A stretch of DNA of 64,000 nt from positions 1,178,001-1,242,000 of the forward strand of contig CP076040.1 of the NCBI GenBank assembly GCA_014529675.2. Reading direction: 5' to 3'. The translations under genes and the position numbers were made by a program. The notes below the pieces were generated by a model. The model worked only from the letters and a program-made list of their open reading frames with translations, had not been told where the DNA came from and ran no database searches. Source of the DNA: Opitutia bacterium ISCC 52. GTDB taxonomy: Bacteria > Verrucomicrobiota > Verrucomicrobiia > Opitutales > UBA2995. How positions within the stretch are numbered: the stretch's first letter is position 1; every line of letters begins with the position of its first letter. Shown piece after piece: positions 1 through 64,000 of the stretch.

Positions 1-1080
1 AAAAACAGGAGTTAGATTCACGCCATCAAAACGGGGCGTTTGCCGCAGTTGGATTTCACATAGATCAAGTAAGGAGGGCAAAATATCCTGGATCGTGGTC
101 AGGCCGCCAATATCGCGCGGCTTTCCCAGATCGCCGCCAGGCCAACGCAGGAAAAAAGGCACCCGGTGACCGCCCTCCCAGAGCTGGGCTTTTCTGCCAC
201 GCATGCCAGCCGGATAATACCGGTCTCCAAAGGTAGTTCCATTATCTGTTTGAAATATAAGTATGGTATCTTCCTCTAGTCCCTCGTCCTCGAGAAAGCT
301 CATCAAGCGTCCAAGGTTGTTGTCGATATTCAGGATCATACCAAAATAGCCGGCCAGGTCATCCCGACGAACTCCGGGAAAGTTAGAGAGTTCGTGACCT
401 TCCATTGCAGCATAAGCTTCCTTCAGTTCCATCTCTGGGGCCCAGAAAGGACTGTGTGGCGCATTGGTCGGGATGTAAGCGAAGAAGGGTTTATCAGCAT
501 CCGCCTGGCGTTTGATCCAGCTCATCGCTTCCCTGAAAAAGGCATCGGTAACATAACCCGGTACCTGCTCCCGTTTTCCATTCACCATGAAAGTGTCGTC
601 AAAGTAGTCGTTGTCCCACCAATCGCCAGCAGAGTTGATGTGTGATGAAGGAAACCAGAGTGTTTCATCGAATCCACGATCTTCGGGTCGGAAGGGGTAG
701 TTATCTCCCTGATGCCATTTGCCGAATATCCCGGTACTGTAACCGGCGTCCTGAAAAAAGTTGGCCATGGTCGGCAACTCGGCACGAAGCAAGGTGCGTC
801 CGGAACTGACATTGATCGCGCCGTTTCGGGCCGCGTCTAATCCGGTGAGCAACTGACCTCGACTTGGCGTGCACATGGGAGCGGCATGAAAATCGGAAAG
901 CCGGATGCTTTGCCCATGCAGACGATCCATATGGGGTGTATTCAAAATGGGATTACCATGCACCGAAATCTCTCCGTAGCCCTGATCGTCGGTCATCACG
1001 TAAACGACATTGGGACGGGCATAGACCGAAACCTGGAAGAGGATGAGGGTAAGCAAAGAATGGACTGAGAATTTACTCAT
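1..1080 (-). CDS. Sulfatase, type I (formylglycine), 3' end beyond window
   Basis: Secreted sulfatase expected to hydrolyse sulfate esters, probably of a polysaccharide. The reading frame is open from an ATG at 1080 to the window edge (360 codons), so the C-terminus is missing. A short hydrophobic signal peptide (about residues 1-21) is followed by RPNVVYVMTDDQG, whose Asp31/Asp32 are calcium ligands in this family. The modification motif CTPSR starts at Cys70 and fits the C-x-P-S-R pattern that is converted to formylglycine. It diverges from the DUF2264 gene at 1211, so the roughly 130 bases between them should hold two promoters. The precise substrate cannot be told from sequence alone. Confidence 0.93.
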   Translation of the reverse strand, partial: MSKFSVHSLLTLILFQVSVYARPNVVYVMTDDQGYGEISVHGNPILNTPHMDRLHGQSIRLSDFHAAPMCTPSRGQLLTGLDAARNGAINVSSGRTLLRAELPTMANFFQDAGYSTGIFGKWHQGDNYPFRPEDRGFDETLWFPSSHINSAGDWWDNDYFDDTFMVNGKREQVPGYVTDAFFREAMSWIKRQADADKPFFAYIPTNAPHSPFWAPEMELKEAYAAMEGHELSNFPGVRRDDLAGYFGMILNIDNNLGRLMSFLEDEGLEEDTILIFQTDNGTTFGDRYYPAGMRGRKAQLWEGGHRVPFFLRWPGGDLGKPRDIGGLTTIQDILPSLLDLCEIQLRQTPRFDGVNLTPVF

Positions 1081-1210
1081 AAGGTAGTTAGCTTCATAAA
1101 TCGGCTCCGTGTTCTCCAGCAAAAAGAGAAACAGAAGCGTATTGTTAATTGATCCATAAACGCCAATTGAACTTGTAACACGAGGGCAGCCTGAAATAGT
1201 TATTCGAGTT

Positions 1211-2485
1211 ATGCCTCGAGTCCGTTTTTCTAAACTGGTTTCACCCCGGCCTTGTATCTTCAATCCGTTCGCCCCCCTACTGGTGAGCTTTATATGCCTA
1301 TTCGCAGTTCCGGTCATCGGCGACGATAGCCAGAAAACCGGTGAATGGGACCGTATCTACACCATTCATGTCCTGCGCCAACTGGCAGATCCGGTCCTCG
1401 TTCCGCTCAGCATGAATGAATTACATCAATCCGTACCGAAGCGAGACTGGGAACTTGAACAAAACAATTATCAGACCTCACCGTTACAGGCATTTGTTCG
1501 GGTCCTTTCCGGAATCGGTCCTTGGTTATCCTTAGGGGCTGACGAATCGGAAGAAGGTCAATTGCGGGCGGGCTACATCGAGCTGGCCCGAACCGGCATC
1601 ATTCATGCCACCGATCCGGATGCAGCCGATTTCATGTTTGGGGAAGCGGCACGGGACCGCATTGTTCACGCCCACAATCTGGCCTATCCACTCGTGGTGG
1701 CCCGCGATCAATTATGGGAGCCACTGAGCGACAAACAAAAAGACAATGTAGTCGCAGCCTTAAAATCCCATCGACCCTTCGAAGCCTTTCCCGGAACCTG
1801 GCTTTGGTTTTCTGCCATCATTGAAGCGGCCCTTTGGGAATTAACGGGCGAGTGCGAGATGAAGCACATCGAACGAGCCGTGGAAAGCTATATGGGCTGG
1901 TACGTCGGTGACGGCTATTACACGAACGGGGACAGCTTCAATTGGGACAATTACAACAGTTATGTAGCCCAACCGCTCATGCTGGAAGTCCTTCGCATTT
2001 GCAAAGACCAGGGGCACCCACTCGGTGACCATCTCGATAAAACCAAAGCCCGCGCCTTCCGATACGCCGAAGTTCTGGAGCACATGATCTCCCCGAAAGG
2101 AACTTTCCCCGTGATTGGTCGTTCGTCCACCTATCGCTTTGCTTACCTGCAACACCTGGGCTATGTCGGCGCACGCGTCGAGTGGCCGGAAGTGCTCGAT
2201 CCCGGAGCCACCCGTGCTGCCATGACCACAGTGATCAAGCGAATGATCGAGGCGCCCGGTACCTTTGACGAAAACGGGTGGCTTCAACCCGGTTATGTTG
2301 GACATCAGCCTTCTGCCCGGGATCGCTACAACAATACAGGTGCGCTCTACAATTGCACCCTCGGGCTCGCCCATCTGGGCATGCCGGCCGACCACCCATT
2401 ATGGACTGCGCCCCGAGCAAAGTGGTTTCAGCAACGGGTCTGGAGTGGCGAAGATGTCGCTAACCAAAAAGCTTACCGAGAATAA
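1211..2485 (+). CDS. DUF2264 domain protein, secreted
   Basis: A 424-residue protein of the DUF2264 family, which is common in polysaccharide-using bacteria and often found near glycoside hydrolases and sulfatases; its exact reaction is not settled. The N-terminus has a basic stretch and a hydrophobic segment (about residues 20-37) ending near VIGDD, compatible with export. Family-like signatures are the DGYYTNGDSFNWDNYNSY block (about residue 235) and the C-terminal block with YNNTGALYNC and the final WSGEDV. The ATG at 1211 is the first in frame and has no Shine-Dalgarno sequence. The neighbouring sulfatase suggests a role in breaking down a sulfated glycan. Confidence 0.82.
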   Translation: MPRVRFSKLVSPRPCIFNPFAPLLVSFICLFAVPVIGDDSQKTGEWDRIYTIHVLRQLADPVLVPLSMNELHQSVPKRDWELEQNNYQTSPLQAFVRVLSGIGPWLSLGADESEEGQLRAGYIELARTGIIHATDPDAADFMFGEAARDRIVHAHNLAYPLVVARDQLWEPLSDKQKDNVVAALKSHRPFEAFPGTWLWFSAIIEAALWELTGECEMKHIERAVESYMGWYVGDGYYTNGDSFNWDNYNSYVAQPLMLEVLRICKDQGHPLGDHLDKTKARAFRYAEVLEHMISPKGTFPVIGRSSTYRFAYLQHLGYVGARVEWPEVLDPGATRAAMTTVIKRMIEAPGTFDENGWLQPGYVGHQPSARDRYNNTGALYNCTLGLAHLGMPADHPLWTAPRAKWFQQRVWSGEDVANQKAYRE

Positions 2486-2737
2486 GCACGCTTAGTTGGA
2501 ATACTACGTTTGTGCGGCGAGCGGATATTCCGCTTCCCTTGACGAGTTTTGAACCATTGGCCATAAAGCTCATCATCGACATCACCTACGGGAACTGAGA
2601 CAACTAAAGGGGGCTAACGAGCGTAGCGAAACCAAAAAAACAGAAGTGATGGGTGACTCTTTTAGCTTCCTTTCGCCAAGTATCAACTATCTCTAAGGAG
2701 CTTGTATCCTTGGTCTCCTTCCATTCAAATTTGGCAC

Positions 2738-4015
2738 ATGTTCTATTCTACATTCAAGCGTTGGGTGCTTCTACTATTCTTTTTACCGTCAGCCATATGG
2801 GCCTCCACTGAGCTTCCAAGAGCAACTCCAGAATCCGTAGGTTTATCGTCCGAACGATTAGAACGACTGGATGCTGTCATGCAGGGGTATCTTGACCGCC
2901 ATGAGTCTGCCGGCGTGCTGACCTTGGTGGCCAGGAAAGGCAAGGTGGTTCATCTATCCCCACTGGGAATGCGTGATCTAGAAAATGGAGCACCTGTGAC
3001 CGAAGATACCATTTTTCGAATTGCTTCAATGACCAAGCCCATCACTTCGGTCGCCTTGATGATGCTTTACGAAGAAGGTCATTTTCAATTGCGAGATCCC
3101 ATCTCGAACTGGTTGCCGGAATTTGAAGACATGGAAGTGGCCATTCCGGCACCTCCTGATGAGCGATTGTCCACCGCCTACAAAACGGTACCAGCGAACG
3201 GTCCTATCACGATCCAGCATTTATTGACCCACACTGCTGGCCTGGCCAATACCTACCGGGGCCTTACTCAACCGGATTATAACAAAGCATTGAATAACCT
3301 TCCCAGAGGTGAACCCGCTCGCCAACGTCTTCAACGGCTCGCAGAGATTCCACTGAATTTTCATCCAGGTGAGCATTGGGAGTATGGCGTTGCCACCAAT
3401 GCGGTGGGGGTTCTGGTGGAGGAAATGTCCGGTTTGACCTTGGATGAATTCTTCAAGCAGAGGATCTTCGGTCCTATGGACATGAACGATACGCATTTTT
3501 ATTTGCCGGAATTCAAACTTTCACGATTTGCATCCCAGTATGAACCAGACGACGATGGGAAACTTAAATTGGTTGAGGCACCCACTGCTGAAAGTCGCTA
3601 TGTGCGCAAGCCTCACACTTTTTTTGCGGGGGCTGGAGGGCTTGTGTCTACGGCCCGAGACTATTTCCGTTTTCAACAAATGATGCTTAACGGTGGCGAG
3701 CTCGAAGGCGTCAGAATTCTCAGTCGAAAGACCGTAGAGCTAATGACGGCAAACCATATCGGGGATAAGCCCGTCTGGTTGTATGGTGCCGGTCATGGTT
3801 TTGGTTTGGGCTACGGTGTCGTTACGGATCTAGGAGAATCGGCTGCTCTGCGAAGCAAAGGTTCTTACTATTGGGGCGGCGCATTTTGCACCTTGTCCTG
3901 GGTGGATCCAAAGGAGGACTTGGTGGTTGTATTTATGAACCAACTACGACCCTACACGCACATCAATATTCGACCAGACGTAATTTCGATGACCTACCAG
4001 GCAATTATTGACTGA
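2738..4015 (+). CDS. Serine hydrolase, beta-lactamase class C / EstB fold
   Basis: A 425-residue exported serine hydrolase of the beta-lactamase family (Pfam PF00144 type), which includes esterases, D-aminopeptidases and class C beta-lactamases. The ATG at 2738 gives a clean signal peptide (hydrophobic WVLLLFFLPSAIWA); a TTG at 2702 would add 12 residues, but its only purine-rich AAGGAG sits one base upstream, too close to act. The catalytic SMTK (S-x-x-K) is at residues 97-100 inside FRIASMTKP, and a tyrosine motif WEYG lies near residue 214. Context with sulfatases and esterases favours deacylation of a carbohydrate over antibiotic resistance, but this is inference. Confidence 0.85.
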   Translation: MFYSTFKRWVLLLFFLPSAIWASTELPRATPESVGLSSERLERLDAVMQGYLDRHESAGVLTLVARKGKVVHLSPLGMRDLENGAPVTEDTIFRIASMTKPITSVALMMLYEEGHFQLRDPISNWLPEFEDMEVAIPAPPDERLSTAYKTVPANGPITIQHLLTHTAGLANTYRGLTQPDYNKALNNLPRGEPARQRLQRLAEIPLNFHPGEHWEYGVATNAVGVLVEEMSGLTLDEFFKQRIFGPMDMNDTHFYLPEFKLSRFASQYEPDDDGKLKLVEAPTAESRYVRKPHTFFAGAGGLVSTARDYFRFQQMMLNGGELEGVRILSRKTVELMTANHIGDKPVWLYGAGHGFGLGYGVVTDLGESAALRSKGSYYWGGAFCTLSWVDPKEDLVVVFMNQLRPYTHINIRPDVISMTYQAIID

Positions 4016-4254
4016 GCGGTAAGCAAAAAAAAGAGTGCTGCCGAGGGAACCCTTTTCACCAATCCCTGTGTACGTTCATTTAATTTTAAAGGTAAGCGAA
4101 GCCCATGGTGACACAAAAAGTCTTATGTCCCAGGTCTATCAGCGGAAGTTCTATCTTGATGGCAGGAAAACAAACTTTAGTCTCCTCTCCGAATTATTAA
4201 CCTGTGCGGGAGTAGGGGAGACGTTGGATTATTTAGTTTCCCATCCATAAAACT

Positions 4255-5016
4255 ATGACAAGTATTCAAAATAAACCTATTAGATTCCTGGCTTCGTTTG
4301 CCTGTTCTCTGTCGCTGTTTTCACTGGCTCTTTTCGGGCAGGATAAAGCACCGACACACGCGCATGTGTCTTATGGCCCCGAGGACAGGCAATGGCTAAA
4401 TCTCTACCTGCCAGATGGCAATGACCCTGCCCCGGTATTTATTTACGCTCACCACAATGGCTCTACGGCTGATGACGTCAAAAAGGCTTGGGCTAATCCC
4501 ACGCTAGCCGGCGGCACTGCGATCGTTAGCTGGGAATCCATTGCACAAATGAAATCACCCGAACATTTCTACACCTGCGCTGCGGATGCAGAAGTGATGT
4601 TTGATTGGGTTAAGGACAACGCCGATACCTACAACCTGGATATCAACCACATCATCATTGGCGGTCAGTCGCGGGGCAGTATTGTGAGCTGGCAATTAGC
4701 CCACAGCCAGAAACCGGGCATTGTCGGCATTTACATGGGGCAGGCTCTGCCAGGAAGAAGCCTCACCGAGCAGGTATTGGAGCTCATTACAGCAGACGCT
4801 CCCCCCATCTTCCTAGCCTATCGCAAAGAACCCGGAGTGGTGGGAGATATCCATGACCCTGCACACGGTCTGAAGGTATTGGAAAGATATAAGAAACTCG
4901 GCATTGGCGAACGAGCTGAGCTAGTGCATAGCCTTAATGACACTGGTAATAATCAGGTCATCCAATTTCTTCCTGAATTTGTAGCTTCGGTGACAACTGA
5001 TAAATCCCAGGAATGA
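4255..5016 (+). CDS. Secreted alpha/beta hydrolase (esterase-like)
   Basis: A 253-residue protein with a signal peptide (hydrophobic residues about 11-27, FLASFACSLSLFSLALF). The nucleophile elbow is GGQSRGS with Ser139 as the likely catalytic residue, and HHNGS near residue 66 may form the oxyanion hole. The fold suggests a carboxylesterase acting outside the cytoplasm. Its stop overlaps the next gene by four bases (ATGA), so the two are translationally coupled and probably act on the same material. Natural substrate unknown; esters on algal polysaccharide are a reasonable guess. Confidence 0.75.
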   Translation: MTSIQNKPIRFLASFACSLSLFSLALFGQDKAPTHAHVSYGPEDRQWLNLYLPDGNDPAPVFIYAHHNGSTADDVKKAWANPTLAGGTAIVSWESIAQMKSPEHFYTCAADAEVMFDWVKDNADTYNLDINHIIIGGQSRGSIVSWQLAHSQKPGIVGIYMGQALPGRSLTEQVLELITADAPPIFLAYRKEPGVVGDIHDPAHGLKVLERYKKLGIGERAELVHSLNDTGNNQVIQFLPEFVASVTTDKSQE

Positions 5017-5873
5017 ACCAGCTGTTTAAACATTTTCCTTACTACCTCCTTTTGATGGGGATCTTCCTTTGCTCAACCGGTGTGTATGCCGTTCCAGCCG
5101 ATGAGATTGACTGGGGATGGTCCATTCCGCCGACGTTTCCCAACGAAGCCTATGGCCCGAGAATCGATGTTGATCCTGAGCTTACCGGGGATAATCATTT
5201 GTTCGATGTCTGGGCGCCGGACGGGGAGGGTCTGTACCCCGTTGTGATCTATTCCCATGGAGGGGGATTCGGATCTGGGGACAAGATCAAGGCAATCGGT
5301 AGTATGCCGAAACTGGCAGAAGATAAGGTCGTTTTTATCAGTATTAATTATACCTTAAAACAGGGTCCCCAAATTGCGATCCAGGATGGTATAGACGCTG
5401 TCGATTATATAAAAGCGAACCACGAAAAGTATAAAATCGATCCTGAGAAACTATTTCTGAGCGGGAATTCCGCAGGCGGTATCATGATGAACCACATCAT
5501 ATACGATCGTAAGACGCCAGGCGTCTTAGGCGCATGGCATAGCGCGTATTACAAAACTCAGTTTGCTGATCTGAGTGTAGACAACCTCAGAGCGGTAGGT
5601 ATTCCGATTGCGATAAAAATGGGCAAACTGTATCCCGAAGACCCTGGCCATAGCCCACTTGCTGCCGTCAAGCTTTTGGAAAAAAACGTGGCCGCCGGAA
5701 ATTCTGGACTGTGGATAGGCGTTCCTGACGGTAAGGTTGAACAGGTATGGTTGGATGGAAAATGGATTAAAAACGTGAGTGACGGCATTGATACCGGAGA
5801 GAGTTATCCGGATATGGCAGAATGGATCCACCTCACCGTTTCAAACGCCAGCAAAAGTACTGGGGAAAAATAA
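5013..5873 (+). CDS. Secreted alpha/beta hydrolase, HSL/BD-FAE-like
   Basis: A 286-residue exported hydrolase with a signal peptide (YYLLLMGIFLCSTGVYA). It has the HGGGF oxyanion-hole motif (residues 82-86) typical of the hormone-sensitive-lipase and feruloyl-esterase-like families, and the nucleophile elbow GNSAGG with Ser153. It overlaps the previous hydrolase gene by ATGA. The pair looks like a duplicated or co-operating esterase unit. A short palindrome downstream (5985-6007) may terminate transcription in both directions before the convergent sulfatase gene. Confidence 0.82.
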   Translation: MNQLFKHFPYYLLLMGIFLCSTGVYAVPADEIDWGWSIPPTFPNEAYGPRIDVDPELTGDNHLFDVWAPDGEGLYPVVIYSHGGGFGSGDKIKAIGSMPKLAEDKVVFISINYTLKQGPQIAIQDGIDAVDYIKANHEKYKIDPEKLFLSGNSAGGIMMNHIIYDRKTPGVLGAWHSAYYKTQFADLSVDNLRAVGIPIAIKMGKLYPEDPGHSPLAAVKLLEKNVAAGNSGLWIGVPDGKVEQVWLDGKWIKNVSDGIDTGESYPDMAEWIHLTVSNASKSTGEK

Positions 5874-5984
5874 TTACGAGAGAGTGTGTTAAGAGCATTT
5901 GTATCGATTTTTGGAAGCCACTAAAAGCGAGGATACAAAGAAGCACTCTGTTGTTCGCTCTACTGGCACACAAAAATCGACTGT

Positions 5985-6007
5985 TATTCCACCATCAAAG
6001 TGGAATA
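5985..6007. terminator. Candidate bidirectional terminator
   Basis: Perfect 8-bp inverted repeat (TATTCCAC / GTGGAATA, 7-base loop) between the convergent hydrolase (ends 5873) and sulfatase (ends 6018). It has an AT-rich flank on the plus side but no strong T-run, so the call rests mostly on position. Confidence 0.45.
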
Positions 6008-6017
6008 TTATTCTAAC

Positions 6018-7475
6018 CTATCGTTTTGGACGCTTTTCAAACTCAGCGTAAAGAGGTGTACCTGATCCACCACTACCTGGTGGAATGGCGGCGTTGTGCT
6101 CAGGGATCCAACGACTAAGGTCCTCCATAAGGGGGCGGTGCTCCGGATTACCAGAAAGGTTGACGCGTTCGTGTGGGTCCTTGCGGTGATCATACAATTC
6201 TTCGGAGCCATCATCGTAGCGGATGTAGCGCCAGTGTTCAGAACGGATGCTATGGTTGTTGGGACCAAAGGTGGTAATAGCCGGACGTCCCCAGAAAGCG
6301 TTGGGTCTCGTGAGTAACGGCCTCAGACTAACACCATCCAAATGCTTCTTGGAAGGCAGTGAACAGAGATCTACTAGAGTGGGAAAGATGTCGATGAGTC
6401 CTACCGGCTTCGTTAGCGCTTGACCAGCGAGCAGCTCTGGTCCCGCGATCATCATGGGTACCCGAGTCGATTCCTCCCAAAGCGTTCGCTTGGCCCAATG
6501 CATTTTTTCGCCTAAATGGAATCCGTGATCGCTCCAAAGAACAATAAGGGTGTTGTCTCCTGCACCACTTTGCTCGAGACCTTCCAATACGGTTCCAACG
6601 CAATGATCGACATAGGAAATACAGGCTAAGTACGATTGCACGAGTGGTTTCCATTCATTGGCTCCCACCACCCAGTCGTGTTTGGGTGCCACATGCCCCC
6701 AGGTCAGCTCTTTGGCATAATCAGAAAGCTGGTCGCGATCCGTGGCCAGTACCTCCGGCATTTCAAGTGTTTCCTGAGGGTAAAGGTCAAACCATTTTTG
6801 TGGCACATACAACGGGACGTGTGGATTTGAAAATCCGATGGCCATGAAGAAGGGTTGATCTTCCTCCGCCAACTCTTTCAAGCGATTGGCCCCCCACAGT
6901 GCGGTTTGGAAATCCTGGGTATCTTCATCTCTGTCAAAATAGGGGCCCCAGTCCCAAGCGCGACTTTGGTCGAATGATGCCAGGCGTTTTTTGGGTCGAG
7001 GTAAGGGCAAGCTGGCTTGCACAATTTCGTCGAAGGAATCTTTTTCTTCTACAAGGGACTTTCCATGAAAAATCTTACCGCGCGTTGTCAGGTAATAGCC
7101 CTGGCGTTTAAAATACTGAAAAATCGTTTCCGCATCGGCATTTTCGGAGGCACCTCTCAATCCAGGTTGCAGAAAGTAGATGCCGGTATTCGAAGGGAGC
7201 AGTCCTGAAATCATGCTGGCCCGTGCCGGATTGCAAATAGGAGCTTGGCAATGGGCATTCAGGAAGGTGGTTCCACGTTCGGCCAACCGGTCCATGTTCG
7301 GAGTTTTTGCCTGAGGATGCCCACCGTAAACACCTACCCAGTCGTTCAAATCATCAATAGCGATGAATAGAACATTCAGGGGCTTTTCCTGAGCTGAGTT
7401 TATCGAACCAGGCAAGGAGGACTGAAGGTATAAAGGGGAAGTCAGAAGGATAAGTATGTAGGCAAAGCGTTTCAT
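6018..7475 (-). CDS. Sulfatase, iduronate-2-/choline-sulfatase-like
   Basis: A 485-residue exported sulfatase. The ATG at 7475 is preferred over the one at 7514 because it starts directly at a signal peptide (MKRFAYILILLTSPLYLQSS). NVLFIAIDDLNDWVG carries the metal ligands Asp41/Asp42; the modification motif is CNPAR at Cys81, a C-x-P-A-R variant. IDDLNDW followed by GGHPQAKTPNMD is typical of the iduronate-2-sulfatase-like group, the same subgroup as the sulfatase at 35981. LWSDHGFHLGEK carries the second set of metal ligands. Divergent from the sulfatase at 7643. Confidence 0.93.
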   Translation of the reverse strand: MKRFAYILILLTSPLYLQSSLPGSINSAQEKPLNVLFIAIDDLNDWVGVYGGHPQAKTPNMDRLAERGTTFLNAHCQAPICNPARASMISGLLPSNTGIYFLQPGLRGASENADAETIFQYFKRQGYYLTTRGKIFHGKSLVEEKDSFDEIVQASLPLPRPKKRLASFDQSRAWDWGPYFDRDEDTQDFQTALWGANRLKELAEEDQPFFMAIGFSNPHVPLYVPQKWFDLYPQETLEMPEVLATDRDQLSDYAKELTWGHVAPKHDWVVGANEWKPLVQSYLACISYVDHCVGTVLEGLEQSGAGDNTLIVLWSDHGFHLGEKMHWAKRTLWEESTRVPMMIAGPELLAGQALTKPVGLIDIFPTLVDLCSLPSKKHLDGVSLRPLLTRPNAFWGRPAITTFGPNNHSIRSEHWRYIRYDDGSEELYDHRKDPHERVNLSGNPEHRPLMEDLSRWIPEHNAAIPPGSGGSGTPLYAEFEKRPKR

Positions 7476-7642
7476 TAAACAGCAAACCGTACGAGTGAAC
7501 CCTAAGGGATACAATTCAAACTTTGGTCTTGTTGAGAATCATCCTGTCTCGCACTCCTGTAACCCAGCTGATTGACGGTTTGAAATTGATTAAGCTAATT
7601 TACCTAACGACACTATACATTAAGAATTGAACTATACCTCCC

Positions 7643-9217
7643 ATGCATCAATACATGCTTCGCCTTCTTCTTCTGGTCGTAATTATCCCTGCAGCCTTCG
7701 CCGAACGACCGAACATTCTATTTCTTTTCAGCGATGATCACGCCTGGCAATCGATTGGTGCCTACGACGGCCTGCTAAAGGATGTGGCACATACGCCACA
7801 CATCGACCAGTTGGCAGAGGAGGGGATGTTGTTCAGAAAATGTTACGTGGCCAACGCACTCTGTGGTCCGAGTAGAGCGGCCATCCTGACTGGCAAGTAT
7901 GGTCACAAGAATGGGATTACCTGGAATCGAAAAGGAACCTTCGACGGTTCTCAGCAAACCTTCCCAAAGATCATGAGGGCCAACGGTTATCAAACAGCAC
8001 TCATTGGAAAGTGGCATTTGAAGTCGACTCCGACCGGCTTTGATTACTGGGAGGTGATGCGGGGGCAAGGTCGGTATTACAATCCCTTACTGCTTACAGG
8101 GGATATCGGTGGCCAAAATGACGAGCGAACTGTAACGGGCTACAATTCGGATATCGTCGGTGACCTGAGTATCGAGTGGCTGAAACATGGCCGGAGCAAA
8201 AGTAAACCTTTTGTACTGATGTCTCAATTCAAAGCGACCCATCATGGTTGGTGCCCAGGTCCGGAAGAATATGATCTTTATGATGGTATCGAGATTCCTG
8301 AGCCGTCCACTTTGTTTGATGACTTTTCTTATCGGGGAACGGCCATACGCGATCAGACGTTAACGCTGTATGAGGATTTGAGGGAAAGCCTTCTCATCGG
8401 CGACCCTGGCGAGCTAGGGCAACTGAACCCCGATCAACGTGTTGCCTGGGACGCCTACCGATCCAAGTTTACTACACCGTATAAAGCCATGAATCTTGAC
8501 TGGAATGACCCTAGTAAAGAGCTGTCCCGGTTTAAGTACCAGGCACTCTTAAAAAACTTCCTGGCTGCTGGAGCCGGCATAGACAAAAATGTGGGCCGTA
8601 TCCGCGCCTTTCTGAAAGAAAACGACCTGGCTGATAATACGATCGTCATCTACATGGCCGACCATGGCTACTTTTTAGGCGAGCACGGCTTTTTCGATAA
8701 ACGCTTCATGTATGAGGAATCGATACGAACCGCTTTCATCGTTCATTGGCCAGGTATGGTGGAAGAAGGCGTTGTTAATGATGACGATATCGTATCCAAC
8801 ATTGATATCGCAGAAACGTTTCTGGATATTGCCGGAATTGAAATACCTGAGGATATGCAAGGCAGGAGTTTGGTCCCCGTGCTTCAGGGGAACACCCCCG
8901 AGGATTGGAGAAAATCTTTTCTTTATCAGTATTTTGAAATGGCCAATCATCACGTGTATCCACATTTCGGAGTCACCGATGGTGCCCACAAATTAATCTA
9001 TTATCATGGCCAAAACGAGTGGGAGTATTTTGATCTGGAATCAGATCCTCAGGAACTGGTCAGTCAATACTATGTGCTAGAACATCAGGACACCATCCAG
9101 GCGCTCAAGAAAGAGCTGGTCCGTCTTCGTAAATACTACGAATCCAACGATCCTTCAGGACCTGATCTGAACAAAAAAGGCGTGTGGCCTTGGGAGAAGC
9201 GCTTGAAGCCGCTTTGA
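7643..9217 (+). CDS. Sulfatase, type I
   Basis: A 524-residue exported sulfatase with signal peptide (MLRLLLLVVIIPAAFA). RPNILFLFSDDHAW supplies the first Asp pair (31/32), CGPSR at Cys74 is the formylglycine site, and MADHGYFLGEHG near residue 338 is the second metal block. The C-terminal part with YFDLESDPQEL is the usual arylsulfatase end. Its subgroup (SDDHAW, long C-terminal region) differs from the divergent neighbour, so the two probably attack different sulfate positions. It ends 23 bases before the convergent cupin gene. Confidence 0.93.
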   Translation: MHQYMLRLLLLVVIIPAAFAERPNILFLFSDDHAWQSIGAYDGLLKDVAHTPHIDQLAEEGMLFRKCYVANALCGPSRAAILTGKYGHKNGITWNRKGTFDGSQQTFPKIMRANGYQTALIGKWHLKSTPTGFDYWEVMRGQGRYYNPLLLTGDIGGQNDERTVTGYNSDIVGDLSIEWLKHGRSKSKPFVLMSQFKATHHGWCPGPEEYDLYDGIEIPEPSTLFDDFSYRGTAIRDQTLTLYEDLRESLLIGDPGELGQLNPDQRVAWDAYRSKFTTPYKAMNLDWNDPSKELSRFKYQALLKNFLAAGAGIDKNVGRIRAFLKENDLADNTIVIYMADHGYFLGEHGFFDKRFMYEESIRTAFIVHWPGMVEEGVVNDDDIVSNIDIAETFLDIAGIEIPEDMQGRSLVPVLQGNTPEDWRKSFLYQYFEMANHHVYPHFGVTDGAHKLIYYHGQNEWEYFDLESDPQELVSQYYVLEHQDTIQALKKELVRLRKYYESNDPSGPDLNKKGVWPWEKRLKPL

Positions 9218-9240
9218 TCCAGATCTCTATCCAACTCGTT

Positions 9241-9708
9241 CTATTCCTTAGGTAGAATATCGACGACGAGTGCCCGCGTTTCTTCCTCGTAGGGGTTGTG
9301 CCACCAATGCGTGTCGCCATCCTGTTCGAAGGCTACGCTGCCTGGACGATGGTGAATGGCCTTTTTGCCGCGGTATTCGACTGCGACTCCGGAGAGGATT
9401 AGGGCAAGTCCCGGACGGTCGTCGTGTTGATGAACGGCGACCTTGCCGCCGGGTTCGATGGTGATCAGACGAACGCGCGCCTGCTTGCCTTCGAGTTCCC
9501 GAACGGTTTTCAGGTCGACGGCGCCAATGAGCTCGGCGCTGATGTTGATGCTCTCGCTCGGACCCTCGTGGGCTAAGGCAGCATCGAGTTTCGTTTCAGC
9601 TTCTGGCACCACCGACTTTTGATGTTCGTGCGCATCAGCGTGTGCACGCGAGAGAATAAGCAGGGCTGCCGAGGAAAGGACGAGGGTAGTGAAGATGGAT
9701 AGTTTCAT
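9241..9708 (-). CDS. Secreted cupin-domain protein
   Basis: About 155 residues when started at the ATG at 9708, which begins with a signal peptide (MKLSIFTTLVLSSAALLILSRAHA); an upstream ATG at 9750 would prepend a charged stretch before it. The second half is a single cupin barrel: EPGGKVAVHQHDDRPG gives the His-x-His metal ligands and the HWWHNP block lies near the end. It could bind a metal or a small ligand in the periplasm; similar proteins are annotated only as cupin. No operon partner on this strand. Confidence 0.8.
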   Translation of the reverse strand: MKLSIFTTLVLSSAALLILSRAHADAHEHQKSVVPEAETKLDAALAHEGPSESINISAELIGAVDLKTVRELEGKQARVRLITIEPGGKVAVHQHDDRPGLALILSGVAVEYRGKKAIHHRPGSVAFEQDGDTHWWHNPYEEETRALVVDILPKE

Positions 9709-9892
9709 GGAAGTCTTTGGTCGTTTTTGGAAATGAATAAAAAATAGCATATGACCTGAGGTCTTAACTTTTTACAACACCTTCCGTCTTCTGAGCCTCT
9801 TTCCCTATAGCACTTGCAAATCATTGGACCTGCGCGTTGTATTCGTAATCTCGTTGTTAAATCAGAAACCCAGTATTCCTGCCTAATTGAGT

Positions 9893-10261
9893 ATGATCAA
9901 AAACCTACTATTACCTCTAGTCACCCTGGTTATGATTTCAGGTTGCGCGACACTGTCCGAAAAACCGGATCCTTTCGTGGGAGTATGGGAGATTCAATTT
10001 TCACAGTCTCCAGGAGGCAATCCAAACGCCACTCTGATGATTAAAAAGAAAGAAGGTGTCTACTCGGGTACTCTCTCCAATCCAACCGGCGAATACAAAT
10101 TGAACGAATTGTCAATCGAAGCGAATGGTGTCTTAAGTGCTGGTATTAATTACCGGGGCTATTCTGTTGAATTGAGCGCCACCATGGATGGGAACTCAAT
10201 TGCCGGACAAAACGATGTCCAAGGCAGGACTTTCGAATTCACAGGTGAGAAAGTGGAGTAG
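9893..10261 (+). CDS. Small lipoprotein, unknown function
   Basis: A 122-residue lipoprotein. MIKNLLLPLVTLVMISGC ends in a lipobox with the acylated Cys at 18. The mature part contains FVGVWEIQFSQSPGGN and GNPNATLMIKKKEG, and resembles the small single-domain beta-barrel lipoproteins that carry an F-x-G-x-W start, but I cannot assign a family with certainty. A TTG two codons upstream (9887) is in frame, but the ATG is the natural choice. No Shine-Dalgarno sequence. Stands alone. Confidence 0.75.
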   Translation: MIKNLLLPLVTLVMISGCATLSEKPDPFVGVWEIQFSQSPGGNPNATLMIKKKEGVYSGTLSNPTGEYKLNELSIEANGVLSAGINYRGYSVELSATMDGNSIAGQNDVQGRTFEFTGEKVE

Positions 10262-10381
10262 TATTTCTCTTACCTGAAAAAAAGTTATATAGTATTTTAA
10301 AGAATGAATCCAAAGCGTCATCCCTTTTCAATTGATACCCCTTGAGATGTCCCTACACTCGGTAGACTCTGTTTAAGATTC

Positions 10382-11824
10382 CTAAGCGATTGGTTTGTAG
10401 TAATCTTTCCAGCCTTCTCGGGGCTCTGGTCCGTCGAGGATTGCTTGGGCTCGGGCGTTCCCTCGAACGCGCTTCTTTTTGCGATCGAAGTCAAAGCTCT
10501 CATTCAAATACTGACAAGTAACTCCGAGATGCAGCAACTGAGTGAGTTCTCCGGAAATGCTAAAGGGTGAAGTGGTTTTCCCATTACCCAGGCAAGCCTG
10601 CACGAAATTCTCCTGGTGGCTCTGAGTCACTCTCGGCTGCTTCACGTACTCTGCGTATTCTTTCATGGTCACTCTTGGCAGCAGGTGTGACGGCTTCGCG
10701 TGACTGGCACGGTAAATGGCGAACTTGCCATCCTTGCGGTGGAGCAAGGTGGAGCCTGTTTCATCCAAGTTTGGATGCTGGCTCGATCCGTCTTCGCTCT
10801 TGTCCCAGTATTGTTCGTCCACGACTGGTTTGGCTCCGTAGCCGTCGGTCCAATCAAGGTCGACTGCCGGTAGGTTTTTCCCACGCTTCGGAAACTTCAT
10901 GGATAGTTTGGAGAGTCGTGGAAAGATGATCTGATTGTGGTCTAGCATCTCCAGTTTCTCGACTCGATTAGGCAGGCCAAGTTTCAGGTAGTCGTGGACG
11001 AAATCAAGAATGTGGGCGCCCCAGTCTCCAAAGATTCCGCATCCGTATAGATAGAAAGCGCGCCAGGTCTGTGGATGGTATAAGTTGTTGAACGGTTTCA
11101 TCTCAGACGGTCCACACCAGAGATCCCAATTCAAGGTTGAAGGGATTGCCTCTGCAGTGGGGTACTTCTCTATCCTCTGGTCCTTTTCATAGAACCAGAT
11201 GCCTGGATGTTTGAAAGGTTTGAAGAACGCTTCGATCTTGTTGATGTCCTTGATCGCTCCGCCCTTTACGAGCTGCTGAAACTGGCTAGCTCCACCAGAG
11301 GTGTGTCCCTGGTTACCCATCTGGGTAACGAGCTTGTATTTCTTTTCGGCCTGTATCAACAATTCGGATTCACGGAATGTATGTGTGAGCGGCTTTTCTA
11401 CGTAAACATGCTTTCCGCGACGCATGGCCTCTAGCGCGATTACAAAGTGCGTATGATCCGGTGTAACGACACTGACGGCGTCAATATCATCCCCCATGGT
11501 ATCCAGCATCACACGAAAATCGTCAAAGCGTTGAACATCAGGGAAAGCGGCCAGCGTTTTCGCCGCGCGTTCGGAATTGTAGTAGTCGACGTCAGCAAAT
11601 GCCACGGGTATGGCGTTCCCTTCCTTGCACAAACTTGTAATCACCGCGTTCCCGCGATTGCCTACTCCGACACAGCCTAGATTGAGCCGCTGGCTGGGTG
11701 GCACATTGCCTTCTGAATCTTTCTTACCCAAAGCCAGATAAGATGGCAAAACGGTAAAACTAAATGCGGATGCCGCTGATTTTCCAAGGAACTTGCGGCG
11801 CGAAACTTTGGAGCTTTTTTGCAT
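10382..11824 (-). CDS. Gfo/Idh/MocA oxidoreductase, Tat-exported
   Basis: A 480-residue NAD(P)-binding oxidoreductase. The N-terminus SRRKFLGKSAASAFSFTVL is a twin-arginine (Tat) signal, as is usual for this family in Verrucomicrobiota and Planctomycetota. A Rossmann segment GCVGVGNRGNAV (about residue 50) and the EKPLTHTFRESELL block (about residue 143) are the family marks. GNQGHTSGG and YGCGIFGDWGAHILD follow the pattern of the secreted subgroup. It probably oxidises or isomerises sugars outside the cytoplasm, which agrees with the sulfatase context. The substrate is not predictable. Confidence 0.9.
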   Translation of the reverse strand: MQKSSKVSRRKFLGKSAASAFSFTVLPSYLALGKKDSEGNVPPSQRLNLGCVGVGNRGNAVITSLCKEGNAIPVAFADVDYYNSERAAKTLAAFPDVQRFDDFRVMLDTMGDDIDAVSVVTPDHTHFVIALEAMRRGKHVYVEKPLTHTFRESELLIQAEKKYKLVTQMGNQGHTSGGASQFQQLVKGGAIKDINKIEAFFKPFKHPGIWFYEKDQRIEKYPTAEAIPSTLNWDLWCGPSEMKPFNNLYHPQTWRAFYLYGCGIFGDWGAHILDFVHDYLKLGLPNRVEKLEMLDHNQIIFPRLSKLSMKFPKRGKNLPAVDLDWTDGYGAKPVVDEQYWDKSEDGSSQHPNLDETGSTLLHRKDGKFAIYRASHAKPSHLLPRVTMKEYAEYVKQPRVTQSHQENFVQACLGNGKTTSPFSISGELTQLLHLGVTCQYLNESFDFDRKKKRVRGNARAQAILDGPEPREGWKDYYKPIA

Positions 11825-12045
11825 GTGATGATGCTTACGGTTAGAGTGGTCATTGCTTTTGACAACACCTTTTTGCTTCTGAACCGTTTTACCAGTCGAT
11901 CTGCATGCTCTGTATCAGGCAGGGTGTCTGCCACACCAGTCGTTAGTCTCCCTGTTCCCGTTTTGAGAAGAACGGATTTCGGTGCCATCGGTCTTGTATA
12001 CAAATTCTAAATACCTGGGGTATCCACGTGGCAAAAGATCAATTT

Positions 12046-12077
12046 AATAAAGGCCATGAGTTCCTCCTGGCTTTATT
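12046..12077 (-). terminator. Candidate terminator after sulfatase at 12085
   Basis: Inverted repeat AATAAAGG-CCA / TGGCTTTATT with one bulged base, starting 8 bases past the sulfatase stop on the minus strand. An AT-rich tail (TTTATTAAATT) follows, consistent with intrinsic termination. The remaining bases to 11825 (about 220) are upstream of the oxidoreductase gene and presumably hold its promoter; nothing else is recognisable there. Confidence 0.5.
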
Positions 12078-12084
12078 CGTTTCA

Positions 12085-13563
12085 TCATCTTTGATTCTGC
12101 CGGTTGTTTCGATCTTGTCTGTCTCCGCGGTTGCCTCCTTGGTCACCGCCTCGGTTCCCCCGTGCTTCGCGATTACGTCCACCACCTCCACCACGTCGGA
12201 TTTGGGGAGGATTGTTTGGGTCGTAGTTAGGATTCACTTCTGGGAGGTCGGCACCGATGGCTTTGAGCCGACTGAAGAGTTCGGATTCCATGGCTGCTGC
12301 CAACTCGGGCTTTAACTTGGATAGGTCTTTGCTTTCTCGAAGGTCTGCAGCGAGATTATAGAGTTGGCTATCTTCCGTTTCGTAGAAATGGAGAAGTTTG
12401 TAGTCCCCTTTAATGAGCGTGGAATGAGGGGTGTCACCCTGGTAGTGAGGAAAGTGAAAGACGAGGCCTTCGCGGGAACGGGTAACCGGTTTATTTTCGC
12501 CTGCGAGTAGATGGGTGATGCTGCCGCCTTCGATGTTCTTAGGCAGCGGCTTATTATAACCGGCCCATTCGGCAAAGGTGTTGTAGAAATCGTAACCGAC
12601 AACCGCCTGGTGCGACCAGGAGTTGGATTCAATACCAGGTCCACGGATAAAGAGAGGCACACGGATGCCGCCTTCGCGCACATCTCCCTTACCACCGCTC
12701 AGTGGGTTGCGACCTCCACCGCCACCCCCAGCGCCGTTGTCAGACATGTAAACGACGTAGGTGTTGTCGGCGATACCAAGCTCGTCGACTTTCGCCATGA
12801 GGAGTCCGATGCCTTCGTCCAGGTTCTCGCCGAGAGCAGCACGTCCAATTGAGCGTGCATTCCCATTTCGCATAAGCTTGCTGTATTTCTCGACCGTATT
12901 GGGTCTGGCGTTTTCCGGGTAGTGGAGCGCGTTGCAGGAGAGTTGGATGAAAAATGGTTTTTCTGCTGCGGTGCTTTTCTCCATGAAAGCCGCCGCTCGC
13001 TTTCCCATGCCAAAGATATCGACCGGGTTGTCACCTTTGTGTGGGGCCGCGTGTTCATTTCCGGTTTCACCGTCGCTTTCATCGTAGCCGTGGACTTCTG
13101 GGCCACCTCCATTGATATGCCATTTCCCATAGTGCGCAGTAGCGTAGCCTGCTTCCTGCAGCAGCTCGCCAATGGTGAATTCATCGTTGGTAATATTGCG
13201 GATATTGGGTGGAGGAATGAGTTTAAAACCGTCCGCAGCCGTATAAGGCCGGCTGGCCTTGGTCCAGTGATTCTGACCGGGGCTTTTACCATTCTGCAGA
13301 CTGAGGCGGGTCGGGGCGCATACGGAGGCTGGGGAGTAGCCTTGACTGAAGCGCATGCCCTGTTCGGCCAGCTTTAGAAGGTTCGGAGTCTGGACCACCT
13401 CGCTTTTGGAGTTAGGGATGTCCGGGTGCATTTGTACGGACGTCTCGTTCCAGCCCTGGTCGTCGGACAGCATGAAAATGATGTTGGGCTTGTCCGAGGC
13501 CAAAAGGCAGAAGGCTAAAGGATGAAGGAAGAGTAAGAGTACTGTTGAGATGATTTTTTTCAT
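12085..13563 (-). CDS. Sulfatase with Gly/Arg/Asn/Gln-rich tail
   Basis: A 492-residue exported sulfatase. Signal peptide (STVLLLFLHPLAFCLLA), first metal block MLSDDQGW (Asp34/Asp35), formylglycine motif CAPTR at Cys82 (C-x-P-T-R, a variant with Thr in the fourth position), and MSDNGAGGGGGGR as the second metal block. The last 40 residues are low complexity, made of Gly, Arg, Asn, Gln and Asp after the PPQIRRGGGGG start; this tail is not part of the sulfatase fold. It may be a disordered, positively charged binding segment. Otherwise the subgroup is arylsulfatase A-like. Confidence 0.92.
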   Translation of the reverse strand: MKKIISTVLLLFLHPLAFCLLASDKPNIIFMLSDDQGWNETSVQMHPDIPNSKSEVVQTPNLLKLAEQGMRFSQGYSPASVCAPTRLSLQNGKSPGQNHWTKASRPYTAADGFKLIPPPNIRNITNDEFTIGELLQEAGYATAHYGKWHINGGGPEVHGYDESDGETGNEHAAPHKGDNPVDIFGMGKRAAAFMEKSTAAEKPFFIQLSCNALHYPENARPNTVEKYSKLMRNGNARSIGRAALGENLDEGIGLLMAKVDELGIADNTYVVYMSDNGAGGGGGGRNPLSGGKGDVREGGIRVPLFIRGPGIESNSWSHQAVVGYDFYNTFAEWAGYNKPLPKNIEGGSITHLLAGENKPVTRSREGLVFHFPHYQGDTPHSTLIKGDYKLLHFYETEDSQLYNLAADLRESKDLSKLKPELAAAMESELFSRLKAIGADLPEVNPNYDPNNPPQIRRGGGGGRNREARGNRGGDQGGNRGDRQDRNNRQNQR

Positions 13564-13595
13564 ATATAGAGCAGCTTGATGAGGTGAAATTAATC

Positions 13596-13645
13596 GGCGC
13601 CCTAGGCGAGGTCGCCCTACCTAATTCAAATAGAGGTAGGGAGCG
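13596..13645. repeat. REP-like palindromic element, family A
   Basis: Composite inverted repeat: a small hairpin (CGCC-CTA-GGCG at 13598-13608) followed by a longer stem (CCCTACC at 13615-13621 / GGTAGGG at 13635-13641). A related element with the same order of hairpins lies at 28973-29044. It overlaps the 5' break of the kinase pseudogene. Confidence 0.55.
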
Positions 13646-14583
13646 ATTGCCGTGGATATTGAAACATTTGATCAGGGAATGGATCAACTGAAACGCAGTT
13701 ATTACTTGGTGTTGCCATTGGCATTGATTCTGGCTGTCAGTGGGGCTTGGTTGATCGCTCAACGTTCACTCAGGCCTGTGAACGCATTAACACGAGCTGT
13801 AGAAGGGGTGACAGAGGTTGGGTTAGATCAGCGCATTGAAGGTTCGGGGTATGAAACGGAGTTCCAGCGTTTGATCCGGATGCATAACGAGATGATGGGG
13901 CGATTGGAAAAGGCTTTTTATCAGGCGACCCGATTCAGCGCAGATGCCTCTCACGAATTAAAAACCCCTTTGGCCAGACTGCAGGCAGAAATAGAGGCGG
14001 CGCTCAAAAATGCCCCACAGGAATCGAGTGATCAACAGGTGTATGCAAGTTTATTGGACGAAATCGAACGATTGAAAGGCATTACGGAGAAGCTGTTGCT
14101 ATTATCAACTTCGGATACGGGAAAGTTAAAGCTGACCTTAGAGCCGGTTAATCTGAGTGAAATGCTCAAGAACGTGGTGGAGGATTGTGAGGCGAGAGCC
14201 GAAGACCGGGCTATAGATGCTACTATCCCAGAAGATGTATTCGTAGAAGCAGATACAGTGTTGTTGGAGCAGGCGATCCAAAACCTGGCAACCAATGCCT
14301 TCCGTTACAGTGATCGATAAAGTGAAATTACGTTTTCACTAGAGGTGAATGGTGATCAGGTTTCCATCCGTGTCCAAAATTCAGGAAAACCCATAAGTGA
14401 ATCAGACCAAGATCGAATTTTTGAGCGCTTCTACCGGGTGGATGCGGCCAGAAGAAGCCGGAAAGGGGGTGTGGGATTGGGCTCAGTTTATCTCGGGAAA
14501 TCGTGCGAGCACATTCTGGAGATCTGTTTCTAGAAACGTCTGATTCGACGAAGACGGTCTTCGTTGTGGAGTTACCGGCTTAG
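13640..14583 (+). pseudogene. Sensor histidine kinase, 5'-truncated with nonsense and frameshift
   Basis: Remnant of a membrane histidine kinase. It starts inside the second transmembrane helix region (SYYLVLPLALILAVSGAWLIA), then HAMP, the H-box SADASHELKTPLARLQ (from about 13937) and the ATPase domain with NLATNAFRYSDR. An in-frame TAA at 14318-14320 interrupts it; the same frame continues directly with SEITFSLEVNGDQVSIRVQN and the G1/F boxes. Near 14484 one base is lost after GVGLG, because the +1 frame then gives LSLSREIVRAHSG and ends at a normal TAG at 14581-14583. The sensor domain and first helix are absent; upstream frame is closed by a TAG at 13637. Three independent lesions make function very unlikely. 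Confidence 0.88.
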
Positions 14584-14621
14584 AGCAAAGAGCCGAGGGG
14601 CTGGAACGACGTAATTTTTTT

Positions 14622-14720
14622 AACCGCTAATATACGCTTATGTTCGCTTAATTTTAATGTCATAAACCCGATCAACTAATACTGGCCGTTTAAGCGTACA
14701 ATAAGCGTGGTTGAGCGGTT
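14622..14720. repeat. MITE-like inverted-repeat element, tripartite arms
   Basis: The left arm (14622-14650) begins AACCGCT and contains ACGCTTA and CGCTTA blocks; the right arm (14691-14720) is its approximate reverse complement and ends GAGCGGTT. Each arm holds three spaced copies of a CGCT(T/A)A-like unit. The middle is about 40 bases of AT-rich sequence without an ORF. The element at 56642-56734 has the same design with different words. The rest of 14584-14880 holds no gene that I can recognise. Confidence 0.6.
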
Positions 14721-14880
14721 TGAACTGGACCATGAATGTGTCGGGACTTGGTCCCTCGGTACCCCGTGGCTTGCCTCGGGAAGTAGCATTTTTAAGGGTA
14801 TCGGGTTCATTTGTATTTCAATCTAGGCCTCTACAGATCATCGATTAAGAGTAAGATTAAGATTAAGAGTAGGATTGAGC

Positions 14881-16377
14881 TTACTGCTTATCGATAGGCT
14901 GATGCATTTCGATCGGCGGGCCTTCGGTTTGGCCTTTGGTCCAATCCATTAGATTGTCCAAACGAATTTGACCGTGGGAGTAGTAGAGGCCGTCCAAGCT
15001 ATTGAATTGCTTTTTATAGGCAGTTGAGCGACCTGCCTTCCAATTTGGGGTGGTCGGTTGGGGAAGAACGCTTTTGAAAAGCAGGTTGGCGGTTTCTTCG
15101 CCGATAAACTGATGGCCTTTGATAGACGGATGCACGTGATCAACCAGAATGCCTGATCCTATTACCATTTCTCCGGAAAAGTTTCTGAGTAGTGGCTGCA
15201 GGTCTAGAGATGGTATGTTGTTTGACTGGCAATAATCATTCACGAAAGTCCGCATGGATGGGAGTAGGCGCAGTGGACAAATGTCTTCGTTTAAGGCTTC
15301 TATAAAATGATGTTCAGCCTTTGCGAAGTTGGCCAAAGCCAGATAACAATGTGCGAGCGAGTAATGCGCCAAAGCAAAGGAGGGGTCCAGGTCGACGGCC
15401 CACCGGAGGCATTCAGCTGCTTTTGCTACATCCGTTTGATAGAGGTTCTCGGCCTGATTTACGTAATCTTGAAATGCCATCTCCTCCTCTTCACTTAGAT
15501 CTGATCGGTGCTCAGACTTGAAGGGAGGTGTGTCTTTTAGGTTCGCAGGTGGGTTGAGCACAACGAGGGGGAGATCTGCTTCTTGAATAATCGTATGAAT
15601 TCTTCGAATGTTGTCCTTAAAGTGAGCAATGACTCCTTCTCTCCATTGCGGATCGCGATGGTAGGCGCTTAGGCCTCTTTTGTAATCGAGGAAGGCATCT
15701 ACTTCCAATTTAAGAGTGGGTTTTTTTAGGGATTCTTTCTTGGCTTTGGCTCCGGTGGCTGATTGATACAGGCTGTCCAATGCTTGGTAACTTGCCAGGC
15801 CCCGAAGAACTTTCACTGGACCGCCAAGAGATCGTGCGAGTGGTTTGATGGCGCCATAGGTACGTGCTTCGAGGAATTCGTTTTGCCCCGCGCAAAGGAT
15901 TAGCAAATCGGGTTCGTAGTTCAGGCATTCTTTGAGGATAGGAACGAGTCGATAACTGGCGTAGGAGATGCCTCCGCAATTAACGACTTCGAACTTCTTA
16001 TTTGGATGAGCGAGCTCCAAGTTGATCTGTAGCCACTTGGGAAAAGCGGTTTCGATCGAGTAGGGGCGACCTTGAACGGTTGACCCCCCTAGAACAAATA
16101 TCCGAAACGTATCCGAATCTTTGTGACGTGTAAATCCGTCACTCACAAAGTAGGTACTCCTCTCCGGTCGTAGCTCGTATCGGTTAGCTTTTGAGTTGAG
16201 GGCAAATAATGGTTCCACCGCGCTGAACCCTATAAATGGATCTTCTCCCAAATCCTCACCACCAAACCCCGCCAACTGGAGTCCCCCTTCAATCAAAAGC
16301 ACCAACAATATTCCAAACCCCACCGCCTGCAACCGTGTAAGCCAGCGAGAGACGGACTGTGGTTTTGCGTGGGGCAT
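14881..16377 (-). CDS. SGNH/GDSL-type hydrolase with TPR-like insert
   Basis: About 498 residues from the ATG at 16377 (an upstream ATG at 16428 would add 17). One N-terminal membrane helix (AVGFGILLVLLIEGGLQLAGF) anchors it or serves as an uncleaved signal. SGNH blocks: FVLGGSTVQG (block I, nucleophile Ser), CAGQNEF (block III, Asn), and the C-terminal DHVHPS with the Asp-x-x-His pair. Between them a region with AECLRWAVDLDPSFALAHYS reads like one to two TPR units, which is unusual for a plain esterase. Probably acts on acylated envelope or polysaccharide material. The stop is followed by about 300 bases without genes. Confidence 0.82.
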   Translation of the reverse strand: MPHAKPQSVSRWLTRLQAVGFGILLVLLIEGGLQLAGFGGEDLGEDPFIGFSAVEPLFALNSKANRYELRPERSTYFVSDGFTRHKDSDTFRIFVLGGSTVQGRPYSIETAFPKWLQINLELAHPNKKFEVVNCGGISYASYRLVPILKECLNYEPDLLILCAGQNEFLEARTYGAIKPLARSLGGPVKVLRGLASYQALDSLYQSATGAKAKKESLKKPTLKLEVDAFLDYKRGLSAYHRDPQWREGVIAHFKDNIRRIHTIIQEADLPLVVLNPPANLKDTPPFKSEHRSDLSEEEEMAFQDYVNQAENLYQTDVAKAAECLRWAVDLDPSFALAHYSLAHCYLALANFAKAEHHFIEALNEDICPLRLLPSMRTFVNDYCQSNNIPSLDLQPLLRNFSGEMVIGSGILVDHVHPSIKGHQFIGEETANLLFKSVLPQPTTPNWKAGRSTAYKKQFNSLDGLYYSHGQIRLDNLMDWTKGQTEGPPIEMHQPIDKQ

Positions 16378-16527
16378 TTTGAAATGGAAGAAATGTAGCA
16401 ATGGTGGTAACACCATTGGATCGATCAAAGGTTAACCGAAAGAGATCACTTCTATTGTCCATGATCTCACGATCATGGCTACAAATTATTTATAGCTGTT
16501 CCTTGAACCATTGGCGTGATGATTCGC

Positions 16528-16566
16528 GATTTTAAGAAACGGTTCTGCGAACCGTTTCTTAAAATC
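16528..16566. terminator. Perfect 18-bp-arm palindrome at permease stop
   Basis: GATTTTAAGAAACGGTTC, a 3-base loop, then the exact reverse complement. It overlaps the TGA of the permease gene (16565-16567) and lies before the SGNH gene. The stem is strong, but there is no T-run, so it could be a transcript-stabilising or REP-like hairpin as well as a terminator. Confidence 0.6.
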
Positions 16567-17869
16567 ACTCATGTCTTAAAGCTTCGATGGGATCCAGCTC
16601 CGCCGCCTGTGACGCCGGATAGATGCCAAACGCAATTCCGGTCAGCCCGGAAATTCCAAAGGCGAGGGCTACCGACCAGGGAGTTATGATGGTGACCATG
16701 TCGGTAGAGGCCGAAACCAAAAGAGGAACCAGTACTCCTAGCAATACACCGATCGTTCCGCCCCCAATGGAGAGAACCACGGTTTCAATCAAGAATTGAG
16801 TGACAATGTCTTTCTTCTTGGCACCGAGAGCGCGACGCACACCGATCTCGCGTGTGCGTTCGGTGACAGTAGCTAGCATAATGTTCATGATGCCAATACC
16901 TCCCACCAGCAAAGAAATGGCTGCGATGGAGCCAAGAACGATGTTGAACATGCGCTTGGTGGCTTCCGCTTCGCGAAGGAGTTGTAGAGGAACGATAAGT
17001 TCAAAATCGTTTTGATTGTGGAAACGTTTGAGCAGACCCTTTATCTGTTGCTCTGCTGCAATGACCGATTCAGTCGTCTCCATCTTTACAATGATCTGGT
17101 GCAGTTCGACTTTTTCCGCACTGAAACTACCAGCGTTGCGTCGAATGAGGGTTTCTCCAAAACGGGTCCTTGCTGTGGAAAGGGGAATATAAACGTTGTT
17201 GTCGAGTGGTTCGCCCTCCATCTCGTCTTTTTGAGGTCGTTGATCAGCCGTGCCCGTTTCGTTGATCAAACCGACTACCTGATAATAAACATCCTTTACG
17301 CGAATTGTGGATTGAAGAGGTGACTGATAAGGAAATAGCCGAGCTGCGAGGCCTGAAGTGATTATGCAGACATTGCGCTGGTGTTTTTGATCGACCATCG
17401 TAAGGAATCTTCCTGCTACCAAATCCACTTTTTGCATGGCAGTGTAAGATGGCAAGGTGCCTATGACTTGGCACGGTTCCTGATTCCGATTAAAGCGCAC
17501 GTTGTCCCGAATAATTCTCATGGGTAGCACGTTGCTTACGTTTGGGATCGTAAATTGTAGGCGTGAGGCGTCATCGTAGGTGAGACCGTATTCTATGCCA
17601 AAACTTTTCCCAGAGGTATTGTTGTCATCCTGCGATTCCGGAGGCTTGACGCTGTTGATAATGATGTTGGTCGATCCGAGTCGCTTGATGCGTTCCTGAG
17701 CCTCGTGGGAAGCGCCTTCACCAATTGCCAGCATGGCAATGACCGAGCAGACTCCAAAGATCATTCCCAGCATGGTCAGTCCCGAACGCAGCTTGTGCAA
17801 AAGCAAGCTCTTAACACCGAGTTTTACGGTGTTGAGAAGTTGGTGTTGGGTTAGGTTTAGTTGGAACAT
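16565..17869 (-). CDS. MacB-type ABC transporter permease
   Basis: A 434-residue permease with an N-terminal MacB periplasmic-core arrangement: first helix (SGLTMLGMIFGVCSVIAMLAIGEG), a large periplasmic domain (about residues 55-290), then three helices in the FtsX-like C-terminal part (SIAAISLLVGGIGIMNIMLATV, VVLSIGGGTIGVLLGVLVPLL, ALAFGISGLTGIAFGIYPA). TREIGVRRALGA is the conserved coupling motif. It is the last gene of the minus-strand tripartite operon and works with the ATPase at 18002. Such systems expel macrolides, peptides or lipoproteins; the cargo is unknown here. Confidence 0.92.
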   Translation of the reverse strand: MFQLNLTQHQLLNTVKLGVKSLLLHKLRSGLTMLGMIFGVCSVIAMLAIGEGASHEAQERIKRLGSTNIIINSVKPPESQDDNNTSGKSFGIEYGLTYDDASRLQFTIPNVSNVLPMRIIRDNVRFNRNQEPCQVIGTLPSYTAMQKVDLVAGRFLTMVDQKHQRNVCIITSGLAARLFPYQSPLQSTIRVKDVYYQVVGLINETGTADQRPQKDEMEGEPLDNNVYIPLSTARTRFGETLIRRNAGSFSAEKVELHQIIVKMETTESVIAAEQQIKGLLKRFHNQNDFELIVPLQLLREAEATKRMFNIVLGSIAAISLLVGGIGIMNIMLATVTERTREIGVRRALGAKKKDIVTQFLIETVVLSIGGGTIGVLLGVLVPLLVSASTDMVTIITPWSVALAFGISGLTGIAFGIYPASQAAELDPIEALRHE

Positions 17870-18001
17870 TTATAACGGGGCGCGAGGCCCAGCTTCGCCG
17901 AGGCTACGATGGGCAGGCTAGGGGCGTGGGACGGATAACAATGGTTATAGAAACAACCGCGGGTTAAAACTGCTCCTGTAGCTATAAATTCAAATATCAT
18001 T

Positions 18002-18706
18002 TTAGGTGCGTTGTCGGTATTCGTCTTTATCGACCCGTCCATCTTTCATGCGGATGACACGATCTGCACGGTAGGCAATGTCGTCGTCGTGAGTGACCAT
18101 GACGATGGTTTTACCCTGGCTGTTGAGTTCGTCGATGAGTTCAAGGACCTCTTTGCCGGTTTTAGAATCGAGGTTTCCAGTTGGCTCATCGGCCAGAATC
18201 ATCAGGGGGTCATTGATGAGAGACCGAGCGATAGCCACGCGTTGTTGTTGACCACCCGACAATTGGGTAGGGCGGTGATCCAGTCGGTCCTTGAGGCCGA
18301 CGAGCTCAGCGAGCTCTACGCATTTATCTTCGTAGTCCTTCAAGTTCACACCTTGGTAGAGCAAGGGAACTTGGATGTTTTCAATGACCGTCAATTGAGC
18401 GATCAGATTGTAAGATTGAAAAATGAAACCAAGGCGTTTTCCGCGGATAGCTGATAGAGTATCGTCATCCATGGTAGCGACATCCTCTCCTCCGAGATAG
18501 TATTCCCCTGAGGTCGGACGGTCCAAACATCCAAGGATATTGAGCATGGTAGACTTTCCGGAACCGGAGGGGCCCATGATGGCAACGTAAGATCCTTCTT
18601 TAATCGCAACATCGACTCCTCTTAATGCCCGTACTTCAATTTCACCCACCTGAAATATTTTTATGATATTTCGGATATCGATAATGGTTTTGGGATTAGA
18701 AATCAT
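18002..18706 (-). CDS. MacB/LolD-type ABC ATP-binding protein
   Basis: A 234-residue ATPase with Walker [11 protein letters not shown]-loop [11 protein letters not shown], signature [14 protein letters not shown], Walker [14 protein letters not shown] and the H-loop VTHDDD. It is the energising subunit for the permease at 16565; the 132-base gap between them is longer than usual in such operons and contains a GC-rich stretch (17876-17925) that looks inserted. Unlike E. coli MacB, ATPase and permease are separate proteins. Confidence 0.95.
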
Positions 18707-18765
18707 CGGAATGGATCTTTGGATTCAGGAGAGGTCTTTATTTACACCTAAAGCTTGTAGGAGGA

Positions 18766-20460
18766 CTAGCTGTCGCTCTTACCTCGTGTTTTTTTGTCTC
18801 CTTTGCCTGATTTCTGACGTTGTTCATTCTGAGGGCTGCGTGCCTGTTGTGTCGGTTTAGGCTCTGGTCGTTTGCTCGAGATCGAATTTTTTAGATCTAT
18901 GTTTTCTTCTTCATTGAGAAGGGCACCTCCCAGATCATCTCCACTGTCGACCGGAGGGGCCAGGAGAGTACGATCTCCGGAACTGAGACCTGACTTTACT
19001 TCAATGAACTTGTTATTGAACAGTCCGATTTCGACGGGAGTGGCTTTGGGGCCACGAAGCCCTTTTACGTAGCAAACCTGTTTTCCTCCCAACGTGGTTA
19101 CGCACTGTATAGGAACTTTAATTACGTCTTCCAAATTGGTGATTACGATCTCTGCTCTTGCCGATACTCCAGGTTTCACATCTGGCAATTCATCGGTGAT
19201 TACGATCTCAGTCGAATACACTTTCAGGTTACTGTTTCCGTAGCGACTTTGGGCATCGGGAAGAACCGCAATTTTGGTGACTTCTCCTCGGAAGCGATCG
19301 TCCGGAAGCGAATCAAGAACGATAAAGGCTGTCTGGCCAACTCTTACCTGATTTACATAGGATTCGTGTACTTTAATTTCCACCTTCATCTGTGAAGTAT
19401 CAGGAATTTTTACGATGGCTTGGCGTTGACGAATGGTGGCTCCTTCCTCGATCATGGATTCATTGCTATAACGACTTGAGCTCATGGCGTATACGAGGAG
19501 TCCGTCTTGCGGCGCATATCGTTTGGTAGCCGCCATTTGTGCCTGCAGTTTGGCCAATTTGACCCGGCCTAGCTCGAGTTGGCGTTTATCAATTTCAAGT
19601 TGAGATTCGGCCTGTCTGACTCTGCTGTCGCCCTGTGTCTTAACCCTTACGAGTTCCTGCTCCGCTTCCTCAAGATCCGCTCTGTATTCCGCTTCGAGTT
19701 TTTCCAGGTCATATTGGTTAAGCATCTCCTTCACGGTCTGGGCTTGTTCCAGGCCCATCTGTTGATTGATTACTGAGAGTTGATCCCGGTCGAGATTGCT
19801 TTTGGTCTCAAAACCCTCCTCTTGCAGTCTTTTCGACCACTCAAGCCTTTCCTCCGCCAGTTTTAAAGATTCCTGAGATGTGATGATTTCGATATCTGCA
19901 TTACGAACCTCCTGAGCTTTTTCGATTTTCTCAAATTTTTCCAAATCCATTTTGGCGAACTGTACCGCCAACTCGGCTTGACGTATATCACTGTCTCTTG
20001 AGCTTTTCGTTATGACCAGGTCGGTTTCTGATCGGACGAAATCAGCATTGTCATCCTCAAAGCGAATTAACTGAGCGTTGAGAGCATTTTCTACGTCCGC
20101 GATATCCAACTCCACAATGAGGTCGCCTTTCTTTACGTAACTTCCCTCGGGCACGATGTAGATAATACGCGAATTGCCATCGACCTCGTTGCGCACCGTT
20201 ACTTCGTTGACCGCTTGAAGAGTCCCGCCTTCCGTAACGGAAACCAGGAAGTCGCCTTTAGTTACCTTATAGTATGAATATGCATCTTCTCCATCACTTC
20301 CGCCACCCAAAACCGAAAATAGAAGAACTACCAGCACCAGGCCAATGACGGTCGAAAGGATGGGTCGCTTTTTGGCAAAGGGGATAATGAAATTTAGCGC
20401 TTGTTGAGACCTCGCTTTAACTTGGTTGGCAGGTCTTTCCTGGGTTTCGTTTCTATTCAT
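18766..20460 (-). CDS. HlyD/MacA-type membrane fusion protein
   Basis: A 564-residue periplasmic adaptor. A single N-terminal helix (ILSTVIGLVLVVLLFSVLGGG) anchors it, followed by a lipoyl-like half (VTEGGTLQAVNEVTVR), a long coiled-coil region (about residues 150-300, rich in Glu/Gln/Lys/Leu) and the second half with KPGVSARAEIVI. The C-terminus (EPKPTQQARSPQNEQRQK onward) is charged and probably disordered. It joins the MacB-type pump at 16565-18706 to the TolC-family protein at 20462; the intervening gap to the tolC-like gene is one base. Confidence 0.9.
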   Translation of the reverse strand: MNRNETQERPANQVKARSQQALNFIIPFAKKRPILSTVIGLVLVVLLFSVLGGGSDGEDAYSYYKVTKGDFLVSVTEGGTLQAVNEVTVRNEVDGNSRIIYIVPEGSYVKKGDLIVELDIADVENALNAQLIRFEDDNADFVRSETDLVITKSSRDSDIRQAELAVQFAKMDLEKFEKIEKAQEVRNADIEIITSQESLKLAEERLEWSKRLQEEGFETKSNLDRDQLSVINQQMGLEQAQTVKEMLNQYDLEKLEAEYRADLEEAEQELVRVKTQGDSRVRQAESQLEIDKRQLELGRVKLAKLQAQMAATKRYAPQDGLLVYAMSSSRYSNESMIEEGATIRQRQAIVKIPDTSQMKVEIKVHESYVNQVRVGQTAFIVLDSLPDDRFRGEVTKIAVLPDAQSRYGNSNLKVYSTEIVITDELPDVKPGVSARAEIVITNLEDVIKVPIQCVTTLGGKQVCYVKGLRGPKATPVEIGLFNNKFIEVKSGLSSGDRTLLAPPVDSGDDLGGALLNEEENIDLKNSISSKRPEPKPTQQARSPQNEQRQKSGKGDKKTRGKSDS

Positions 20461-20461
20461 C

Positions 20462-22195
20462 TTATTGCGTGAATAATTCGTCTGGGGTCATAACTTCTCC
20501 GTCATCAGAAATGGTAGAGGACGAACTACCAGATCCTATTCCTGGAGTGAGGTTGAAGGTGCTGGCTTGATTGAGCCAAAATTGATTCGTACCCGTGTTT
20601 AGGATACCTAGTTGAAGTAGGAGATCTAAGCGGGATTCGAGGTAATCGACCAACGCTGCCGTCTGGGCATTTTGAGCAGCGATAAGGTCATCTTGCGCTT
20701 CTTCGAGGTCCCTGTAAATGGCATTTCCTGATTCAATGGAAAGTTGTGCTCCCGATACTTGTTTCTCTGCCAGAGACACGGCGTTGGTTTGAATCTCGTA
20801 GTTTTGGGAAAGGCGCTCGAGCTCGCGGATGCCTTCGTCCACCGTCGAACGTAATTCGTCCAGTGTTAGACCCAAGCTGCGCAGCTCGGACTCGAACGCG
20901 ATGAGGGATGCCCGATAGAGGTTACGCTCCCGCAAGCGATCGAGGGGAAGATCCAGTTGTAAACCCACCGATCGGCGGATGTTATCAAAATCAAAATCGG
21001 TATAGTCGGTCACTCCCTCGCTGTCGATGGAGGCATTGGCAAATATTCCGATCTGGGTTTTCAGTCCGTTGGAAGCGACACGCACATTCCGCTGAGCGTC
21101 TTCATACTGGTCGATGGCGTTGAGGAGAGGAAGTCGGTGATCAACAGCCAGCTGGAATCCGTAGCTCGAGTTTAAGTCTAGAAGGACTAGGCCGCGCTCC
21201 TGGAGAGTTTCCATTTCGGCATCGACTAAGTGTAAATCGACCGTCTGAGGCAGGCCGAGGGTGATTTTAAAATCATCCAGCAGATTCTTATAGCTCACCA
21301 CGGCGTTGATGTAGCGGTTGCGTGCGGAGAGTTCGGCCTGTTCTGCCTGATTCACATCGAGCGCTTTTTCCCGGTCTATTGAACGCGCCCTGAGGTAGCG
21401 AGTCGCTACGATACGCGATTGGTAGTTGTTGTACTCGTTGTAAATGGTATCTTTGCGCTGAAGGAGGCGAAAGTAGTCGAGCACGATACTGGTGGCAAAT
21501 TCGTTTTGGAAATGGCTGAAATTGCGGATAGCGTAGATGACGTTGCGTTCCGCTTGTATGAGTCTTGCCGCAGCCACTTCTTTACCTGCGCCTCTTAGCA
21601 GGGGTTGGAATACGCTGAAGCTGAGGGTAGAAGCCGCTGTTTTACGAGGATCTCCCGTAAGAAACCTCAGAACGTCTGTGGCCATAGAGACACTGATATC
21701 GGCTCCCGTTGAAAGCATCTGACCAACGCCTACATTCGTATTTGCTCCTTCGGTTTTTTCCCCGTCGGGGAAATGGGTGCGATTGCCGGTGCCCCGTGCA
21801 AAAAACTGGGGACTGAAGGCATGTTGCTCTCCGGTCAGAGTCAGTGCGGTGAGGTAGAGCTGCTCTTTTTGTGATTGGTATCGTCGGTTCTGCTTAATCG
21901 CGAGATCAATGGCTTCTTCGATTGCGATGGTCTTACGAGTGCTCTGATTCCGTTCGGCAAAAATGTCATCCGGAGTAATCTCATCGGGGTCCACGCCTGT
22001 ATAGGGTGTCTCGATGGAAAACTCTGAGGTACTACCAAAAATTTGTTCCTCTACTTGGGCGACGATTTGGTAGACGTCGCTGTCGGCAGCATTGCGGTAG
22101 GCAGTCGTCGAACATCCAACCAGGAGGAGTAAAAAAGGGTAGCCGGCTACTCCTAGGAGTAGCCGGCTAGTTCTCAGGGCAGAACGCATATGCAT
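20462..22195 (-). CDS. TolC-family outer-membrane efflux lipoprotein
   Basis: A 577-residue outer-membrane factor. The signal peptide (hydrophobic RLLLGVAGYPFLLLLVGC) ends in a lipobox, so it is probably lipid-anchored. The long alpha-helical repeats (LIQAERNVIYAIRNF; VSLAEKQVSGAQLSIESGN) are typical of the TolC fold, including the IESGN-type repeat signature. The start at 22195 (MHMRS) or 22189 (MRS) cannot be separated; neither has a strong Shine-Dalgarno sequence (AGGA about 10 bases upstream). The signal-peptide codons 22140-22169 form a perfect 30-bp palindrome. Confidence 0.93.
   Translation of the reverse strand: MHMRSALRTSRLLLGVAGYPFLLLLVGCSTTAYRNAADSDVYQIVAQVEEQIFGSTSEFSIETPYTGVDPDEITPDDIFAERNQSTRKTIAIEEAIDLAIKQNRRYQSQKEQLYLTALTLTGEQHAFSPQFFARGTGNRTHFPDGEKTEGANTNVGVGQMLSTGADISVSMATDVLRFLTGDPRKTAASTLSFSVFQPLLRGAGKEVAAARLIQAERNVIYAIRNFSHFQNEFATSIVLDYFRLLQRKDTIYNEYNNYQSRIVATRYLRARSIDREKALDVNQAEQAELSARNRYINAVVSYKNLLDDFKITLGLPQTVDLHLVDAEMETLQERGLVLLDLNSSYGFQLAVDHRLPLLNAIDQYEDAQRNVRVASNGLKTQIGIFANASIDSEGVTDYTDFDFDNIRRSVGLQLDLPLDRLRERNLYRASLIAFESELRSLGLTLDELRSTVDEGIRELERLSQNYEIQTNAVSLAEKQVSGAQLSIESGNAIYRDLEEAQDDLIAAQNAQTAALVDYLESRLDLLLQLGILNTGTNQFWLNQASTFNLTPGIGSGSSSSTISDDGEVMTPDELFTQ
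22140..22169. repeat. Perfect 30-bp palindrome inside tolC-like signal codons
   Basis: TAGCCGGCTACTCCT followed immediately by its exact reverse complement, with no loop. It lies within the codons for the hydrophobic part of the signal peptide. As mRNA it would form a stable hairpin near the start codon; as DNA it could be a dimeric protein site. Confidence 0.7.
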
Positions 22196-22332
22196 TAAAT
22201 TCCTGTAGTTCTAGAGGTAGAAACAAACAGCTCAGCCAGGATCCCTGCGCCGTTGGAATTTATATATCTTTCTTTAGGGATTCTAGTGACCACTCTGTAA
22301 AATTGATTAGGATAAGGATGAGATGATTGGAA

Positions 22333-23061
22333 TTAGTTGGAGGCGACTTCTGCGTGTTTGGTAAGCAAGCGGTCCGCTTCTCTTCTAACATCTTTGTTTT
22401 TATCAGTCGTAGCTACTTGCTGGAGCCAATCAATGAGTTCCGGATCTGGGAGGAATCCAGACAGTGCATCGACTGCCTCTTTTCTGACTCTGGCATTGGG
22501 GCTTGAGGAGGAAGCTTCCAGAATTGCCTGGGCGAATTCAGGAGTATCTACACCATCAAGGATGTTAAAAATCTCGGCTTGGAGGTTGAAGTCACTGGTT
22601 TTGTAATACTCCTCCACCATTTTGCGGGCTACATCGTCGGAGCGTTTGTCGCAGGTCTGGAGGATTCTTAGGGCAACCAGTTTCCACTTGGTATTCACTT
22701 TATCATCAAAAATCATCCCGTGAGCGCGCTCGATATGCTGCGTGGTGGGATTCATGAGCCCACGTACTGTCATGGTCCAACGCATGCTTTCAACCAGGTG
22801 ATTGATGCGATCCTGATCGGTGTCTAACAGAGTGGTGAGTTCCGTTTGTGTAGGAGTGCTCACCGTACCGTCGCTAGCGACCAGATCCGTCTCGTAAACC
22901 CTTCCTTTTAAATGGGCTATTTCCCGCTCCAATTCAACAATGCGCTCTTCAGCCGTTGTTTGGGAGGTGTCCTGCTTGGACCAGTCCACTGAAATTGACA
23001 ACGTCGCGATGGAGACGACCATCGCGACGATTGCAATTAGGGTAGATACTGATGTTTTCAC
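22333..23061 (-). CDS. HEAT-repeat protein with N-terminal membrane anchor
   Basis: A 242-residue protein with one membrane segment (TLIAIVAMVVSIATLSISVDW), a short coiled coil (ERIVELEREIAHLKGRVYE) and a C-terminal half of HEAT-like repeats (ARVRKEAVDALSGFLPDPEL; NKDVRREADRLLTK). HEAT repeats are protein-binding scaffolds. As the first gene of the minus-strand operon and next to the divergent two-component pair, it may be an accessory subunit of the efflux system, but no characterised homologue is known to me. Confidence 0.75.
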   Translation of the reverse strand: MKTSVSTLIAIVAMVVSIATLSISVDWSKQDTSQTTAEERIVELEREIAHLKGRVYETDLVASDGTVSTPTQTELTTLLDTDQDRINHLVESMRWTMTVRGLMNPTTQHIERAHGMIFDDKVNTKWKLVALRILQTCDKRSDDVARKMVEEYYKTSDFNLQAEIFNILDGVDTPEFAQAILEASSSSPNARVRKEAVDALSGFLPDPELIDWLQQVATTDKNKDVRREADRLLTKHAEVASN

Positions 23062-23106
23062 AGAGTGTCGGTTTTTCTTAGAGTGTTGATATTCTAACAG
23101 GGCTCA

Positions 23107-23124
23107 CCTTACCGTGGCCTTACC
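23107..23124. promoter_or_regulatory. Candidate response-regulator operator (tandem direct repeat)
   Basis: CCTTACC occurs twice, start-to-start distance 11 bases (23107-23113 and 23118-23124), in the intergenic region between the divergent efflux operon and response-regulator gene. Tandem repeats with about one helical turn are the usual form of OmpR/PhoB-family sites. Confidence 0.45.
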
Positions 23125-23215
23125 AGAATGGGAAATAATGGAGAAATTGGCCCCCAGGCTGGACTTTTGGGGCAGTCTCGGGCATGGATTTGGCGAAAAG
23201 GGCATCGGAAAATAT

Positions 23216-23884
23216 ATGAAATTACTCCTGGTTGAAGACATGATTTACCTACGCGATTCGATTGCAACCGGTCTCCGTAAAGGTGGCTATGCTGTGGATG
23301 TGGCCAGTGACGGTGAGGAGGGCCTTTGGATGGCGGAATCGGGGGACTACGATGTCTTGATTCTGGATATTATGCTTCCCAAACTGGATGGTCTGGCACT
23401 GCTCGAGCGCTTTCGCGAAAGGGGTGGCGAATCGCTTGCTCTGATGCTGACAGCCAAAGATACGCTCAAGGACAAAGTGGCTGGTCTGAAAACGGGAGCC
23501 GATGATTACTTGGTAAAGCCGTTTGCCATGGAAGAGTTGGAGGCACGGGTAGAGGCGCTTTGTCGGCGAAGGTATGGAGTTTTGAAGACTGTGATAGAGT
23601 CGGAGAATTTATGCGTCGATCTGGCCATGAAAGAAGCGAGGCAAGGGGATCAAGTAATGCCTTTTAAACCGCGCGAGTACCGAATACTTGAATACCTGGC
23701 CATGCGTCGCGGAGAAGTCGTTTCTCGTATGGAAATTGAAGCGAAAATTTATGGCGACACGGATGAGGTTCGGAGTAACACCATCGAGTCGGCTATCTCA
23801 TCCATACGCCGGAAATTATCAGAATCGGGAACGCACTGTCCCATTGAGACACGAGTGGGGCTGGGGTATATCTTTGTTGAATAG
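23216..23884 (+). CDS. OmpR/PhoB-family response regulator
   Basis: A 222-residue regulator when started at the ATG at 23216; a longer frame from 23114 adds 34 unrelated residues. Receiver domain with the acidic pair VED, phospho-acceptor Asp51 (LILDIMLPKLDG), Thr79 in LTAKD and Lys101 in LVKPFAMEEL. The C-terminal winged helix contains FKPREYRILEYLAMRRGEVV and ends with RVGLGYIFVE. It diverges from the HEAT/TolC/MacB operon and is followed by its kinase, so it likely controls the pump. Confidence 0.93.
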   Translation: MKLLLVEDMIYLRDSIATGLRKGGYAVDVASDGEEGLWMAESGDYDVLILDIMLPKLDGLALLERFRERGGESLALMLTAKDTLKDKVAGLKTGADDYLVKPFAMEELEARVEALCRRRYGVLKTVIESENLCVDLAMKEARQGDQVMPFKPREYRILEYLAMRRGEVVSRMEIEAKIYGDTDEVRSNTIESAISSIRRKLSESGTHCPIETRVGLGYIFVE

Positions 23885-24149
23885 CTTATCTTCAAAGTTT
23901 CAAACGCCTTTGAAAGTGCAGGATATAAGTAGTTTAGAAATAGTTAGTTATGAAGAATAGGATTGAATATGTAAATTCCACCAAGAATCTCTGTCTAAGA
24001 TGCACTTTCAAATGTTAAAACCGACATGTGCTAATATCTGCGTTCCAGCCCGCGATTCGCTTGGTCACGTAGGTTCCTACGCTCCCGCAGGGAATTGCGA
24101 ACTGCGCCTTGATCTTCATCACATCTCAGTTTTTTGAATCCTTTGGGTT

Positions 24150-25538
24150 ATGTTATCGATTCGAGCCAGGCTGGTCTTACTGACCATGTTAAGTATCGCT
24201 GCGATTTTTGGAATCAGCGGCACGGCGATCTATTACTATGAGCGCAAGAGTGCTATGGAACGCTTTGATCAACGATTGAGAGTGCAGGCTTATTCGATCA
24301 TGACGGCGACCTACCAGCGGCGTGAGGAGCGTGTGGAGGTCCACTTCACCGATCGGTTTCTGCATGAATTCAATAGTAATCAGAAACGAGCGTTCTACCA
24401 GATCTGGAAAAATGACGATGAGGTTGTGAAGCGGTCCGAGTCTTTGGGGGAACGGGATCTACCGAAACGATTTGGAAAAGAGCGCGAACCAAGATACTGG
24501 GACATGGTTTTGCCCAACGATTTGAACGGGCGTGCGATTGGAGTGCGCTTCGAACCGCGTGTGCGGGGGAATCGTGAGCAGGATTACAATAAGGGATTCC
24601 GGCTAATCCTTGTAGTCGCCACCGATATCCATGAAATCGAGACCTCCATGGCCAATCTCCGGAATCTGTTGTTGTTTGGTGGCATTGCGACCCTTGCCCT
24701 TTCGCCTTTGTTTGTCCTGATGGCACTCAGCCGTGGATTGGGTCCTCTTAAAGGATTGGCAGGTCGTATGGGAAAAGTTGATGCGAGTTCCTTGGGTATC
24801 CATTTTGAGGAAAGTCGTTTGCCGGCAGAATTGAAGCCTATTGCTAAGCAGTTGAATGACCTCTTTTCGCGTTTGAACCAGTCCTTTGAACGGGAACGTC
24901 AATTCAGTGCCGATGTTTCCCATGAATTAAGGACGCCGATTGCTGCGATGCTAAATATAGCCGAGGTTGGAATGAAGTGGGGCGAGGGTGAGTCGAAACA
25001 AGACTATGAAGCCATCCGGCATATTGCTGAAGAAATGCAACAGACGGTTACTCAGCTTATGGATCTCAGTCGCGTGGATAGCGGAGAAGTTGAGCTCAAT
25101 GTGGAATCGGTTTCTTTGGGTGAAATGGTTGAGCAGATTTGGGGTCGGCATCAATCGATGGCCGTAGAGCGAGGGTTACAAGTCGACCTGGGAGATTTTG
25201 AAGGAGTGATCTGGGATGTCGACCGTTCGATGTTTGAGCGGATCGTCGACAATCTGATTGAGAATGCTGTTTCTTATACCACTGAGGGGGGACGTATTGA
25301 AGTGGGTGTCTCCGAGGATCAATCAGCCCTGATTGTGAGTAATAGTTGTGAAGATCTTGTGGACGAGGATATGGAAAAGCTATTCCAACGATTCTGGCGA
25401 AAAGACAGTTCGAGATCCAGTTCGATGCATCGTGGTCTGGGACTTTCCGTGGGATCTGCTTACGCTCAATGCTTAGGAATGGGACTCGAAGCGTCTTTGA
25501 TAGATGGAAATTTCCAGATGCGATTAGCTCCTGGATGA
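24150..25538 (+). CDS. Sensor histidine kinase (HAMP, HisKA, HATPase)
   Basis: A 462-residue membrane kinase: first helix (about residues 8-28), periplasmic domain (about 30-150), second helix (about 172-194), HAMP, H-box ADVSHELRTPIAAM with His258, N-box DNLIENAVSY, and G2 MHRGLGLSVGSAYA. It is the partner of the regulator at 23216, but 265 bases separate them, holding no gene; this gap includes a small palindromic GC-rich stretch (about 24045-24110). The periplasmic domain is not of a family I recognise, so the signal is unknown. Confidence 0.93.
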   Translation: MLSIRARLVLLTMLSIAAIFGISGTAIYYYERKSAMERFDQRLRVQAYSIMTATYQRREERVEVHFTDRFLHEFNSNQKRAFYQIWKNDDEVVKRSESLGERDLPKRFGKEREPRYWDMVLPNDLNGRAIGVRFEPRVRGNREQDYNKGFRLILVVATDIHEIETSMANLRNLLLFGGIATLALSPLFVLMALSRGLGPLKGLAGRMGKVDASSLGIHFEESRLPAELKPIAKQLNDLFSRLNQSFERERQFSADVSHELRTPIAAMLNIAEVGMKWGEGESKQDYEAIRHIAEEMQQTVTQLMDLSRVDSGEVELNVESVSLGEMVEQIWGRHQSMAVERGLQVDLGDFEGVIWDVDRSMFERIVDNLIENAVSYTTEGGRIEVGVSEDQSALIVSNSCEDLVDEDMEKLFQRFWRKDSSRSSSMHRGLGLSVGSAYAQCLGMGLEASLIDGNFQMRLAPG

Positions 25539-25620
25539 CCGCCTAGGTGTTCTCTCAGATTGGCCTCACGACAGGCTCGCTTTTTTAGAGACCCCCCTTT
25601 TTTAGAGTATCGAAAATCAC

Positions 25621-26085
25621 ATGGATACCCCCGAAATACCTCTGGAGTCGTTGGATGCTGCTCGTGTTGCGGCTCTTCTTGGTGAGCGCTTTTCGTTACA
25701 AGTGCTGGTAGAAGTGGGCGTGGACCTTTCAGGCTTAGATCCACTCTTTGATGATGAGGTTCTGGTCGAAGAAAGTGCGGGCCAGGCTCAGTTTACGGAT
25801 TTTCAAGTAAGGGACGGTTTACTCCAACGATTGCCTTGGTCTTTTCGGCGCAGGTGGAGTTTGAAACTGGCGGAGAGCTTGGAGAAGCTGAAAGGCAAGC
25901 CGGGTAAGTTAGGCGAACTGTTTTTGTCCGCACAGGATTTTGATCGCGCCCGTCCTTATCTCATTCGCGCTGCAGAGATGGCCTGTATGGCCAATGAATA
26001 TTCAAAGGCTCTGGAGTTATTGCGCCAGGTGTTCGCAACGCGGACAGATTTGCGTGTAAGTCATCTTGATGGGGTAGAACGATAG
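25621..26085 (+). CDS. Fragment-like AAA/TPR regulator C-terminal region
   Basis: A 154-residue ORF whose centre (AQFTDFQVRDGLLQRLPW followed by RRRWSLKLAESLEKL) resembles the winged-helix linker after the ATPase domain of MalT-like or LuxR/TPR signalling ATPases, and whose end (ARPYLIRAAEMACMANEYSKA) resembles the first TPR unit. The ATPase part that should precede and the TPR array that should follow are both missing. It may be a relic or a small stand-alone adaptor. Start ATG at 25621 without a clear ribosome site. Confidence 0.5.
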   Translation: MDTPEIPLESLDAARVAALLGERFSLQVLVEVGVDLSGLDPLFDDEVLVEESAGQAQFTDFQVRDGLLQRLPWSFRRRWSLKLAESLEKLKGKPGKLGELFLSAQDFDRARPYLIRAAEMACMANEYSKALELLRQVFATRTDLRVSHLDGVER

Positions 26086-26431
26086 ACTCTGAAAGAGTGA
26101 TAGGAATATGAGTATCTACTATCCCAGAATCTGGCAAGGGTTGAGTCAGAGGCCTCCTGATTAGGGTTTTTGATAAGAGACTGTAAAAATATACTTTGGA
26201 AGGGCCTCTCCAGTCCTTGATCTGGTAGCACCTATTTTCTAATCCCATTTGCGGCCATAGATTTTGGTTTTCCCAAAACTTTATCTGCATGGTCAGTCCG
26301 GCTTGGATATACGTCTGGCCGGGGTTGCAGGTGAGAGAAAACCGGTCAGGCGGTCATTGTACAGGTGGCCGCCTGATCATTTTCTAATCCAGGCTTGAGT
26401 CCCTGCGGTTTGGGAACTCAAGTGAGCGGGT
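26086..26431 (+). promoter_or_regulatory. Leader region with two hairpins before the PheC-AroQ fusion gene
   Basis: No gene seen. A hairpin with 8-bp arms (TCAGGCGG / CCGCCTGA, about 26345-26376) is followed by ATTTTCT and looks terminator-like. A second hairpin at 26394-26422 (CTTGAGTCCC / GGG-A-ACTCAAG) ends 10 bases before the ATG at 26432. The arrangement may be an attenuator or simply a terminator followed by a 5'-UTR hairpin. Confidence 0.4.
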
Positions 26432-27706
26432 ATGGTGTTTCGTTTGTCAGCCTTGAAAGTCGCTCGTCTGCTTTGGATAGTTGTGTCTCTTGTATTTGTA
26501 TCGGCTTGTACCGAGGTCCGGGAAGAAACAGAAATCCTACGGGTGGGCACCAGTGGAGACTACGAGCCCTTCAGCGTGTTGAATACGAGTGGAGAATACG
26601 CAGGATTCGACATCGAGTTGGCCCGACGTTTTGCCATTGAACACGATCTGGAATTGGAATTGGTTCCTTTTAAATGGGCGGAGCTGGCTGCTGATTTAGA
26701 AGCTGGCAAATTCGACTTGGCCATGAGTGGGGTCACCATTCGCAAGGATCGATCCCTGCTTGGTCAATTCAGTGTGCCGACCGCCACGAGTGGTGCGGTG
26801 GTTATCTTGCCTGCTCATTCGGAATTGGAAACCCTGCAGGCGTTGGATAACCAAGCTGTTCGCCTCGGGGTTAATCTTGGCGGTCACCTCGAACGGGTCA
26901 CACGAAAGCAATTCCCTCGAGCGACAATGGTCACGAGTTCTGACAATCAGGCCTTACCCAAGATGTTGGAAGAAGGAGCCATCGATGCGGTTGTGACGGA
27001 TACGATGGAAGCTCCCTATTGGTTATCGCGTTTGAAGGGTGCCAAAGCCTTAGCTCCCTTTACCCAGGATTTGAAAGCGGCCTGGGTGCGGGCTTATCAA
27101 TCCGTCTTAGTTCAACAACTCAATGCATGGCTCGTTGAGCAAGAAACGAACGGAAGCTTAGGGGCCTTGCGAGAATCATTGCTCCCTCCCGGAAATGATG
27201 CAAAAACGGCGGATCCATTTTCAGCTCTCTTAGCGGCGATGGTTGAGCGGCTGTCCTTGATGTCTGACGTTGCGGAAAGCAAACGAGCAACCGGCAAAGC
27301 CATTGAAGACCTGGAGCAAGAGGAACGTGTTCTTCTCGCAGCTGTGGAAGGCGTATCCCAGGAAGCAGAAAGGCGGGGAGTCGTTCATCCAGATGTGACA
27401 ACAGTAGAACAGTTTTTCCATGCTCAGATTGAGGCTGCCAAGGCGATCCAAAGACAGGTGATGAGGCAAGCGGCCAGCACAGACGAGCCTCTTGATTTAG
27501 TGAACGATATACGACCTGCACTTGTAAGGATTAGTGCACGGATCAATCAGTTGATCTGTTTGCTACCAAGTGCAGTTACCAAGGATGAACAGGAAGTTCT
27601 GGAGCAAATCAACCAGGCTCTGCTTGTGTATGGTTTGCCTGATAAGGAAGAGAAGCAACTTACCACTGCGTTGTTAGCTATAGCTGGATTCTCGAGTTCT
27701 TACTAA
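26432..27706 (+). CDS. Exported cyclohexadienyl dehydratase-chorismate mutase fusion
   Basis: A 424-residue putative lipoprotein (VFVSAC, Cys26). Residues about 34-250 form a solute-binding-protein-type domain: SGDYEPFSVLNTSGEYAGFD, FDLAMSGVTI, and RLGVNLGGHLERV plus AIDAVVTDTMEA, which follow the pattern of PheC cyclohexadienyl dehydratase rather than an amino-acid binding protein. Residues about 265-420 match the secreted AroQ-gamma chorismate mutase: RLSLMSDVAESKRATGKA, IEDLEQEE, and FFHAQIEAAKAIQRQ with the conserved Lys284 and Gln332. The two enzymes catalyse consecutive steps, chorismate to prephenate to phenylpyruvate. Neighbours (RND operon) do not explain it. An alternative is that the first domain only binds an aromatic ligand. 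Confidence 0.78.
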   Translation: MVFRLSALKVARLLWIVVSLVFVSACTEVREETEILRVGTSGDYEPFSVLNTSGEYAGFDIELARRFAIEHDLELELVPFKWAELAADLEAGKFDLAMSGVTIRKDRSLLGQFSVPTATSGAVVILPAHSELETLQALDNQAVRLGVNLGGHLERVTRKQFPRATMVTSSDNQALPKMLEEGAIDAVVTDTMEAPYWLSRLKGAKALAPFTQDLKAAWVRAYQSVLVQQLNAWLVEQETNGSLGALRESLLPPGNDAKTADPFSALLAAMVERLSLMSDVAESKRATGKAIEDLEQEERVLLAAVEGVSQEAERRGVVHPDVTTVEQFFHAQIEAAKAIQRQVMRQAASTDEPLDLVNDIRPALVRISARINQLICLLPSAVTKDEQEVLEQINQALLVYGLPDKEEKQLTTALLAIAGFSSSY

Positions 27707-27785
27707 TTTTTGAGCAATTTCATAGCGGTTCCATCTGAGGGATTGACTCTTAAGTTTTACAGGGTCATCCAATACGATTCCGCAA

Positions 27786-28886
27786 ATGACTAATTCCCTA
27801 AGACTCGTCTCGTGTTTTGTACTCCTTGGATTCCCCGTTATCTTGGTATCGGCGGCCAATGTACAGACTGTTAAACCTGAACTCCGCGACTTGGTTCGTG
27901 AAACAACGCAGCCTGCCACAGCACAGGCCTTCTATTCAGCCGATCTGGGTGTGAAGGTGACTGGTTATGTAGATTCTGTTCCGGTAGATATTGGAGATGA
28001 GGTCAAGAAAGGCCAGGCATTGGCCGTGATTGCAGCTCCTGAGATATCGGAGCAACGCAACGCCCTTAAGGCGGAGGAGCGGGAACTTGCGACGAGTGTC
28101 CAGGCAGCTGAGGCTAGTCTAACGGCCGTGGAATCAGAAACATCCCGTATTCAGGATCTGGTCAAGAAAGGCTCTGTGACCAATAAAGCTGGCGATGAGG
28201 CACGCAACCGCCTGATTGCTGCTGAAGCTGAGGTAGCTGCCGCCAAGGCCCGTCTTGGAACGGCGACCGCTCGTTTGGCAGAAGTGGATGCCCTGATTGC
28301 TTATGCCACGATTACAGCACCCTTTGATGGGATTGTTACTTATCGGGCGGTTGATCCAGGTGATTTAGTCCAGGCTGCTGGAGGATCCAAGGGCGGTGAA
28401 ACCCTTCTTCGTGTGGCCCAGGTAAACAAGCTTCGAGTCGTGACTCACGTTCCTGAGGCTCATGCAGTCTGGCTCGATATCGGTGATGCGGTTGAATTGG
28501 AATTTGATGCCTTTCCTGGCAAAGTCTTCAGTGGAAGAATTGCTCGCAAATCAGGTGCCCTGAATAAAAGCACACAACGTATGCAGGCGGAGATCGATTT
28601 GGATAACAGCAACGGTCAACTGCTTCCCGGACTCTACGGTCGCGCGAAGATCAGTTTGGAAAAGAAGTCGGGAGCCCTCGTGCTTCCGGCAGGAGCCGTT
28701 CGCTTCGGCCAAGGTCCTTCTCACGTATATGTGGTGAATGGTTCAACCGTGAAACACCAACAAGTGACCATTGGCTTGGATCACGGTGAGTGGGTGGAAG
28801 TTACTTCCGGCTTGTCCGGAAATGAGCAAGTTGTGAACGGAATGATTGGCCGCCTAGCCGACGGTGCAACGGTGACCGTTAAATAA
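27786..28886 (+). CDS. RND efflux periplasmic adaptor (MFP)
   Basis: A 366-residue membrane fusion protein with signal peptide (FVLLGFPVILVSA). Lipoyl-like motif DIGDEVKKGQALAVI, a coiled-coil hairpin (about residues 90-165, rich in Ala/Glu), ITAPFDGIVTYRAVDPGD and the final barrel with LVLPAGAVRFGQG. It links the RND pump at 29107 to the TolC-family protein at 32260. It lacks the lipobox Cys of AcrA, so it is probably soluble or held by contacts only. Confidence 0.92.
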   Translation: MTNSLRLVSCFVLLGFPVILVSAANVQTVKPELRDLVRETTQPATAQAFYSADLGVKVTGYVDSVPVDIGDEVKKGQALAVIAAPEISEQRNALKAEERELATSVQAAEASLTAVESETSRIQDLVKKGSVTNKAGDEARNRLIAAEAEVAAAKARLGTATARLAEVDALIAYATITAPFDGIVTYRAVDPGDLVQAAGGSKGGETLLRVAQVNKLRVVTHVPEAHAVWLDIGDAVELEFDAFPGKVFSGRIARKSGALNKSTQRMQAEIDLDNSNGQLLPGLYGRAKISLEKKSGALVLPAGAVRFGQGPSHVYVVNGSTVKHQQVTIGLDHGEWVEVTSGLSGNEQVVNGMIGRLADGATVTVK

Positions 28887-28972
28887 CCGCGATCCTCACC
28901 GGATAGCTGAACAAAAGAATTAATTCATTTAGAAAAGATCGTGGTTTTTCTTCCAAGGAATTCAAATAGCTC

Positions 28973-29044
28973 GGCACAGCGGGGACGCTGTCGCCCTGCC
29001 ATATTTAATTGGAAATGTAGGGCAAGAGCCTCCGGCTCTGCCGC
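28973..29044. repeat. REP-like palindromic element, family A
   Basis: Hairpin CAGCG-GGGA-CGCTG (28977-28990), central stem GCCCT/AGGGC (28993-28997 with 29019-29023) and hairpin AGAGCC-TCC-GGCTCT (29025-29039). Together they make a cloverleaf-like fold in the 220-base gap between adaptor and pump genes. Related to 13596-13645. Confidence 0.6.
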
Positions 29045-29106
29045 TCATAATGGTTCGCTATTGGCGATGCCTTCAAACGAAGAGGAATATAAAGCAGCAT
29101 AGTATT

Positions 29107-32100
29107 ATGAGTTTGGTCAAATTTGCCCTTAAGAATCCTTTCGCGGTTTTATCCGTCGTCTTAGGATTATCCTTTCTTGGTGTTGCAGTTTATCCGCAGA
29201 TTACTGCAGACATCCTTCCTGACTTTAAGAAGCCGGTTATCATGAGTTACTTTTCCTACCGGGGTCTTCCGACCATGGAGATGGAGAAGTCGGTGACCTC
29301 TCGTGTGGAGCGCGCCCTTACCCTCGCTGGCAAACGCGAGCGCATCGAGTCTCGCACCATGCCGGGTGCTGCGTTGATGAAAGTTACTTTCCAGGCGGGT
29401 GCCGATCCTTCCGCGGCGATGAACGATATCTTCAACTATGAGTTGAGTGATATGTTTCACTTGCCCCCTGGCATTGAATTTCCGTTCACCCTGAGAAGTG
29501 AGCCATCCAACATGCCGGTGATGCTGGGAGCCATTTCGGGAGAGGGTCTGAGTGAATCACAGCTTTACACCATTGGTTACTACGCGGTTCGTAACAAGAT
29601 GGGTGGCCTGAAGGGCGTTCAAATCCCTCACCCATTTGGTGGCAAGTTCCGCCAGATCATGACCTACCTCGAGCCAGGGAAGCTGGAGGCTCACAATCTA
29701 ACTTTCACCGATGTAGTCAATGCCTTGGCTCAGCAGAATCTTGTCTTGGCAGGCGGTAATCTGAAAGTCGGCGATTTCGACTACCAGGTACACCCGGTCA
29801 ATACCCTGCAGACGACCCAGGACATCGACAATGTGGTCGTAGCCGTTCGTGAAGGGCAGCCGATTTTTATTAAAGACCTGGGACAAACCAAGGATGACTC
29901 CGAGCTTCAGTACAACATCGTACGAGTAAACGGAAGTCGGTCGGTATACGTGCCGCTTCTTCGGGAGCCTGGAGAAAATACCATACAGGTGGTTGACCGT
30001 GTTCGTAAGGGAATTGCACGAGAAATTCCTGCGATGAAAGCCCGGGGTGAAATTCCTGAAGTGACCCAGGTAGATTTAGTCAGTGACCAGTCGACCTACA
30101 TCCGCAAGGCGATTAACAATTTGAAAACCCAGGTGATCCTCGGGGGTATCCTGGTGGTTCTCATAGTAGTATTTTTCCTGCGGAAGCTGCGGGCGTCCCT
30201 GGCCATCCTGCTCATGCTTCCACTTTCCATGCTGATTGGTCTTCTCGGATTTTATTTTACCGGTGAAACCATCAATGTGATGACCCTGGGTGGGCTGGCG
30301 CTTGCCATGGGAACAGTGGTGGATGCCGGGATTGTCGTGGTCGAAAACATCATGCGTCACCGAGCTATGGGTAAAGACGCCGAAACCGCGGCCGGAGAAG
30401 GAGCCCAGGAAGTAGCAGCCCCCGTGTTGGCTGGAACGATTACCACTTTGGCGGTATTCGTCCCTGCAATCTTCCTCTCCGGAATGATTAAATTTCTCTT
30501 CCTGCCGTTGTCGCTCGCTGCCGTGATGACCATTACGGCCTCTTACTTTATCGCCATGACCGTCGCTCCGGCGTTCTGTGCCCGTTTCCTCGGAAAAGTG
30601 ACCGGGAAGGCGGCCGCGTCCAGTGTGGATATCGAACACAAATCCGGCGGCTTTTATGCGGTAACGCTTCATAAAGCGATGCGTGGTGGGTTCTTAACTG
30701 TGGCTGCTATTGTTGGAGCTACGGCTGGTTGTTTTCTCCTGGTTCCCGCTTTGGGATCAGAACTGTTTCCCGATGTGGATGCCGGCACGTTTGAAGTGCG
30801 CATCAAGACCATCCCGGGAACGCGTCTGGAAAAGACGGAGGAGATCGTAGCACGTATCGAAGACTCCATTAACGAGACGATCACTGAGGAGTCCGTTCAA
30901 TCGATCATTTCCAATATCGGTATGCCGGTAGGGAAGGGTGCCGGATTTTCAACCATCCTCAGTTCCAACTCAGGACCGGACACGGCATACATCATCGTTA
31001 ATATGAAGGATGATCGTGCCAAGAGCACCCTAGGCTTCGTAAAAGAGCTGCGTGCCAAATGGGCTGAAGAATTTCCCAATGAAAAATTTCTCTTCGTAAC
31101 CGGTGGTATCGTGAATGCTGCTTTGAACGAAGGCGCACCGAGCCCCATCGATATCGAAATTAAAACCGGTTCATTGGATGCGGGCCGAGCGGCTGCCGAA
31201 ACGATTGAGGCAGCCATCCAAGGCGTCCCTGGAGCGGTGGATATTCAGATCGCCCAGATGCTAGACTATCCGCAGCTGGACATCGAAGTGGATCGCACGA
31301 AAGCGGCTTTATACGGGCTGACTCAGGAGGAGGTCGCCAAGAACGTGCTTACGGCTTATGGCTCGAGTGCCAGTTTTCAGTCCATGATCTGGGTCGATCC
31401 CAAGTCAGGTACCGATTTCTTTATCGGCGTTCAGCTTGGAGATAACGAAGCTGACTCCTTAGATGAGTTAAGAAACCTGCCTTTGCGCATTCAAACAGAC
31501 GAAGGCCCATCCACTATACCTCTTTCGAGTATCGCCAAGCTCAAGCGCGTCAACATTCCTGGTGAAATTGCCCATGCCGACATTTCTCGTGTGAACAACG
31601 TGTATGTGAATGTTGAAGATCGTGATTTGGGTTCTGTTGTAGCTGATATTGAAAAGCGCTTGGAAGATGTGGAACTTCCACCGGGTGTGACCGTATCCAT
31701 GCAAGGTCCGGTTATGACCATGCGTGAAGGTATTTCTAAAATCGGGTTCGGACTCGTTGTTGCCTGCGTATTGGTATTCCTGGTACTCATGGCTCAGTTT
31801 AAGTCTTTTGTGGATCCTCTCATTATTATGCTGGCCGTTCCCTTGGCTATGGCCGGCGTTGTGGTTATCCTCTTTCTTACCGGCACCAACTTGAACATCC
31901 AGAGTCTCATGGGAGCGCTCATGTTGATCGGGGTGGTGGTAAACAACAGTATCTTGTTGGTTGAATTTGCGAACCTGCAGTTGAAACAAGGCAAGACGCC
32001 TTTCGAGGCTGCCTACGCTGCCGCTCGCATTCGGGTAAGGCCCATTGTTATGACGTCGCTCACTTTGATCGCATCGCTAGCACCCTTCGCGTTCGCCTTG

Positions 32101-32253
32101 CTTCCAGGGAATGAGGCGATGATTCCTTTAGCCCGCGCGGTTATCGGAGGTATGCTGGTTTCAGCGGTCTTAACTCTGCTGCTTATCCCGAGTGTATTTG
32201 CTTTGGTTAAAAAGAGCTCTGCTTCGAACCTTCAATCGCAACCTGCAGTTTAA
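29107..32253 (+). CDS. RND-family efflux pump inner-membrane subunit
   Basis: A 1048-residue transporter from the ATG at 29107 (a GTG/ATG 19 codons upstream lacks support and runs through a repeat). Twelve-helix RND layout: first helix FAVLSVVLGLSFLGVAVYP, two periplasmic loops, the duplicated second half starting near FLTVAAIVGATAGCFLLVP. TM4 reads GTVVDAGIVVVENI and TM10 VVVNNSILLVEF. Compared with AcrB this keeps Asp407 but has Ala at the Asp408 position and Asn at Lys940, a known type in distant RND groups. Cargo unknown; the adaptor and outer-membrane partners flank it. Confidence 0.94.
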   Translation: MSLVKFALKNPFAVLSVVLGLSFLGVAVYPQITADILPDFKKPVIMSYFSYRGLPTMEMEKSVTSRVERALTLAGKRERIESRTMPGAALMKVTFQAGADPSAAMNDIFNYELSDMFHLPPGIEFPFTLRSEPSNMPVMLGAISGEGLSESQLYTIGYYAVRNKMGGLKGVQIPHPFGGKFRQIMTYLEPGKLEAHNLTFTDVVNALAQQNLVLAGGNLKVGDFDYQVHPVNTLQTTQDIDNVVVAVREGQPIFIKDLGQTKDDSELQYNIVRVNGSRSVYVPLLREPGENTIQVVDRVRKGIAREIPAMKARGEIPEVTQVDLVSDQSTYIRKAINNLKTQVILGGILVVLIVVFFLRKLRASLAILLMLPLSMLIGLLGFYFTGETINVMTLGGLALAMGTVVDAGIVVVENIMRHRAMGKDAETAAGEGAQEVAAPVLAGTITTLAVFVPAIFLSGMIKFLFLPLSLAAVMTITASYFIAMTVAPAFCARFLGKVTGKAAASSVDIEHKSGGFYAVTLHKAMRGGFLTVAAIVGATAGCFLLVPALGSELFPDVDAGTFEVRIKTIPGTRLEKTEEIVARIEDSINETITEESVQSIISNIGMPVGKGAGFSTILSSNSGPDTAYIIVNMKDDRAKSTLGFVKELRAKWAEEFPNEKFLFVTGGIVNAALNEGAPSPIDIEIKTGSLDAGRAAAETIEAAIQGVPGAVDIQIAQMLDYPQLDIEVDRTKAALYGLTQEEVAKNVLTAYGSSASFQSMIWVDPKSGTDFFIGVQLGDNEADSLDELRNLPLRIQTDEGPSTIPLSSIAKLKRVNIPGEIAHADISRVNNVYVNVEDRDLGSVVADIEKRLEDVELPPGVTVSMQGPVMTMREGISKIGFGLVVACVLVFLVLMAQFKSFVDPLIIMLAVPLAMAGVVVILFLTGTNLNIQSLMGALMLIGVVVNNSILLVEFANLQLKQGKTPFEAAYAAARIRVRPIVMTSLTLIASLAPFAFALLPGNEAMIPLARAVIGGMLVSAVLTLLLIPSVFALVKKSSASNLQSQPAV

Positions 32254-32259
32254 TTTGTC

Positions 32260-33612
32260 ATGAAACTGAAATCACTCATTGCCTTTCTTATTTCTTCAAG
32301 CCTGGTTGCCACATCTACCTTGGTGCATGCCGAGGTGATGCAAATCGACCTCACCAGTGCCTTGCGTCTGGCCAACGACCAGAACACGGAGCTCGCGATT
32401 CAACTTGAGCGCGTCAAGCGCGCCGAGATCGGCAAAGATATAGCCTGGCACCAATGGCTGCCAACGGTAAGAGCTGGGTTCGGTACTTCTGATCAAAACG
32501 GTCCCTTACAAAATACCAATGGATCCACCATCGATGCGGATCGGAAAGCTTCGTCCAAGGGATTTGGTCTTCCGACCGTAGGATCTGGATTGGCTCCTAA
32601 ACCTGGATTGGCTCTCGAGCTGGATTTGGCCGAGGGCATCTTTCAGCCCTTGGCTGCGACGCAGAAATTAAAGGCAGCCCAGGCGGAAGAGATAGAAGCA
32701 CGACAGAATCTGGCGTTGGAAGTTGCAGGAGCTTACTACGAACTTGTGCAATCGCAGCGCCAAATGGCGATCGCTGCCGAAGCCTCGGATAATGCAAGTA
32801 ATCTGGCCAAAGTTACCGCCGATTTTGCGGAAGCCGGTGAAGGCCTTCAGGCCGATGCCGAGCGTGCCGCCGTAGAGTCATTGATCCAACAGAATAACCT
32901 GGAGTCGGCTCGTATGCGGTCAACCGGGGCTTCCAGTCGTTTGGTTCAGCTTTTGCGCCTGAATGAATCCGTGGAACTGGCAGCTGTCGATTCCATGATC
33001 GTTCCCTTGAATCTGTTTCCTATGGAACCTCAGTTGGACTCGCTAATAAATAAAGCACTTGCGAATCGTCCGGAACTCAAACGTTACGAAGCCTTGGTAA
33101 AAGCTGAACAAGCGACGCTGAAACAAGAGTCTTGGGGACTACTCATTCCGAAGCTCGGTGCAACCTATTCGGATACCCAGTATAAAGGTCGAATCAGTGG
33201 AACGTCTTCCAGCTACGATGATCGTGATGAAACGAGCGTAGCTCTTTATTGGGAGCTCGAGAATCTTGGCTTCACCAGTTGGGCCAAAAAGGAAAGCCAG
33301 CAATCACGTCTGCGTGAAGCACAGGCTCGTGAGCTGCAGGCCGAATCGGATATCATTGCTGATGTGAATCTCGCGCTCGCTCAATATCGCGCCGCTGGAA
33401 AGCAGGTCGAGTTTCTCAAGCAAGCCGTTGATCGTGCCCGAAAAGCCTTTGATCTCAGCACGGAACGTATTTATGAGAACCAAGGCCTTCCCCTTGAAGC
33501 CCTTCAAGCCATGAAGGCTTTAGAGCAAGTGGAGTCTATGTATCTCATCGCATCCGCTCAACGGAACCTGTCGCAGCTTTACCTGCTAGCCGCCACAGGC
33601 GACGAGATTTAG
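32260..33612 (+). CDS. TolC-family outer-membrane efflux protein
   Basis: A 450-residue outer-membrane factor with signal peptide (KSLIAFLISSSLVATSTLVHA). It begins with the usual LTSALRLANDQNTELAIQLE and contains the duplicated helical repeats with LEVAGAYYELVQSQRQMAIA. It starts six bases after the pump gene, so adaptor, pump and channel form one operon. It is not lipidated, unlike the other TolC-family protein at 20462. Confidence 0.92.
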   Translation: MKLKSLIAFLISSSLVATSTLVHAEVMQIDLTSALRLANDQNTELAIQLERVKRAEIGKDIAWHQWLPTVRAGFGTSDQNGPLQNTNGSTIDADRKASSKGFGLPTVGSGLAPKPGLALELDLAEGIFQPLAATQKLKAAQAEEIEARQNLALEVAGAYYELVQSQRQMAIAAEASDNASNLAKVTADFAEAGEGLQADAERAAVESLIQQNNLESARMRSTGASSRLVQLLRLNESVELAAVDSMIVPLNLFPMEPQLDSLINKALANRPELKRYEALVKAEQATLKQESWGLLIPKLGATYSDTQYKGRISGTSSSYDDRDETSVALYWELENLGFTSWAKKESQQSRLREAQARELQAESDIIADVNLALAQYRAAGKQVEFLKQAVDRARKAFDLSTERIYENQGLPLEALQAMKALEQVESMYLIASAQRNLSQLYLLAATGDEI

Positions 33613-33687
33613 CTGTAGTTTAGAGTGGCACGGGCATGGTCCGGTCTTAAAAAATCCGATCATGTCGTCATTATCATTCCTCGGAAG

Positions 33688-33731
33688 TGCCTGTGTTTGT
33701 TCCTTGAGCGCACACAGGCAAGATGCCTGTG
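33688..33731. repeat. Triple alternating inverted repeat (TGCCTGTG)
   Basis: TGCCTGTGT (33688-33696), its reverse complement ACACAGGCA (33712-33720), and TGCCTGTG again (33724-33731). The middle copy can pair with either flank, giving two exclusive hairpins between the convergent efflux and MBL-fold genes; it could act as a terminator. CACAGGC-type dispersed repeats are common in related genomes. Confidence 0.5.
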
Positions 33732-34763
33732 CTACTTCGTCCCATACGTCCCCACATGCCCGCTACGTGGCACGGTCACCGTGTACGATTTCCCACTTTC
33801 AGCTACTGAGATAAACAAGTGATTCGCATCGCAGTCATCCCCTGACTTCAGGTTGGCGATCTTGTCTTCGTCGGTATTGAGGTGATCCTCGCCATCTCGT
33901 GTGCATTTGTGAACTTGGTAAATGGCCTCTATGCCGGGCGAACTACGTAGACCTGCAACTGTTTGTGGACCTGTGCCTTTGCGGTGGGCATTGTTCATCA
34001 CTGCCACTGTTGGTTTGATGCTGTGAATGAAGTGTGTGTTGTTGGAGCGGTCCAAGCCATGGTGGTCCACCTGGTAGACATCGACTTCACCGATGAGGTT
34101 GTAAGGAGAGACCAGTTTTTCCTCCAAGTTCCAGGAAAGGTCTGCCGCATCGAGAAATTGAAAATCACCATACTCGAATAACATAATCACCGAGTTGGCA
34201 TTGTGGCTAAGGTCTGGCTCCTTTCGGTAGTAACCTTCGGCGGGTAAAGGATTCGATTTGTTCAATCCATTAGGCTGCACATTGCGCTGAAGGATCCCTT
34301 TGACTATGGCTGTGAGTTTGGGGCCTGTTGAGGCTTGTTTTAAGGGAAGCTCATCGCCGGGTGTAAGGACTAGTCGGGCTTCGCATTCAAAATTCATATA
34401 GGCTTCGCCAACCCGTTCGCGGTCCTGAGGGCGAACACCCTGATCATAAAGGGTGCCAATCGTTATCAATTTCGCTAAATCGGCTGCTCCTCCATAGTGG
34501 TCACGATCGAAGTGCGTCACCACCAAGTGATCGATTTTGGAGAGCCCGGCTTCTTCCCGGATCAGTTTGTTTATCCGTCCCGGATCTCTGTCGCCTGGCA
34601 GACCGGTATCAATGAGAATAGATTCCCCGGCCGGCGTGATCACCAGAGTCGCCGCTCCGCCTTCTACATCCACCCAGTAGATTTTGAGCGTATCTGCCAG
34701 AGCGGAGGAATGAACGATTAGATTAAGTAATAGGAGTAGGGGTAGAAACTTTCGGAGATGCAT
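33732..34763 (-). CDS. Secreted MBL-fold metallohydrolase
   Basis: A 343-residue metallo-beta-lactamase-fold protein with signal peptide (LPLLLLLNLIVHSSALA). The metal motif is VVTHFDRDHYGGA (H-x-x-x-D-H), near residue 83, and ILIDTGLPG is the usual first strand. DVYQVDHHGLDRSNN gives a later metal His. It looks like the soluble ComEC/Rec2-related hydrolase group seen in Verrucomicrobiota and Planctomycetota; substrate unknown. It stands alone on its strand. Confidence 0.85.
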   Translation of the reverse strand: MHLRKFLPLLLLLNLIVHSSALADTLKIYWVDVEGGAATLVITPAGESILIDTGLPGDRDPGRINKLIREEAGLSKIDHLVVTHFDRDHYGGAADLAKLITIGTLYDQGVRPQDRERVGEAYMNFECEARLVLTPGDELPLKQASTGPKLTAIVKGILQRNVQPNGLNKSNPLPAEGYYRKEPDLSHNANSVIMLFEYGDFQFLDAADLSWNLEEKLVSPYNLIGEVDVYQVDHHGLDRSNNTHFIHSIKPTVAVMNNAHRKGTGPQTVAGLRSSPGIEAIYQVHKCTRDGEDHLNTDEDKIANLKSGDDCDANHLFISVAESGKSYTVTVPRSGHVGTYGTK

Positions 34764-34993
34764 AGTTGTTTCTCGCTCTTTCTTTCGAACGGGTCAAGGC
34801 AGCGTCGGTATGTAATAAAGTTTCTGTATTTTGATAAGACCTATTAAATTGGATTTCTAGACGCCCCGTACATAATCATAATCTAGTCTGGCTTCTTCAC
34901 CGTGCCCCTCGCCTCTCGCACTTAGCCCCGATTATTTCCACTCTCAACTCCCAACCCAACTCCCCCTTGAATAGTGTCCTCTCCCGTTCCCAT

Positions 34994-35223
34994 ATGGACC
35001 AAGACGCTCCTTCCATTCCAGATCAAGAAAAGGCCTCTGAAGAAAACGAGGTCCAAGATTCAACAATAGGCAAAGAAAGTAGCCGCGGTCGCGAGACCGT
35101 GGAGAGTACGTCTTCTTTAGGCCAGTTCTTGGCCGAGTTGAAGAGAAGAAGAGTCATGCGGGTGGCAGCATCTTCGACCGGCTGCGTGGTAATCCGCGGT
35201 TTGATGCGTTGTTGGAGGATTGA
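34994..35223 (+). pseudogene. TPR/adenylate-cyclase-like regulator relic with large internal deletion
   Basis: The N-terminal part reads LGQFLAELKRRRVMRVA, the hallmark start of a large family of one-membrane-span proteins with a C-terminal TPR array. It should continue with a membrane helix. Instead, from 35170 another frame reads IFDRLRGNPRFDALLED and stops at 35221-35223, which is the typical last segment of the same family. So a deletion of perhaps more than 1 kb joined the two ends out of frame. The ATG at 34994 is the best start (a TTG lies at 34967). Confidence 0.72.
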
Positions 35224-35228
35224 TTGAT

Positions 35229-35618
35229 ATGAGTGGCGAGAGACTTCAGAAGTGGGCTTTGACGGCTGAGATAATTGGAGGGATTGCCATTCTGATCTCC
35301 CTAATCTTTGTTGGCTACGAAGTCAGGCAAAGCACCAAAGAAGCTGCCCTGAAAAGAAACGCTCTTGAGGTATCGTCTTATCAAAACCTTATGGAAGGTA
35401 TTATGGGCCTGAGCCAACCATTAGCCTTGGATGCTGATTTTGCAGAAATCAATCTAGAAGCAATAGGCGCAAAGAGCGAGACATTAACTCAACTGGAAAA
35501 GCTCAGACTAACAAGTTTTATGGTAGGATTTGTAAGACATGGAAGCATGGCCTTTTTTCAGTACCAAAGAGGAGTGATTGATCAGGAACAACTTGATTCT
35601 GTCTTGAGTTACTCCGTT
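35229..35618 (+). pseudogene. Small membrane protein, 3'-truncated near tRNA-His
   Basis: The reading frame begins MSGERLQKWALTAEIIGG with a membrane helix (IAILISLIFVGYEV) and VRQSTKEAALKRNALE, a pattern shared by a widespread group of uncharacterised proteins of about 150-190 residues. The family-like sequence ends near residue 130 (LDSVLSYSV). The frame stays open to 35858 only because it runs antisense through tRNA-His, so the rest is not real protein. Together with the relic at 34994 it marks a scar. Confidence 0.6.
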
Positions 35619-35630
35619 AAACCGGCTTGT

Positions 35631-35648
35631 TCGCCGGTTCTAATCCGG
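35631..35648 (+). repeat. tRNA T-arm fragment (inverted copy of tRNA-His part)
   Basis: 18 bases starting TCGCCGGTTC match the T-arm of tRNA-His (35719-35736, minus strand) at 17 of 18 positions, in opposite orientation and about 90 bases away. It may be left over from a tRNA gene or an attachment site. Confidence 0.5.
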
Positions 35649-35706
35649 GGTCTTAGGTGGTTCCAACATCAACCATTGTGTCCATGCGTTCGGGGAGGGC
35701 GAAGGA

Positions 35707-35784
35707 TGGGGTGGCTAACCGGATTTGAACCGGCGACCCCTGGTACCACAAACCAGTGCTCTAACCAACTGAGCTATAGCCACC
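35707..35784 (-). tRNA. tRNA-His (GTG)
   Basis: Cloverleaf on the minus strand: acceptor GTGGCTA / TAGCCAC, D-arm GCTC...GAGC, anticodon loop TTGTGGT with anticodon GTG, T-loop TTCAAAT. A G at position -1 (35784) faces a C discriminator (35710), the identity feature of tRNA-His. CCA is encoded (35707-35709). Its 3' end faces the relic-rich side. Confidence 0.95.
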
Positions 35785-35980
35785 ATAAAAGGAGGGGTCA
35801 TAGTTGGAATCCGAGGTCCCATGTCAACCCCGATTATAGAGAGATTTTGGTGTGGTAGCTGGGACTGGCACTGTGAAGAGGGCATTGGAGCGAGGTTCGA
35901 TAACCCTGGTCTTGCTTCCGGACGTCAATACTGCGAAGTTTTCAAGCTCAATTTGTAATCTACCCTGATTCTTCTTCTCT

Positions 35981-37342
35981 ATGAAACTTCGTATTTCCTT
36001 GGTCGTCCTGTCGCTATGGGGCTTGTTCGTTTCCTCACTGTCTGGAGCCGACGAACGACCCAATGTCCTATTTATTGCGATCGATGATCTGAATTCCTGG
36101 GTGACTCACCTCGGTGGGCATCCTCAGGCCATCACACCAAACATTGATCGTTTGGCCGAACGGGGAATCACTTTCGAAAATGCCTTCTGTGCGGTGCCTG
36201 CTTGTGAACCCTCTAGAGCGGCCTTGATGAGTGGGCAGCGACCGTGGTCGACGGGTGCCTATTTGAATGGGGATGAATGGATGGAAATTTTTAAGCCTGG
36301 CCAAGGATTGTCCGCTCGTTTCAAGGAGGCTGGATACCATACCGTCGGGGCTGGAAAAATTTATCACAGTGGCGAACGGTTCGAGTCTGAATGGACGGAG
36401 TATATGGATTCTTCCAAACTGGGAAATCATGGCGGCGTTCCCAAGAACCAAGGGTATCATGAACCCTTGGTCATGGATATTAAAGATGAGGATATCGCCG
36501 ATTGGCACTCGGTTAATTGGTGTATAGAGCAGATGAATACAAAGTCCGATAAGCCCAAGTTTATCGCCGCCGGTTTGAACAAACCTCACTTGCCGTTTGC
36601 TCCGCCAAAAAAGTATTACGATGCCTTTCCTTTAGAGGAGATTCAATTGCCACCGTACAAGGTAGACGATCTGGACGATTTGTCGGACGCCGCAAGGAGG
36701 ATGGCGATTCATAACACCGACTTTGCCAGATTCCAGGAAAGCGGTCGATGGAAGGCTGCGATTCGGTCCTACCTGGCTACCTGTGCCTATACGGATATGA
36801 ATGTGGGGCGTCTGCTCGATGGATTGGAGAATAGCTCCATCGCCGATAACACGATCATCGTCCTCTGGGGTGATCATGGGTGGTCATTCGGCGAGAAAAA
36901 TCACTTTCGAAAGTTTGCCCTTTGGGAGGAGCCGACTCAAACGCCCTATGTTTGGGTGGTGCCCGGCATGACACAGGCAGGGACTCGCTCGTCCACACCT
37001 GTTGATTTGATGAGTGTTTATCCGACGCTGTGTGAGTTGGCCGGACTTAAGCAACCGGAAAACATAGATGGAATCAGTATCGTTCCCTTGCTGAACGACC
37101 ACAACCAATATTGGGGTACGCCGGCTATCACTACGCATGGACGTGGCAATCATACTGTTCGCAGCGAACGCTGGCGCTACATTCAATATGTCGATGGGAC
37201 GGAGGAACTTTATGATCACACCGTTGATCCAAATGAATGGACAAACCTCGCTTCAAATGCCAACTACGATGCTATTATAAAACGCCTTAGTGCCTGGCTC
37301 CCGGCAGAAGAAGTCCCTGCGTGGCCCGAGCGAGAAGACTAG
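35981..37342 (+). CDS. Sulfatase, iduronate-2-sulfatase-like
   Basis: A 453-residue exported sulfatase with signal peptide (ISLVVLSLWGLFVSSLSG). Metal ligands in NVLFIAIDDLNSWV (Asp35/Asp36), formylglycine motif CEPSR at Cys75, and LWGDHGWSFGEK. It resembles the gene at 6018 (both have IDDLN and GGHPQA). A compact C-terminus ends at WPERED. First of three consecutive plus-strand sulfatases, so a shared operon is likely; the next gene begins 19 bases later. Confidence 0.94.
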   Translation: MKLRISLVVLSLWGLFVSSLSGADERPNVLFIAIDDLNSWVTHLGGHPQAITPNIDRLAERGITFENAFCAVPACEPSRAALMSGQRPWSTGAYLNGDEWMEIFKPGQGLSARFKEAGYHTVGAGKIYHSGERFESEWTEYMDSSKLGNHGGVPKNQGYHEPLVMDIKDEDIADWHSVNWCIEQMNTKSDKPKFIAAGLNKPHLPFAPPKKYYDAFPLEEIQLPPYKVDDLDDLSDAARRMAIHNTDFARFQESGRWKAAIRSYLATCAYTDMNVGRLLDGLENSSIADNTIIVLWGDHGWSFGEKNHFRKFALWEEPTQTPYVWVVPGMTQAGTRSSTPVDLMSVYPTLCELAGLKQPENIDGISIVPLLNDHNQYWGTPAITTHGRGNHTVRSERWRYIQYVDGTEELYDHTVDPNEWTNLASNANYDAIIKRLSAWLPAEEVPAWPERED

Positions 37343-37360
37343 ATCTCAATTTACTGCCCA

Positions 37361-39016
37361 ATGAAGAACTGCATTACAAAAACTACGTGCGCTGTGGGAG
37401 CGGGTTTATTCCGCGATCACACGGTGCAGCCTCAGAGCAATCGCGGGGTTAACCCGCTCCCACAGTTTTCTGCTGTTCTTTTCTGTCTGCTTGCATTCGC
37501 CTCGCAGTCAATCGCCGCTGATGAACGCCCCAACATCCTGCTCATGATGGTGGATGACTTGGGTTATGCTGACTTCGGTTGTTACGGTAGCGAAATTCAG
37601 ACGCCAAACATCGATCGACTAGCCAGCAATGGGCTTCGGCTGACTCAGTTTTACAACACCGCCAAGTGTCACTCATCACGACTCGCCCTCCTGTCGGGGC
37701 AATACAGTCGCTATGCTGGTGAGAGTGATTTTCGCAACGCGGTAACGATTGCGCAGGTGTTAGGCAAAGCAGGCTACAGTACTTCGATGACCGGGAAGTG
37801 GCATTTGGACAAGCAGCCGACAGACTATGGTTTCGAGCAATACTGGGGACACCTTTCTGGCGCGACCGACTTCTTTGCTGGAGATGACACCTTTCGCAAG
37901 AACGGCGAGGTGTGGGATGACTTCGACAAGGATGAAGACTTTTATGTCACCGATGCGAACGTGGATTACGCCATCGAGTTTTTGGATAATGTGATAGAAG
38001 ACGACAAACCGTTCTTTCACTACATTGCTTTTAATGCTCCTCACTATCCGCTACACGCTCCCAAGGAAACCATTGAGAAATACATGGGCCGCTACGATGC
38101 GGGTTGGGAAGTACTACGTGAAGAGCGACTGGTGAAACAGAAGCTGCTCGGGCTATTTCCTTCTGACTTGGAACTAGCCCCTATGCCCGAACATGTTCCG
38201 GCTTGGGATTCACTTACCAAAAAGCAGAAAAAGTTTGAGTCCTTTCGTATGGCGATTTTTGCCGCGATGGTCGATGAAGTGGATCAGAGCATTGGTCGCA
38301 TGATCGATTACCTGAAAGAGAAGGGTGAGTACGAAAACACTTTGATCATGCTTGTCTCCGATAATGGTGCCTGCCCATTTGAACGGAGCTCCAGTATCGA
38401 CATTCCACCCTGGGAGGCGGGGTCTTACTACCTCTACGACGCGAGCTGGGCGACGGTTGGGAATACCCCATTCAAGCATTACAAGCAAACTCAACACGAG
38501 GGCGGAATCTCCAGCCCTTTTATTGCCCACTGGCCTGGGAAGATTAAGAACCCAGGCAGTCTGGACGGCGAGCTTAGTCATTTGATAGATATCATGGCGA
38601 CATGTATTGAATTGGCGGATACAAAATATCCGAAGAAAAAAGGACTGAATCCACTCCAAGGGAAATCACTGCTTCCTGTCTTTGAAGGCAATAATCGTAA
38701 AGGACACGACGAGCTTTGGTTTTCATTTGGAAACTGCCGTGCGATGCGAGAAGGCGACTGGAAGCTCGTCAGCTTTTATCAGCACCAGTGGGAACTCTAT
38801 AACATTGCGGAGGATCGCCTGGAGCAAAACGATCTGGCAGCAAAAATGCCGAAACGAGTCGAAGCGATGAAAGCCCGTTGGTACGAATACGCTAAAGGAA
38901 CCGACATGAAAGGCGACAAGCAGATCGGTCCGGTGAAGAACAAACCATCACCTAATAATCAGGGGAGCTGGCATGCTCCTGAAAAAGTGGCTGATTGGAA
39001 GATGCCCAAACTATGA
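37361..39016 (+). CDS. Sulfatase with REP palindrome translated in leader
   Basis: A 551-residue arylsulfatase-like protein. Metal block LLMMVDDLGYADFG (Asp65/Asp66), modification motif CHSSR at Cys103; the residue after x is Ser, not the usual Pro/Ala, although a Cys-x-Ser-x-Arg form is also seen in formylglycine sulfatases. The ORF starts MKNCITKTT, then about 26 residues are encoded by a REP-like palindrome (37392-37465), and only then the hydrophobic signal core FSAVLFCLLAFASQSIAA follows. The insertion kept the frame, so the protein may still be exported. LVSDNGACPF is the second metal block. Confidence 0.9.
   Translation: MKNCITKTTCAVGAGLFRDHTVQPQSNRGVNPLPQFSAVLFCLLAFASQSIAADERPNILLMMVDDLGYADFGCYGSEIQTPNIDRLASNGLRLTQFYNTAKCHSSRLALLSGQYSRYAGESDFRNAVTIAQVLGKAGYSTSMTGKWHLDKQPTDYGFEQYWGHLSGATDFFAGDDTFRKNGEVWDDFDKDEDFYVTDANVDYAIEFLDNVIEDDKPFFHYIAFNAPHYPLHAPKETIEKYMGRYDAGWEVLREERLVKQKLLGLFPSDLELAPMPEHVPAWDSLTKKQKKFESFRMAIFAAMVDEVDQSIGRMIDYLKEKGEYENTLIMLVSDNGACPFERSSSIDIPPWEAGSYYLYDASWATVGNTPFKHYKQTQHEGGISSPFIAHWPGKIKNPGSLDGELSHLIDIMATCIELADTKYPKKKGLNPLQGKSLLPVFEGNNRKGHDELWFSFGNCRAMREGDWKLVSFYQHQWELYNIAEDRLEQNDLAAKMPKRVEAMKARWYEYAKGTDMKGDKQIGPVKNKPSPNNQGSWHAPEKVADWKMPKL
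37392..37465. repeat. REP-like palindrome, family B, inside sulfatase leader
   Basis: Arms 37392-37416 and 37441-37465 match in 22 of 25 positions as inverted repeats, with words CTGTGGGAGCGGGTT and CCGCGA. The pattern (GTGGGAGC...TTTATTC-CGCGA) recurs in a weaker form at 44761-44832 and resembles REP sequences of Pseudomonas and of Opitutae. Confidence 0.75.
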
Positions 39017-39100
39017 TCTTCACGATTGGCCCGTGACCTTAAACGCTTCGAGATACATCAGCGGTGTAGATCTTCTCAAACTAATCGATTCAATCCTCTA

Positions 39101-39295
39101 ATGGCTGAACCTCAACAGGACAATCATTTTGCGCAAGAAATACAGTCGTATGAGCGCCAATTGAAAGCCTACTTGATCAAAAGGTTTCCCACCTTGGAAG
39201 ACGTTGATGACATCGTTCAGGAGGCTTATGCACGGCTTTTGAAGGCTCACGATAAGAAGCCTTTTTTCCAGTTATCAGCACTCCCTTTAATATGA
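39101..39295 (+). pseudogene. ECF sigma factor fragment (region 2 start)
   Basis: 64 codons beginning with MAEPQQDNHF. The stretch ERQLKAYLIKRFPTLEDVDD and IVQEAYARLLKAHDKK is the N-terminal part of sigma-70 region 2 of an RpoE/FecI-type factor. The frame then leaves the family (PFFQLSALPLI) and stops at 39293-39295, overlapping the next ATG by ATGA. Region 4 and most of region 2 are absent, so it is a broken remnant. ECF factors often sit beside sulfatases in this phylum. Confidence 0.7.
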
Positions 39296-40728
39296 AGAAT
39301 TTTTGTATTCCCTTCCTGATCTTGGGATTGGTTGTTGGTTGTGCGGATCCGAAGTCAGATAGTTCATCCGAGAAAGCTGGGGAAATGAATATCCTCTTCA
39401 TTATTGCCGATGACTTACGGCCTGACATGGGGGCCTATGGCGATGCAATCGCAGTGACTCCCCACCTCGATAGCCTGGCCAGTCAATCGGTAGTCTTCAA
39501 CCGGGCTTATTGTCAGAAGGCTGTGTGCTGGCCTTCTCGAAATAGTTTCTTCTCTGGACTTATGCCGGCCTCGTTGGGGAAGAAGACGAATGCGAAAAAC
39601 ACCTTTCGGGCGGAACATCCGGACATTGTAGCTTTGCCACAGCTCTTTAAGAACCACGGCTGGTATACTCAAGGCTTTGGAAAGATTCTACACAATGGGC
39701 AGGACGACCCGGGTTCCTGGTCAGAACCTTGGTTTGAGCCTGAGTCCCTTCATTATGCAGCTCCTGAAAATGTGGACAAACATCCCATTATCAATCGTTC
39801 AGTATCTGAGAATCGGGTGAACCCGTTGTTTGAGGCGGCGGATGTGGGAGATGAAGCCTACGAAGATGGGCTGACCGCCCAAGCTGCCCGTGAGGCGATA
39901 CGTGCCGCTTCCGCTCGAGAAGATCCTTTCTTTATGATGGTAGGCTTTCACAAGCCGCATACACCATTCAATGCGCCGAAGAAATATTGGGACCTATATG
40001 AGCGGGAATCGATTCCGCTCGCTGAGTACCCAAATCCGCCTCAGAATGCGGATCCTCTTTATGCGGTTCATGAGTCCAGGTATGTTCGTAGCTTTAAAGA
40101 TATTCCCCAGTCAGGGCAAATGCCTGATGATCTGGCCCGAGAAATTAAACATGCCTATTATGCCTGTATCAGTTATGTGGATGCGTTGGTAGGTGGGATC
40201 CTGGAAGAGCTGGAAGCAAGTGGGCAGCTGGACAATACGATTATCATATTTACTTCGGATCATGGTTATCAGCTGGGAGATCACTCCTTGTGGTCGAAGC
40301 ACACCAATTTCGAATTGGCCACTCGAGTACCTTTGTTGGTTTCAGTCCCCCGTGCTTCGTCACAAGGCAAATCGATGAACAGTCTGGTAGAGCTGCTCGA
40401 CTTGTTCCCGACACTAGCTGAGCTGTGTGGCCTATCGCAACCGGACCATCTCGAAGGTAGAAGTTTTGCTGCCTCTTTGTTGGATGCTCCATCTATAAAA
40501 CGGAAAAGTGCCTACAGTGAGTATTCCAGGAATGGAGCTATCGGACGTTCCATTCGTACCGACCGATTTCGCTATATTGAATGGCAAAGTCTGAAAACGA
40601 AACAGGTGGTTTCTCGTGAACTCTATGACCATGAAAATGATCCGGGAGAGAATGTAAGTGTGGCTGGGGAAGCGGCTCATGCTGCTTTGATTGAGGAATT
40701 GTCTCAATTGCTGGCAACCAGAATGTAG
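39292..40728 (+). CDS. Sulfatase, lipoprotein type
   Basis: A 478-residue sulfatase. The leader MKNFCIPFLILGLVVGC has a lipobox (Cys17), so unlike its neighbours it is probably membrane-anchored. Metal ligands in ILFIIADDLRPDMGAYG (Asp40/Asp41), modification motif CWPSR at Cys79, and TSDHGYQLGDH. The first part with DDLRPDMGAYGD and HPDIVALPQ is of the iduronate-2-sulfatase-like group. The start overlaps the preceding sigma fragment by ATGA. Two hairpins follow the stop. Confidence 0.94.
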   Translation: MKNFCIPFLILGLVVGCADPKSDSSSEKAGEMNILFIIADDLRPDMGAYGDAIAVTPHLDSLASQSVVFNRAYCQKAVCWPSRNSFFSGLMPASLGKKTNAKNTFRAEHPDIVALPQLFKNHGWYTQGFGKILHNGQDDPGSWSEPWFEPESLHYAAPENVDKHPIINRSVSENRVNPLFEAADVGDEAYEDGLTAQAAREAIRAASAREDPFFMMVGFHKPHTPFNAPKKYWDLYERESIPLAEYPNPPQNADPLYAVHESRYVRSFKDIPQSGQMPDDLAREIKHAYYACISYVDALVGGILEELEASGQLDNTIIIFTSDHGYQLGDHSLWSKHTNFELATRVPLLVSVPRASSQGKSMNSLVELLDLFPTLAELCGLSQPDHLEGRSFAASLLDAPSIKRKSAYSEYSRNGAIGRSIRTDRFRYIEWQSLKTKQVVSRELYDHENDPGENVSVAGEAAHAALIEELSQLLATRM

Positions 40729-40786
40729 CGATGCTGGTGACAGCATCGACCCCATGATTATAATTTCCATGGTGTATCCACCATGG
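40729..40786 (+). terminator. Two consecutive hairpins after sulfatase
   Basis: CGATGCTG-GTGA-CAGCATCG at 40729-40748, beginning right after the stop, then CCATGGTG-TATC-CACCATGG at 40767-40786. The second is followed by CTACCATTTTGTTT. They probably end the sulfatase transcript, though neither has a classical T-run. No gene lies between them and 40914. Confidence 0.55.
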
Positions 40787-40913
40787 CTACCATTTTGTTT
40801 CGCTGTTTATACACGTTGATTTCGAATTCCATTCTATCGAAAGCTATTCTCCTGAATGGTATCGCTATTCCGAAAGATGCCTCAATGATCCAAGGCATCG
40901 TCCAACGAGGTCC

Positions 40914-41825
40914 ATGCTGAATCATCCTATTACTGCCAAGGCTGCTGTTGCCGCCATTCTCATCACTGTGATGTGGGGCGGGAATTCACCCTCCATAAAA
41001 ATAGCGCTGGAAGGATTTCCTCCGCTCGCATTGGCAGGCGTACGTTTTTCACTGGGAGCGTTGACGGTTCTTGTCTGGGTTTTGTTCGCACGTATTCCTC
41101 TAAAACCTACTCGTAATGAACTACGACTTCTCGTTTCTCTTCTCGTCCTGTTTGTCCTGCAAATTTATCTACTGCACGCTGGCACACGTTATACCTTGGC
41201 GGCGCATTCGGGTGTGCTGATGTCTACCAATCCATTCTTCATCACCCTGTTCGCGCATTTCTTTGTCCCGGGTGACAGGCTGAATCGTTTCAAGGTCGGT
41301 GGAATGATACTGTCCTTTTCCGGGATCGTATTTATTTTTGGCGAAGGAATCCTGACATCTGCTGCCGATTATCTTTTCGGAGATGCGCTGGTTCTTCTCA
41401 GCGGCCTTTTATTGGGGGCCCGTCAGGTCTTCACCAAGTCTCTTACTCAAAAAATCCATCCTGCGCGGCTCTTATTCTGGCAGGCGGCTCTCAGCCTTCC
41501 GGTCTTTTTTGCCCTGAGTGCCATTTTCGAGCGCGGAGCCAGTATTGAGCTGAATACTAGAATAATTTCAGCCGTTGTTTACCAAGGTGTGGTGGTTGCC
41601 GGATTATGCTTTATTTTTTGGACGGTGTTACTTCGGCGAATGAATGCTAGTAGGCTTGGGGTCTTTGGATTTGTTTCGCCTATCTCTGGAGTTATCATCA
41701 GCTATTATTTATTAGGCGAACCTATTTCTAATGCTCTTCTATTTGGAGTGCTCCTGGTGGGGCTGGGAATTGTGGTGGTCAACCTTCAGGGGACTGACAA
41801 GCCGCCCGTTAGAAGTATAGGCTAA
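40914..41825 (+). CDS. EamA/DMT-family transporter
   Basis: A 303-residue membrane protein with ten hydrophobic segments arranged as two EamA repeats (first: AAVAAILITVMWGGNSPSIK; second: GDALVLLSGLLLGARQVFTK). The GFPPLALAGVRF and GEPISNALLFG pieces are typical. Members export or import amino acids, drugs or metabolites; the substrate cannot be predicted here. An AAAGGTTAACCTTT palindrome spans its stop codon. Confidence 0.88.
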   Translation: MLNHPITAKAAVAAILITVMWGGNSPSIKIALEGFPPLALAGVRFSLGALTVLVWVLFARIPLKPTRNELRLLVSLLVLFVLQIYLLHAGTRYTLAAHSGVLMSTNPFFITLFAHFFVPGDRLNRFKVGGMILSFSGIVFIFGEGILTSAADYLFGDALVLLSGLLLGARQVFTKSLTQKIHPARLLFWQAALSLPVFFALSAIFERGASIELNTRIISAVVYQGVVVAGLCFIFWTVLLRRMNASRLGVFGFVSPISGVIISYYLLGEPISNALLFGVLLVGLGIVVVNLQGTDKPPVRSIG

Positions 41826-41891
41826 AGGTTAACCTTTCACATTTTCCGCTTTCTGTTGACCTTGGAAATCTAGCCCCTTGCATAAGCGGGC

Positions 41892-42713
41892 ATGGAAGGG
41901 GATGCAGCAATACAGGAGCGTATTCAGGCGGGGCTCGAGGCGATCGAAGCTCAGATTCCTCTGTTTAATAAGCTGTTTGGTCGAGTTGAAAGCCAGTGGA
42001 AAGCGGATCGCTCACGTGTGACGGAAGCGGATCTTACCATTTCTAATGAAACCGAGGCACGCATCCTGGCGGCATTTCCTGAAGATCAATTTTTTTCTGA
42101 AGAGACGCAGGACCAAACGGAGCCGGTGCCACTGACGTCGGAGTTTGTTTGGATTATCGATCCCGTCGATGGCACGAATAATTTCGCGATAGGGATGTCC
42201 ATGTGTGCTATTTCCTTGGGTCTCCTTCGCAATGGTGTGCCCGTGTATGGTTTTATCTACGACTTTTCCCGCCATACTCTGATGCACGGGGGAAAGGGGT
42301 TTGGAGCCTTCGATGGAGACAAACCCATGGCCATCAGCCAGAGGACAGAATCGAATGAGCTGTTTGCGGCTTTCGATGGATTTTCAGCGGAACGATTATT
42401 CAGCTTGTTAGCTGCTTTGAAGGGGCAGGGCTTCAAGTTGCGCAATGTAGGGAGTGGCACTCTTCACTTGGCCTATACCGCGAACGGATTGATGGATGGT
42501 TCTTTTAGTAACCGGGTCAGTATTTGGGACGTGGCCGCGTCGATTGCGTTATGTGAAGCGGTAGGTTCTGAATTCAATGAATTTGGTGAGTCATTTTTTC
42601 CGATGACTGAGTTTAACTTAAAAGAACCCAAGATGTATTTTTACGCCGGAACGCCTCATTTTTGCCGTTTGGTAGAATCTGTTTGGAAAAAGGCGGGCGT
42701 GTTTCCAGGATAG
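41892..42713 (+). CDS. Inositol monophosphatase-family phosphatase
   Basis: A 273-residue member of the IMPase/CysQ family. Metal motifs: FSEE (about residue 73) and IIDPVDGTNNF (about residue 92), plus the C-terminal WDVAASIALCEAVG. Such enzymes dephosphorylate inositol phosphate, 3'-phosphoadenosine 5'-phosphate or sugar phosphates. With many sulfatases nearby, a PAP/PAPS-linked role (sulfate metabolism) is tempting but not shown. The N-terminus EGDAAIQERIQAGLE is unlike E. coli SuhB. Confidence 0.87.
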   Translation: MEGDAAIQERIQAGLEAIEAQIPLFNKLFGRVESQWKADRSRVTEADLTISNETEARILAAFPEDQFFSEETQDQTEPVPLTSEFVWIIDPVDGTNNFAIGMSMCAISLGLLRNGVPVYGFIYDFSRHTLMHGGKGFGAFDGDKPMAISQRTESNELFAAFDGFSAERLFSLLAALKGQGFKLRNVGSGTLHLAYTANGLMDGSFSNRVSIWDVAASIALCEAVGSEFNEFGESFFPMTEFNLKEPKMYFYAGTPHFCRLVESVWKKAGVFPG

Positions 42714-42726
42714 CCCATTGTCCCAC

Positions 42727-43206
42727 ATGAAAATTGAAGCCATTTATGTATCTCCCGGCCACGATTTCTATGGTCGCTATGGTAAGGAACGACTGGACCA
42801 TGGTGTTGAGTTGCTGACGTCTGTTAACTGTGTGGCTGGCAAGGGTCTGGAGGGAGATCGCTTTTTTGATTATAAGGAGGACTTCAAGGGACAGGCTTCG
42901 TTTTTTTCATCTGAAGTGGCAGATGCACTTCGAGAAAAAGTTCCTGATCCTTATTTCGAAAACTCTGTTTTTCGTCGTAATATTATCGTCCGGGGAATCG
43001 ATTTGAATTCGCTGATTGGTAAACGGTTTCAGATTGGGTCCGTTAAATTTGAGGGAACTCAGGAAGCGGCTCCGTGTGATTGGATGGACTCTGCGGTAGG
43101 CCCTGGGGCTAGAGCCTTTTTGGAAGGCCAGGGAGGATTACGAGTGCGTATCCTGAGTTCAGGTACCTTAGGCGTGGGCGAATTAGACCTACTAATATTG
43201 GACTGA
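42727..43206 (+). CDS. MOSC-domain protein
   Basis: About 159 residues from the ATG at 42727 (a TTG at 42718 would add three). It carries the MOSC-domain pattern: GKGLEGDRFF, RRNIIVRGIDLNSLIGKRFQ and the cysteine-containing EAAPCDWM near the end (the candidate sulfur-carrying Cys). MOSC proteins act in molybdenum-cofactor sulfur chemistry or use a Moco-like ligand. Followed after 229 bases by a porin gene; possibly linked to a Moco enzyme not present in the window. Confidence 0.82.
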   Translation: MKIEAIYVSPGHDFYGRYGKERLDHGVELLTSVNCVAGKGLEGDRFFDYKEDFKGQASFFSSEVADALREKVPDPYFENSVFRRNIIVRGIDLNSLIGKRFQIGSVKFEGTQEAAPCDWMDSAVGPGARAFLEGQGGLRVRILSSGTLGVGELDLLILD

Positions 43207-43231
43207 AGCCCTGTTGGTGACCCATTGTATC

Positions 43232-43245
43232 TTGATGTAGGTCAA
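43232..43245. promoter_or_regulatory. FNR/DNR-type box
   Basis: TTGATGTAGGTCAA fits the TTGAT-N4-GTCAA form used by FNR/DNR regulators and lies 26 bases past the MOSC stop and about 190 bases before the porin gene. The distance is large for a class II site, so it could serve an unseen promoter in between. Confidence 0.5.
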
Positions 43246-43435
43246 GTTAAGTTAGGCCCCCTATGAGTATAGTTGGGGATGCTAACGATATTGTCAGTCT
43301 GTACCGGCTGCCCGAATCAACCTGAATGTCACTCATGCAACTCATAGTGCATGATGATTCACATGGTGACTTTCGCAAGTCGTCGAGGGTGCCTGGCATG
43401 TAGTCGTTAGCGTAACTCCATTTAACTTAGGATTT

Positions 43436-44641
43436 ATGAAACTGAACAAGAGAACTACCATAACGCGTCTCGGAGGTACTTGTGTCCTTCTTGCTGCTTT
43501 GACTCAAAGCTTGTTTTCTCAAGCGGAAACAGAATTCGGAAAATTTACAGGAGACTTTCGTGCGCGTGCTGAATCAGCTGATCAGCAAGGACGACCTGCA
43601 TCGGATGCGTTGACGCTGAGATCGAGAATTGGATGTCAGTCCCAGGACTTCGAAGGCTTCAGCTTCCTGATTGAAGGAGAAGATGTCAGGGCGATGGATG
43701 AAGATGATTACAATCCGTATCCTGTCGCGGGAAAAACCGTCATTGCCGATCCGGAGGGCACCGAACTGAATCGGGCTCAGATTTCTTATAAGCAGGATGG
43801 GTTTACCGGCACGGTGGGTCGCCAACGCATTATATTGGATGGCGCTCGCTATGTTGGGAATGTGGGTTGGCGTCAAAATGAACAAACCTACGATGCCGCG
43901 ACTTTGACGTGGAATGACTAGGAATCCGGATTCAAAGGATTCTACGGTTACATCGACAAGGTGCACCGCATCTTCGGTGACGATGCTCCCGCCTCTGCGA
44001 TGCGTGAGTTCAAGAGCGATTCTCCTTTGTTCAACGGTTCCATGATGACCAAGGGCGGAGCGAAGGTGGTCGGGTACGGCTACTTGTTGGATTTCGACAA
44101 CGCTGCTGCGAATTCAACCGATACCTTTGGTATTAGTATTTCGGGAGCCGACGAAGTTGGCGATGGCCAGAAAGTCAGCTACTATGCCGAATACGCCACC
44201 CAAAGTGATGGAGGCAACAGTCCACTCAATTACAGCACTGAATACTATAATGTGAATGCCGCTACCACTTTCGAAGGCATTACCTTCAAGGGCGGTAATG
44301 AAGTGCTCGGTAGCGATAATGGGGTCGCATTCAAGACGCCGCTTGCGACATTGCATGCCTACAACGGATGGGCAGATGCATTTTTGGGAACACCCGGTCT
44401 AGGGCTGCAGGATCTCTATGTTTCCGTAGGGACCAAAATTCAATCCATTTCAGGCATGCTCGTCTATCATGATTTCGCATCGGAAACCGGTGGAGTCGAC
44501 TTTGGCCACGAGATCGATCTAGTCATTACGATTCCTGTTGATGACCGGTGGAAGATGATTGTCAAAGCCGCCACCTTGGATGCCGCTGGCGGCATACCCG
44601 ACAACGACAAGTTCTGGTTCGAAGCTGACTTTTCTTTTTAA
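43436..44641 (+). pseudogene. Alginate-export-like porin with in-frame amber codon
   Basis: Together 402 codons of an outer-membrane beta-barrel: signal peptide (TCVLLAALTQSLFSQA), FTGDFRARAESAD, then alternating strands ending in the terminal FWFEADFSF, the C-terminal Phe of porins. A TAG at 43919-43921 interrupts it after TLTWND, and the same frame continues at once with ESGFKGFYGYIDKVH. All the rest is intact, so this is one recent nonsense change. Without suppression only a 161-residue N-terminal piece is made. The family is like alginate-export or OprD-type porins. Confidence 0.82.
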
Positions 44642-45039
44642 TTCGTTAATTGAGGAATGATTTAGAGGCGGCCTTGAGTGGGGGCGCATTTTTTTAATCA
44701 CTGATAGCAGATGAATGTTGATGTCTTCTACGGTTGTGGAGTGCAGAATTCGATTCTTTGTTGTAGGAGCAAATTTATTCGCGACCCTGGCGTAGATTGA
44801 ATTACGAGTCGCGAATAAATTTGCTCCTACAATTAGCTAGTTGCTCTTCAGCTTGTGATTTTTTCTCAGCTAAGAAATCGCTTTCAATTGTTGGATTGCC
44901 CCAATCGTGAGTGTTCAAAGTGATTAGAAATATTACCTAGTATCGGAAGTGGATTTTTTGCGCTAAAAGATCAGTGTAAATCGGTGCCATCATTGGTTTA
45001 TAATAAAACATCTTTAATAGCTAATTACTGCCTCTTTCC
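44642..45039. other. Intergenic region with a REP palindrome
   Basis: 398 bases between the convergent porin and LysR genes. Apart from the palindrome at 44761-44832, I see only AT-rich sequence and no ORF with family resemblance. Confidence 0.5.
44761..44832. repeat. REP-like palindrome, family B, perfect 25-bp arms
   Basis: Arms 44761-44785 and 44808-44832 are exact reverse complements (beginning TTGTAGGAGCAAATTTATTC) around a 22-base loop. Same word order as 37392-37465 (GTAGGAGC...TTTATTCGCGA). It lies between convergent genes. Confidence 0.8.
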
Positions 45040-45972
45040 TCACGCAATCTCCGTGATCACGTTATCAAGAATCATGTTCTCGATCGCACTTTCGCAGAGA
45101 CTGACGAAGGTTTCTTCGATCAAATTGAGTTTGCGTCCTTTTTGATAACTGATGCCCCAGCGTCGCTTCAGTTTGGTGCGGCCGAGAGGTAGACTGACTA
45201 GAGAATGTGCTTCCAGTTCATTCCTGACAATCCAAGGTGCGAGAATACCAACACCCATACCGATTTTTACCAATTCCTTGATGGCCTCCATACTCCCGAG
45301 TTCGATGAAACGATTAATCTTCAGCTCTTCTTTGTTAAAGTAGTTTTCGATTAGTCGGAAGGTATAGCTGCCCTTATTGTAGAGCACAAAGTTTTCATCC
45401 GCAATTTCATTTCGTTTGACCCGCGACGCGACTGCCCAGGGGTGAATAGGCGAGGTAATGAAGCGTAACTCGTCCTGGAATAGTGGATGGAAGGTACATT
45501 TGTGAATGCCTTCAGGTGCCATAGTAATGCTGATGTCTGTCTTGTTTTCACAAACTTCGTCAACGGCATTGGGTGTATCAGCGGAAACGATCGTAATCTG
45601 GCACTTTGGAAAGCACTGTTTAAGCTCCCGCAATACCGGTGGCAAAATATACTGGCAGGCCGTGGTGCTGGCTCCGATGCGGAGTCGACCTCTCCCTCGT
45701 TGGTTCAACTCATCCATTTCTAACCTTGCTGCTTCCATATCTTTCAATATCTGAAGGGCGGATGGAAGAAATCGTTCACCTGCTTCGGTGAGGTGCGATT
45801 TTTTGCCGACCCTGGCAAAAAGTTTACACCCCAAGTCTCCTTCCAGGCTTTTTATGGAATGAGAAATGGCCGATTGGGTCACAAATAGACCTTTGGCCGT
45901 CTCTGTAAAGCTACCGGACATGGCCAGTGCAGCGAAGGCCAAGAGTTGTCTGCTATCGAGTGGTGTGGTCAT
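45040..45972 (-). CDS. LysR-family transcriptional regulator
   Basis: About 310 residues from the ATG at 45972 (another ATG at 45984 is possible; 46077 would overlap the divergent gene). The N-terminal helix-turn-helix reads FVTQSAISHSIKSLEGDLG, and the effector domain has GRLRIGASTTACQYILPPVL. It resembles the CysL/CbbR-like branch. It is divergent from the NrtA-like gene at 46047, with 62-74 bases between starts, so it probably regulates that gene and itself. Confidence 0.92.
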   Translation of the reverse strand: MTTPLDSRQLLAFAALAMSGSFTETAKGLFVTQSAISHSIKSLEGDLGCKLFARVGKKSHLTEAGERFLPSALQILKDMEAARLEMDELNQRGRGRLRIGASTTACQYILPPVLRELKQCFPKCQITIVSADTPNAVDEVCENKTDISITMAPEGIHKCTFHPLFQDELRFITSPIHPWAVASRVKRNEIADENFVLYNKGSYTFRLIENYFNKEELKINRFIELGSMEAIKELVKIGMGVGILAPWIVRNELEAHSLVSLPLGRTKLKRRWGISYQKGRKLNLIEETFVSLCESAIENMILDNVITEIA

Positions 45973-46046
45973 AATGCGTGGCATATTTTGAGTATTACCA
46001 CCTCTGAATGAATTTTTTTCATCAAAACAATAGCTAGTGGCATGCC

Positions 46047-47165
46047 ATGGGCTTACAAATAGATGTGAATTCTGCAAAATCTGCTCAAAACAAGAAAACG
46101 ATAGCCTTTGGCGGCGGAATTATAAGGCGTCAACCCATTCGTTTGGGTTACATCCGATTGGTTGACTGTGCGCCTTTGGTCGTTGCGCAGGAATTCGGAA
46201 TCTTTCGAGACTTCGATCTTGATGTTCAATTAAGCCGAGAGGTGGGTTGGGCCTCTGTGAGGGACAAGATCGTATATGGTGAATTGGATGCATCTCAGGC
46301 TCTGGGCCCCATGGCCTTTGCCATCTCATTGGGCCTGGGATCCCTACAATGTGATTGCGTATCCGGTCTGGTGCTAAATTTTCACGGCAATGCCATTACT
46401 TTGTCTAATGAGTTGGCTCAAAGAGGTGTTACGGATGCTAGTTCCTTGAGAGATGAGGTGCTTCGAGCTCGGGATGAGAAAGTTTATACCCTCGGGGTTT
46501 TTTATAACCATTCGTCGCACAATTTCCTGCTTAGACAATGGCTAAAAAGTGGCGGCATAAACCCCGACAAGGAAGTGGAGATGGTTGTGCTTCCGCCCAA
46601 TCAGATGGTACGTAATCTCGCTGCCGGAACCATCGACGGGTATTGCGTCGGAGAACCCTGGAACTCGCTTGCCGTTCAAAAGGGGGTTGGATGGACTGTT
46701 CAGGTGAGCTCCGAACTTGTACCAGGACATCCTGAAAAAGTACTAATAGCTCGTCGGGAATTTGCTGACTATAAAGCTGAGGTGCACACGCATTTGATTT
46801 CCGCTTTGTTGGAGGCTTGTCGGTTCTGTCAGGATCCGGAGAACCGCTCAGATATCGTCGAAATGCTTTCGCAAAAAGCGTATTTGAATTGTTCAGCTGA
46901 ACTGATTGAGCCAAGTTTTTCTGGGCAGTATCAGCTTTCTAAGGACAGGGTTTCCAACTTTTCTGACTTTAATGTATTTTCCTCGGAGGATTCAAATGAG
47001 CCGACTCGGGAAAGAGCGCTCTGGATTCTTGATGGAATGGAAGAAGCGGGACAACTCGAAGGTTATCGTCTTGCGTCCACCAAGCTTGCTACCCGGGTTT
47101 TTAAACCTGAGATCTATCAGGCCGCCTGCGGGGTGGCCGGGAAGCTCTCTTCCGCGCGCCCTTAA
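46047..47165 (+). CDS. NrtA/CmpA-like binding protein without signal peptide
   Basis: A 372-residue protein of the nitrate/bicarbonate ABC-transporter binding-protein family (NrtA/CmpA/NasF). It has IRLGYIRLVDCAPLVVAQE near the start, the QALGPMAFAISLGLG block and the GYCVGEPWN motif, where the anion-binding site usually lies. There is no hydrophobic signal peptide, so it is likely cytoplasmic, as the sensor-like or NrtC-type forms are. No nitrate permease, ATPase or reductase is next to it. The divergent LysR suggests control by an anion such as nitrate. Confidence 0.83.
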   Translation: MGLQIDVNSAKSAQNKKTIAFGGGIIRRQPIRLGYIRLVDCAPLVVAQEFGIFRDFDLDVQLSREVGWASVRDKIVYGELDASQALGPMAFAISLGLGSLQCDCVSGLVLNFHGNAITLSNELAQRGVTDASSLRDEVLRARDEKVYTLGVFYNHSSHNFLLRQWLKSGGINPDKEVEMVVLPPNQMVRNLAAGTIDGYCVGEPWNSLAVQKGVGWTVQVSSELVPGHPEKVLIARREFADYKAEVHTHLISALLEACRFCQDPENRSDIVEMLSQKAYLNCSAELIEPSFSGQYQLSKDRVSNFSDFNVFSSEDSNEPTRERALWILDGMEEAGQLEGYRLASTKLATRVFKPEIYQAACGVAGKLSSARP

Positions 47166-47283
47166 ATAGCTTAGCGCAGTGATCTATGCATGCTGCTTCG
47201 CCCCAAATGGTTATCCAATCTGGTAAACTCGGTGAAGAACTGGCTGAAGCTTACGTTCAGAAGCTGCGCAAGTCGAAGTGTTA

Positions 47284-47862
47284 CTAAGCTAACGTGCATT
47301 GATCTTTCTGATGCTCAAGGAAACGATTTAACAACTCGATAAAACCGTGGGTCTGCCGTCGCTGGATCAGAACCGTGTAACTCATAGTCAATGGCTGTTC
47401 TGATAAGGAGTCGCTCACTTGGATTCAGGTCTGACCATCGAGAGAAGGATTACATTCTACATGAAAGGTGAAACCCGTTTCCGATTCCCAACTGATACCG
47501 GCTTGGATGGATTCGTTTAAAGAAACCGAAGTGATTGAATAAGGAGTGACTTCAACATCATCTAAATTACCGACATTTCCCAAGGACCAGATGCCGTTGA
47601 TCGAACCCTGAGGAGTTCCCAGACCATCTGTATAGTCGGTTGTGCCTATTTGTGTGGCCGTTCCAGTTGCATTGAATATAGTCGCAAATGGATTTGGGAC
47701 AGTGGAGTCATTATTGATATGATTAAAAAGCTGCCAACGGTCCTGCGACTGCCGAGAAGAGGCTCTTATTTGTACGCCGAACAGATCCTGTTGCGCTTGA
47801 TCAACTGAATATAGTGACAGGAATAGGCTTACGAAGAGAATTAGAGATGACTGCTTTTTCAT
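47284..47862 (-). pseudogene. Small secreted protein with in-frame opal codon
   Basis: Start at 47862 gives a signal peptide (SSLILFVSLFLSLYSVDQA). The protein continues with NESIQAGISWESETGFTFHV and ends at a TGA (47425-47427) after PSLDGQT. Past the stop the same frame reads IQVSDSLSEQPLTMSYTVL and RQTHGFIELLNRFLEHQK, then TAG at 47284-47286. Reading Trp at the TGA would give a plausible DGQTWIQVSDS, a common pattern in short repeat domains of extracellular proteins of this phylum. Nonsense mutation is the simplest view. Function unknown. Confidence 0.55.
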
Positions 47863-47986
47863 GGAGGGTGCTGATCGAATCGCCCTCGTTTTAGGGAGTA
47901 GGTCTTTTCTTGGCAAAATAAAATATTTAATGAACTTCTCTCCTTTTATACGTGCCACAATCGTAGTGGTTTGTTTGCCTGTTTCG

Positions 47987-48574
47987 ATGAATTTATCGGA
48001 TAAGTTTGAGGGAGCGGTAGCTGAATTCGACAGAATGAATGCTCAGGACCCCAAGCAGCGTGAAGTAAATGGAGAGCAAATACCTTACGAAGTATTTTTT
48101 GCTGATTGTATGACGCGTTGGATTCTCAGATTGAATCCCGAAGCATCTGAGGTCGTGCAGCTGGCGGCTCGTTGTCAGCATCTTTGTCGTTGGGAGATTC
48201 CTCGTAAGAGTTATCCAGAAGGTCGAGTGGGTTACTTAACCTGGCGGAAGGATCTAAAGAGCTTCCATGCTGAGAAGAGCGTCGAAGTACTTGGTAAGCT
48301 TGGCTATGAGGACTCAGTACTTGAGCGAGTGCGTGCTATAAACTTGAAGCAAGGTCTGGGGAAGGATCCCGAGGTTCAATTGGTTGAAGATGCCTTATGT
48401 ATGGTTTTTCTGGAGCAACAGTTCGATGACCTGATTGCCAAAACAGAAGAAGCCAAAATGGTTTCCATTATTCAAAAGACCTGGGTAAAAATGTCTGAGC
48501 AGGCTCAACAAGAAGCCTTAAAGCTAAAACTCAGCGAAGAGGGTGCTCGTTTGATTGGATTGGCGTTGAGCTAA
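47987..48574 (+). CDS. DUF4202 family protein
   Basis: A 195-residue protein, the usual length of the family, from the ATG at 47987 (upstream ATGs at 47930 and 47861 would add non-family residues). Family patterns: AAVAEFDRMNAQDP-like start, QLAARCQHLCRWEIPRKSYP, GYLTWRKDLKSFHAEKS, and QLVEDALCMVFLEQQF. DUF4202 genes are often found near nitrate or nitrite assimilation genes, which agrees with the NrtA-like neighbour. The biochemical role is unknown to me. Confidence 0.85.
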   Translation: MNLSDKFEGAVAEFDRMNAQDPKQREVNGEQIPYEVFFADCMTRWILRLNPEASEVVQLAARCQHLCRWEIPRKSYPEGRVGYLTWRKDLKSFHAEKSVEVLGKLGYEDSVLERVRAINLKQGLGKDPEVQLVEDALCMVFLEQQFDDLIAKTEEAKMVSIIQKTWVKMSEQAQQEALKLKLSEEGARLIGLALS

Positions 48575-48592
48575 GCCCATCGTTCATTGCTC

Positions 48593-49354
48593 ATGAAAGC
48601 CGACTTTGGAAAGACTGCTTCCGACTACCAGAAACACCGGGCTGGATTTCCGGATTCGTTTTTTAGCCGCCTACAGAACGAGGGACTGATTGAGGGATCA
48701 GAAACTTTAGTGGATGTGGGATCTGGGACTGGAACCGTCGCAAGAGGGTTGGCAAAGATAGGCTGCCAAGTCACTGCCATTGATCCTTCCTCTGAAATGC
48801 TCGGTGCTGCTTTAGGGATGGCCAAGGAAGAAGGCGTGGTGATCGATTGCCTTCAGGGCACAGCGGAGGAGACGGGTCTCAAGGATCATTGTGCCGATGT
48901 TGTAACGGCTGGGCAGTGTTGGCATTGGTTCGATCCTGAAAGTGCGTTCAAAGAGGTCCGGCGAATATTGAAACCCGGTGGCTTATTGTTAATCGCTCAC
49001 TTTGATTGGCTTCCCATCCATGGAAACGTGGTCTTGCATACGGAGAAACTGATCATGGAGAAAAATCCATCCTGGAATATGGGAGGTCAGGTCGGGGTTT
49101 ATCCTGAGTGGTTCAGGCATCTGAATGAAGGAGGGTTCTCAGATATCTGCAGCTTTTCCTATCAAGAGACGGTTAACTATTCTCACGAGGCTTGGCTTGG
49201 AAGGATCCGAGCAAGCGCCGGTGTGGTCGGATCCTTATCTGAAGAAGAAGTCGTCGCGTTTGACGAAGCGCATAAGCAGATGCTGGAGATACATTTCCCA
49301 GAAGATCTGCTTTCGATTCCGCATCAGGTGTTCTTCATTCACGGACGAAAATAA
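48593..49354 (+). CDS. SAM-dependent methyltransferase, UbiE/type 11
   Basis: A 253-residue class I methyltransferase. Motif I LVDVGSGTGTVARGLA (about residues 40-55), motif II IDPSSEML, and AGQCWHWFDPES as the post-motif with a His-Trp pair. It resembles the YafE/UbiE-type groups with DFGKTASDYQKHRAGFP at the start. Substrate not predictable. The ATG at 48593 is preferred over the TTG six bases upstream. The stop is close to a short intergenic region. Confidence 0.88.
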   Translation: MKADFGKTASDYQKHRAGFPDSFFSRLQNEGLIEGSETLVDVGSGTGTVARGLAKIGCQVTAIDPSSEMLGAALGMAKEEGVVIDCLQGTAEETGLKDHCADVVTAGQCWHWFDPESAFKEVRRILKPGGLLLIAHFDWLPIHGNVVLHTEKLIMEKNPSWNMGGQVGVYPEWFRHLNEGGFSDICSFSYQETVNYSHEAWLGRIRASAGVVGSLSEEEVVAFDEAHKQMLEIHFPEDLLSIPHQVFFIHGRK

Positions 49355-49407
49355 GTTTGCCCGGGGTTGACTCGGAATTTGGATAGAGATCCAATACTAG
49401 CTATTAA

Positions 49408-49794
49408 ATGGATATCGGAAATTTAGGACCTGGGCTCTACGAAGCTTCTTGGATCGGATTGGTCTTCAATTCGCATTCCGAGTGCTTCCAGTTGACCTTT
49501 GTTCTGTTTGCGAAGCCAGACTCCTCGAACAAGGCTGATAAGGTCACCAGGACCTTATGTTTGAATGAAAAATACGAGGAGTGGGTGACTGATTTTGCGA
49601 TTGCTGCTGGGCTTTGTTATTCCAAAAGCCAGCCACGGCAGTGCCTTCCAGGTAGCATTGATATCGATTGTGATGTATCGCTTAAGGCTCTGCCAGGCTG
49701 CACCAAGCGTGCGTGCATCCATCAGATACACCTTGAGGATGTTACCTTTGAAGTGCCGACCTCGACTGGCGTTCCAAAAATCTCGGAGAACTAA
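49408..49794 (+). CDS. Hypothetical protein, unknown
   Basis: A 128-residue ORF with a start at ATG 49408. It is not recognised. It has six cysteines, five of them spread through the second half (LCYSKS, RQCLPGS, DIDCDV, GCTKRACIH). No Shine-Dalgarno sequence and no signal peptide. It ends 7 bases before the convergent kinase gene stop, which is compatible with a real gene, but another reading frame is open over the same stretch, so the call is uncertain. Confidence 0.4.
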   Translation: MDIGNLGPGLYEASWIGLVFNSHSECFQLTFVLFAKPDSSNKADKVTRTLCLNEKYEEWVTDFAIAAGLCYSKSQPRQCLPGSIDIDCDVSLKALPGCTKRACIHQIHLEDVTFEVPTSTGVPKISEN

Positions 49795-49801
49795 AAGAGG
49801 C

Positions 49802-50962
49802 TTAAGCCGACAACTGTGTTTCCAGAGCCAAGGGGTAGGCGACCCGGAAGCAGGTGCCTTTCTTCTTGGTTGATTCTACCTCTACTGTGCCTTTGAGGAA
49901 ATACTCGGTAAGGAATTTGATGCTGTAGGTTCCCAGGCCACGAGTACTCGCTTTGGTCGAATAGTAAGGCTTAAACAGATGGCTTTGCATTTCTTCGTCT
50001 ATGACCGCTGGATTGTGAATCCAGAATTCGACGAGTCCTGTTGTTTTTCCTTCTCGGCAACCCAAGGTGATCACGTCTCCTGGCTTGGAAGCTTCTATCG
50101 CATTCTTAACAAGGTTAGTTAGAACACGGCGCAGGAGAACTGGGTCAGTTGAAAAGAGAATTTCTTTGGAATCCTGGGAGACCTGTAACTTTACTTTGTG
50201 GTCTTTCTCAACCGGATAGAAATGGGCTGCTAATTTTTGGATTTCTTCAAGGGCCTGAACATCACAGGGGTGTGCGGACATCTTTTTGAGCTCCATGGTT
50301 GCCACTGCTTGTTGGGCAGATACTTCGAGTCCCAGCTCTTTGGAGATCATGTTAATGTTCTCCGTCCAACGGTTGATACTCTCAGGGTTCGTATCCCCTT
50401 TCTTGCAGAATTGATTGAGCAGCTCTGAGTTGGCGATGACTTCGGTCACTCGATTTGCCAAGTCATGCATGAAAAGGTTCTGAAGTAACTCTCTCTGTTT
50501 CGTCTCGGTAATGTCCTGAACGGTCAGGAGAAGACGAGGTTTGCCGTCAGAAAAAATCTTTTTCAGGGATGCTTTCAGTACGAAGCTATCTTCCTCTGAA
50601 CTCGTGTATTCACATTCACCCTGAATACCCAGGTGCAAGTTCACATTCTTCGGGACGAGTCCTGACTCGAAAAAGCGCCCCAAGAGCTTAGCTTCTATAG
50701 AACCAGCAGCTCCGTTCCATTCATTGGCTTCAATCAGCTCGTTTAGGCGGTAACCTTCAACTTGAGATATTGAATACTTGTTCAGCCAGGATAATGCGCG
50801 CGCATTCGCTCGTATGATTTTGCCGTCTACACCCAATAGAAATACTGGGTCGGGCAAACCATTCAAATAAGGATCCGGCGTGTCTTGAGACAGAGTCGAC
50901 GTTGCATTCGAGAAGAATTCAATTCTCGTTGCTCCACGCGATAACACAGGTGGTAGGGCCAT
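49802..50962 (-). CDS. PAS-domain sensor kinase, soluble
   Basis: A 386-residue kinase with no membrane segment. A PAS domain spans about residues 30-160 (PDPVFLLGVDGKIIRANARA; QDITETKQRE at its end). The H-box is atypical: LFMHDLANRVTEVI, with His166 followed by Asp-Leu, the HisKA form seen in some cytoplasmic kinases. N-box NLVKNAIEAS and G2 GLGTYSIKFLTEYF complete the ATPase domain. No adjacent response regulator; probably an orphan that signals to one elsewhere. Confidence 0.87.
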   Translation of the reverse strand: MALPPVLSRGATRIEFFSNATSTLSQDTPDPYLNGLPDPVFLLGVDGKIIRANARALSWLNKYSISQVEGYRLNELIEANEWNGAAGSIEAKLLGRFFESGLVPKNVNLHLGIQGECEYTSSEEDSFVLKASLKKIFSDGKPRLLLTVQDITETKQRELLQNLFMHDLANRVTEVIANSELLNQFCKKGDTNPESINRWTENINMISKELGLEVSAQQAVATMELKKMSAHPCDVQALEEIQKLAAHFYPVEKDHKVKLQVSQDSKEILFSTDPVLLRRVLTNLVKNAIEASKPGDVITLGCREGKTTGLVEFWIHNPAVIDEEMQSHLFKPYYSTKASTRGLGTYSIKFLTEYFLKGTVEVESTKKKGTCFRVAYPLALETQLSA

Positions 50963-51364
50963 GGTTGATTGGATAAGTTGGTAAGGCTGGATAGGCCTCT
51001 GTCGTTGGGTTTGAGATTTCTTGCGGATCTCAATAGCTGGGGCAGGATTTGGTAAATGGATACTATTTAAGGACCAAAGTAACGACTTCTTTGCTTCAGA
51101 GAGCTCCCTTAGGCTCTTTTAGGGGTTTCCCTTAAGGCCTGGTTCGTAAACTCACTCTAATCGGAGCAGGGAAAGTTATTCACGCAGTTATTCACAGTGG
51201 AAATAGCGAGTTAGGTCCGCTTTGGCTAAGTCTCTTGAAAATGGCTGCCTGGAATCCCTGATTTCCTGAATGGAACCGGTTTTCAGGGCCCTGAATTTGG
51301 TGGAATCCTCGCTTGCATTTGGAGAAGTGAATACCCATTTTGTGCCGGTTTAATTTTTTGAGAT
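50963..51364. other. Intergenic region before asd with two DnaA-box-like words
   Basis: No gene seen. TTATTCACG (51176-51184) and TTATTCACA (51188-51196) are two direct DnaA-box-like words 12 bases apart. Otherwise AT-rich, ending in TTAATTTTTTGAGAT before the asd ATG. No dnaA or dnaN nearby, so an origin is not claimed. Confidence 0.35.
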
Positions 51365-52396
51365 ATGAACGACGGTTATTCTGTAGGTATTGTAGGAGCA
51401 ACGGGTGCGGTTGGCAAAGAGCTGATTCGCCTGTTGTATGAACGCAATTTCCCCATTGGAAATTTAAGATTGCTGGCTTCCGCCCGTTCTAAAGGTAAAA
51501 CCATTACCTACGAAGACCATTCCTTCGAAGTTGAGGAAGCGACCCCTGAGTCTTTTGACGACTTGGATATTGCTCTCTTCAGTGCTGGCTCAGGTATTAC
51601 GAAGGCCCTGGCCCGCGAGGCTGCGCGTCGTGGATGTGTGGTCGTCGATAACAGCTCTGCCTTCCGGATGGACGAAGAGGTCCCCCTTATAATACCTGAG
51701 ATCAATCCAGATGCGGCCAAAGCTCACAAGGGCATCATCGCAAATCCCAATTGTTCAACCATTGTGGCATTGATGGCTCTTTACCCGATGCACAAGGCGT
51801 TTGGATTGAAGCGTTTCTTTGCTTCTACCTACCAGGCCGTTTCAGGAACTGGGGCGGACGCCATTGTTGAATTGGACAATCAGGTGAAGGCTTTGGTAAA
51901 TGACCAGCCTGTTGAAAAGGAGGTCTATCCTCACCAGATCGCTTTCAATGTGCTGCCTCATGTAGATGTTTTCCTCGAAGACGGTTATACCAAGGAGGAA
52001 ATGAAAATGTTGAATGAGGGCAGAAAGATCATGGACTTGCCTGACCTTAAGGTTAGCTGCACTTGTGTACGCGTGCCGGTCTATCGTGCGCATTCCGTAT
52101 CCATTCAGGCTGAATTTGAGCGACCTGTAGAAGTGGCTGCTGCGAAAGAGGCTGTTTCAAACTTTCCAGGAAGTGAATTGTGCGACGACGTCGACCATCT
52201 TCAGTATCCCATGCCTATCGATTATTCTGAAAAGGTAAACTGTGGTGTGGGCCGAATTCGTAAGGACTCAGCTTTGGAAAATGGCCTCTCGCTTTGGGTA
52301 AGTGGAGACCAGCTTTGGAAGGGGGCAGCACTCAATGCTATCCAAATCGCTGAATTGCTTCACGAACGCGGTTGGGTCGGTATTACAGCCCAGTAA
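51365..52396 (+). CDS. asd: Aspartate-semialdehyde dehydrogenase
   Basis: A 343-residue cytoplasmic enzyme that makes aspartate-4-semialdehyde from aspartyl phosphate with NADPH, the branch point to lysine, threonine, methionine and diaminopimelate. VGIVGATGAVGKELIRLL is the dinucleotide-binding start and IANPNCSTIVALMAL holds the catalytic Cys. The substrate-binding block SGTGADAIVEL and C-terminal GVGRIRKD agree with the bacterial monofunctional family. Upstream of tRNA-Val and ilvN; no strong Shine-Dalgarno sequence. Confidence 0.96.
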   Translation: MNDGYSVGIVGATGAVGKELIRLLYERNFPIGNLRLLASARSKGKTITYEDHSFEVEEATPESFDDLDIALFSAGSGITKALAREAARRGCVVVDNSSAFRMDEEVPLIIPEINPDAAKAHKGIIANPNCSTIVALMALYPMHKAFGLKRFFASTYQAVSGTGADAIVELDNQVKALVNDQPVEKEVYPHQIAFNVLPHVDVFLEDGYTKEEMKMLNEGRKIMDLPDLKVSCTCVRVPVYRAHSVSIQAEFERPVEVAAAKEAVSNFPGSELCDDVDHLQYPMPIDYSEKVNCGVGRIRKDSALENGLSLWVSGDQLWKGAALNAIQIAELLHERGWVGITAQ

Positions 52397-52495
52397 ATTT
52401 GGTCGTGAAAAAGCGTGGAATCTGAGCTCAGAACTTTTTGGATTTAGTGCTTGATTACGAACAAAACAGATGGCTTCCTATCCCACCTTATTTGG

Positions 52496-52572
52496 GGGCG
52501 AATAGCTCAGTTGGTTAGAGCACCTCGTTTACACCGAGGGGGTCGGCGGTTCGAATCCGTCTTCGCCCACCA
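52496..52572 (+). tRNA. tRNA-Val (TAC)
   Basis: Acceptor GGGCGAA / TTCGCCC, D-arm GCTC...GAGC, anticodon stem CCTCG / CGAGG with loop TTTACAC (anticodon TAC), T-arm GGCGG-TTCGAAT-CCGTC, discriminator A and encoded CCA (52570-52572). It lies between asd and ilvN. Confidence 0.96.
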
Positions 52573-52590
52573 TTCTAAAGATCCATCCAC

Positions 52591-53085
52591 ATGAAACACA
52601 CAATATCCGTTCTGGTTGAGAACAAGTTTGGAGTGTTGGCCAGAGTTGCCGGCATGTTCAGTGGTCGAGGTTTCAACATTCACTCGCTTAATGTTGCTCC
52701 GACTCACGATCGTACTCTTTCACGGATCACCGTAGTGGCGGTCGGAGACGATCAGGTCCTGGACCAAATTATAAAGCAGCTCAATAAGCTGGTTAACGTG
52801 ATCCAGGTATTGGATTTTAAACGTGGCGAGGCCGTTGAGCGCGAATTGCTTCTAGTTAAACTAGCTGCAGATTCAGATAATCGCTCTGAGATTATTCAGA
52901 TTTGCGACATTTTCCGCGCCAAAATTATCAATGTTAACAAGGATTCACTCATCCTTGAGCTAACTGGAGACGAAGGAAAAGTCCGTGCGTTTCTAGAGAT
53001 GATTGAGCAATTTGAAATTCTCGAACTTTCCCGCACCGGAAAATTGGCCCTCGAACGGGCTAAGAATTCTAAACCGGCGCAGTAA
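52591..53085 (+). CDS. ilvN: Acetolactate synthase small (regulatory) subunit
   Basis: A 164-residue ACT-domain subunit that regulates acetohydroxyacid synthase in valine, leucine and isoleucine synthesis. TISVLVENKFGVLARVAGMF followed by GRGFNIHSLNVAPTHD is the ACT domain; the second half has GEKVRAFLEM-like helices. The catalytic subunit ilvB/ilvI is not adjacent, it should be elsewhere. It is followed by ilvC at a distance of 39 bases, so they probably form one unit. Confidence 0.95.
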   Translation: MKHTISVLVENKFGVLARVAGMFSGRGFNIHSLNVAPTHDRTLSRITVVAVGDDQVLDQIIKQLNKLVNVIQVLDFKRGEAVERELLLVKLAADSDNRSEIIQICDIFRAKIINVNKDSLILELTGDEGKVRAFLEMIEQFEILELSRTGKLALERAKNSKPAQ

Positions 53086-53121
53086 CCCAAGTTTTATTCA
53101 AGCACCTTACAGCCTCTGTAA

Positions 53122-54150
<1,029 letters not shown>

Positions 54151-54176
54151 GGTTCATTTCTGATTTTTAAGATTTT

Positions 54177-54217
54177 AAGCGCGAAGACTCCCTGAGGTCT
54201 TCGCGCTTTTCTTTTTT
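54177..54217 (+). terminator. Rho-independent terminator of ilvNC
   Basis: Perfect 12-bp arms (AAGCGCGAAGAC at 54177-54188 and GTCTTCGCGCTT at 54197-54208), loop TCCCTGAG, followed by TTCTTTTTT. It ends the ilvN-ilvC unit. Confidence 0.93.
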
Positions 54218-54256
54218 AAGTACCGACTCTAAGACTATCCATTCGAATCATTTGTT

Positions 54257-55111
54257 GTGTCTAAAACGATTACATTGGCCACTCGAAAGAGCCCCCTGGC
54301 GCTTGCTCAAACCCGGATGGTGGAGGAGGCAATCATTGCCGCTTTTCCTGGGACTGAGGTGATCCAATCTCAGATGACGACTACCGGCGATCAGCGGCTG
54401 GCCTGGTCATTGGAAGAGAAGGGCGGCAAAGGACTTTTTACCAAAGAACTTGAAGTCGCTATGCTTGAAGGGCGTGCCGACCTGGCTGTGCATTCCGCGA
54501 AGGATATGCCTACAGAGATGGAGCCTGGATTGGTACTGGCCGGATTCTTGCAACGAGCACCTGTGGAAGATGTGTTGGTGAAGCGAGACGGCGTTGATAC
54601 GATTAAAACTCTGGCAACGGGTAGTCCTCGAAGGCGTGCCCAGGCAAAATTGTTTTTACCGGATGTCGAATTCCTGGAAATACGTGGGAATGTCGGCACT
54701 CGATTAACTAAAATCAAAGATGGGCATGCAGATGCGACGATTCTCGCCGCAGCTGGACTGAAACGCTTGGGCATATCTGAATGGGAAGGCGTTCAGTTTG
54801 AACCCCTAAGCCTAAATCAAATGATTCCTGCTGTTGGGCAAGGCGCAATCGCGCTACAGTGTCGAGCGGGTGAAGAGGAGCGCTTCAGTGCTTTGACCGA
54901 CCCGGCCACCGACGTGGCTGTCAGCATTGAGCGTGAGTTCCTCACCATGGTTGAGGGTGGTTGTCAGACCGCATTTGCTGCGCATTTCGTTGATAACTCT
55001 TTGCTCGCATTCCATGAGGATGCGGGGCGATTCAGCCTTTCTTTTAATTCGCTGGATATGGATGAAGTTCGCGAAGCGATTCGTCTGACCCTTGGAAAGA
55101 TTGAATCATGA
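54257..55111 (+). CDS. hemC: Porphobilinogen deaminase (hydroxymethylbilane synthase)
   Basis: A 284-residue enzyme with GTG start at 54257. It joins four porphobilinogens. ATRKSPLALAQTRMVEE and HSAKDMPTEMEPGL are the substrate-binding parts, and EGGCQTAFAAHF carries the Cys that holds the dipyrromethane cofactor. The third domain is shorter than in E. coli (about 310 residues), a tolerable variation. It overlaps the next gene by ATGA, so the two steps of uroporphyrinogen synthesis are coupled. Confidence 0.96.
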   Translation: MSKTITLATRKSPLALAQTRMVEEAIIAAFPGTEVIQSQMTTTGDQRLAWSLEEKGGKGLFTKELEVAMLEGRADLAVHSAKDMPTEMEPGLVLAGFLQRAPVEDVLVKRDGVDTIKTLATGSPRRRAQAKLFLPDVEFLEIRGNVGTRLTKIKDGHADATILAAAGLKRLGISEWEGVQFEPLSLNQMIPAVGQGAIALQCRAGEEERFSALTDPATDVAVSIEREFLTMVEGGCQTAFAAHFVDNSLLAFHEDAGRFSLSFNSLDMDEVREAIRLTLGKIES

Positions 55112-56631
55112 CTCAGGGAATGGTGTATCTCGTCGGAGCAGGTCCCGGGGCTTCAGATCTCGTGACGGTTCGTGGTAAGGAATTGATCGAAAAGTGTGAT
55201 GTACTTGTTTACGATTATCTCGTCTATGATGAGTTGCTGACCTGGACTCGAAGGGATTGTGAGAAAACTTATGTAGGCAAGAAATCCGGATACCATTCGA
55301 AACCTCAAGATGAGATTGAGAAGCTTCTGATTGAAGAAGCTAAAGCGGGAAAAATGGTCGTACGCCTCAAGGGTGGTGATCCATTTATTTTTGGTCGTGG
55401 CGGGGAAGAAGCCGATGCACTGCTGAGTGCTGGGATTGATTTTGAAATTGTTCCTGGAGTATCGGCGTCGATGGGGACCGCAGCTTCAATGGGGATTCCC
55501 TTAACACATCGGAAAGACAGTTCCTCGGTGGTGCTTGTGACTGGCCATGAAGATCCTGAGAAATCTGAGTCGGCGATTGATTGGAAGAAGTATGCCAAGT
55601 TGGATGCCACGCTGTGCATCTATATGGGGTTGACCAAACTCGACTTCATCGTGGGGCAATTGATCGATGCTGGAATGAGTAAGGATACTCCTGCCGCAGT
55701 CGTGCAATGGGCGACGCTTCCAACGCAAGAAAGCTGTATTGGAAAGTTGGGCACAATTTTGGAAAGTGTTAAGGAGGCCAATATAAAGCCGCCGGCAATG
55801 ATTATCATTGGCGAAGTCGTAAAGGATGCTCCGAAGCATTCCTGGTTTGAGCAGAAACCACTTTTTGGAAAACGAATTGCGATCACAAGAACGCGTCAGC
55901 AAACCAGCGAATTGATGCACCGACTTCTACAGCTGGGAGCCGAAGTGCTTGAGTTGCCATTGATTCGTGTTCGTTCAGCGGTGGATGAAGATGTTAAGAA
56001 AGAGATCTTCGGTGAATTAGGTTCCTACGAATGGATTGTGTTCTCGAGTCCCAACGGTGTTCGCTTTTTCTTTGAGACATTCCTGAGTGAATTTAAGGAT
56101 CTACGTTCGATGGGCTTCATGCGGATTGCCGCAGTTGGACCGGCTACCGCTAGAGAAATTGAAAAGTTTCACTTGCAAGTTGAGCTTGTCCCGGAAAAAC
56201 ACACGGCTGCCGACCTTGCCCAGGCTTTGATTGATACGGAGGCTATTGAACATGCGAAGGTATTAGTTGTGAAAGGGAATCTTGGGAGTGATGACTTGAT
56301 TAAGCCTCTTGAAGAAAAGTGGGCAATCGTTGATCGCTTCGAAGTTTATAAAACCGAGGCGACGGATCTGAGTGAAAACCGGGCGGCTCAGAAATTCCGC
56401 GAGCTTGGTGCCCATGCCATTACGTTTACCAGTGGTTCCACCGTGCGATCTTTTGTGAAGCAAGCCAAGGCTCTGCAATTGGCGGAAGGTGCACAGACGC
56501 CTAAAACGATTTCAATCGGTCCACGGACAAGTAAGGTCATGAGCGAATCTCACGTGCCTTTGACTAAGGAAGCTCAAATATCCAGTTTGGATGGTCTAGT
56601 TGAAGCCATCGTGGAGGAGCTGGGAGAGTAA
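55108..56631 (+). CDS. Uroporphyrinogen-III methyltransferase/synthase fusion
   Basis: A 507-residue fusion. Residues 1-240 are the SAM-dependent uroporphyrinogen-III C-methyltransferase (CobA/SUMT): VYLVGAGPGASDLVTVRGKE, LKGGDPFIFGRGGEE and GIPLTHR. Residues about 250-507 are uroporphyrinogen-III synthase (HemD): RIAITRTRQQTSELMHRLLQ, FSSPNGVRFFFE and ITFTSGSTVRSF. Such CobA-HemD fusions link the uroporphyrinogen ring closure to siroheme or cobalamin synthesis. It overlaps hemC by four bases. Confidence 0.95.
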   Translation: MTQGMVYLVGAGPGASDLVTVRGKELIEKCDVLVYDYLVYDELLTWTRRDCEKTYVGKKSGYHSKPQDEIEKLLIEEAKAGKMVVRLKGGDPFIFGRGGEEADALLSAGIDFEIVPGVSASMGTAASMGIPLTHRKDSSSVVLVTGHEDPEKSESAIDWKKYAKLDATLCIYMGLTKLDFIVGQLIDAGMSKDTPAAVVQWATLPTQESCIGKLGTILESVKEANIKPPAMIIIGEVVKDAPKHSWFEQKPLFGKRIAITRTRQQTSELMHRLLQLGAEVLELPLIRVRSAVDEDVKKEIFGELGSYEWIVFSSPNGVRFFFETFLSEFKDLRSMGFMRIAAVGPATAREIEKFHLQVELVPEKHTAADLAQALIDTEAIEHAKVLVVKGNLGSDDLIKPLEEKWAIVDRFEVYKTEATDLSENRAAQKFRELGAHAITFTSGSTVRSFVKQAKALQLAEGAQTPKTISIGPRTSKVMSESHVPLTKEAQISSLDGLVEAIVEELGE

Positions 56632-56641
56632 TCTTTTTACT

Positions 56642-56734
56642 TCAACCACAGATGAACACAGATTTACACAGATGTGAGAAGGGCTTTGAACTTTATCAAA
56701 TAATCTGCGGTCATTTGAGTTTATCTGCGGTTCA
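56642..56734. repeat. MITE-like inverted-repeat element, tripartite arms
   Basis: The left arm is made of three spaced words (CCACAGATGAACACAGATTT and then ACACAGAT) and the right arm (to 56734) reads as their approximate reverse complement (ATCTGCGGTC...ATCTGCGGTT), about two thirds identity over 30 bases. The middle (about 25 bases) is unique. The words ACACAGAT/ATCTGTG are known from dispersed repeats in many environmental genomes. Compare 14622-14720. Confidence 0.65.
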
Positions 56735-56749
56735 AAACCTAAGTTTATA

Positions 56750-57850
56750 ATGAACGTTCCATTTTTAAATTTTCATCAGACCCATCAGGAATTAAAGCCA
56801 CAGTTGATGGCGGCACTGGAAGAGACGCTGGATTTCGGACAGTACATTCTTGGGGACCAGGTTGATAAGTTCGAAAAGCAATTTGCCGAGCTTATGGGTG
56901 CTGAAGAAACTATTGGGGTAAATAGTGGTACTTCAGCTCTACATCTCTGTGTGCGAGCCTGTGGTGTTTATCCAGGAGATGAAGTGATCACTACGCCGTT
57001 TACCTTTATGGCTTCGTCCTGGTGCATCAGTTATGAAAAAGCGATTCCCGTCTTTGCTGATATCGATCCGGAAACTTATATCTTAGATCCAGAGAAAGTG
57101 GAGGCGGCGATTACGGAGAAGACGAAAGCGATTGTTGTCGTTCACCTGTTTGGGCAATCAGCTCCCATGGATGCATTCATGGAGTTGGGCCGAAAATATA
57201 ATGTGAAGATTATTGAAGATTGTGCACAATCCCACTTAGCGGAATACCAAGGTCAAGCTACTGGATTGATTGGCGATTGCGGAGCTTTCTCATTTTACCC
57301 CACTAAGAATCTGGGGAGTCTTACTGAAGGAGGTTTATGTGTTTCCAAGGATAAGGCCACCTGTGATCAGATTCGCTTATTGCGAAATCATGCAATGCCT
57401 GATCGCTATACCTATTCGGATGTTGGCTACAATTATCGGATGGAAGGTTTCGCCGGCGCAGTGCTTCAAGTGAAGGCCCAATATTTGAAAGCTTGGACGG
57501 CTCGCAGACGTGAGATTGCTGCGCGGTATTTGAGCGGTTTTAAACTCGAAGGATTTCAACTGCCACCTGTGATTGAGAATGCTCAGAGCGTCTATCACCA
57601 ATTTTCTGTGTGTCACTCTGAGAGAGAAGCGTTTGTCCAGCATTTGACTGAAGCAGGTGTAGCCACAGGCCAATTCTATCCAAGGCCCTTGCATTTGCAG
57701 CCAGTTTACGAAGGTCTTGGTTATAAGGAGGGGGATTTTCCGGTGTCCGAGCAGACATGCCGCGAGATTATTAATTTGCCAATCTACCCTGAATTGACCG
57801 ATGAGCAGGTAGACTATGTCATCGAAACGGTTAACTCATTTCAGGGATGA
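56750..57850 (+). CDS. DegT/DnrJ/EryC1/StrS aminotransferase
   Basis: A 366-residue PLP-dependent sugar aminotransferase. NSGTSALHLCVRACGVYPGD is the cofactor pocket, IEDCAQSHLAEYQG carries the Asp that meets the pyridine ring, and FSFYPTKNLGSLTEGG has the PLP-binding Lys. Typical products are amino-sugar nucleotides for lipopolysaccharide or exopolysaccharide. It overlaps trpF by ATGA, so co-transcribed even though the pathways differ. Confidence 0.92.
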   Translation: MNVPFLNFHQTHQELKPQLMAALEETLDFGQYILGDQVDKFEKQFAELMGAEETIGVNSGTSALHLCVRACGVYPGDEVITTPFTFMASSWCISYEKAIPVFADIDPETYILDPEKVEAAITEKTKAIVVVHLFGQSAPMDAFMELGRKYNVKIIEDCAQSHLAEYQGQATGLIGDCGAFSFYPTKNLGSLTEGGLCVSKDKATCDQIRLLRNHAMPDRYTYSDVGYNYRMEGFAGAVLQVKAQYLKAWTARRREIAARYLSGFKLEGFQLPPVIENAQSVYHQFSVCHSEREAFVQHLTEAGVATGQFYPRPLHLQPVYEGLGYKEGDFPVSEQTCREIINLPIYPELTDEQVDYVIETVNSFQG

Positions 57851-58485
57851 ACACCCCTCGGGTAAAAGTTTGCGGCATCACCAGGCCAGAGGATGGGCAA
57901 TTAGCTCTTTCCCTTGGAGCAAGCTACCTTGGTTTCATTCTTTATTCCAAGTCACCTCGCTCAATCGATCTTGAAGCATTTACTTCATTGAATGCCTCTT
58001 TGACGGACAGCTTTCGAGTGGTCGTGGATGTGCGTCCAGACATGGATCAGGTTAAGCGATATGTTTCGGCAGGCTTTGATTTTTTCCAGATTCATTTCTC
58101 TGATGTCCATGAGGGGGAATATCTGGCGGAGCTATCAGAGTTAGTAGGCCGCGATCGATTGTGGCTCGCTCCCAAACTTCCTCCTGAGACGTTATTCCCA
58201 GAATCTCTTTTTGATTACACGGATAACTTTTTAATGGATACCTTTCAAAAAAATGGATTCGGTGGAAGTGGAAAGACCGGAGACTGGAAGGGATTTCGTC
58301 AGTTAAAAAATGATTACCCTGAAAAAACCTGGATTCTTGCCGGGGGATTAAATCCAGACAATATCGAAGATGCGGTTAATCAGTCTGAAGCTGATATAGT
58401 GGATGTCAGCAGTGGCCTTGAATCGAGCCCTGGAATCAAAAGCGCAGACAAGCTCAGAGCATTTTTTGGCAATCTTTCAGCCTAG
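57847..58485 (+). CDS. trpF: Phosphoribosylanthranilate isomerase
   Basis: A 212-residue TIM-barrel enzyme of tryptophan synthesis. RVKVCGITRPEDGQLALSLG has the catalytic Cys, and WILAGGLNPDNIEDAV is the phosphate-binding loop; DVSSGLESSPGIKS finishes the barrel. It is the only trp gene in the window. Its start lies within the aminotransferase stop. Confidence 0.95.
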   Translation: MNTPRVKVCGITRPEDGQLALSLGASYLGFILYSKSPRSIDLEAFTSLNASLTDSFRVVVDVRPDMDQVKRYVSAGFDFFQIHFSDVHEGEYLAELSELVGRDRLWLAPKLPPETLFPESLFDYTDNFLMDTFQKNGFGGSGKTGDWKGFRQLKNDYPEKTWILAGGLNPDNIEDAVNQSEADIVDVSSGLESSPGIKSADKLRAFFGNLSA

Positions 58486-58498
58486 TCGAAAACAGGGC

Positions 58499-59047
58499 CT
58501 ACTTATTCCCTGTTGGATTCCAATCAAGCCCTTGGGCAAATGACCAAAGCTTTGCATCAATCAGACAGCCTTCTGCTTGTATTCGCTTCAGTTCGACCAA
58601 CAAGGTCGGTAGTGGAAGCGTGAATACTTCAATGTTCTCATCCGGTTCGTGTCTCGTCTCGGCTTGGCCTTTTACATCGATGGTCACCATGGATACAAAT
58701 TCATCTGTGAGACCCGGTGAACTATAGATGGGGGGACCCACTTGGATTACTTCCCCGTAATAACCTGTTTCTTCTTCCAGCTCGCGAGTAGCAGCTGCTT
58801 GAATCGATTCACCTGGATCAATGAGGCCTGCGGGAAACTCCAAAGCATAATTGTCTATGGGTGGGCGGAATTGTTTGATGACTACCACATTTGGAATGTC
58901 ATCTGATACAACTGCGATAATGACGGCTGCACCGTCTGAACCTGTTCGTGCGGCATATTCCCACTCCCTCGATTCACCCGATGAGTTGGTGAACGTTGTT
59001 TCGTAGAAATTAAGCCATTTCCCTTCGTATTTAGTTTTTCGTGGCAT
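58499..59047 (-). CDS. NUDIX hydrolase, ADP-ribose pyrophosphatase-like
   Basis: A 182-residue NUDIX enzyme. The box GLIDPGESIQAAATRELEEE (continuing to TGYYG) fits G-x5-E-x7-REUxEExGU. LEFPAG before it and the preceding beta-strand part VVVIKQFRPP resemble ADP-ribose pyrophosphatases. It ends 14 bases from trpF and is divergent from the G3E GTPase gene. Confidence 0.9.
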   Translation of the reverse strand: MPRKTKYEGKWLNFYETTFTNSSGESREWEYAARTGSDGAAVIIAVVSDDIPNVVVIKQFRPPIDNYALEFPAGLIDPGESIQAAATRELEEETGYYGEVIQVGPPIYSSPGLTDEFVSMVTIDVKGQAETRHEPDENIEVFTLPLPTLLVELKRIQAEGCLIDAKLWSFAQGLDWNPTGNK

Positions 59048-59383
59048 TCAGGATAGCAGTTGTGAAATGAGCAATTGTTGTAGGCCTCCGCTGAATTTCA
59101 ATTGAAATTAAAAGAGTGGTGCCGATCCGCCACGATGGATCGGCACCCGTTTGTGGATATTGGCCAATAGTCCAAGAGTAACAGTGCAAGAATGCTGCCG
59201 ATATTCTCTTTGGCTGTTATGTGCATAGAGATCATGGGGTTAGCGATTTGCCCTCCGCTAATCCGTTGTGTGATTTGGTTAATTACCCCCAAAGGCCTGA
59301 TAAGATGATGCCTTAATCGGTAAATAATTCCCATCAAGATTGACGAGTTTGTAAGGTGTTGCCTATCTCAGGGACTTATCATC
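59048..59383. promoter_or_regulatory. Divergent intergenic region with palindrome
   Basis: 336 bases between NUDIX and G3E genes. AATTTCAATTGAAATT (59094-59109) is an exact 16-bp palindrome that could be an operator. A hairpin follows at 59118-59147. I see no reliable gene; a short minus-strand ORF here has no family features. Confidence 0.4.
59118..59147. repeat. Hairpin with 11-bp arms
   Basis: GGTGCCGATCC / GGATCGGCACC with an 8-base loop. It is between divergent starts, so it cannot be a terminator for either gene; a REP-like element is a better explanation. Confidence 0.5.
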
Positions 59384-60628
59384 ATGAAATCGAATTCTGA
59401 ACCCGTTCCACTTACCCTACTGTCTGGTTTCCTTGGTTCTGGAAAGACCACATTGCTCAATCGTATGCTGGCTGAGTGCGGCGATCAAAAACTCGCATTG
59501 TTGGTGAACGACGTTGGGGAAATTAATGTGGATGCGTCTCTTGTGAAGACACAGCTGAAGGAGCTCGATGATTCCGCGACCCAAATGGTCGAACTGTCGA
59601 ATGGGTGCATTTGTTGTTCCATTCAGGGGGATATGGCGGAAGCCGTCCAAGAACTCGTTGAAAATAGTGGGGCCGATCATATTGTGATTGAAGCAAGCGG
59701 AGTGGCCGAACCCACCCAGGTTCTGCAAGCGCTTTATGCTCCAGACTTATTTGGAAAAAAGGTGACGGATATTGCTCCTATTAATGCATTGGTCTCTGTG
59801 ATTGATGGTGCTCTTTTTATCAAGGAGTGGAAGCGCATCCACAGTTCGGATACATCGAAAGAAATGATTCGCCCGGATGATGAGCAACCGGTGTTTGAGC
59901 TGATGGTTGAGCAAATCGAATGTGCCGACTATGTCCTTCTCAATAAGAAAGATCTGATCACCGAGGAAGAAGGAGTTCAATTGATCAGTATTGTTGCCGG
60001 ACTCAATGCTCGCGCCCAAACCATACTGGTGTCTCAGAGCGAAACCGACATTTCTGCTTTGTTAAACAGCCGCGCTTTTAAGATGGAGGACACGATTAGT
60101 GCGCCTCGCTGGACACAGGAATTGGAGCACGAATCAGATTCTGACTCACCGAGCTTTGCTCCGCAGGATGCAGTGACAAATCAGTCTATGATGAATCCTT
60201 CCAGCTTTGAGGGTGCTGAGGCTGATGGAGATTCCGATTTTGCGACCAAGTATGGGTTGAGTACCTTCATTTATCGAAGCCGTATCCCATTCAAAGCTCC
60301 TAAGCTGAGTGCTTTCTTAGAGAAGCAGCATGCAGGCCTACTTCGTGTAAAGGGATTTGCCTGGATTGCAGAGCGTGCAGAACAAGTTGCACTGCTATCG
60401 ATTGCTGGTGATGTGAATCGGTGTGATTTTATCGGTGACTGGTGGGCTACTCGCTTTGAGAAAGGCCAAGTGAAAAAAGATCAATTCCCCGAGGAAGTTC
60501 TGAAAACCTGGGAGGAGCCTTTTGGTGATCGGCGCCAGGAGATCGTTTTTATTGGGATTGGTATGGATGAAGCCGCTATCTGGGCGGCGCTTGACGAGTG
60601 CCAGCTTCAATCAGAAGATTTTTCATGA
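59384..60628 (+). CDS. G3E-family GTPase (CobW/COG0523), metal chaperone-like
   Basis: A 414-residue GTPase. GFLGSGKTTLLNRML is Walker A, NGCICCSIQGD carries the CxCC metal-binding motif, IEASGVAEPTQVLQ is the switch region and LLNKKDL gives base specificity. The C-terminal domain with LLRVKGFAWIAERAEQ is the CobW-C part. These proteins deliver Zn or Co to metalloenzymes, frequently under Zur control. The gene starts after a region with a palindrome (59094) and is followed by the FmdB-like gene. Confidence 0.93.
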   Translation: MKSNSEPVPLTLLSGFLGSGKTTLLNRMLAECGDQKLALLVNDVGEINVDASLVKTQLKELDDSATQMVELSNGCICCSIQGDMAEAVQELVENSGADHIVIEASGVAEPTQVLQALYAPDLFGKKVTDIAPINALVSVIDGALFIKEWKRIHSSDTSKEMIRPDDEQPVFELMVEQIECADYVLLNKKDLITEEEGVQLISIVAGLNARAQTILVSQSETDISALLNSRAFKMEDTISAPRWTQELEHESDSDSPSFAPQDAVTNQSMMNPSSFEGAEADGDSDFATKYGLSTFIYRSRIPFKAPKLSAFLEKQHAGLLRVKGFAWIAERAEQVALLSIAGDVNRCDFIGDWWATRFEKGQVKKDQFPEEVLKTWEEPFGDRRQEIVFIGIGMDEAAIWAALDECQLQSEDFS

Positions 60629-60668
60629 CTTGAATCGATCACCTGATGGATCCGGAATTGTGAAGAAC

Positions 60669-60689
60669 TGTTAAAAATTTATTTTAACA
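60669..60689. promoter_or_regulatory. AT-rich palindrome between G3E and FmdB-like genes
   Basis: TGTTAAAA-ATTTA-TTTTAACA, 8-bp exact arms. It resembles in base composition the AT-rich operators used by Fur-family regulators such as Zur. It could also end the G3E transcript. Confidence 0.4.
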
Positions 60690-60785
60690 TGAGATCAAAA
60701 ATTGATGTTCGCCCCTTAATGGCATGGGTTTGTCAGGTGAAAGAGGCAGTTCGCCGCTCCTTTTAATCCTATCATCCTTTTAACT

Positions 60786-61112
60786 ATGCCTGTTTATTCT
60801 TACCGCGTTGTGAACCAAGATGGCTCCAGAGGGGAGCATTTCGAAGTTGAGCATTCCATGTCTGAACCGACCTTGGAGCAGCACCCGATCACGGGTGAGC
60901 CTATCGTGAAAATTATGCAACCGCCCAATCTCGGTGTGAAGCATACGGTCGGTTCGATTGAAAAGAAGCTCGATAACAAGAACGTCGAGAAAGCCGGTTT
61001 TACCAAATACGAGAAGGACAAACTCACGGGTAATTATTTCAAGTCCGCGGGTACCAATAAAGCGCTGCCCGAAACCCTGAATACTGGGGCGATTCGGAGC
61101 CAGGTTGGATAA
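60786..61112 (+). CDS. FmdB-like small protein lacking the cysteines
   Basis: A 108-residue protein. The beginning MPVYSYRVVNQDGSRGEHFE and the later DEPIVKIMQPPNLG-like part follow the FmdB zinc-ribbon family, in which the second strand normally carries two CxxC motifs. Here no cysteine exists in the whole protein, so it cannot bind zinc in the family way. The C-terminal half (SIEKKLDNKNVEKAGFTKYE) is charged. It follows a zinc-chaperone-like GTPase gene and ends 13 bases before convergent alaS. Confidence 0.72.
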   Translation: MPVYSYRVVNQDGSRGEHFEVEHSMSEPTLEQHPITGEPIVKIMQPPNLGVKHTVGSIEKKLDNKNVEKAGFTKYEKDKLTGNYFKSAGTNKALPETLNTGAIRSQVG

Positions 61113-61125
61113 GAAAAGAGGTCGA

Positions 61126-63777
61126 CTAGATCTCGGCCAGGGCCGCCTTCAATCCTTCGGCATCCTTTGCGCCGCCCATTGCAAAATCGGGCTTACCGCC
61201 TCCGGACCCACCGAGTTTTCCAGTTAAGGATTTCACGATGTCTCCGGCCTTGTGTCCGGCGTCAATCGCACCTTTGGAGCAAAGGGCCAGAACGGTTACC
61301 TTATCACCAAATACACCCCCGAGAACAACGACGCCTTCTTCGATAGACTTGGAGATTTGAACAGCCAACGTTCTTAGGTCATTCGGGTTGGCGACTTGCA
61401 CTTGTTCGACCACCCATTTGAGTCCCTCGCGGTCCTGGGCAGAATCTGCCAAATCAGTTGCTTCGTTAGCCGAAGCTTTTTGATGAAACTTCTTAAGCTC
61501 TTTTTCCAGGGCAGCCTTGTCCTTAAGCAGGTTTTCCAGGCGCTTGCTGATTTCGTTCGGAGGGCAGGCTAGTTTCGTGGAGATCTCATGCAGAGATCCT
61601 ATTTGTTCTTCGACAAAATTGAAAGAGCTGTCTCCGACAATAGCTTCGATACGTCGAGTTCCTGCAGCGATTGCCGACTCAGAAAGAATTTTGAAAAAGC
61701 CTATCTCTCCGGTGGCACGAGCATGGGTGCCACCGCAAAGTTCAAGTGAGTATTCACCAATATCAACTACACGAACAACGTTTCCGTACTTCTCGCCAAA
61801 TTGAGCGATTACATTGTCCGGCTTCTCGTCGTAAGGTACTTCATACCAATTGATGAGCCCATTCTCCCAGATCAGCTCGTTTACTATACGTTCGATCTTC
61901 TTCAGTTGTTCTGAAGTTACAGCCTCGTAATGATTGAAATCGAAACGGAGTCGCGATGGGGTTACCAATGATCCGGCCTGACGCACATGAGTTCCCAGTA
62001 CTTCTCTCAACGCGTGATGCATCAAGTGGGTAGCCGAGTGATTACGTTGAATAGCCAATCGGCGTTCTCGATCCACACTGACGATTACGGGTTCGTCGAC
62101 TACAAATTCTACATCCTCTTCTATTCTGTGCAGAATATGACCATGGGAATCACGCGTGGTATCTTTGATTCTGAAACTCTTTGCTCCGGCCTGCAGCAAT
62201 CCGGTATCTCCAACCTGACCGCCCATTTCAGCATAAAAAGGGGTTCGCTTCAGTAGCACTAATGATTGGCCATCTTGTTTGATGACTCTCTGCACGGTGG
62301 TCTCGTAGTTCTTTAGATTCTTGATGTTGAAGCCTACGAAATCAGTAGCTTCTTCGTCAGAATCGCTGACCACTTCGATCACACTTTTCTTTTGGGCATC
62401 CTGGGATCGTTTGCGCTGCTCCTTCATGGCTTTGTCGAAGCCATCTGAATCGACGGTTAGGCCTTTTTCACGAGCAATAAGCTGGGTAAGGTCCAAGGGG
62501 AATCCGTAGGTGTCGTAGAGTGTAAACGCTGCTTTCCCGGAAATTTGATTTCCGGCTTCTTGTGTGATTCGATCCAGCAATGCCAGTCCGCGATCGAGCG
62601 TTTTTCCAAACGCTTCTTCCTCTGAACGAATGACGCGTTCAATGACTCCTTTTTGTTCAACGAGCTCAGGGTAAACAGGTCCCAGTTTATCCACTACTGT
62701 GGGAACTAGTTTTTCGAAGAATCCTGTTTTCAGTCCCAATCCATTACCAAACATGATGGCTCGTCGCAGGATGCGGCGAAGCACATAGTTCCTGCCTTCG
62801 TTGCCGGGCAGTATTCCGTCTGCAATGGAACAGGATAAAGTTCGAATATGATCTGCGATGACCCTGAATGCCACATCAACCGATTCCTGGTCCGACATAT
62901 TCTCTGCAGACTCGGGAAGGGTGGCTTTGTATTCTTTGCCTGAAAGACTGCTCAGCTCATCAAATATCTCTTGGAATAGATCGCAATTGTAGTTGCTGGG
63001 CGCTTCGCTGAAATCAGTGAAGTTTTTGGTAGTCCCCATGATACCGCAGACGCGTTCGAAGCCCATCCCAGTATCTACGTGCTTCGAGGACAATGGAACA
63101 AAGGTTCTCAGCGGAGTTGCATTGAACTGAATAAATACCAAGTTCCAAATCTCGATGCAGAGCGGTGAATCCTTGTTTACTAAGGCACCCTTCGTATCTC
63201 CTTCTGGAGTCAAGTCGACGTGAAGTTCACTACAAGGACCGCATGGTCCTGTCTCACCCATCATCCAGAAGTTATCCTTCTTATCGCCCATGACAATGTG
63301 GACAAGCGGATCAAGACCCTCGCGTTCGAAAATCTCTTTCCAGAAATCGTAGGCTTCTTGGTCAAACTTTGCCGGATCTCCTTCGTCGGGTTGGTAAACG
63401 GTGGCGTAGAGACGATCCTTGGGGAACTTCCATACTTCGGTGAGCAATTCCCAAGCCCATTCAATCGCCTCTTTTTTGAAATAATCTCCGAATGACCAGT
63501 TGCCGAGCATTTCAAAGAAAGTCTGGTGGTAGGTGTCGAATCCGACGTCTTCCAGGTCATTGTGCTTTCCGCCTGCCCGGATACATTTCTGTGTATCTGC
63601 CACGCGGGTATGCAAGGCTGTCCGCTCTCCCAGGAAATAGGGTACGAAGGGGTTCATGCCCGCATTCGTGAACAACAAATTCGGAGCCGTCGGTAACAAC
63701 GGCGCTGAGGGAACGATCTCGTGTTCCTTGGATTTGAAGAAATCCAGGAATGATTGGCGAATTTCTGAAGATGTCAT
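61126..63777 (-). CDS. alaS: Alanyl-tRNA synthetase
   Basis: An 883-residue synthetase. The catalytic domain has FTNAGMNPFVPYFLGE and the motif FFEMLGNWSFGDYFK; the editing domain has HSATHLMHHAL (His zinc ligands) and CGGTHARATGEIG; the C-terminal DHHA1 region ends in GGSGGGKPDFAMGG. Length is usual for bacterial AlaRS. It is transcribed toward the FmdB-like gene and lies after the probable leuB on the same strand. Confidence 0.97.
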   Translation of the reverse strand: MTSSEIRQSFLDFFKSKEHEIVPSAPLLPTAPNLLFTNAGMNPFVPYFLGERTALHTRVADTQKCIRAGGKHNDLEDVGFDTYHQTFFEMLGNWSFGDYFKKEAIEWAWELLTEVWKFPKDRLYATVYQPDEGDPAKFDQEAYDFWKEIFEREGLDPLVHIVMGDKKDNFWMMGETGPCGPCSELHVDLTPEGDTKGALVNKDSPLCIEIWNLVFIQFNATPLRTFVPLSSKHVDTGMGFERVCGIMGTTKNFTDFSEAPSNYNCDLFQEIFDELSSLSGKEYKATLPESAENMSDQESVDVAFRVIADHIRTLSCSIADGILPGNEGRNYVLRRILRRAIMFGNGLGLKTGFFEKLVPTVVDKLGPVYPELVEQKGVIERVIRSEEEAFGKTLDRGLALLDRITQEAGNQISGKAAFTLYDTYGFPLDLTQLIAREKGLTVDSDGFDKAMKEQRKRSQDAQKKSVIEVVSDSDEEATDFVGFNIKNLKNYETTVQRVIKQDGQSLVLLKRTPFYAEMGGQVGDTGLLQAGAKSFRIKDTTRDSHGHILHRIEEDVEFVVDEPVIVSVDRERRLAIQRNHSATHLMHHALREVLGTHVRQAGSLVTPSRLRFDFNHYEAVTSEQLKKIERIVNELIWENGLINWYEVPYDEKPDNVIAQFGEKYGNVVRVVDIGEYSLELCGGTHARATGEIGFFKILSESAIAAGTRRIEAIVGDSSFNFVEEQIGSLHEISTKLACPPNEISKRLENLLKDKAALEKELKKFHQKASANEATDLADSAQDREGLKWVVEQVQVANPNDLRTLAVQISKSIEEGVVVLGGVFGDKVTVLALCSKGAIDAGHKAGDIVKSLTGKLGGSGGGKPDFAMGGAKDAEGLKAALAEI

Positions 63778-63886
63778 GATAAGAGAAATCGACTGCGGTG
63801 TACTCAGTGAAAGTCAGTCCAAGAGGACAACATTATGCTGCTTCTCGCAGTTTTTAGGATTCTGAGGAGAAGCTTTAGGAGATTTT

Positions 63887-64000
63887 TTATAATCCTGCAA
63901 TAATTGCGGCTTCCATATCTGAGGTGGAGGCTGCATTTCCTCCGAAAGCGATGTCGCCCGTGCGAGTGCCAACTTTGACGGCGGATTCTACGGCTGCTTC
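63887..64000 (-). CDS. Isopropylmalate/isocitrate dehydrogenase family, C-terminal end
   Basis: Last 37 residues and stop of a gene that runs off the window: EAAVESAVKVGTRTGDIAFG and STSDMEAAIIAGL. The R-T-G/A-D-I pattern and the TSDME end match the C-terminus of 3-isopropylmalate dehydrogenase (LeuB), with the isocitrate dehydrogenase family as an alternative. It is upstream of alaS by about 110 bases on the same strand and fits the branched-chain theme. Confidence 0.6.
   Translation of the reverse strand, partial: EAAVESAVKVGTRTGDIAFGGNAASTSDMEAAIIAGL

Follow-up and report, generated by a model that had tools for sequence, protein, structure and literature searches.

Exported proteins that combine a chorismate mutase (CM) and a cyclohexadienyl dehydratase (CDT, the PheC enzyme) in one chain have been described from nine beta- and gamma-proteobacterial species and in two domain orders, of which CDT-then-CM is described only for beta-Proteobacteria (Stocker et al. 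2023, PMC10520331). The published fusions are active in both reactions, apart from one of the seven tested that was insoluble, they show no channelling, and every one of them conserves all nine active-site residues of the Pseudomonas aeruginosa enzyme (PaCDT), where E173 is needed as general acid (PMC10520331). As their role the authors propose signalling, and two independent origins were taken as a sign that the fusion must be useful (PMC10520331). Here we analyze a fusion gene from Opitutia bacterium ISCC 52 (Verrucomicrobiota), located in a stretch of 64,000 nucleotides that we refer to as the window. The fusion architecture as such was already published in 2023, and what is new is a Verrucomicrobiota fusion with an altered and conserved CDT pocket.

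The original prediction described the gene as encoding a lipoprotein that joins a PheC-like domain to a secreted AroQ-type mutase, and the open reading frame, the signal peptide and both domains were confirmed, the first domain being PheC-descended and the second of AroQ-gamma type (Table 1). The lipoprotein-type signal peptide reads MVFRLSALKVARLLWIVVSLVFVSAC, and the protein is probably exported and lipid-anchored, as judged from this segment. The lipobox cysteine is found as C27 in the L002 orthologue, and the L013 orthologue has no cysteine there. Both domains are joined in a single chain with a signal peptide, as in the fusions of Stocker et al. (2023). The Pfam family suggested earlier, SBP_bac_3, matches residues 36-248 with 92.4 bits, and CM_2 matches residues 265-340 with 28.5 bits against a gathering threshold of 27. 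TIGR01806, the NCBIfam model of gamma-class AroQ that had been suggested for a search, does match residues 263-371 (E 5.6e-16), but the 58.7 bits fall below its equivalog cut-off of 74.15, which is also missed by both orthologues and by two of the four opposite-order fusions mentioned below. With the score under the cut-off we class the mutase domain as AroQ-gamma-like only.

When the PDB was searched with phmmer, the best matches over both domains were the bifunctional proteins 8cq6 and 8cq4, followed by the CDT 5jos with 120.9 bits, while amino-acid binding proteins reached at most 72 bits with the exception of the reconstructed ancestor AncCDT-1 (111 bits). PheC-like proteins outscore amino-acid binding proteins, the comparison on which the PheC assignment had been staked, and a plain amino-acid binding protein was rejected on these scores together with the pocket residues and the position in the tree. 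The AlphaFold2 model of the protein (33 aligned proteins, mean pLDDT 93.3) consists of a binding-protein fold with two lobes and, after it, a domain made up of helices only. The top five Foldseek hits are 8cq4, 8cq6 and 8pnh, i.e. solved CDT-CM fusions, and the CDT domain of the model superimposes on PaCDT at 1.5-1.8 A.

Table 1 Features of the fusion gene and its surroundings in the window.
Feature	Positions	Strand	Basis and remarks
Two-component system, OmpR/PmrA-like regulator and heavy-metal-type histidine kinase	23114..25538	+	neighbour of the fusion gene
Conserved structured leader with 15-bp terminator-like stem (26344-26378)	26251..26398	+	just 5' of the fusion gene
Exported CDT-CM fusion lipoprotein	26432..27706	+	424 aa; Pfam, NCBIfam, phmmer/PDB, AlphaFold2, Foldseek
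Signal peptide and lipobox V-S-A-C26, +2 Thr	26432..26509	+	sequence; predicted helix 2-26
PheC-descended SBP_bac_3 domain	26531..27181	+	residues 34-250; pocket Y44 W82 A122 N148 H152 L153 N172 T189 E193
AroQ-gamma-like chorismate mutase domain	27215..27691	+	residues 262-420; site R273 K284 I291 D293 Q296 V300 A336 K337 Q340 R361
RND efflux operon: adaptor, permease, outer-membrane factor	27786..33612	+	neighbour of the fusion in G000 and G007 only

For the mutase site we used the ten positions of MtCM that PMC10520331 names. When the AroQ active-site residues MtCM R49, K60, D69, R72, E/Q109 and R134 are looked up, R273, K284, D293, Q340 and R361 are present, and the R72 position is taken by Gln296, which deviates from the holotype and matches the characterised Yersinia member. 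The essential mutase residues are accordingly in place and an objection from their loss does not apply; the arginine (R273) and Lys284 singled out in the original prediction were correct, whereas the catalytic glutamine is Q340 and not Gln332. A glutamine at the R72 position is unusual, as the arginine is kept by the stand-alone relatives in the order, and a literature search on EcCM R51 mutants gave nothing helpful. The secreted CM of Yersinia pestis (2GBB) has the same residues as the fusion at all ten mapped positions, including the Gln at R72, and was reportedly found to be active by Kim and colleagues in 2008. Because of this identical set of ten residues the mutase of the window fusion is probably active, and we rejected the idea that the change of R72 to Gln kills it. 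*YpCM (2GBB) is among the characterised CMs (PMC7762937), but it is a stand-alone protein and overall distant from the CM of the window (phmmer 24 bits).

The nine active-site residues of PaCDT are Y22, W60, K100, N128, T132, N133, N152, T169 and E173, and at the corresponding positions the fusion reads YWANHLNTE, so that six of the nine PheC residues are found. The general acid E173 is kept as E193, and all three orthologues carry Ala, His and Leu in place of K100, T132 and N133. Compared with P. aeruginosa PheC (3KBR, 5HPQ, 6BQE), the fusion shares the fold, the general acid and these six site residues, and it differs in the three replacements, in the absence of the disulfide cysteines and in the attached CM. 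Of the earlier proposal that the protein turns chorismate into phenylpyruvate, the half carried by the CM site is supported and the dehydratase half is not (K100A, T132H, N133L), and a true PheC-type dehydratase activity appears doubtful. That the second, CDT-derived site is altered or sensory is, to our judgement, somewhat the better bet.

Among the three alleles 46% of the CDT columns are invariant as compared to all nine of the pocket positions (hypergeometric p 0.0008, from three sequences), and the longest invariant runs, SGAVVI, GGHLERVTR, VTDTMEAP, VAESKR and AQIEAAKAIQ, are the pocket segments of both domains. Since the pocket is invariant among alleles that are only 50-58% identical it must be regarded as maintained, and judged from these three alleles (50-59% identical, one genus) the altered CDT pocket is selected and kept, not decaying.

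The three changes could nevertheless be tolerated or compensated (e.g. H152 for K100) in an ordinary bifunctional enzyme that converts chorismate to phenylpyruvate in the envelope. Such an enzyme would agree with the retention of E193, N148, N172, T189, Y44 and W82, with the Leu at T132 that one PheC-like group from elsewhere in the phylum carries, and with the comparable change in the CM (R72 to Gln), which is tolerated in the Yersinia enzyme. However, K100 and N133 are both kept in all 15 other PheC-like loci examined, fusions included, as well as in all fusions of PMC10520331, whereas the three orthologues here lack the two together, and we consider the ordinary enzyme rather unlikely. Elsewhere in the phylum, L128 (454-2331, minus strand) and L131 (439-2313, minus strand) encode a PheC-like domain, with T132 changed to Leu, fused to an AAT domain (acyl-CoA:6-APA acyltransferase, PF03417), so that a PheC-like domain has another partner there.

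The fusions most like that of the window are those of Janthinobacterium sp. HH01 and Duganella sacchari (8CQ4, 8PNH, 8CQ6; PMC10520331), with the same two domains, order and export. They also share V, K and Q at MtCM positions 76, 106 and 109 of the C-terminal AroQ-gamma domain, which are typical of the published fusions. Unlike the window fusion with its three replacements they keep all nine PaCDT residues, and they have Ser at T105 and the arginine at R72 where the window fusion has Ala and Gln. The window fusion further differs in being probably lipid-anchored and in having no WLxxxW linker, since the region reads WLVEQE and the second Trp is missing. A whole-chain Foldseek comparison with the published fusions gave 23 A rmsd at a TM of about 0.5, which means that the domains in the model are placed differently relative to each other from those in the solved fusions.

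In a tree of 38 CDT and SBP sequences the query clade and all PheC-like proteins lie on one side of a 100/99 branch and the SBPs on the other, and the stem of the query clade is long (1.3-1.7 changes per site). AncCDT-1 and the SBPs have the fold in common with the CDT domain of the window, but AncCDT-1 is without E173 and N128, both of which the window fusion keeps. A single group of the query CDT and the CDTs of the beta-proteobacterial CDT-CM proteins, including those of HH01 and D. sacchari, was rejected (AU p 0.007). For the CM domain a shared origin with the beta-proteobacterial fusions gave an AU p of 0.465, and the CM tree does not decide. The simplest reading is that the window fusion is probably a separate fusion event in Verrucomicrobiota (Opitutales). 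When ancestral sequences are left out of the tree the query clade takes a basal position with respect to the remaining CDTs (90/88), and the three changed CDT residues might therefore be an early state instead of a loss.

Within the family the fusion was found in three of eight genomes, namely the genome of the window (G000), G007 (58-59% identity) and G005 (50-52%), and the three orthologues all come from one genus. The closest named relative is a MAG labelled Opitutales (Verrucomicrobiota) that is 58% identical and has the same gene order. Among 373 genomes of the order, four fusions of the opposite order were found in family f13 (L016, L017, L018 and L020); they have the same domains and are exported, with the CM first as in the Aequoribacter fuscus fusion (8CQ3, PMC10520331), and unlike the window fusion these CM-first proteins have an intact CDT site. 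The f13 fusions extend the known distribution outside Proteobacteria. No further fusion of the query type was present among the matches listed from the class (286 genomes) and the phylum (388 genomes), the sets for order, class and phylum being samples and not censuses, and no plasmid or phage record covered 80% of the query. Scanning IMG/VR and searching the literature for fusions of this kind in Verrucomicrobiota gave nothing helpful either.

The fusion genes of G000 and G007 are 58% identical with saturated synonymous sites, whereas identity in the genes on either side is 90-97% and dS 0.5-1.0. Identity falls at about position 26400, just before the start codon, and is back at 27731, just past the stop codon. 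When 26400-27730 of the window is aligned with 7960-9413 of L002, the divergence is gene-exact and both flanks are 83-95% identical. Because synonymous sites are saturated between these sister species in the fusion gene and not in the flanking genes, it looks like a gene-sized allele has been exchanged at a fixed locus. The leader of about 150 nt is 95% identical to that of G007 (L002 about 7816-7960), compared with about 85% for flanking coding DNA. It is single copy, folds with a z of -5.4 (26240-26434), contains a stem found by a terminator scan and has no Rfam match; it is possible that it is an attenuator, or simply a terminator.

The original prediction guessed that the RND operon exports a product of the fusion. 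G004 and G005 also conserve the RND adaptor and permease, there with no fusion alongside, and in G005 the fusion gene adjoins a DNA polymerase IV-like gene, so that the guess finds no support, and coupling to the pump as a rule was rejected. The two-component system is also kept, next to a HEAT-repeat gene and with no fusion in the stretches read, in G005 and G006, and in G005 it lies beside an exporter cluster as well. Since pump and two-component system occur without an adjacent fusion, the neighbourhood does not define the function of the fusion. In G005 a short SBP-like ORF (L147 1533-1910, minus strand) is located just 3' of the orthologous histidine kinase, which is the place of the fusion in G000 and G007. 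The window also holds a 154-aa ORF at 25621-26085, without Pfam match and with a weak resemblance to part of a TOMM kinase/cyclase protein; the L002 counterpart is cut short, so it is probably a gene remnant. At least six sulfatase-family genes are found in the window (6018-13563 and 35981-40728).

The two-component system upstream of the fusion gene does fit with a CDT-derived domain that is a non-catalytic sensor of prephenate, phenylpyruvate or another aromatic acid, for which the CM makes the ligand from chorismate and which the neighbours in G000 and G007 might read. The domain belongs to a family with the fold of binding proteins, three lost substrate-site residues next to a strictly conserved remainder would suit a sensor, and signalling has also been proposed for the known fusions (PMC10520331). 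A pure binder does not need the invariant general acid Glu, though, and the two-component system and the pump each occur in relatives with no fusion adjacent to them, so the sensor likewise seems rather unlikely. A decaying pseudo-enzyme with no selected function, to which the 58% identity between sister species, the fast divergence and the replaced active-site residues might point, was rejected as very improbable, since the frame is open in three species, conservation in three alleles is highest in the pocket segments of both domains, the predicted fold is of high confidence, and the saturation of synonymous sites as well means that relaxed selection alone does not account for the divergence, which reflects age or exchange.

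To the explanation we put forward we give an even chance: an envelope lipoprotein that probably arose by a fusion of its own and in which both pockets are functional, the dehydratase-derived one with a chemistry or specificity that would be unlike PheC. The C-terminal AroQ-gamma-like domain would convert chorismate to prephenate outside the cytoplasm, as the ten matching residues suggest. The N-terminal domain, of prephenate dehydratase descent with E193 kept and with a reshaped, conserved pocket (A122, H152, L153), would most likely act on or hold a prephenate-like ligand. While the domains, the residues, their conservation and the place in the tree are shown, we infer both activities, the ligand and the role of the protein. 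CM_2 and PDT domains are also encoded elsewhere in the genome, in a frame of 375 aa apart from the fusion (G000:C1:2604939-2605718), so phenylalanine synthesis need not depend on the fusion and its housekeeping form is an unlikely role; the use is probably in detecting or clearing chorismate or prephenate released from cells.

With its changed yet conserved dehydratase site the window fusion is a variant from nature in which the two activities may be separated. It is a probable third origin in another phylum and the first with an altered, conserved dehydratase site. Somewhat short of an even chance, we think, is the full reading in which this third independent fusion of an exported CM and a PheC descendant has had its second site re-purposed, either to a new elimination chemistry or to a prephenate-type sensor; if it is true, the product of the mutase goes into a reaction that is not carried out by PheC-like enzymes. 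The variant makes the question of a signal versus an overflow pathway testable.

Follow-up and report, generated by a model that had tools for sequence, protein, structure and literature searches.

A REPIN palindrome in the predicted signal-peptide leader of an Opitutales sulfatase and its recurrence in other leaders of the genus

REPINs and GTAG-type REPs, together with RAYTs, have been described previously (PMC3116915, PMC3733652). GTAG REPs located within genes were reported in 2013; they were most numerous in Opitutus terrae and more frequent at the N-terminus (PMC3733652). The N-terminal REPs of P. putida, C. koseri, and S. maltophilia were judged mostly noncoding by the authors of that study (PMC3733652). 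Whether N-terminal REPs are coding was left open by earlier authors and has often been settled as misannotation. The classic translated palindromes, as the review PMC10969869 presents them, are the Rickettsia palindromic elements (RPEs; Ogata et al. 2000, 2002). In addition, an enterobacterial RU-2 (ERIC/RU) element was predicted to be part of the signal peptide of Y. pestis YPO1552 (PMC2759123).

We analyzed a 64,000-nucleotide (nt) window of Opitutia bacterium ISCC 52, whose 4.82-Mb genome (G000) is a single contig. On the forward strand, positions 37361-39016 of the window encode a 551-aa sulfatase (PF00884, E=4e-55) with a REPIN in its leader. The start codon and the first ten codons (MKNCITKTTC; 37361-37390, forward strand) lie 5' of the element, which consists of two inverted GTAG-type REPs and spans positions 37392-37465 of the same strand, corresponding to codons 11-35 (covariance model R1, 91.8 bits, E=8.9e-24). 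Directly behind it, the predicted signal peptide continues from codon 36 with its hydrophobic core (FSAVLFCLLAF) and cleavage region (FSAVLFCLLAFASQSIAA, 37466-37519, forward strand); signal peptides were assessed by hydrophobicity and charge. The preliminary description had placed a palindrome in frame between the start and the core, and this position was confirmed: the REPIN is in frame with the sulfatase ORF and contains no stop codon.

The left REP (CTGTGGGAGCGGGTTTATTCCGCGAT, 37392-37417) and the right REP (ATCGCGGGGTTAACCCGCTCCCACAG, 37440-37465), both given on the forward strand, each form their own mini-hairpin, with 37400-37404 pairing with 37410-37414 and 37443-37447 pairing with 37453-37457. 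They are separated by a forward-strand spacer of 22 nt (37418-37439) that contains an in-frame GTG (codon 22). The earlier length of 74 bases for the whole inverted repeat was thus correct, while the arm count of 22 of 25 had to be corrected to 23 paired positions of 26 (88% complementarity). An arm of this kind was expected by chance 0.00 times in the window (100 shuffles). Also as previously proposed, a strong mRNA hairpin is predicted just after the start; the segment 37340-37520 folds with -64.5 kcal/mol (z = -4.2), and equal stability was reached by 0 of 200 shuffled sequences. Inspection by eye for a target-site duplication at the insertion revealed none that we recognized. The window copy reads GTGGGAG...CTCCCAC where its orthologs read GTAGGAG...CTCCTAC, a change on both sides of the stem. 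Literal GTAG is therefore absent from the window copy (GTGG in both arms) and present in the family consensus GTAGGAGSGGSTTTA, so that assignment of this copy to the REPINs rests on ancestry and on the remaining sequence.

Upstream, on the same strand, a second sulfatase of 453 aa is encoded (35981-37342, PF00884, E=2e-43), and its stop codon is 50 nt away from the REPIN. A position between codirectional genes is a frequent placement for REPs. Several other features of the neighborhood were recorded. The 89-aa ORF at 39026-39295 matches sigma-70 region 2 (PF04542) in part only and ends where the next sulfatase starts; it may represent an ECF sigma factor gene that has been truncated. A 212-aa ORF (35220-35858) overlaps, with its 3' part, a tRNA-His gene on the opposite strand (35707-35783), and the end of this ORF is probably spurious. 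The same tRNA gene is touched by an 18-nt inverted repeat formed by 35631-35648 and 35719-35736. At 44761-44832 there is another REPIN-like element, whose 25-nt arms (TTGTAGGAGCAAATTTATTCGCGAC) match perfectly around a spacer of 22 nt; it shares the GTAG type of the leader REPIN in an A+T-rich form. When the window sulfatase was used as the single query, 195-275 sulfatase-like matches per genome were obtained across the genus.

The covariance model, which was built from seven copies and seeded partly with the window sulfatase and its orthologs (family A), detected approximately 36 REPIN loci in G000. The family was present in each of the six genus genomes searched, with 4-104 matches per genome at E<=1e-6 when both strands were counted, and two sister-genus species also yielded many matches. 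The copies share a layout of GTAGGAG, a mini-hairpin (e.g. GCGGG-TTTAT-CCCGC), a spacer, and the inverted repeat of the same elements. The GTAGGAGSGGSTTTA consensus, a GTAG tag beside an imperfect palindrome, is common to orthologs, paralogs, and intergenic copies. Y1-transposase genes are also found in the genome. One of them (L018) scored above the NCBIfam cutoff for REP-associated tyrosine transposases (NF047646, 82.4 vs 80 bits), and another (L020) reached 63.3 bits, under the cutoff of 80. The sequences GTAGGAGGGGCCTTGGTCCCG upstream of L020 and GTAGGAGAGGAGCTTGCTCCC upstream of L018 are related, not identical, to the REPIN sequence. The open frame of the RAYT-like L020 runs upstream through a REP (..IVGGALVPKI..); its leader may be REP-derived, or its true start may lie further downstream.

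Named orthologs of the window sulfatase come mostly from Opitutales or Verrucomicrobia metagenome assemblies. Within the genus, orthologs were found in four species, with identities of 91% (G005), 82% (G003), 79% (G002), and 78% (G001); a further one, in G004, is cut off at a contig end. All 4 genus orthologs with a complete 5' end harbor the REPIN at the same codon, the copy in G001 being degraded, and the spacing of 31 nt from the ATG to the REPIN in the window gene is likewise found in G005, G003, and G002. Outside the genus, three relatives (L056, L057, L058) have ordinary short signal peptides without a recognizable REPIN, and two sister-genus orthologs (L165, L166) have their own leaders of about 53 residues, again with no recognizable REPIN, which may or may not be decayed REPINs. 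The long leader of L166 holds a different, perfect palindrome (GGTCCCCGAGGGGACC). Among the orthologs examined, no clean uninserted form of the window gene was found within the genus. Because the REPIN is present in all complete genus orthologs and unrecognizable outside, the sequences date the insertion in family A to before the diversification of the genus, making it at least as old as the genus. The leaders in the genus are shared by virtue of the REPIN, and those of the outgroup are unrelated; a common leader unconnected with REP sequences was not what the orthologs showed.

The window copy is one case of a recurrent pattern, since insertion occurred in at least five gene families. We examined 89 REPINs from six species, namely 16 in G000 and 73 high-scoring ones in the other five genomes; those five are draft assemblies with many contigs, in which only high-scoring hits were covered. 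Ten in-frame leader copies from five gene families were found among the 89, a fraction that may be biased upward by the partial seeding of the model with family A. Each of the ten is followed by a hydrophobic core, and 0 of the 89 was located in a gene interior. REPIN leaders are present in four species in family A; in G000 in family B, a sulfatase paralog with 47% identity; in G001 and G003 in family C, another sulfatase; in G000 in family D, a fourth sulfatase; and in G000 and G005 in family E, which encodes a PSCyt1-domain protein. Copies in orthologs of the same family do not count as independent insertion events. In the family D ortholog of G005, located at a contig edge, the end of a REP is visible. 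Two REPIN-containing ORFs (L148, L154) were considered as leader cases and left out of the count, as they are read in another frame and probably represent 5' regions.

Leaders without an insert were detected in family C (G000, G005), family D (G003), and family E (G004, G007); the uninserted PSCyt1 leaders of the two relatives are short. Aligning relatives, as the preliminary description had suggested, thus provided an uninserted form with the same start in a sister gene family, whereas for the window gene only distant relatives offer one. The earlier view that a mobile palindrome rewrote this leader is supported, but the event is old, and at least five gene families, this one included, underwent such an insertion. 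Other species carry different palindromes at the same leader site of families B and E. The family E palindrome of G003 is a member of a separate dispersed family, for which five species gave 13-26 matches per genome. Three family B orthologs (L032, L033, L034) from three species have three different palindromic leaders at the site of the REPIN of G000. In two family E members (L063, L102), a second palindrome-like stretch (GGTAGGGTTTGATCGCCGTTCCGAGGCAAAGCC) follows immediately behind the REPIN, and two elements may be translated in tandem there.

A chance inverted repeat unrelated to mobile DNA has a negligible probability and is refuted by the shuffle expectation of 0.00 together with the dispersed family in six genus genomes. 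A mis-called start would place the element in a 5' untranslated region, with translation beginning downstream of the REPIN or at an internal GTG. This is what PMC3733652 argues for most N-terminal REPs of three other species, and here an in-frame GTG occurs in the loop of the window, G005, and G002 copies, and an ATG follows shortly after the element in L150 of family C. In the window copy, GTG codons are found in frame at codons 12 and 22, both within the element; the preliminary description was correct that no other in-frame ATG lies between element and core, but did not mention these codons. G003 has neither of them, and the codon 22 GTG is not conserved in G001 either. An internal start may therefore be possible for the window copy alone, and the G003 and G001 orthologs speak against it. 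No ATG, GTG, or TTG occurs after the element, up to where the core ends, in the window copy, in G005-A, in D-G000, or in E-G000. In D-G000, none follows codon 5, and in E-G000, none follows codon 6, up to the core end. In G003-A, none is present at codons 2-45 or inside the element, and the only TTG is within the core. Further, the family E start codon overlaps the preceding stop codon (ATGA, TAATG, GTGA) in 5 of 5 species, irrespective of whether a REPIN, another palindrome, or nothing follows, which marks this start as the original one. Similarly, the overlap TGATG in family B is common to G000, with its REPIN, and G005, with a different palindrome. As several copies offer no start codon between element and core, a real start downstream of the element was not found for them, and on this sequence evidence the leader REPINs must be translated. 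We therefore regard a mis-called start as unlikely.

We then considered what is conserved in the translated elements. Comparison of the four intact family A copies in codon alignment gave third-position differences of 0.12-0.27 in the REPIN vs 0.43-0.57 in the mature part, and second-position differences of 0.12-0.35 vs 0.03-0.08. Compared with the remainder of the gene, the element therefore varies more at the peptide level and less at the DNA level, indicating conservation of the nucleic acid and not of the peptide. In the mini-hairpins of nine translated REPINs, 98.9% of cells are paired and 16 cells are changed on both sides; their covariation score was reached by 0 of 500 shuffles. These patterns show that it is the hairpin, as DNA or RNA, that has been kept and not the REPIN peptide. 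A domesticated leader, in which the REPIN peptide itself was put to use, for instance as a lengthened signal peptide slowing or routing export, could account for the in-frame retention across the genus and for the exact 74-nt length in 9 of 10 leader copies vs 28 of 79 others (Fisher P=0.001 for copies and 0.07 for gene families). However, variation at second codon positions is about equal to, or greater than, that at third positions, and the difference between AGLSR and GALRP arises from compensatory hairpin changes. Peptide-level selection was rejected because of the codon-position differences, and we consider domestication very improbable. The main rival is a functional RNA, in which the hairpin would stabilize or separate the two sulfatase cistrons or tune translation of the second one, its own translation being incidental. 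The strong mRNA fold, the conserved position of the REPIN across species, the compensatory changes, and the codirectional gene junction, a placement reported for REPs generally (PMC3733652), are all consistent with such a role. In contrast, families C (G000, G005) and D (G003) do without the REPIN, families B and E carry different palindromes at its site in other species, and the G001 copy is degraded. Moreover, intergenic REPINs match the leader copies in position and sequence conservation (80-96% for orthologous intergenic REPINs of simple build vs 74-88% for leader copies), so that leader copies show nothing extra and hairpin selection specific to leaders is unsupported. A role of the hairpin at the junction can coexist with a disposable leader; as the explanation of the locus, the functional RNA seems possible and rather doubtful. 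Template switching between inverted repeats has been described as a way in which arms become homogenized (PMC8604942, PMC7202029), and it could contribute to REPIN conservation.

The explanation we consider very probable is that a REPIN mobilized by a RAYT is tolerated and translated in the disposable n-region of a Sec signal peptide. The REPIN is a nonautonomous mobile palindrome, presumably mobilized by a RAYT transposase, that entered the leader in frame, behind the start codon and ahead of the Sec signal-peptide core, before the genus diversified. Its translation would add about 25 residues to the n-region, a region that would tolerate changes in length and sequence. REPIN leaders retain a net positive charge ahead of the core, a further point in favor of their translation, and since both charge and hydrophobic core are kept, the longer leader should still be directed to the Sec pathway. 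Signal peptidase would then remove it, and with the leader cut off, the mature enzyme would be unchanged and the insertion nearly neutral. Thereafter, the palindrome may be maintained as nucleic acid through arm-to-arm template switching, copy exchange, or hairpin selection.

More tentatively, and with slightly less than even confidence, we propose that Sec n-regions are a preferred refuge of mobile palindromes in these Opitutales and that several palindrome families, unrelated to each other, have entered the same site in leaders of secreted enzymes again and again. If so, palindromes survive because the leader is cut off, with the hairpin kept for long, and leaders evolve by palindrome turnover. 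The suggested rule, that mobile DNA not tolerated in the mature protein can be accommodated in a leader that is removed, predicts the sites of translated REPINs in other genomes. DNA sequence evidence alone indicates that "extragenic" palindromes can be genuine coding sequence, and annotators should not automatically trim starts upstream of REPINs.

The elements resemble the described GTAG REPINs in their inverted tagged REPs with small hairpins, in the shortness of the spacer, in the dispersal of copies, which lie mostly at gene junctions, and in the presence of RAYT genes in the genome. They differ in that a minority of copies is translated within leader-coding sequence and in that the window copy has GTGG for GTAG in both arms. 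With the intragenic REP dimers of Opitutus terrae (PMC3733652), they share the phylum Verrucomicrobia, the GTAG superfamily, and in-frame dimers of 20-30 residues; the named O. terrae cases lie in genes for cytosolic repair, uvrA among them, whereas ours precede signal-peptide cores and come with coding evidence. Like the Rickettsia RPEs in the account of PMC10969869, they are palindromic mobile elements translated in frame in many unrelated genes. They lie in frame without a stop codon, and uninserted relatives of the host genes exist in families C, D, and E, and for the window gene among more distant orthologs only. RPEs, compared here by description only, are longer, occur in a different phylum, and are not confined to signal peptides as described in that review. 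The RU-2 element of YPO1552 is a single predicted case in a small ORF, from another element family, and was presented with no cross-species comparison of start codons or codon positions (PMC2759123). Translated REPs were therefore already known from the Rickettsia RPEs and from O. terrae. A leader niche that is used recurrently, and for which translation is supported, appears new in the literature consulted. Against that literature, what this genus adds is the recurrence in leaders of several gene families and species, the relatives that keep the start but have no insert, and the codon positions indicating that nucleic acid rather than peptide is conserved.
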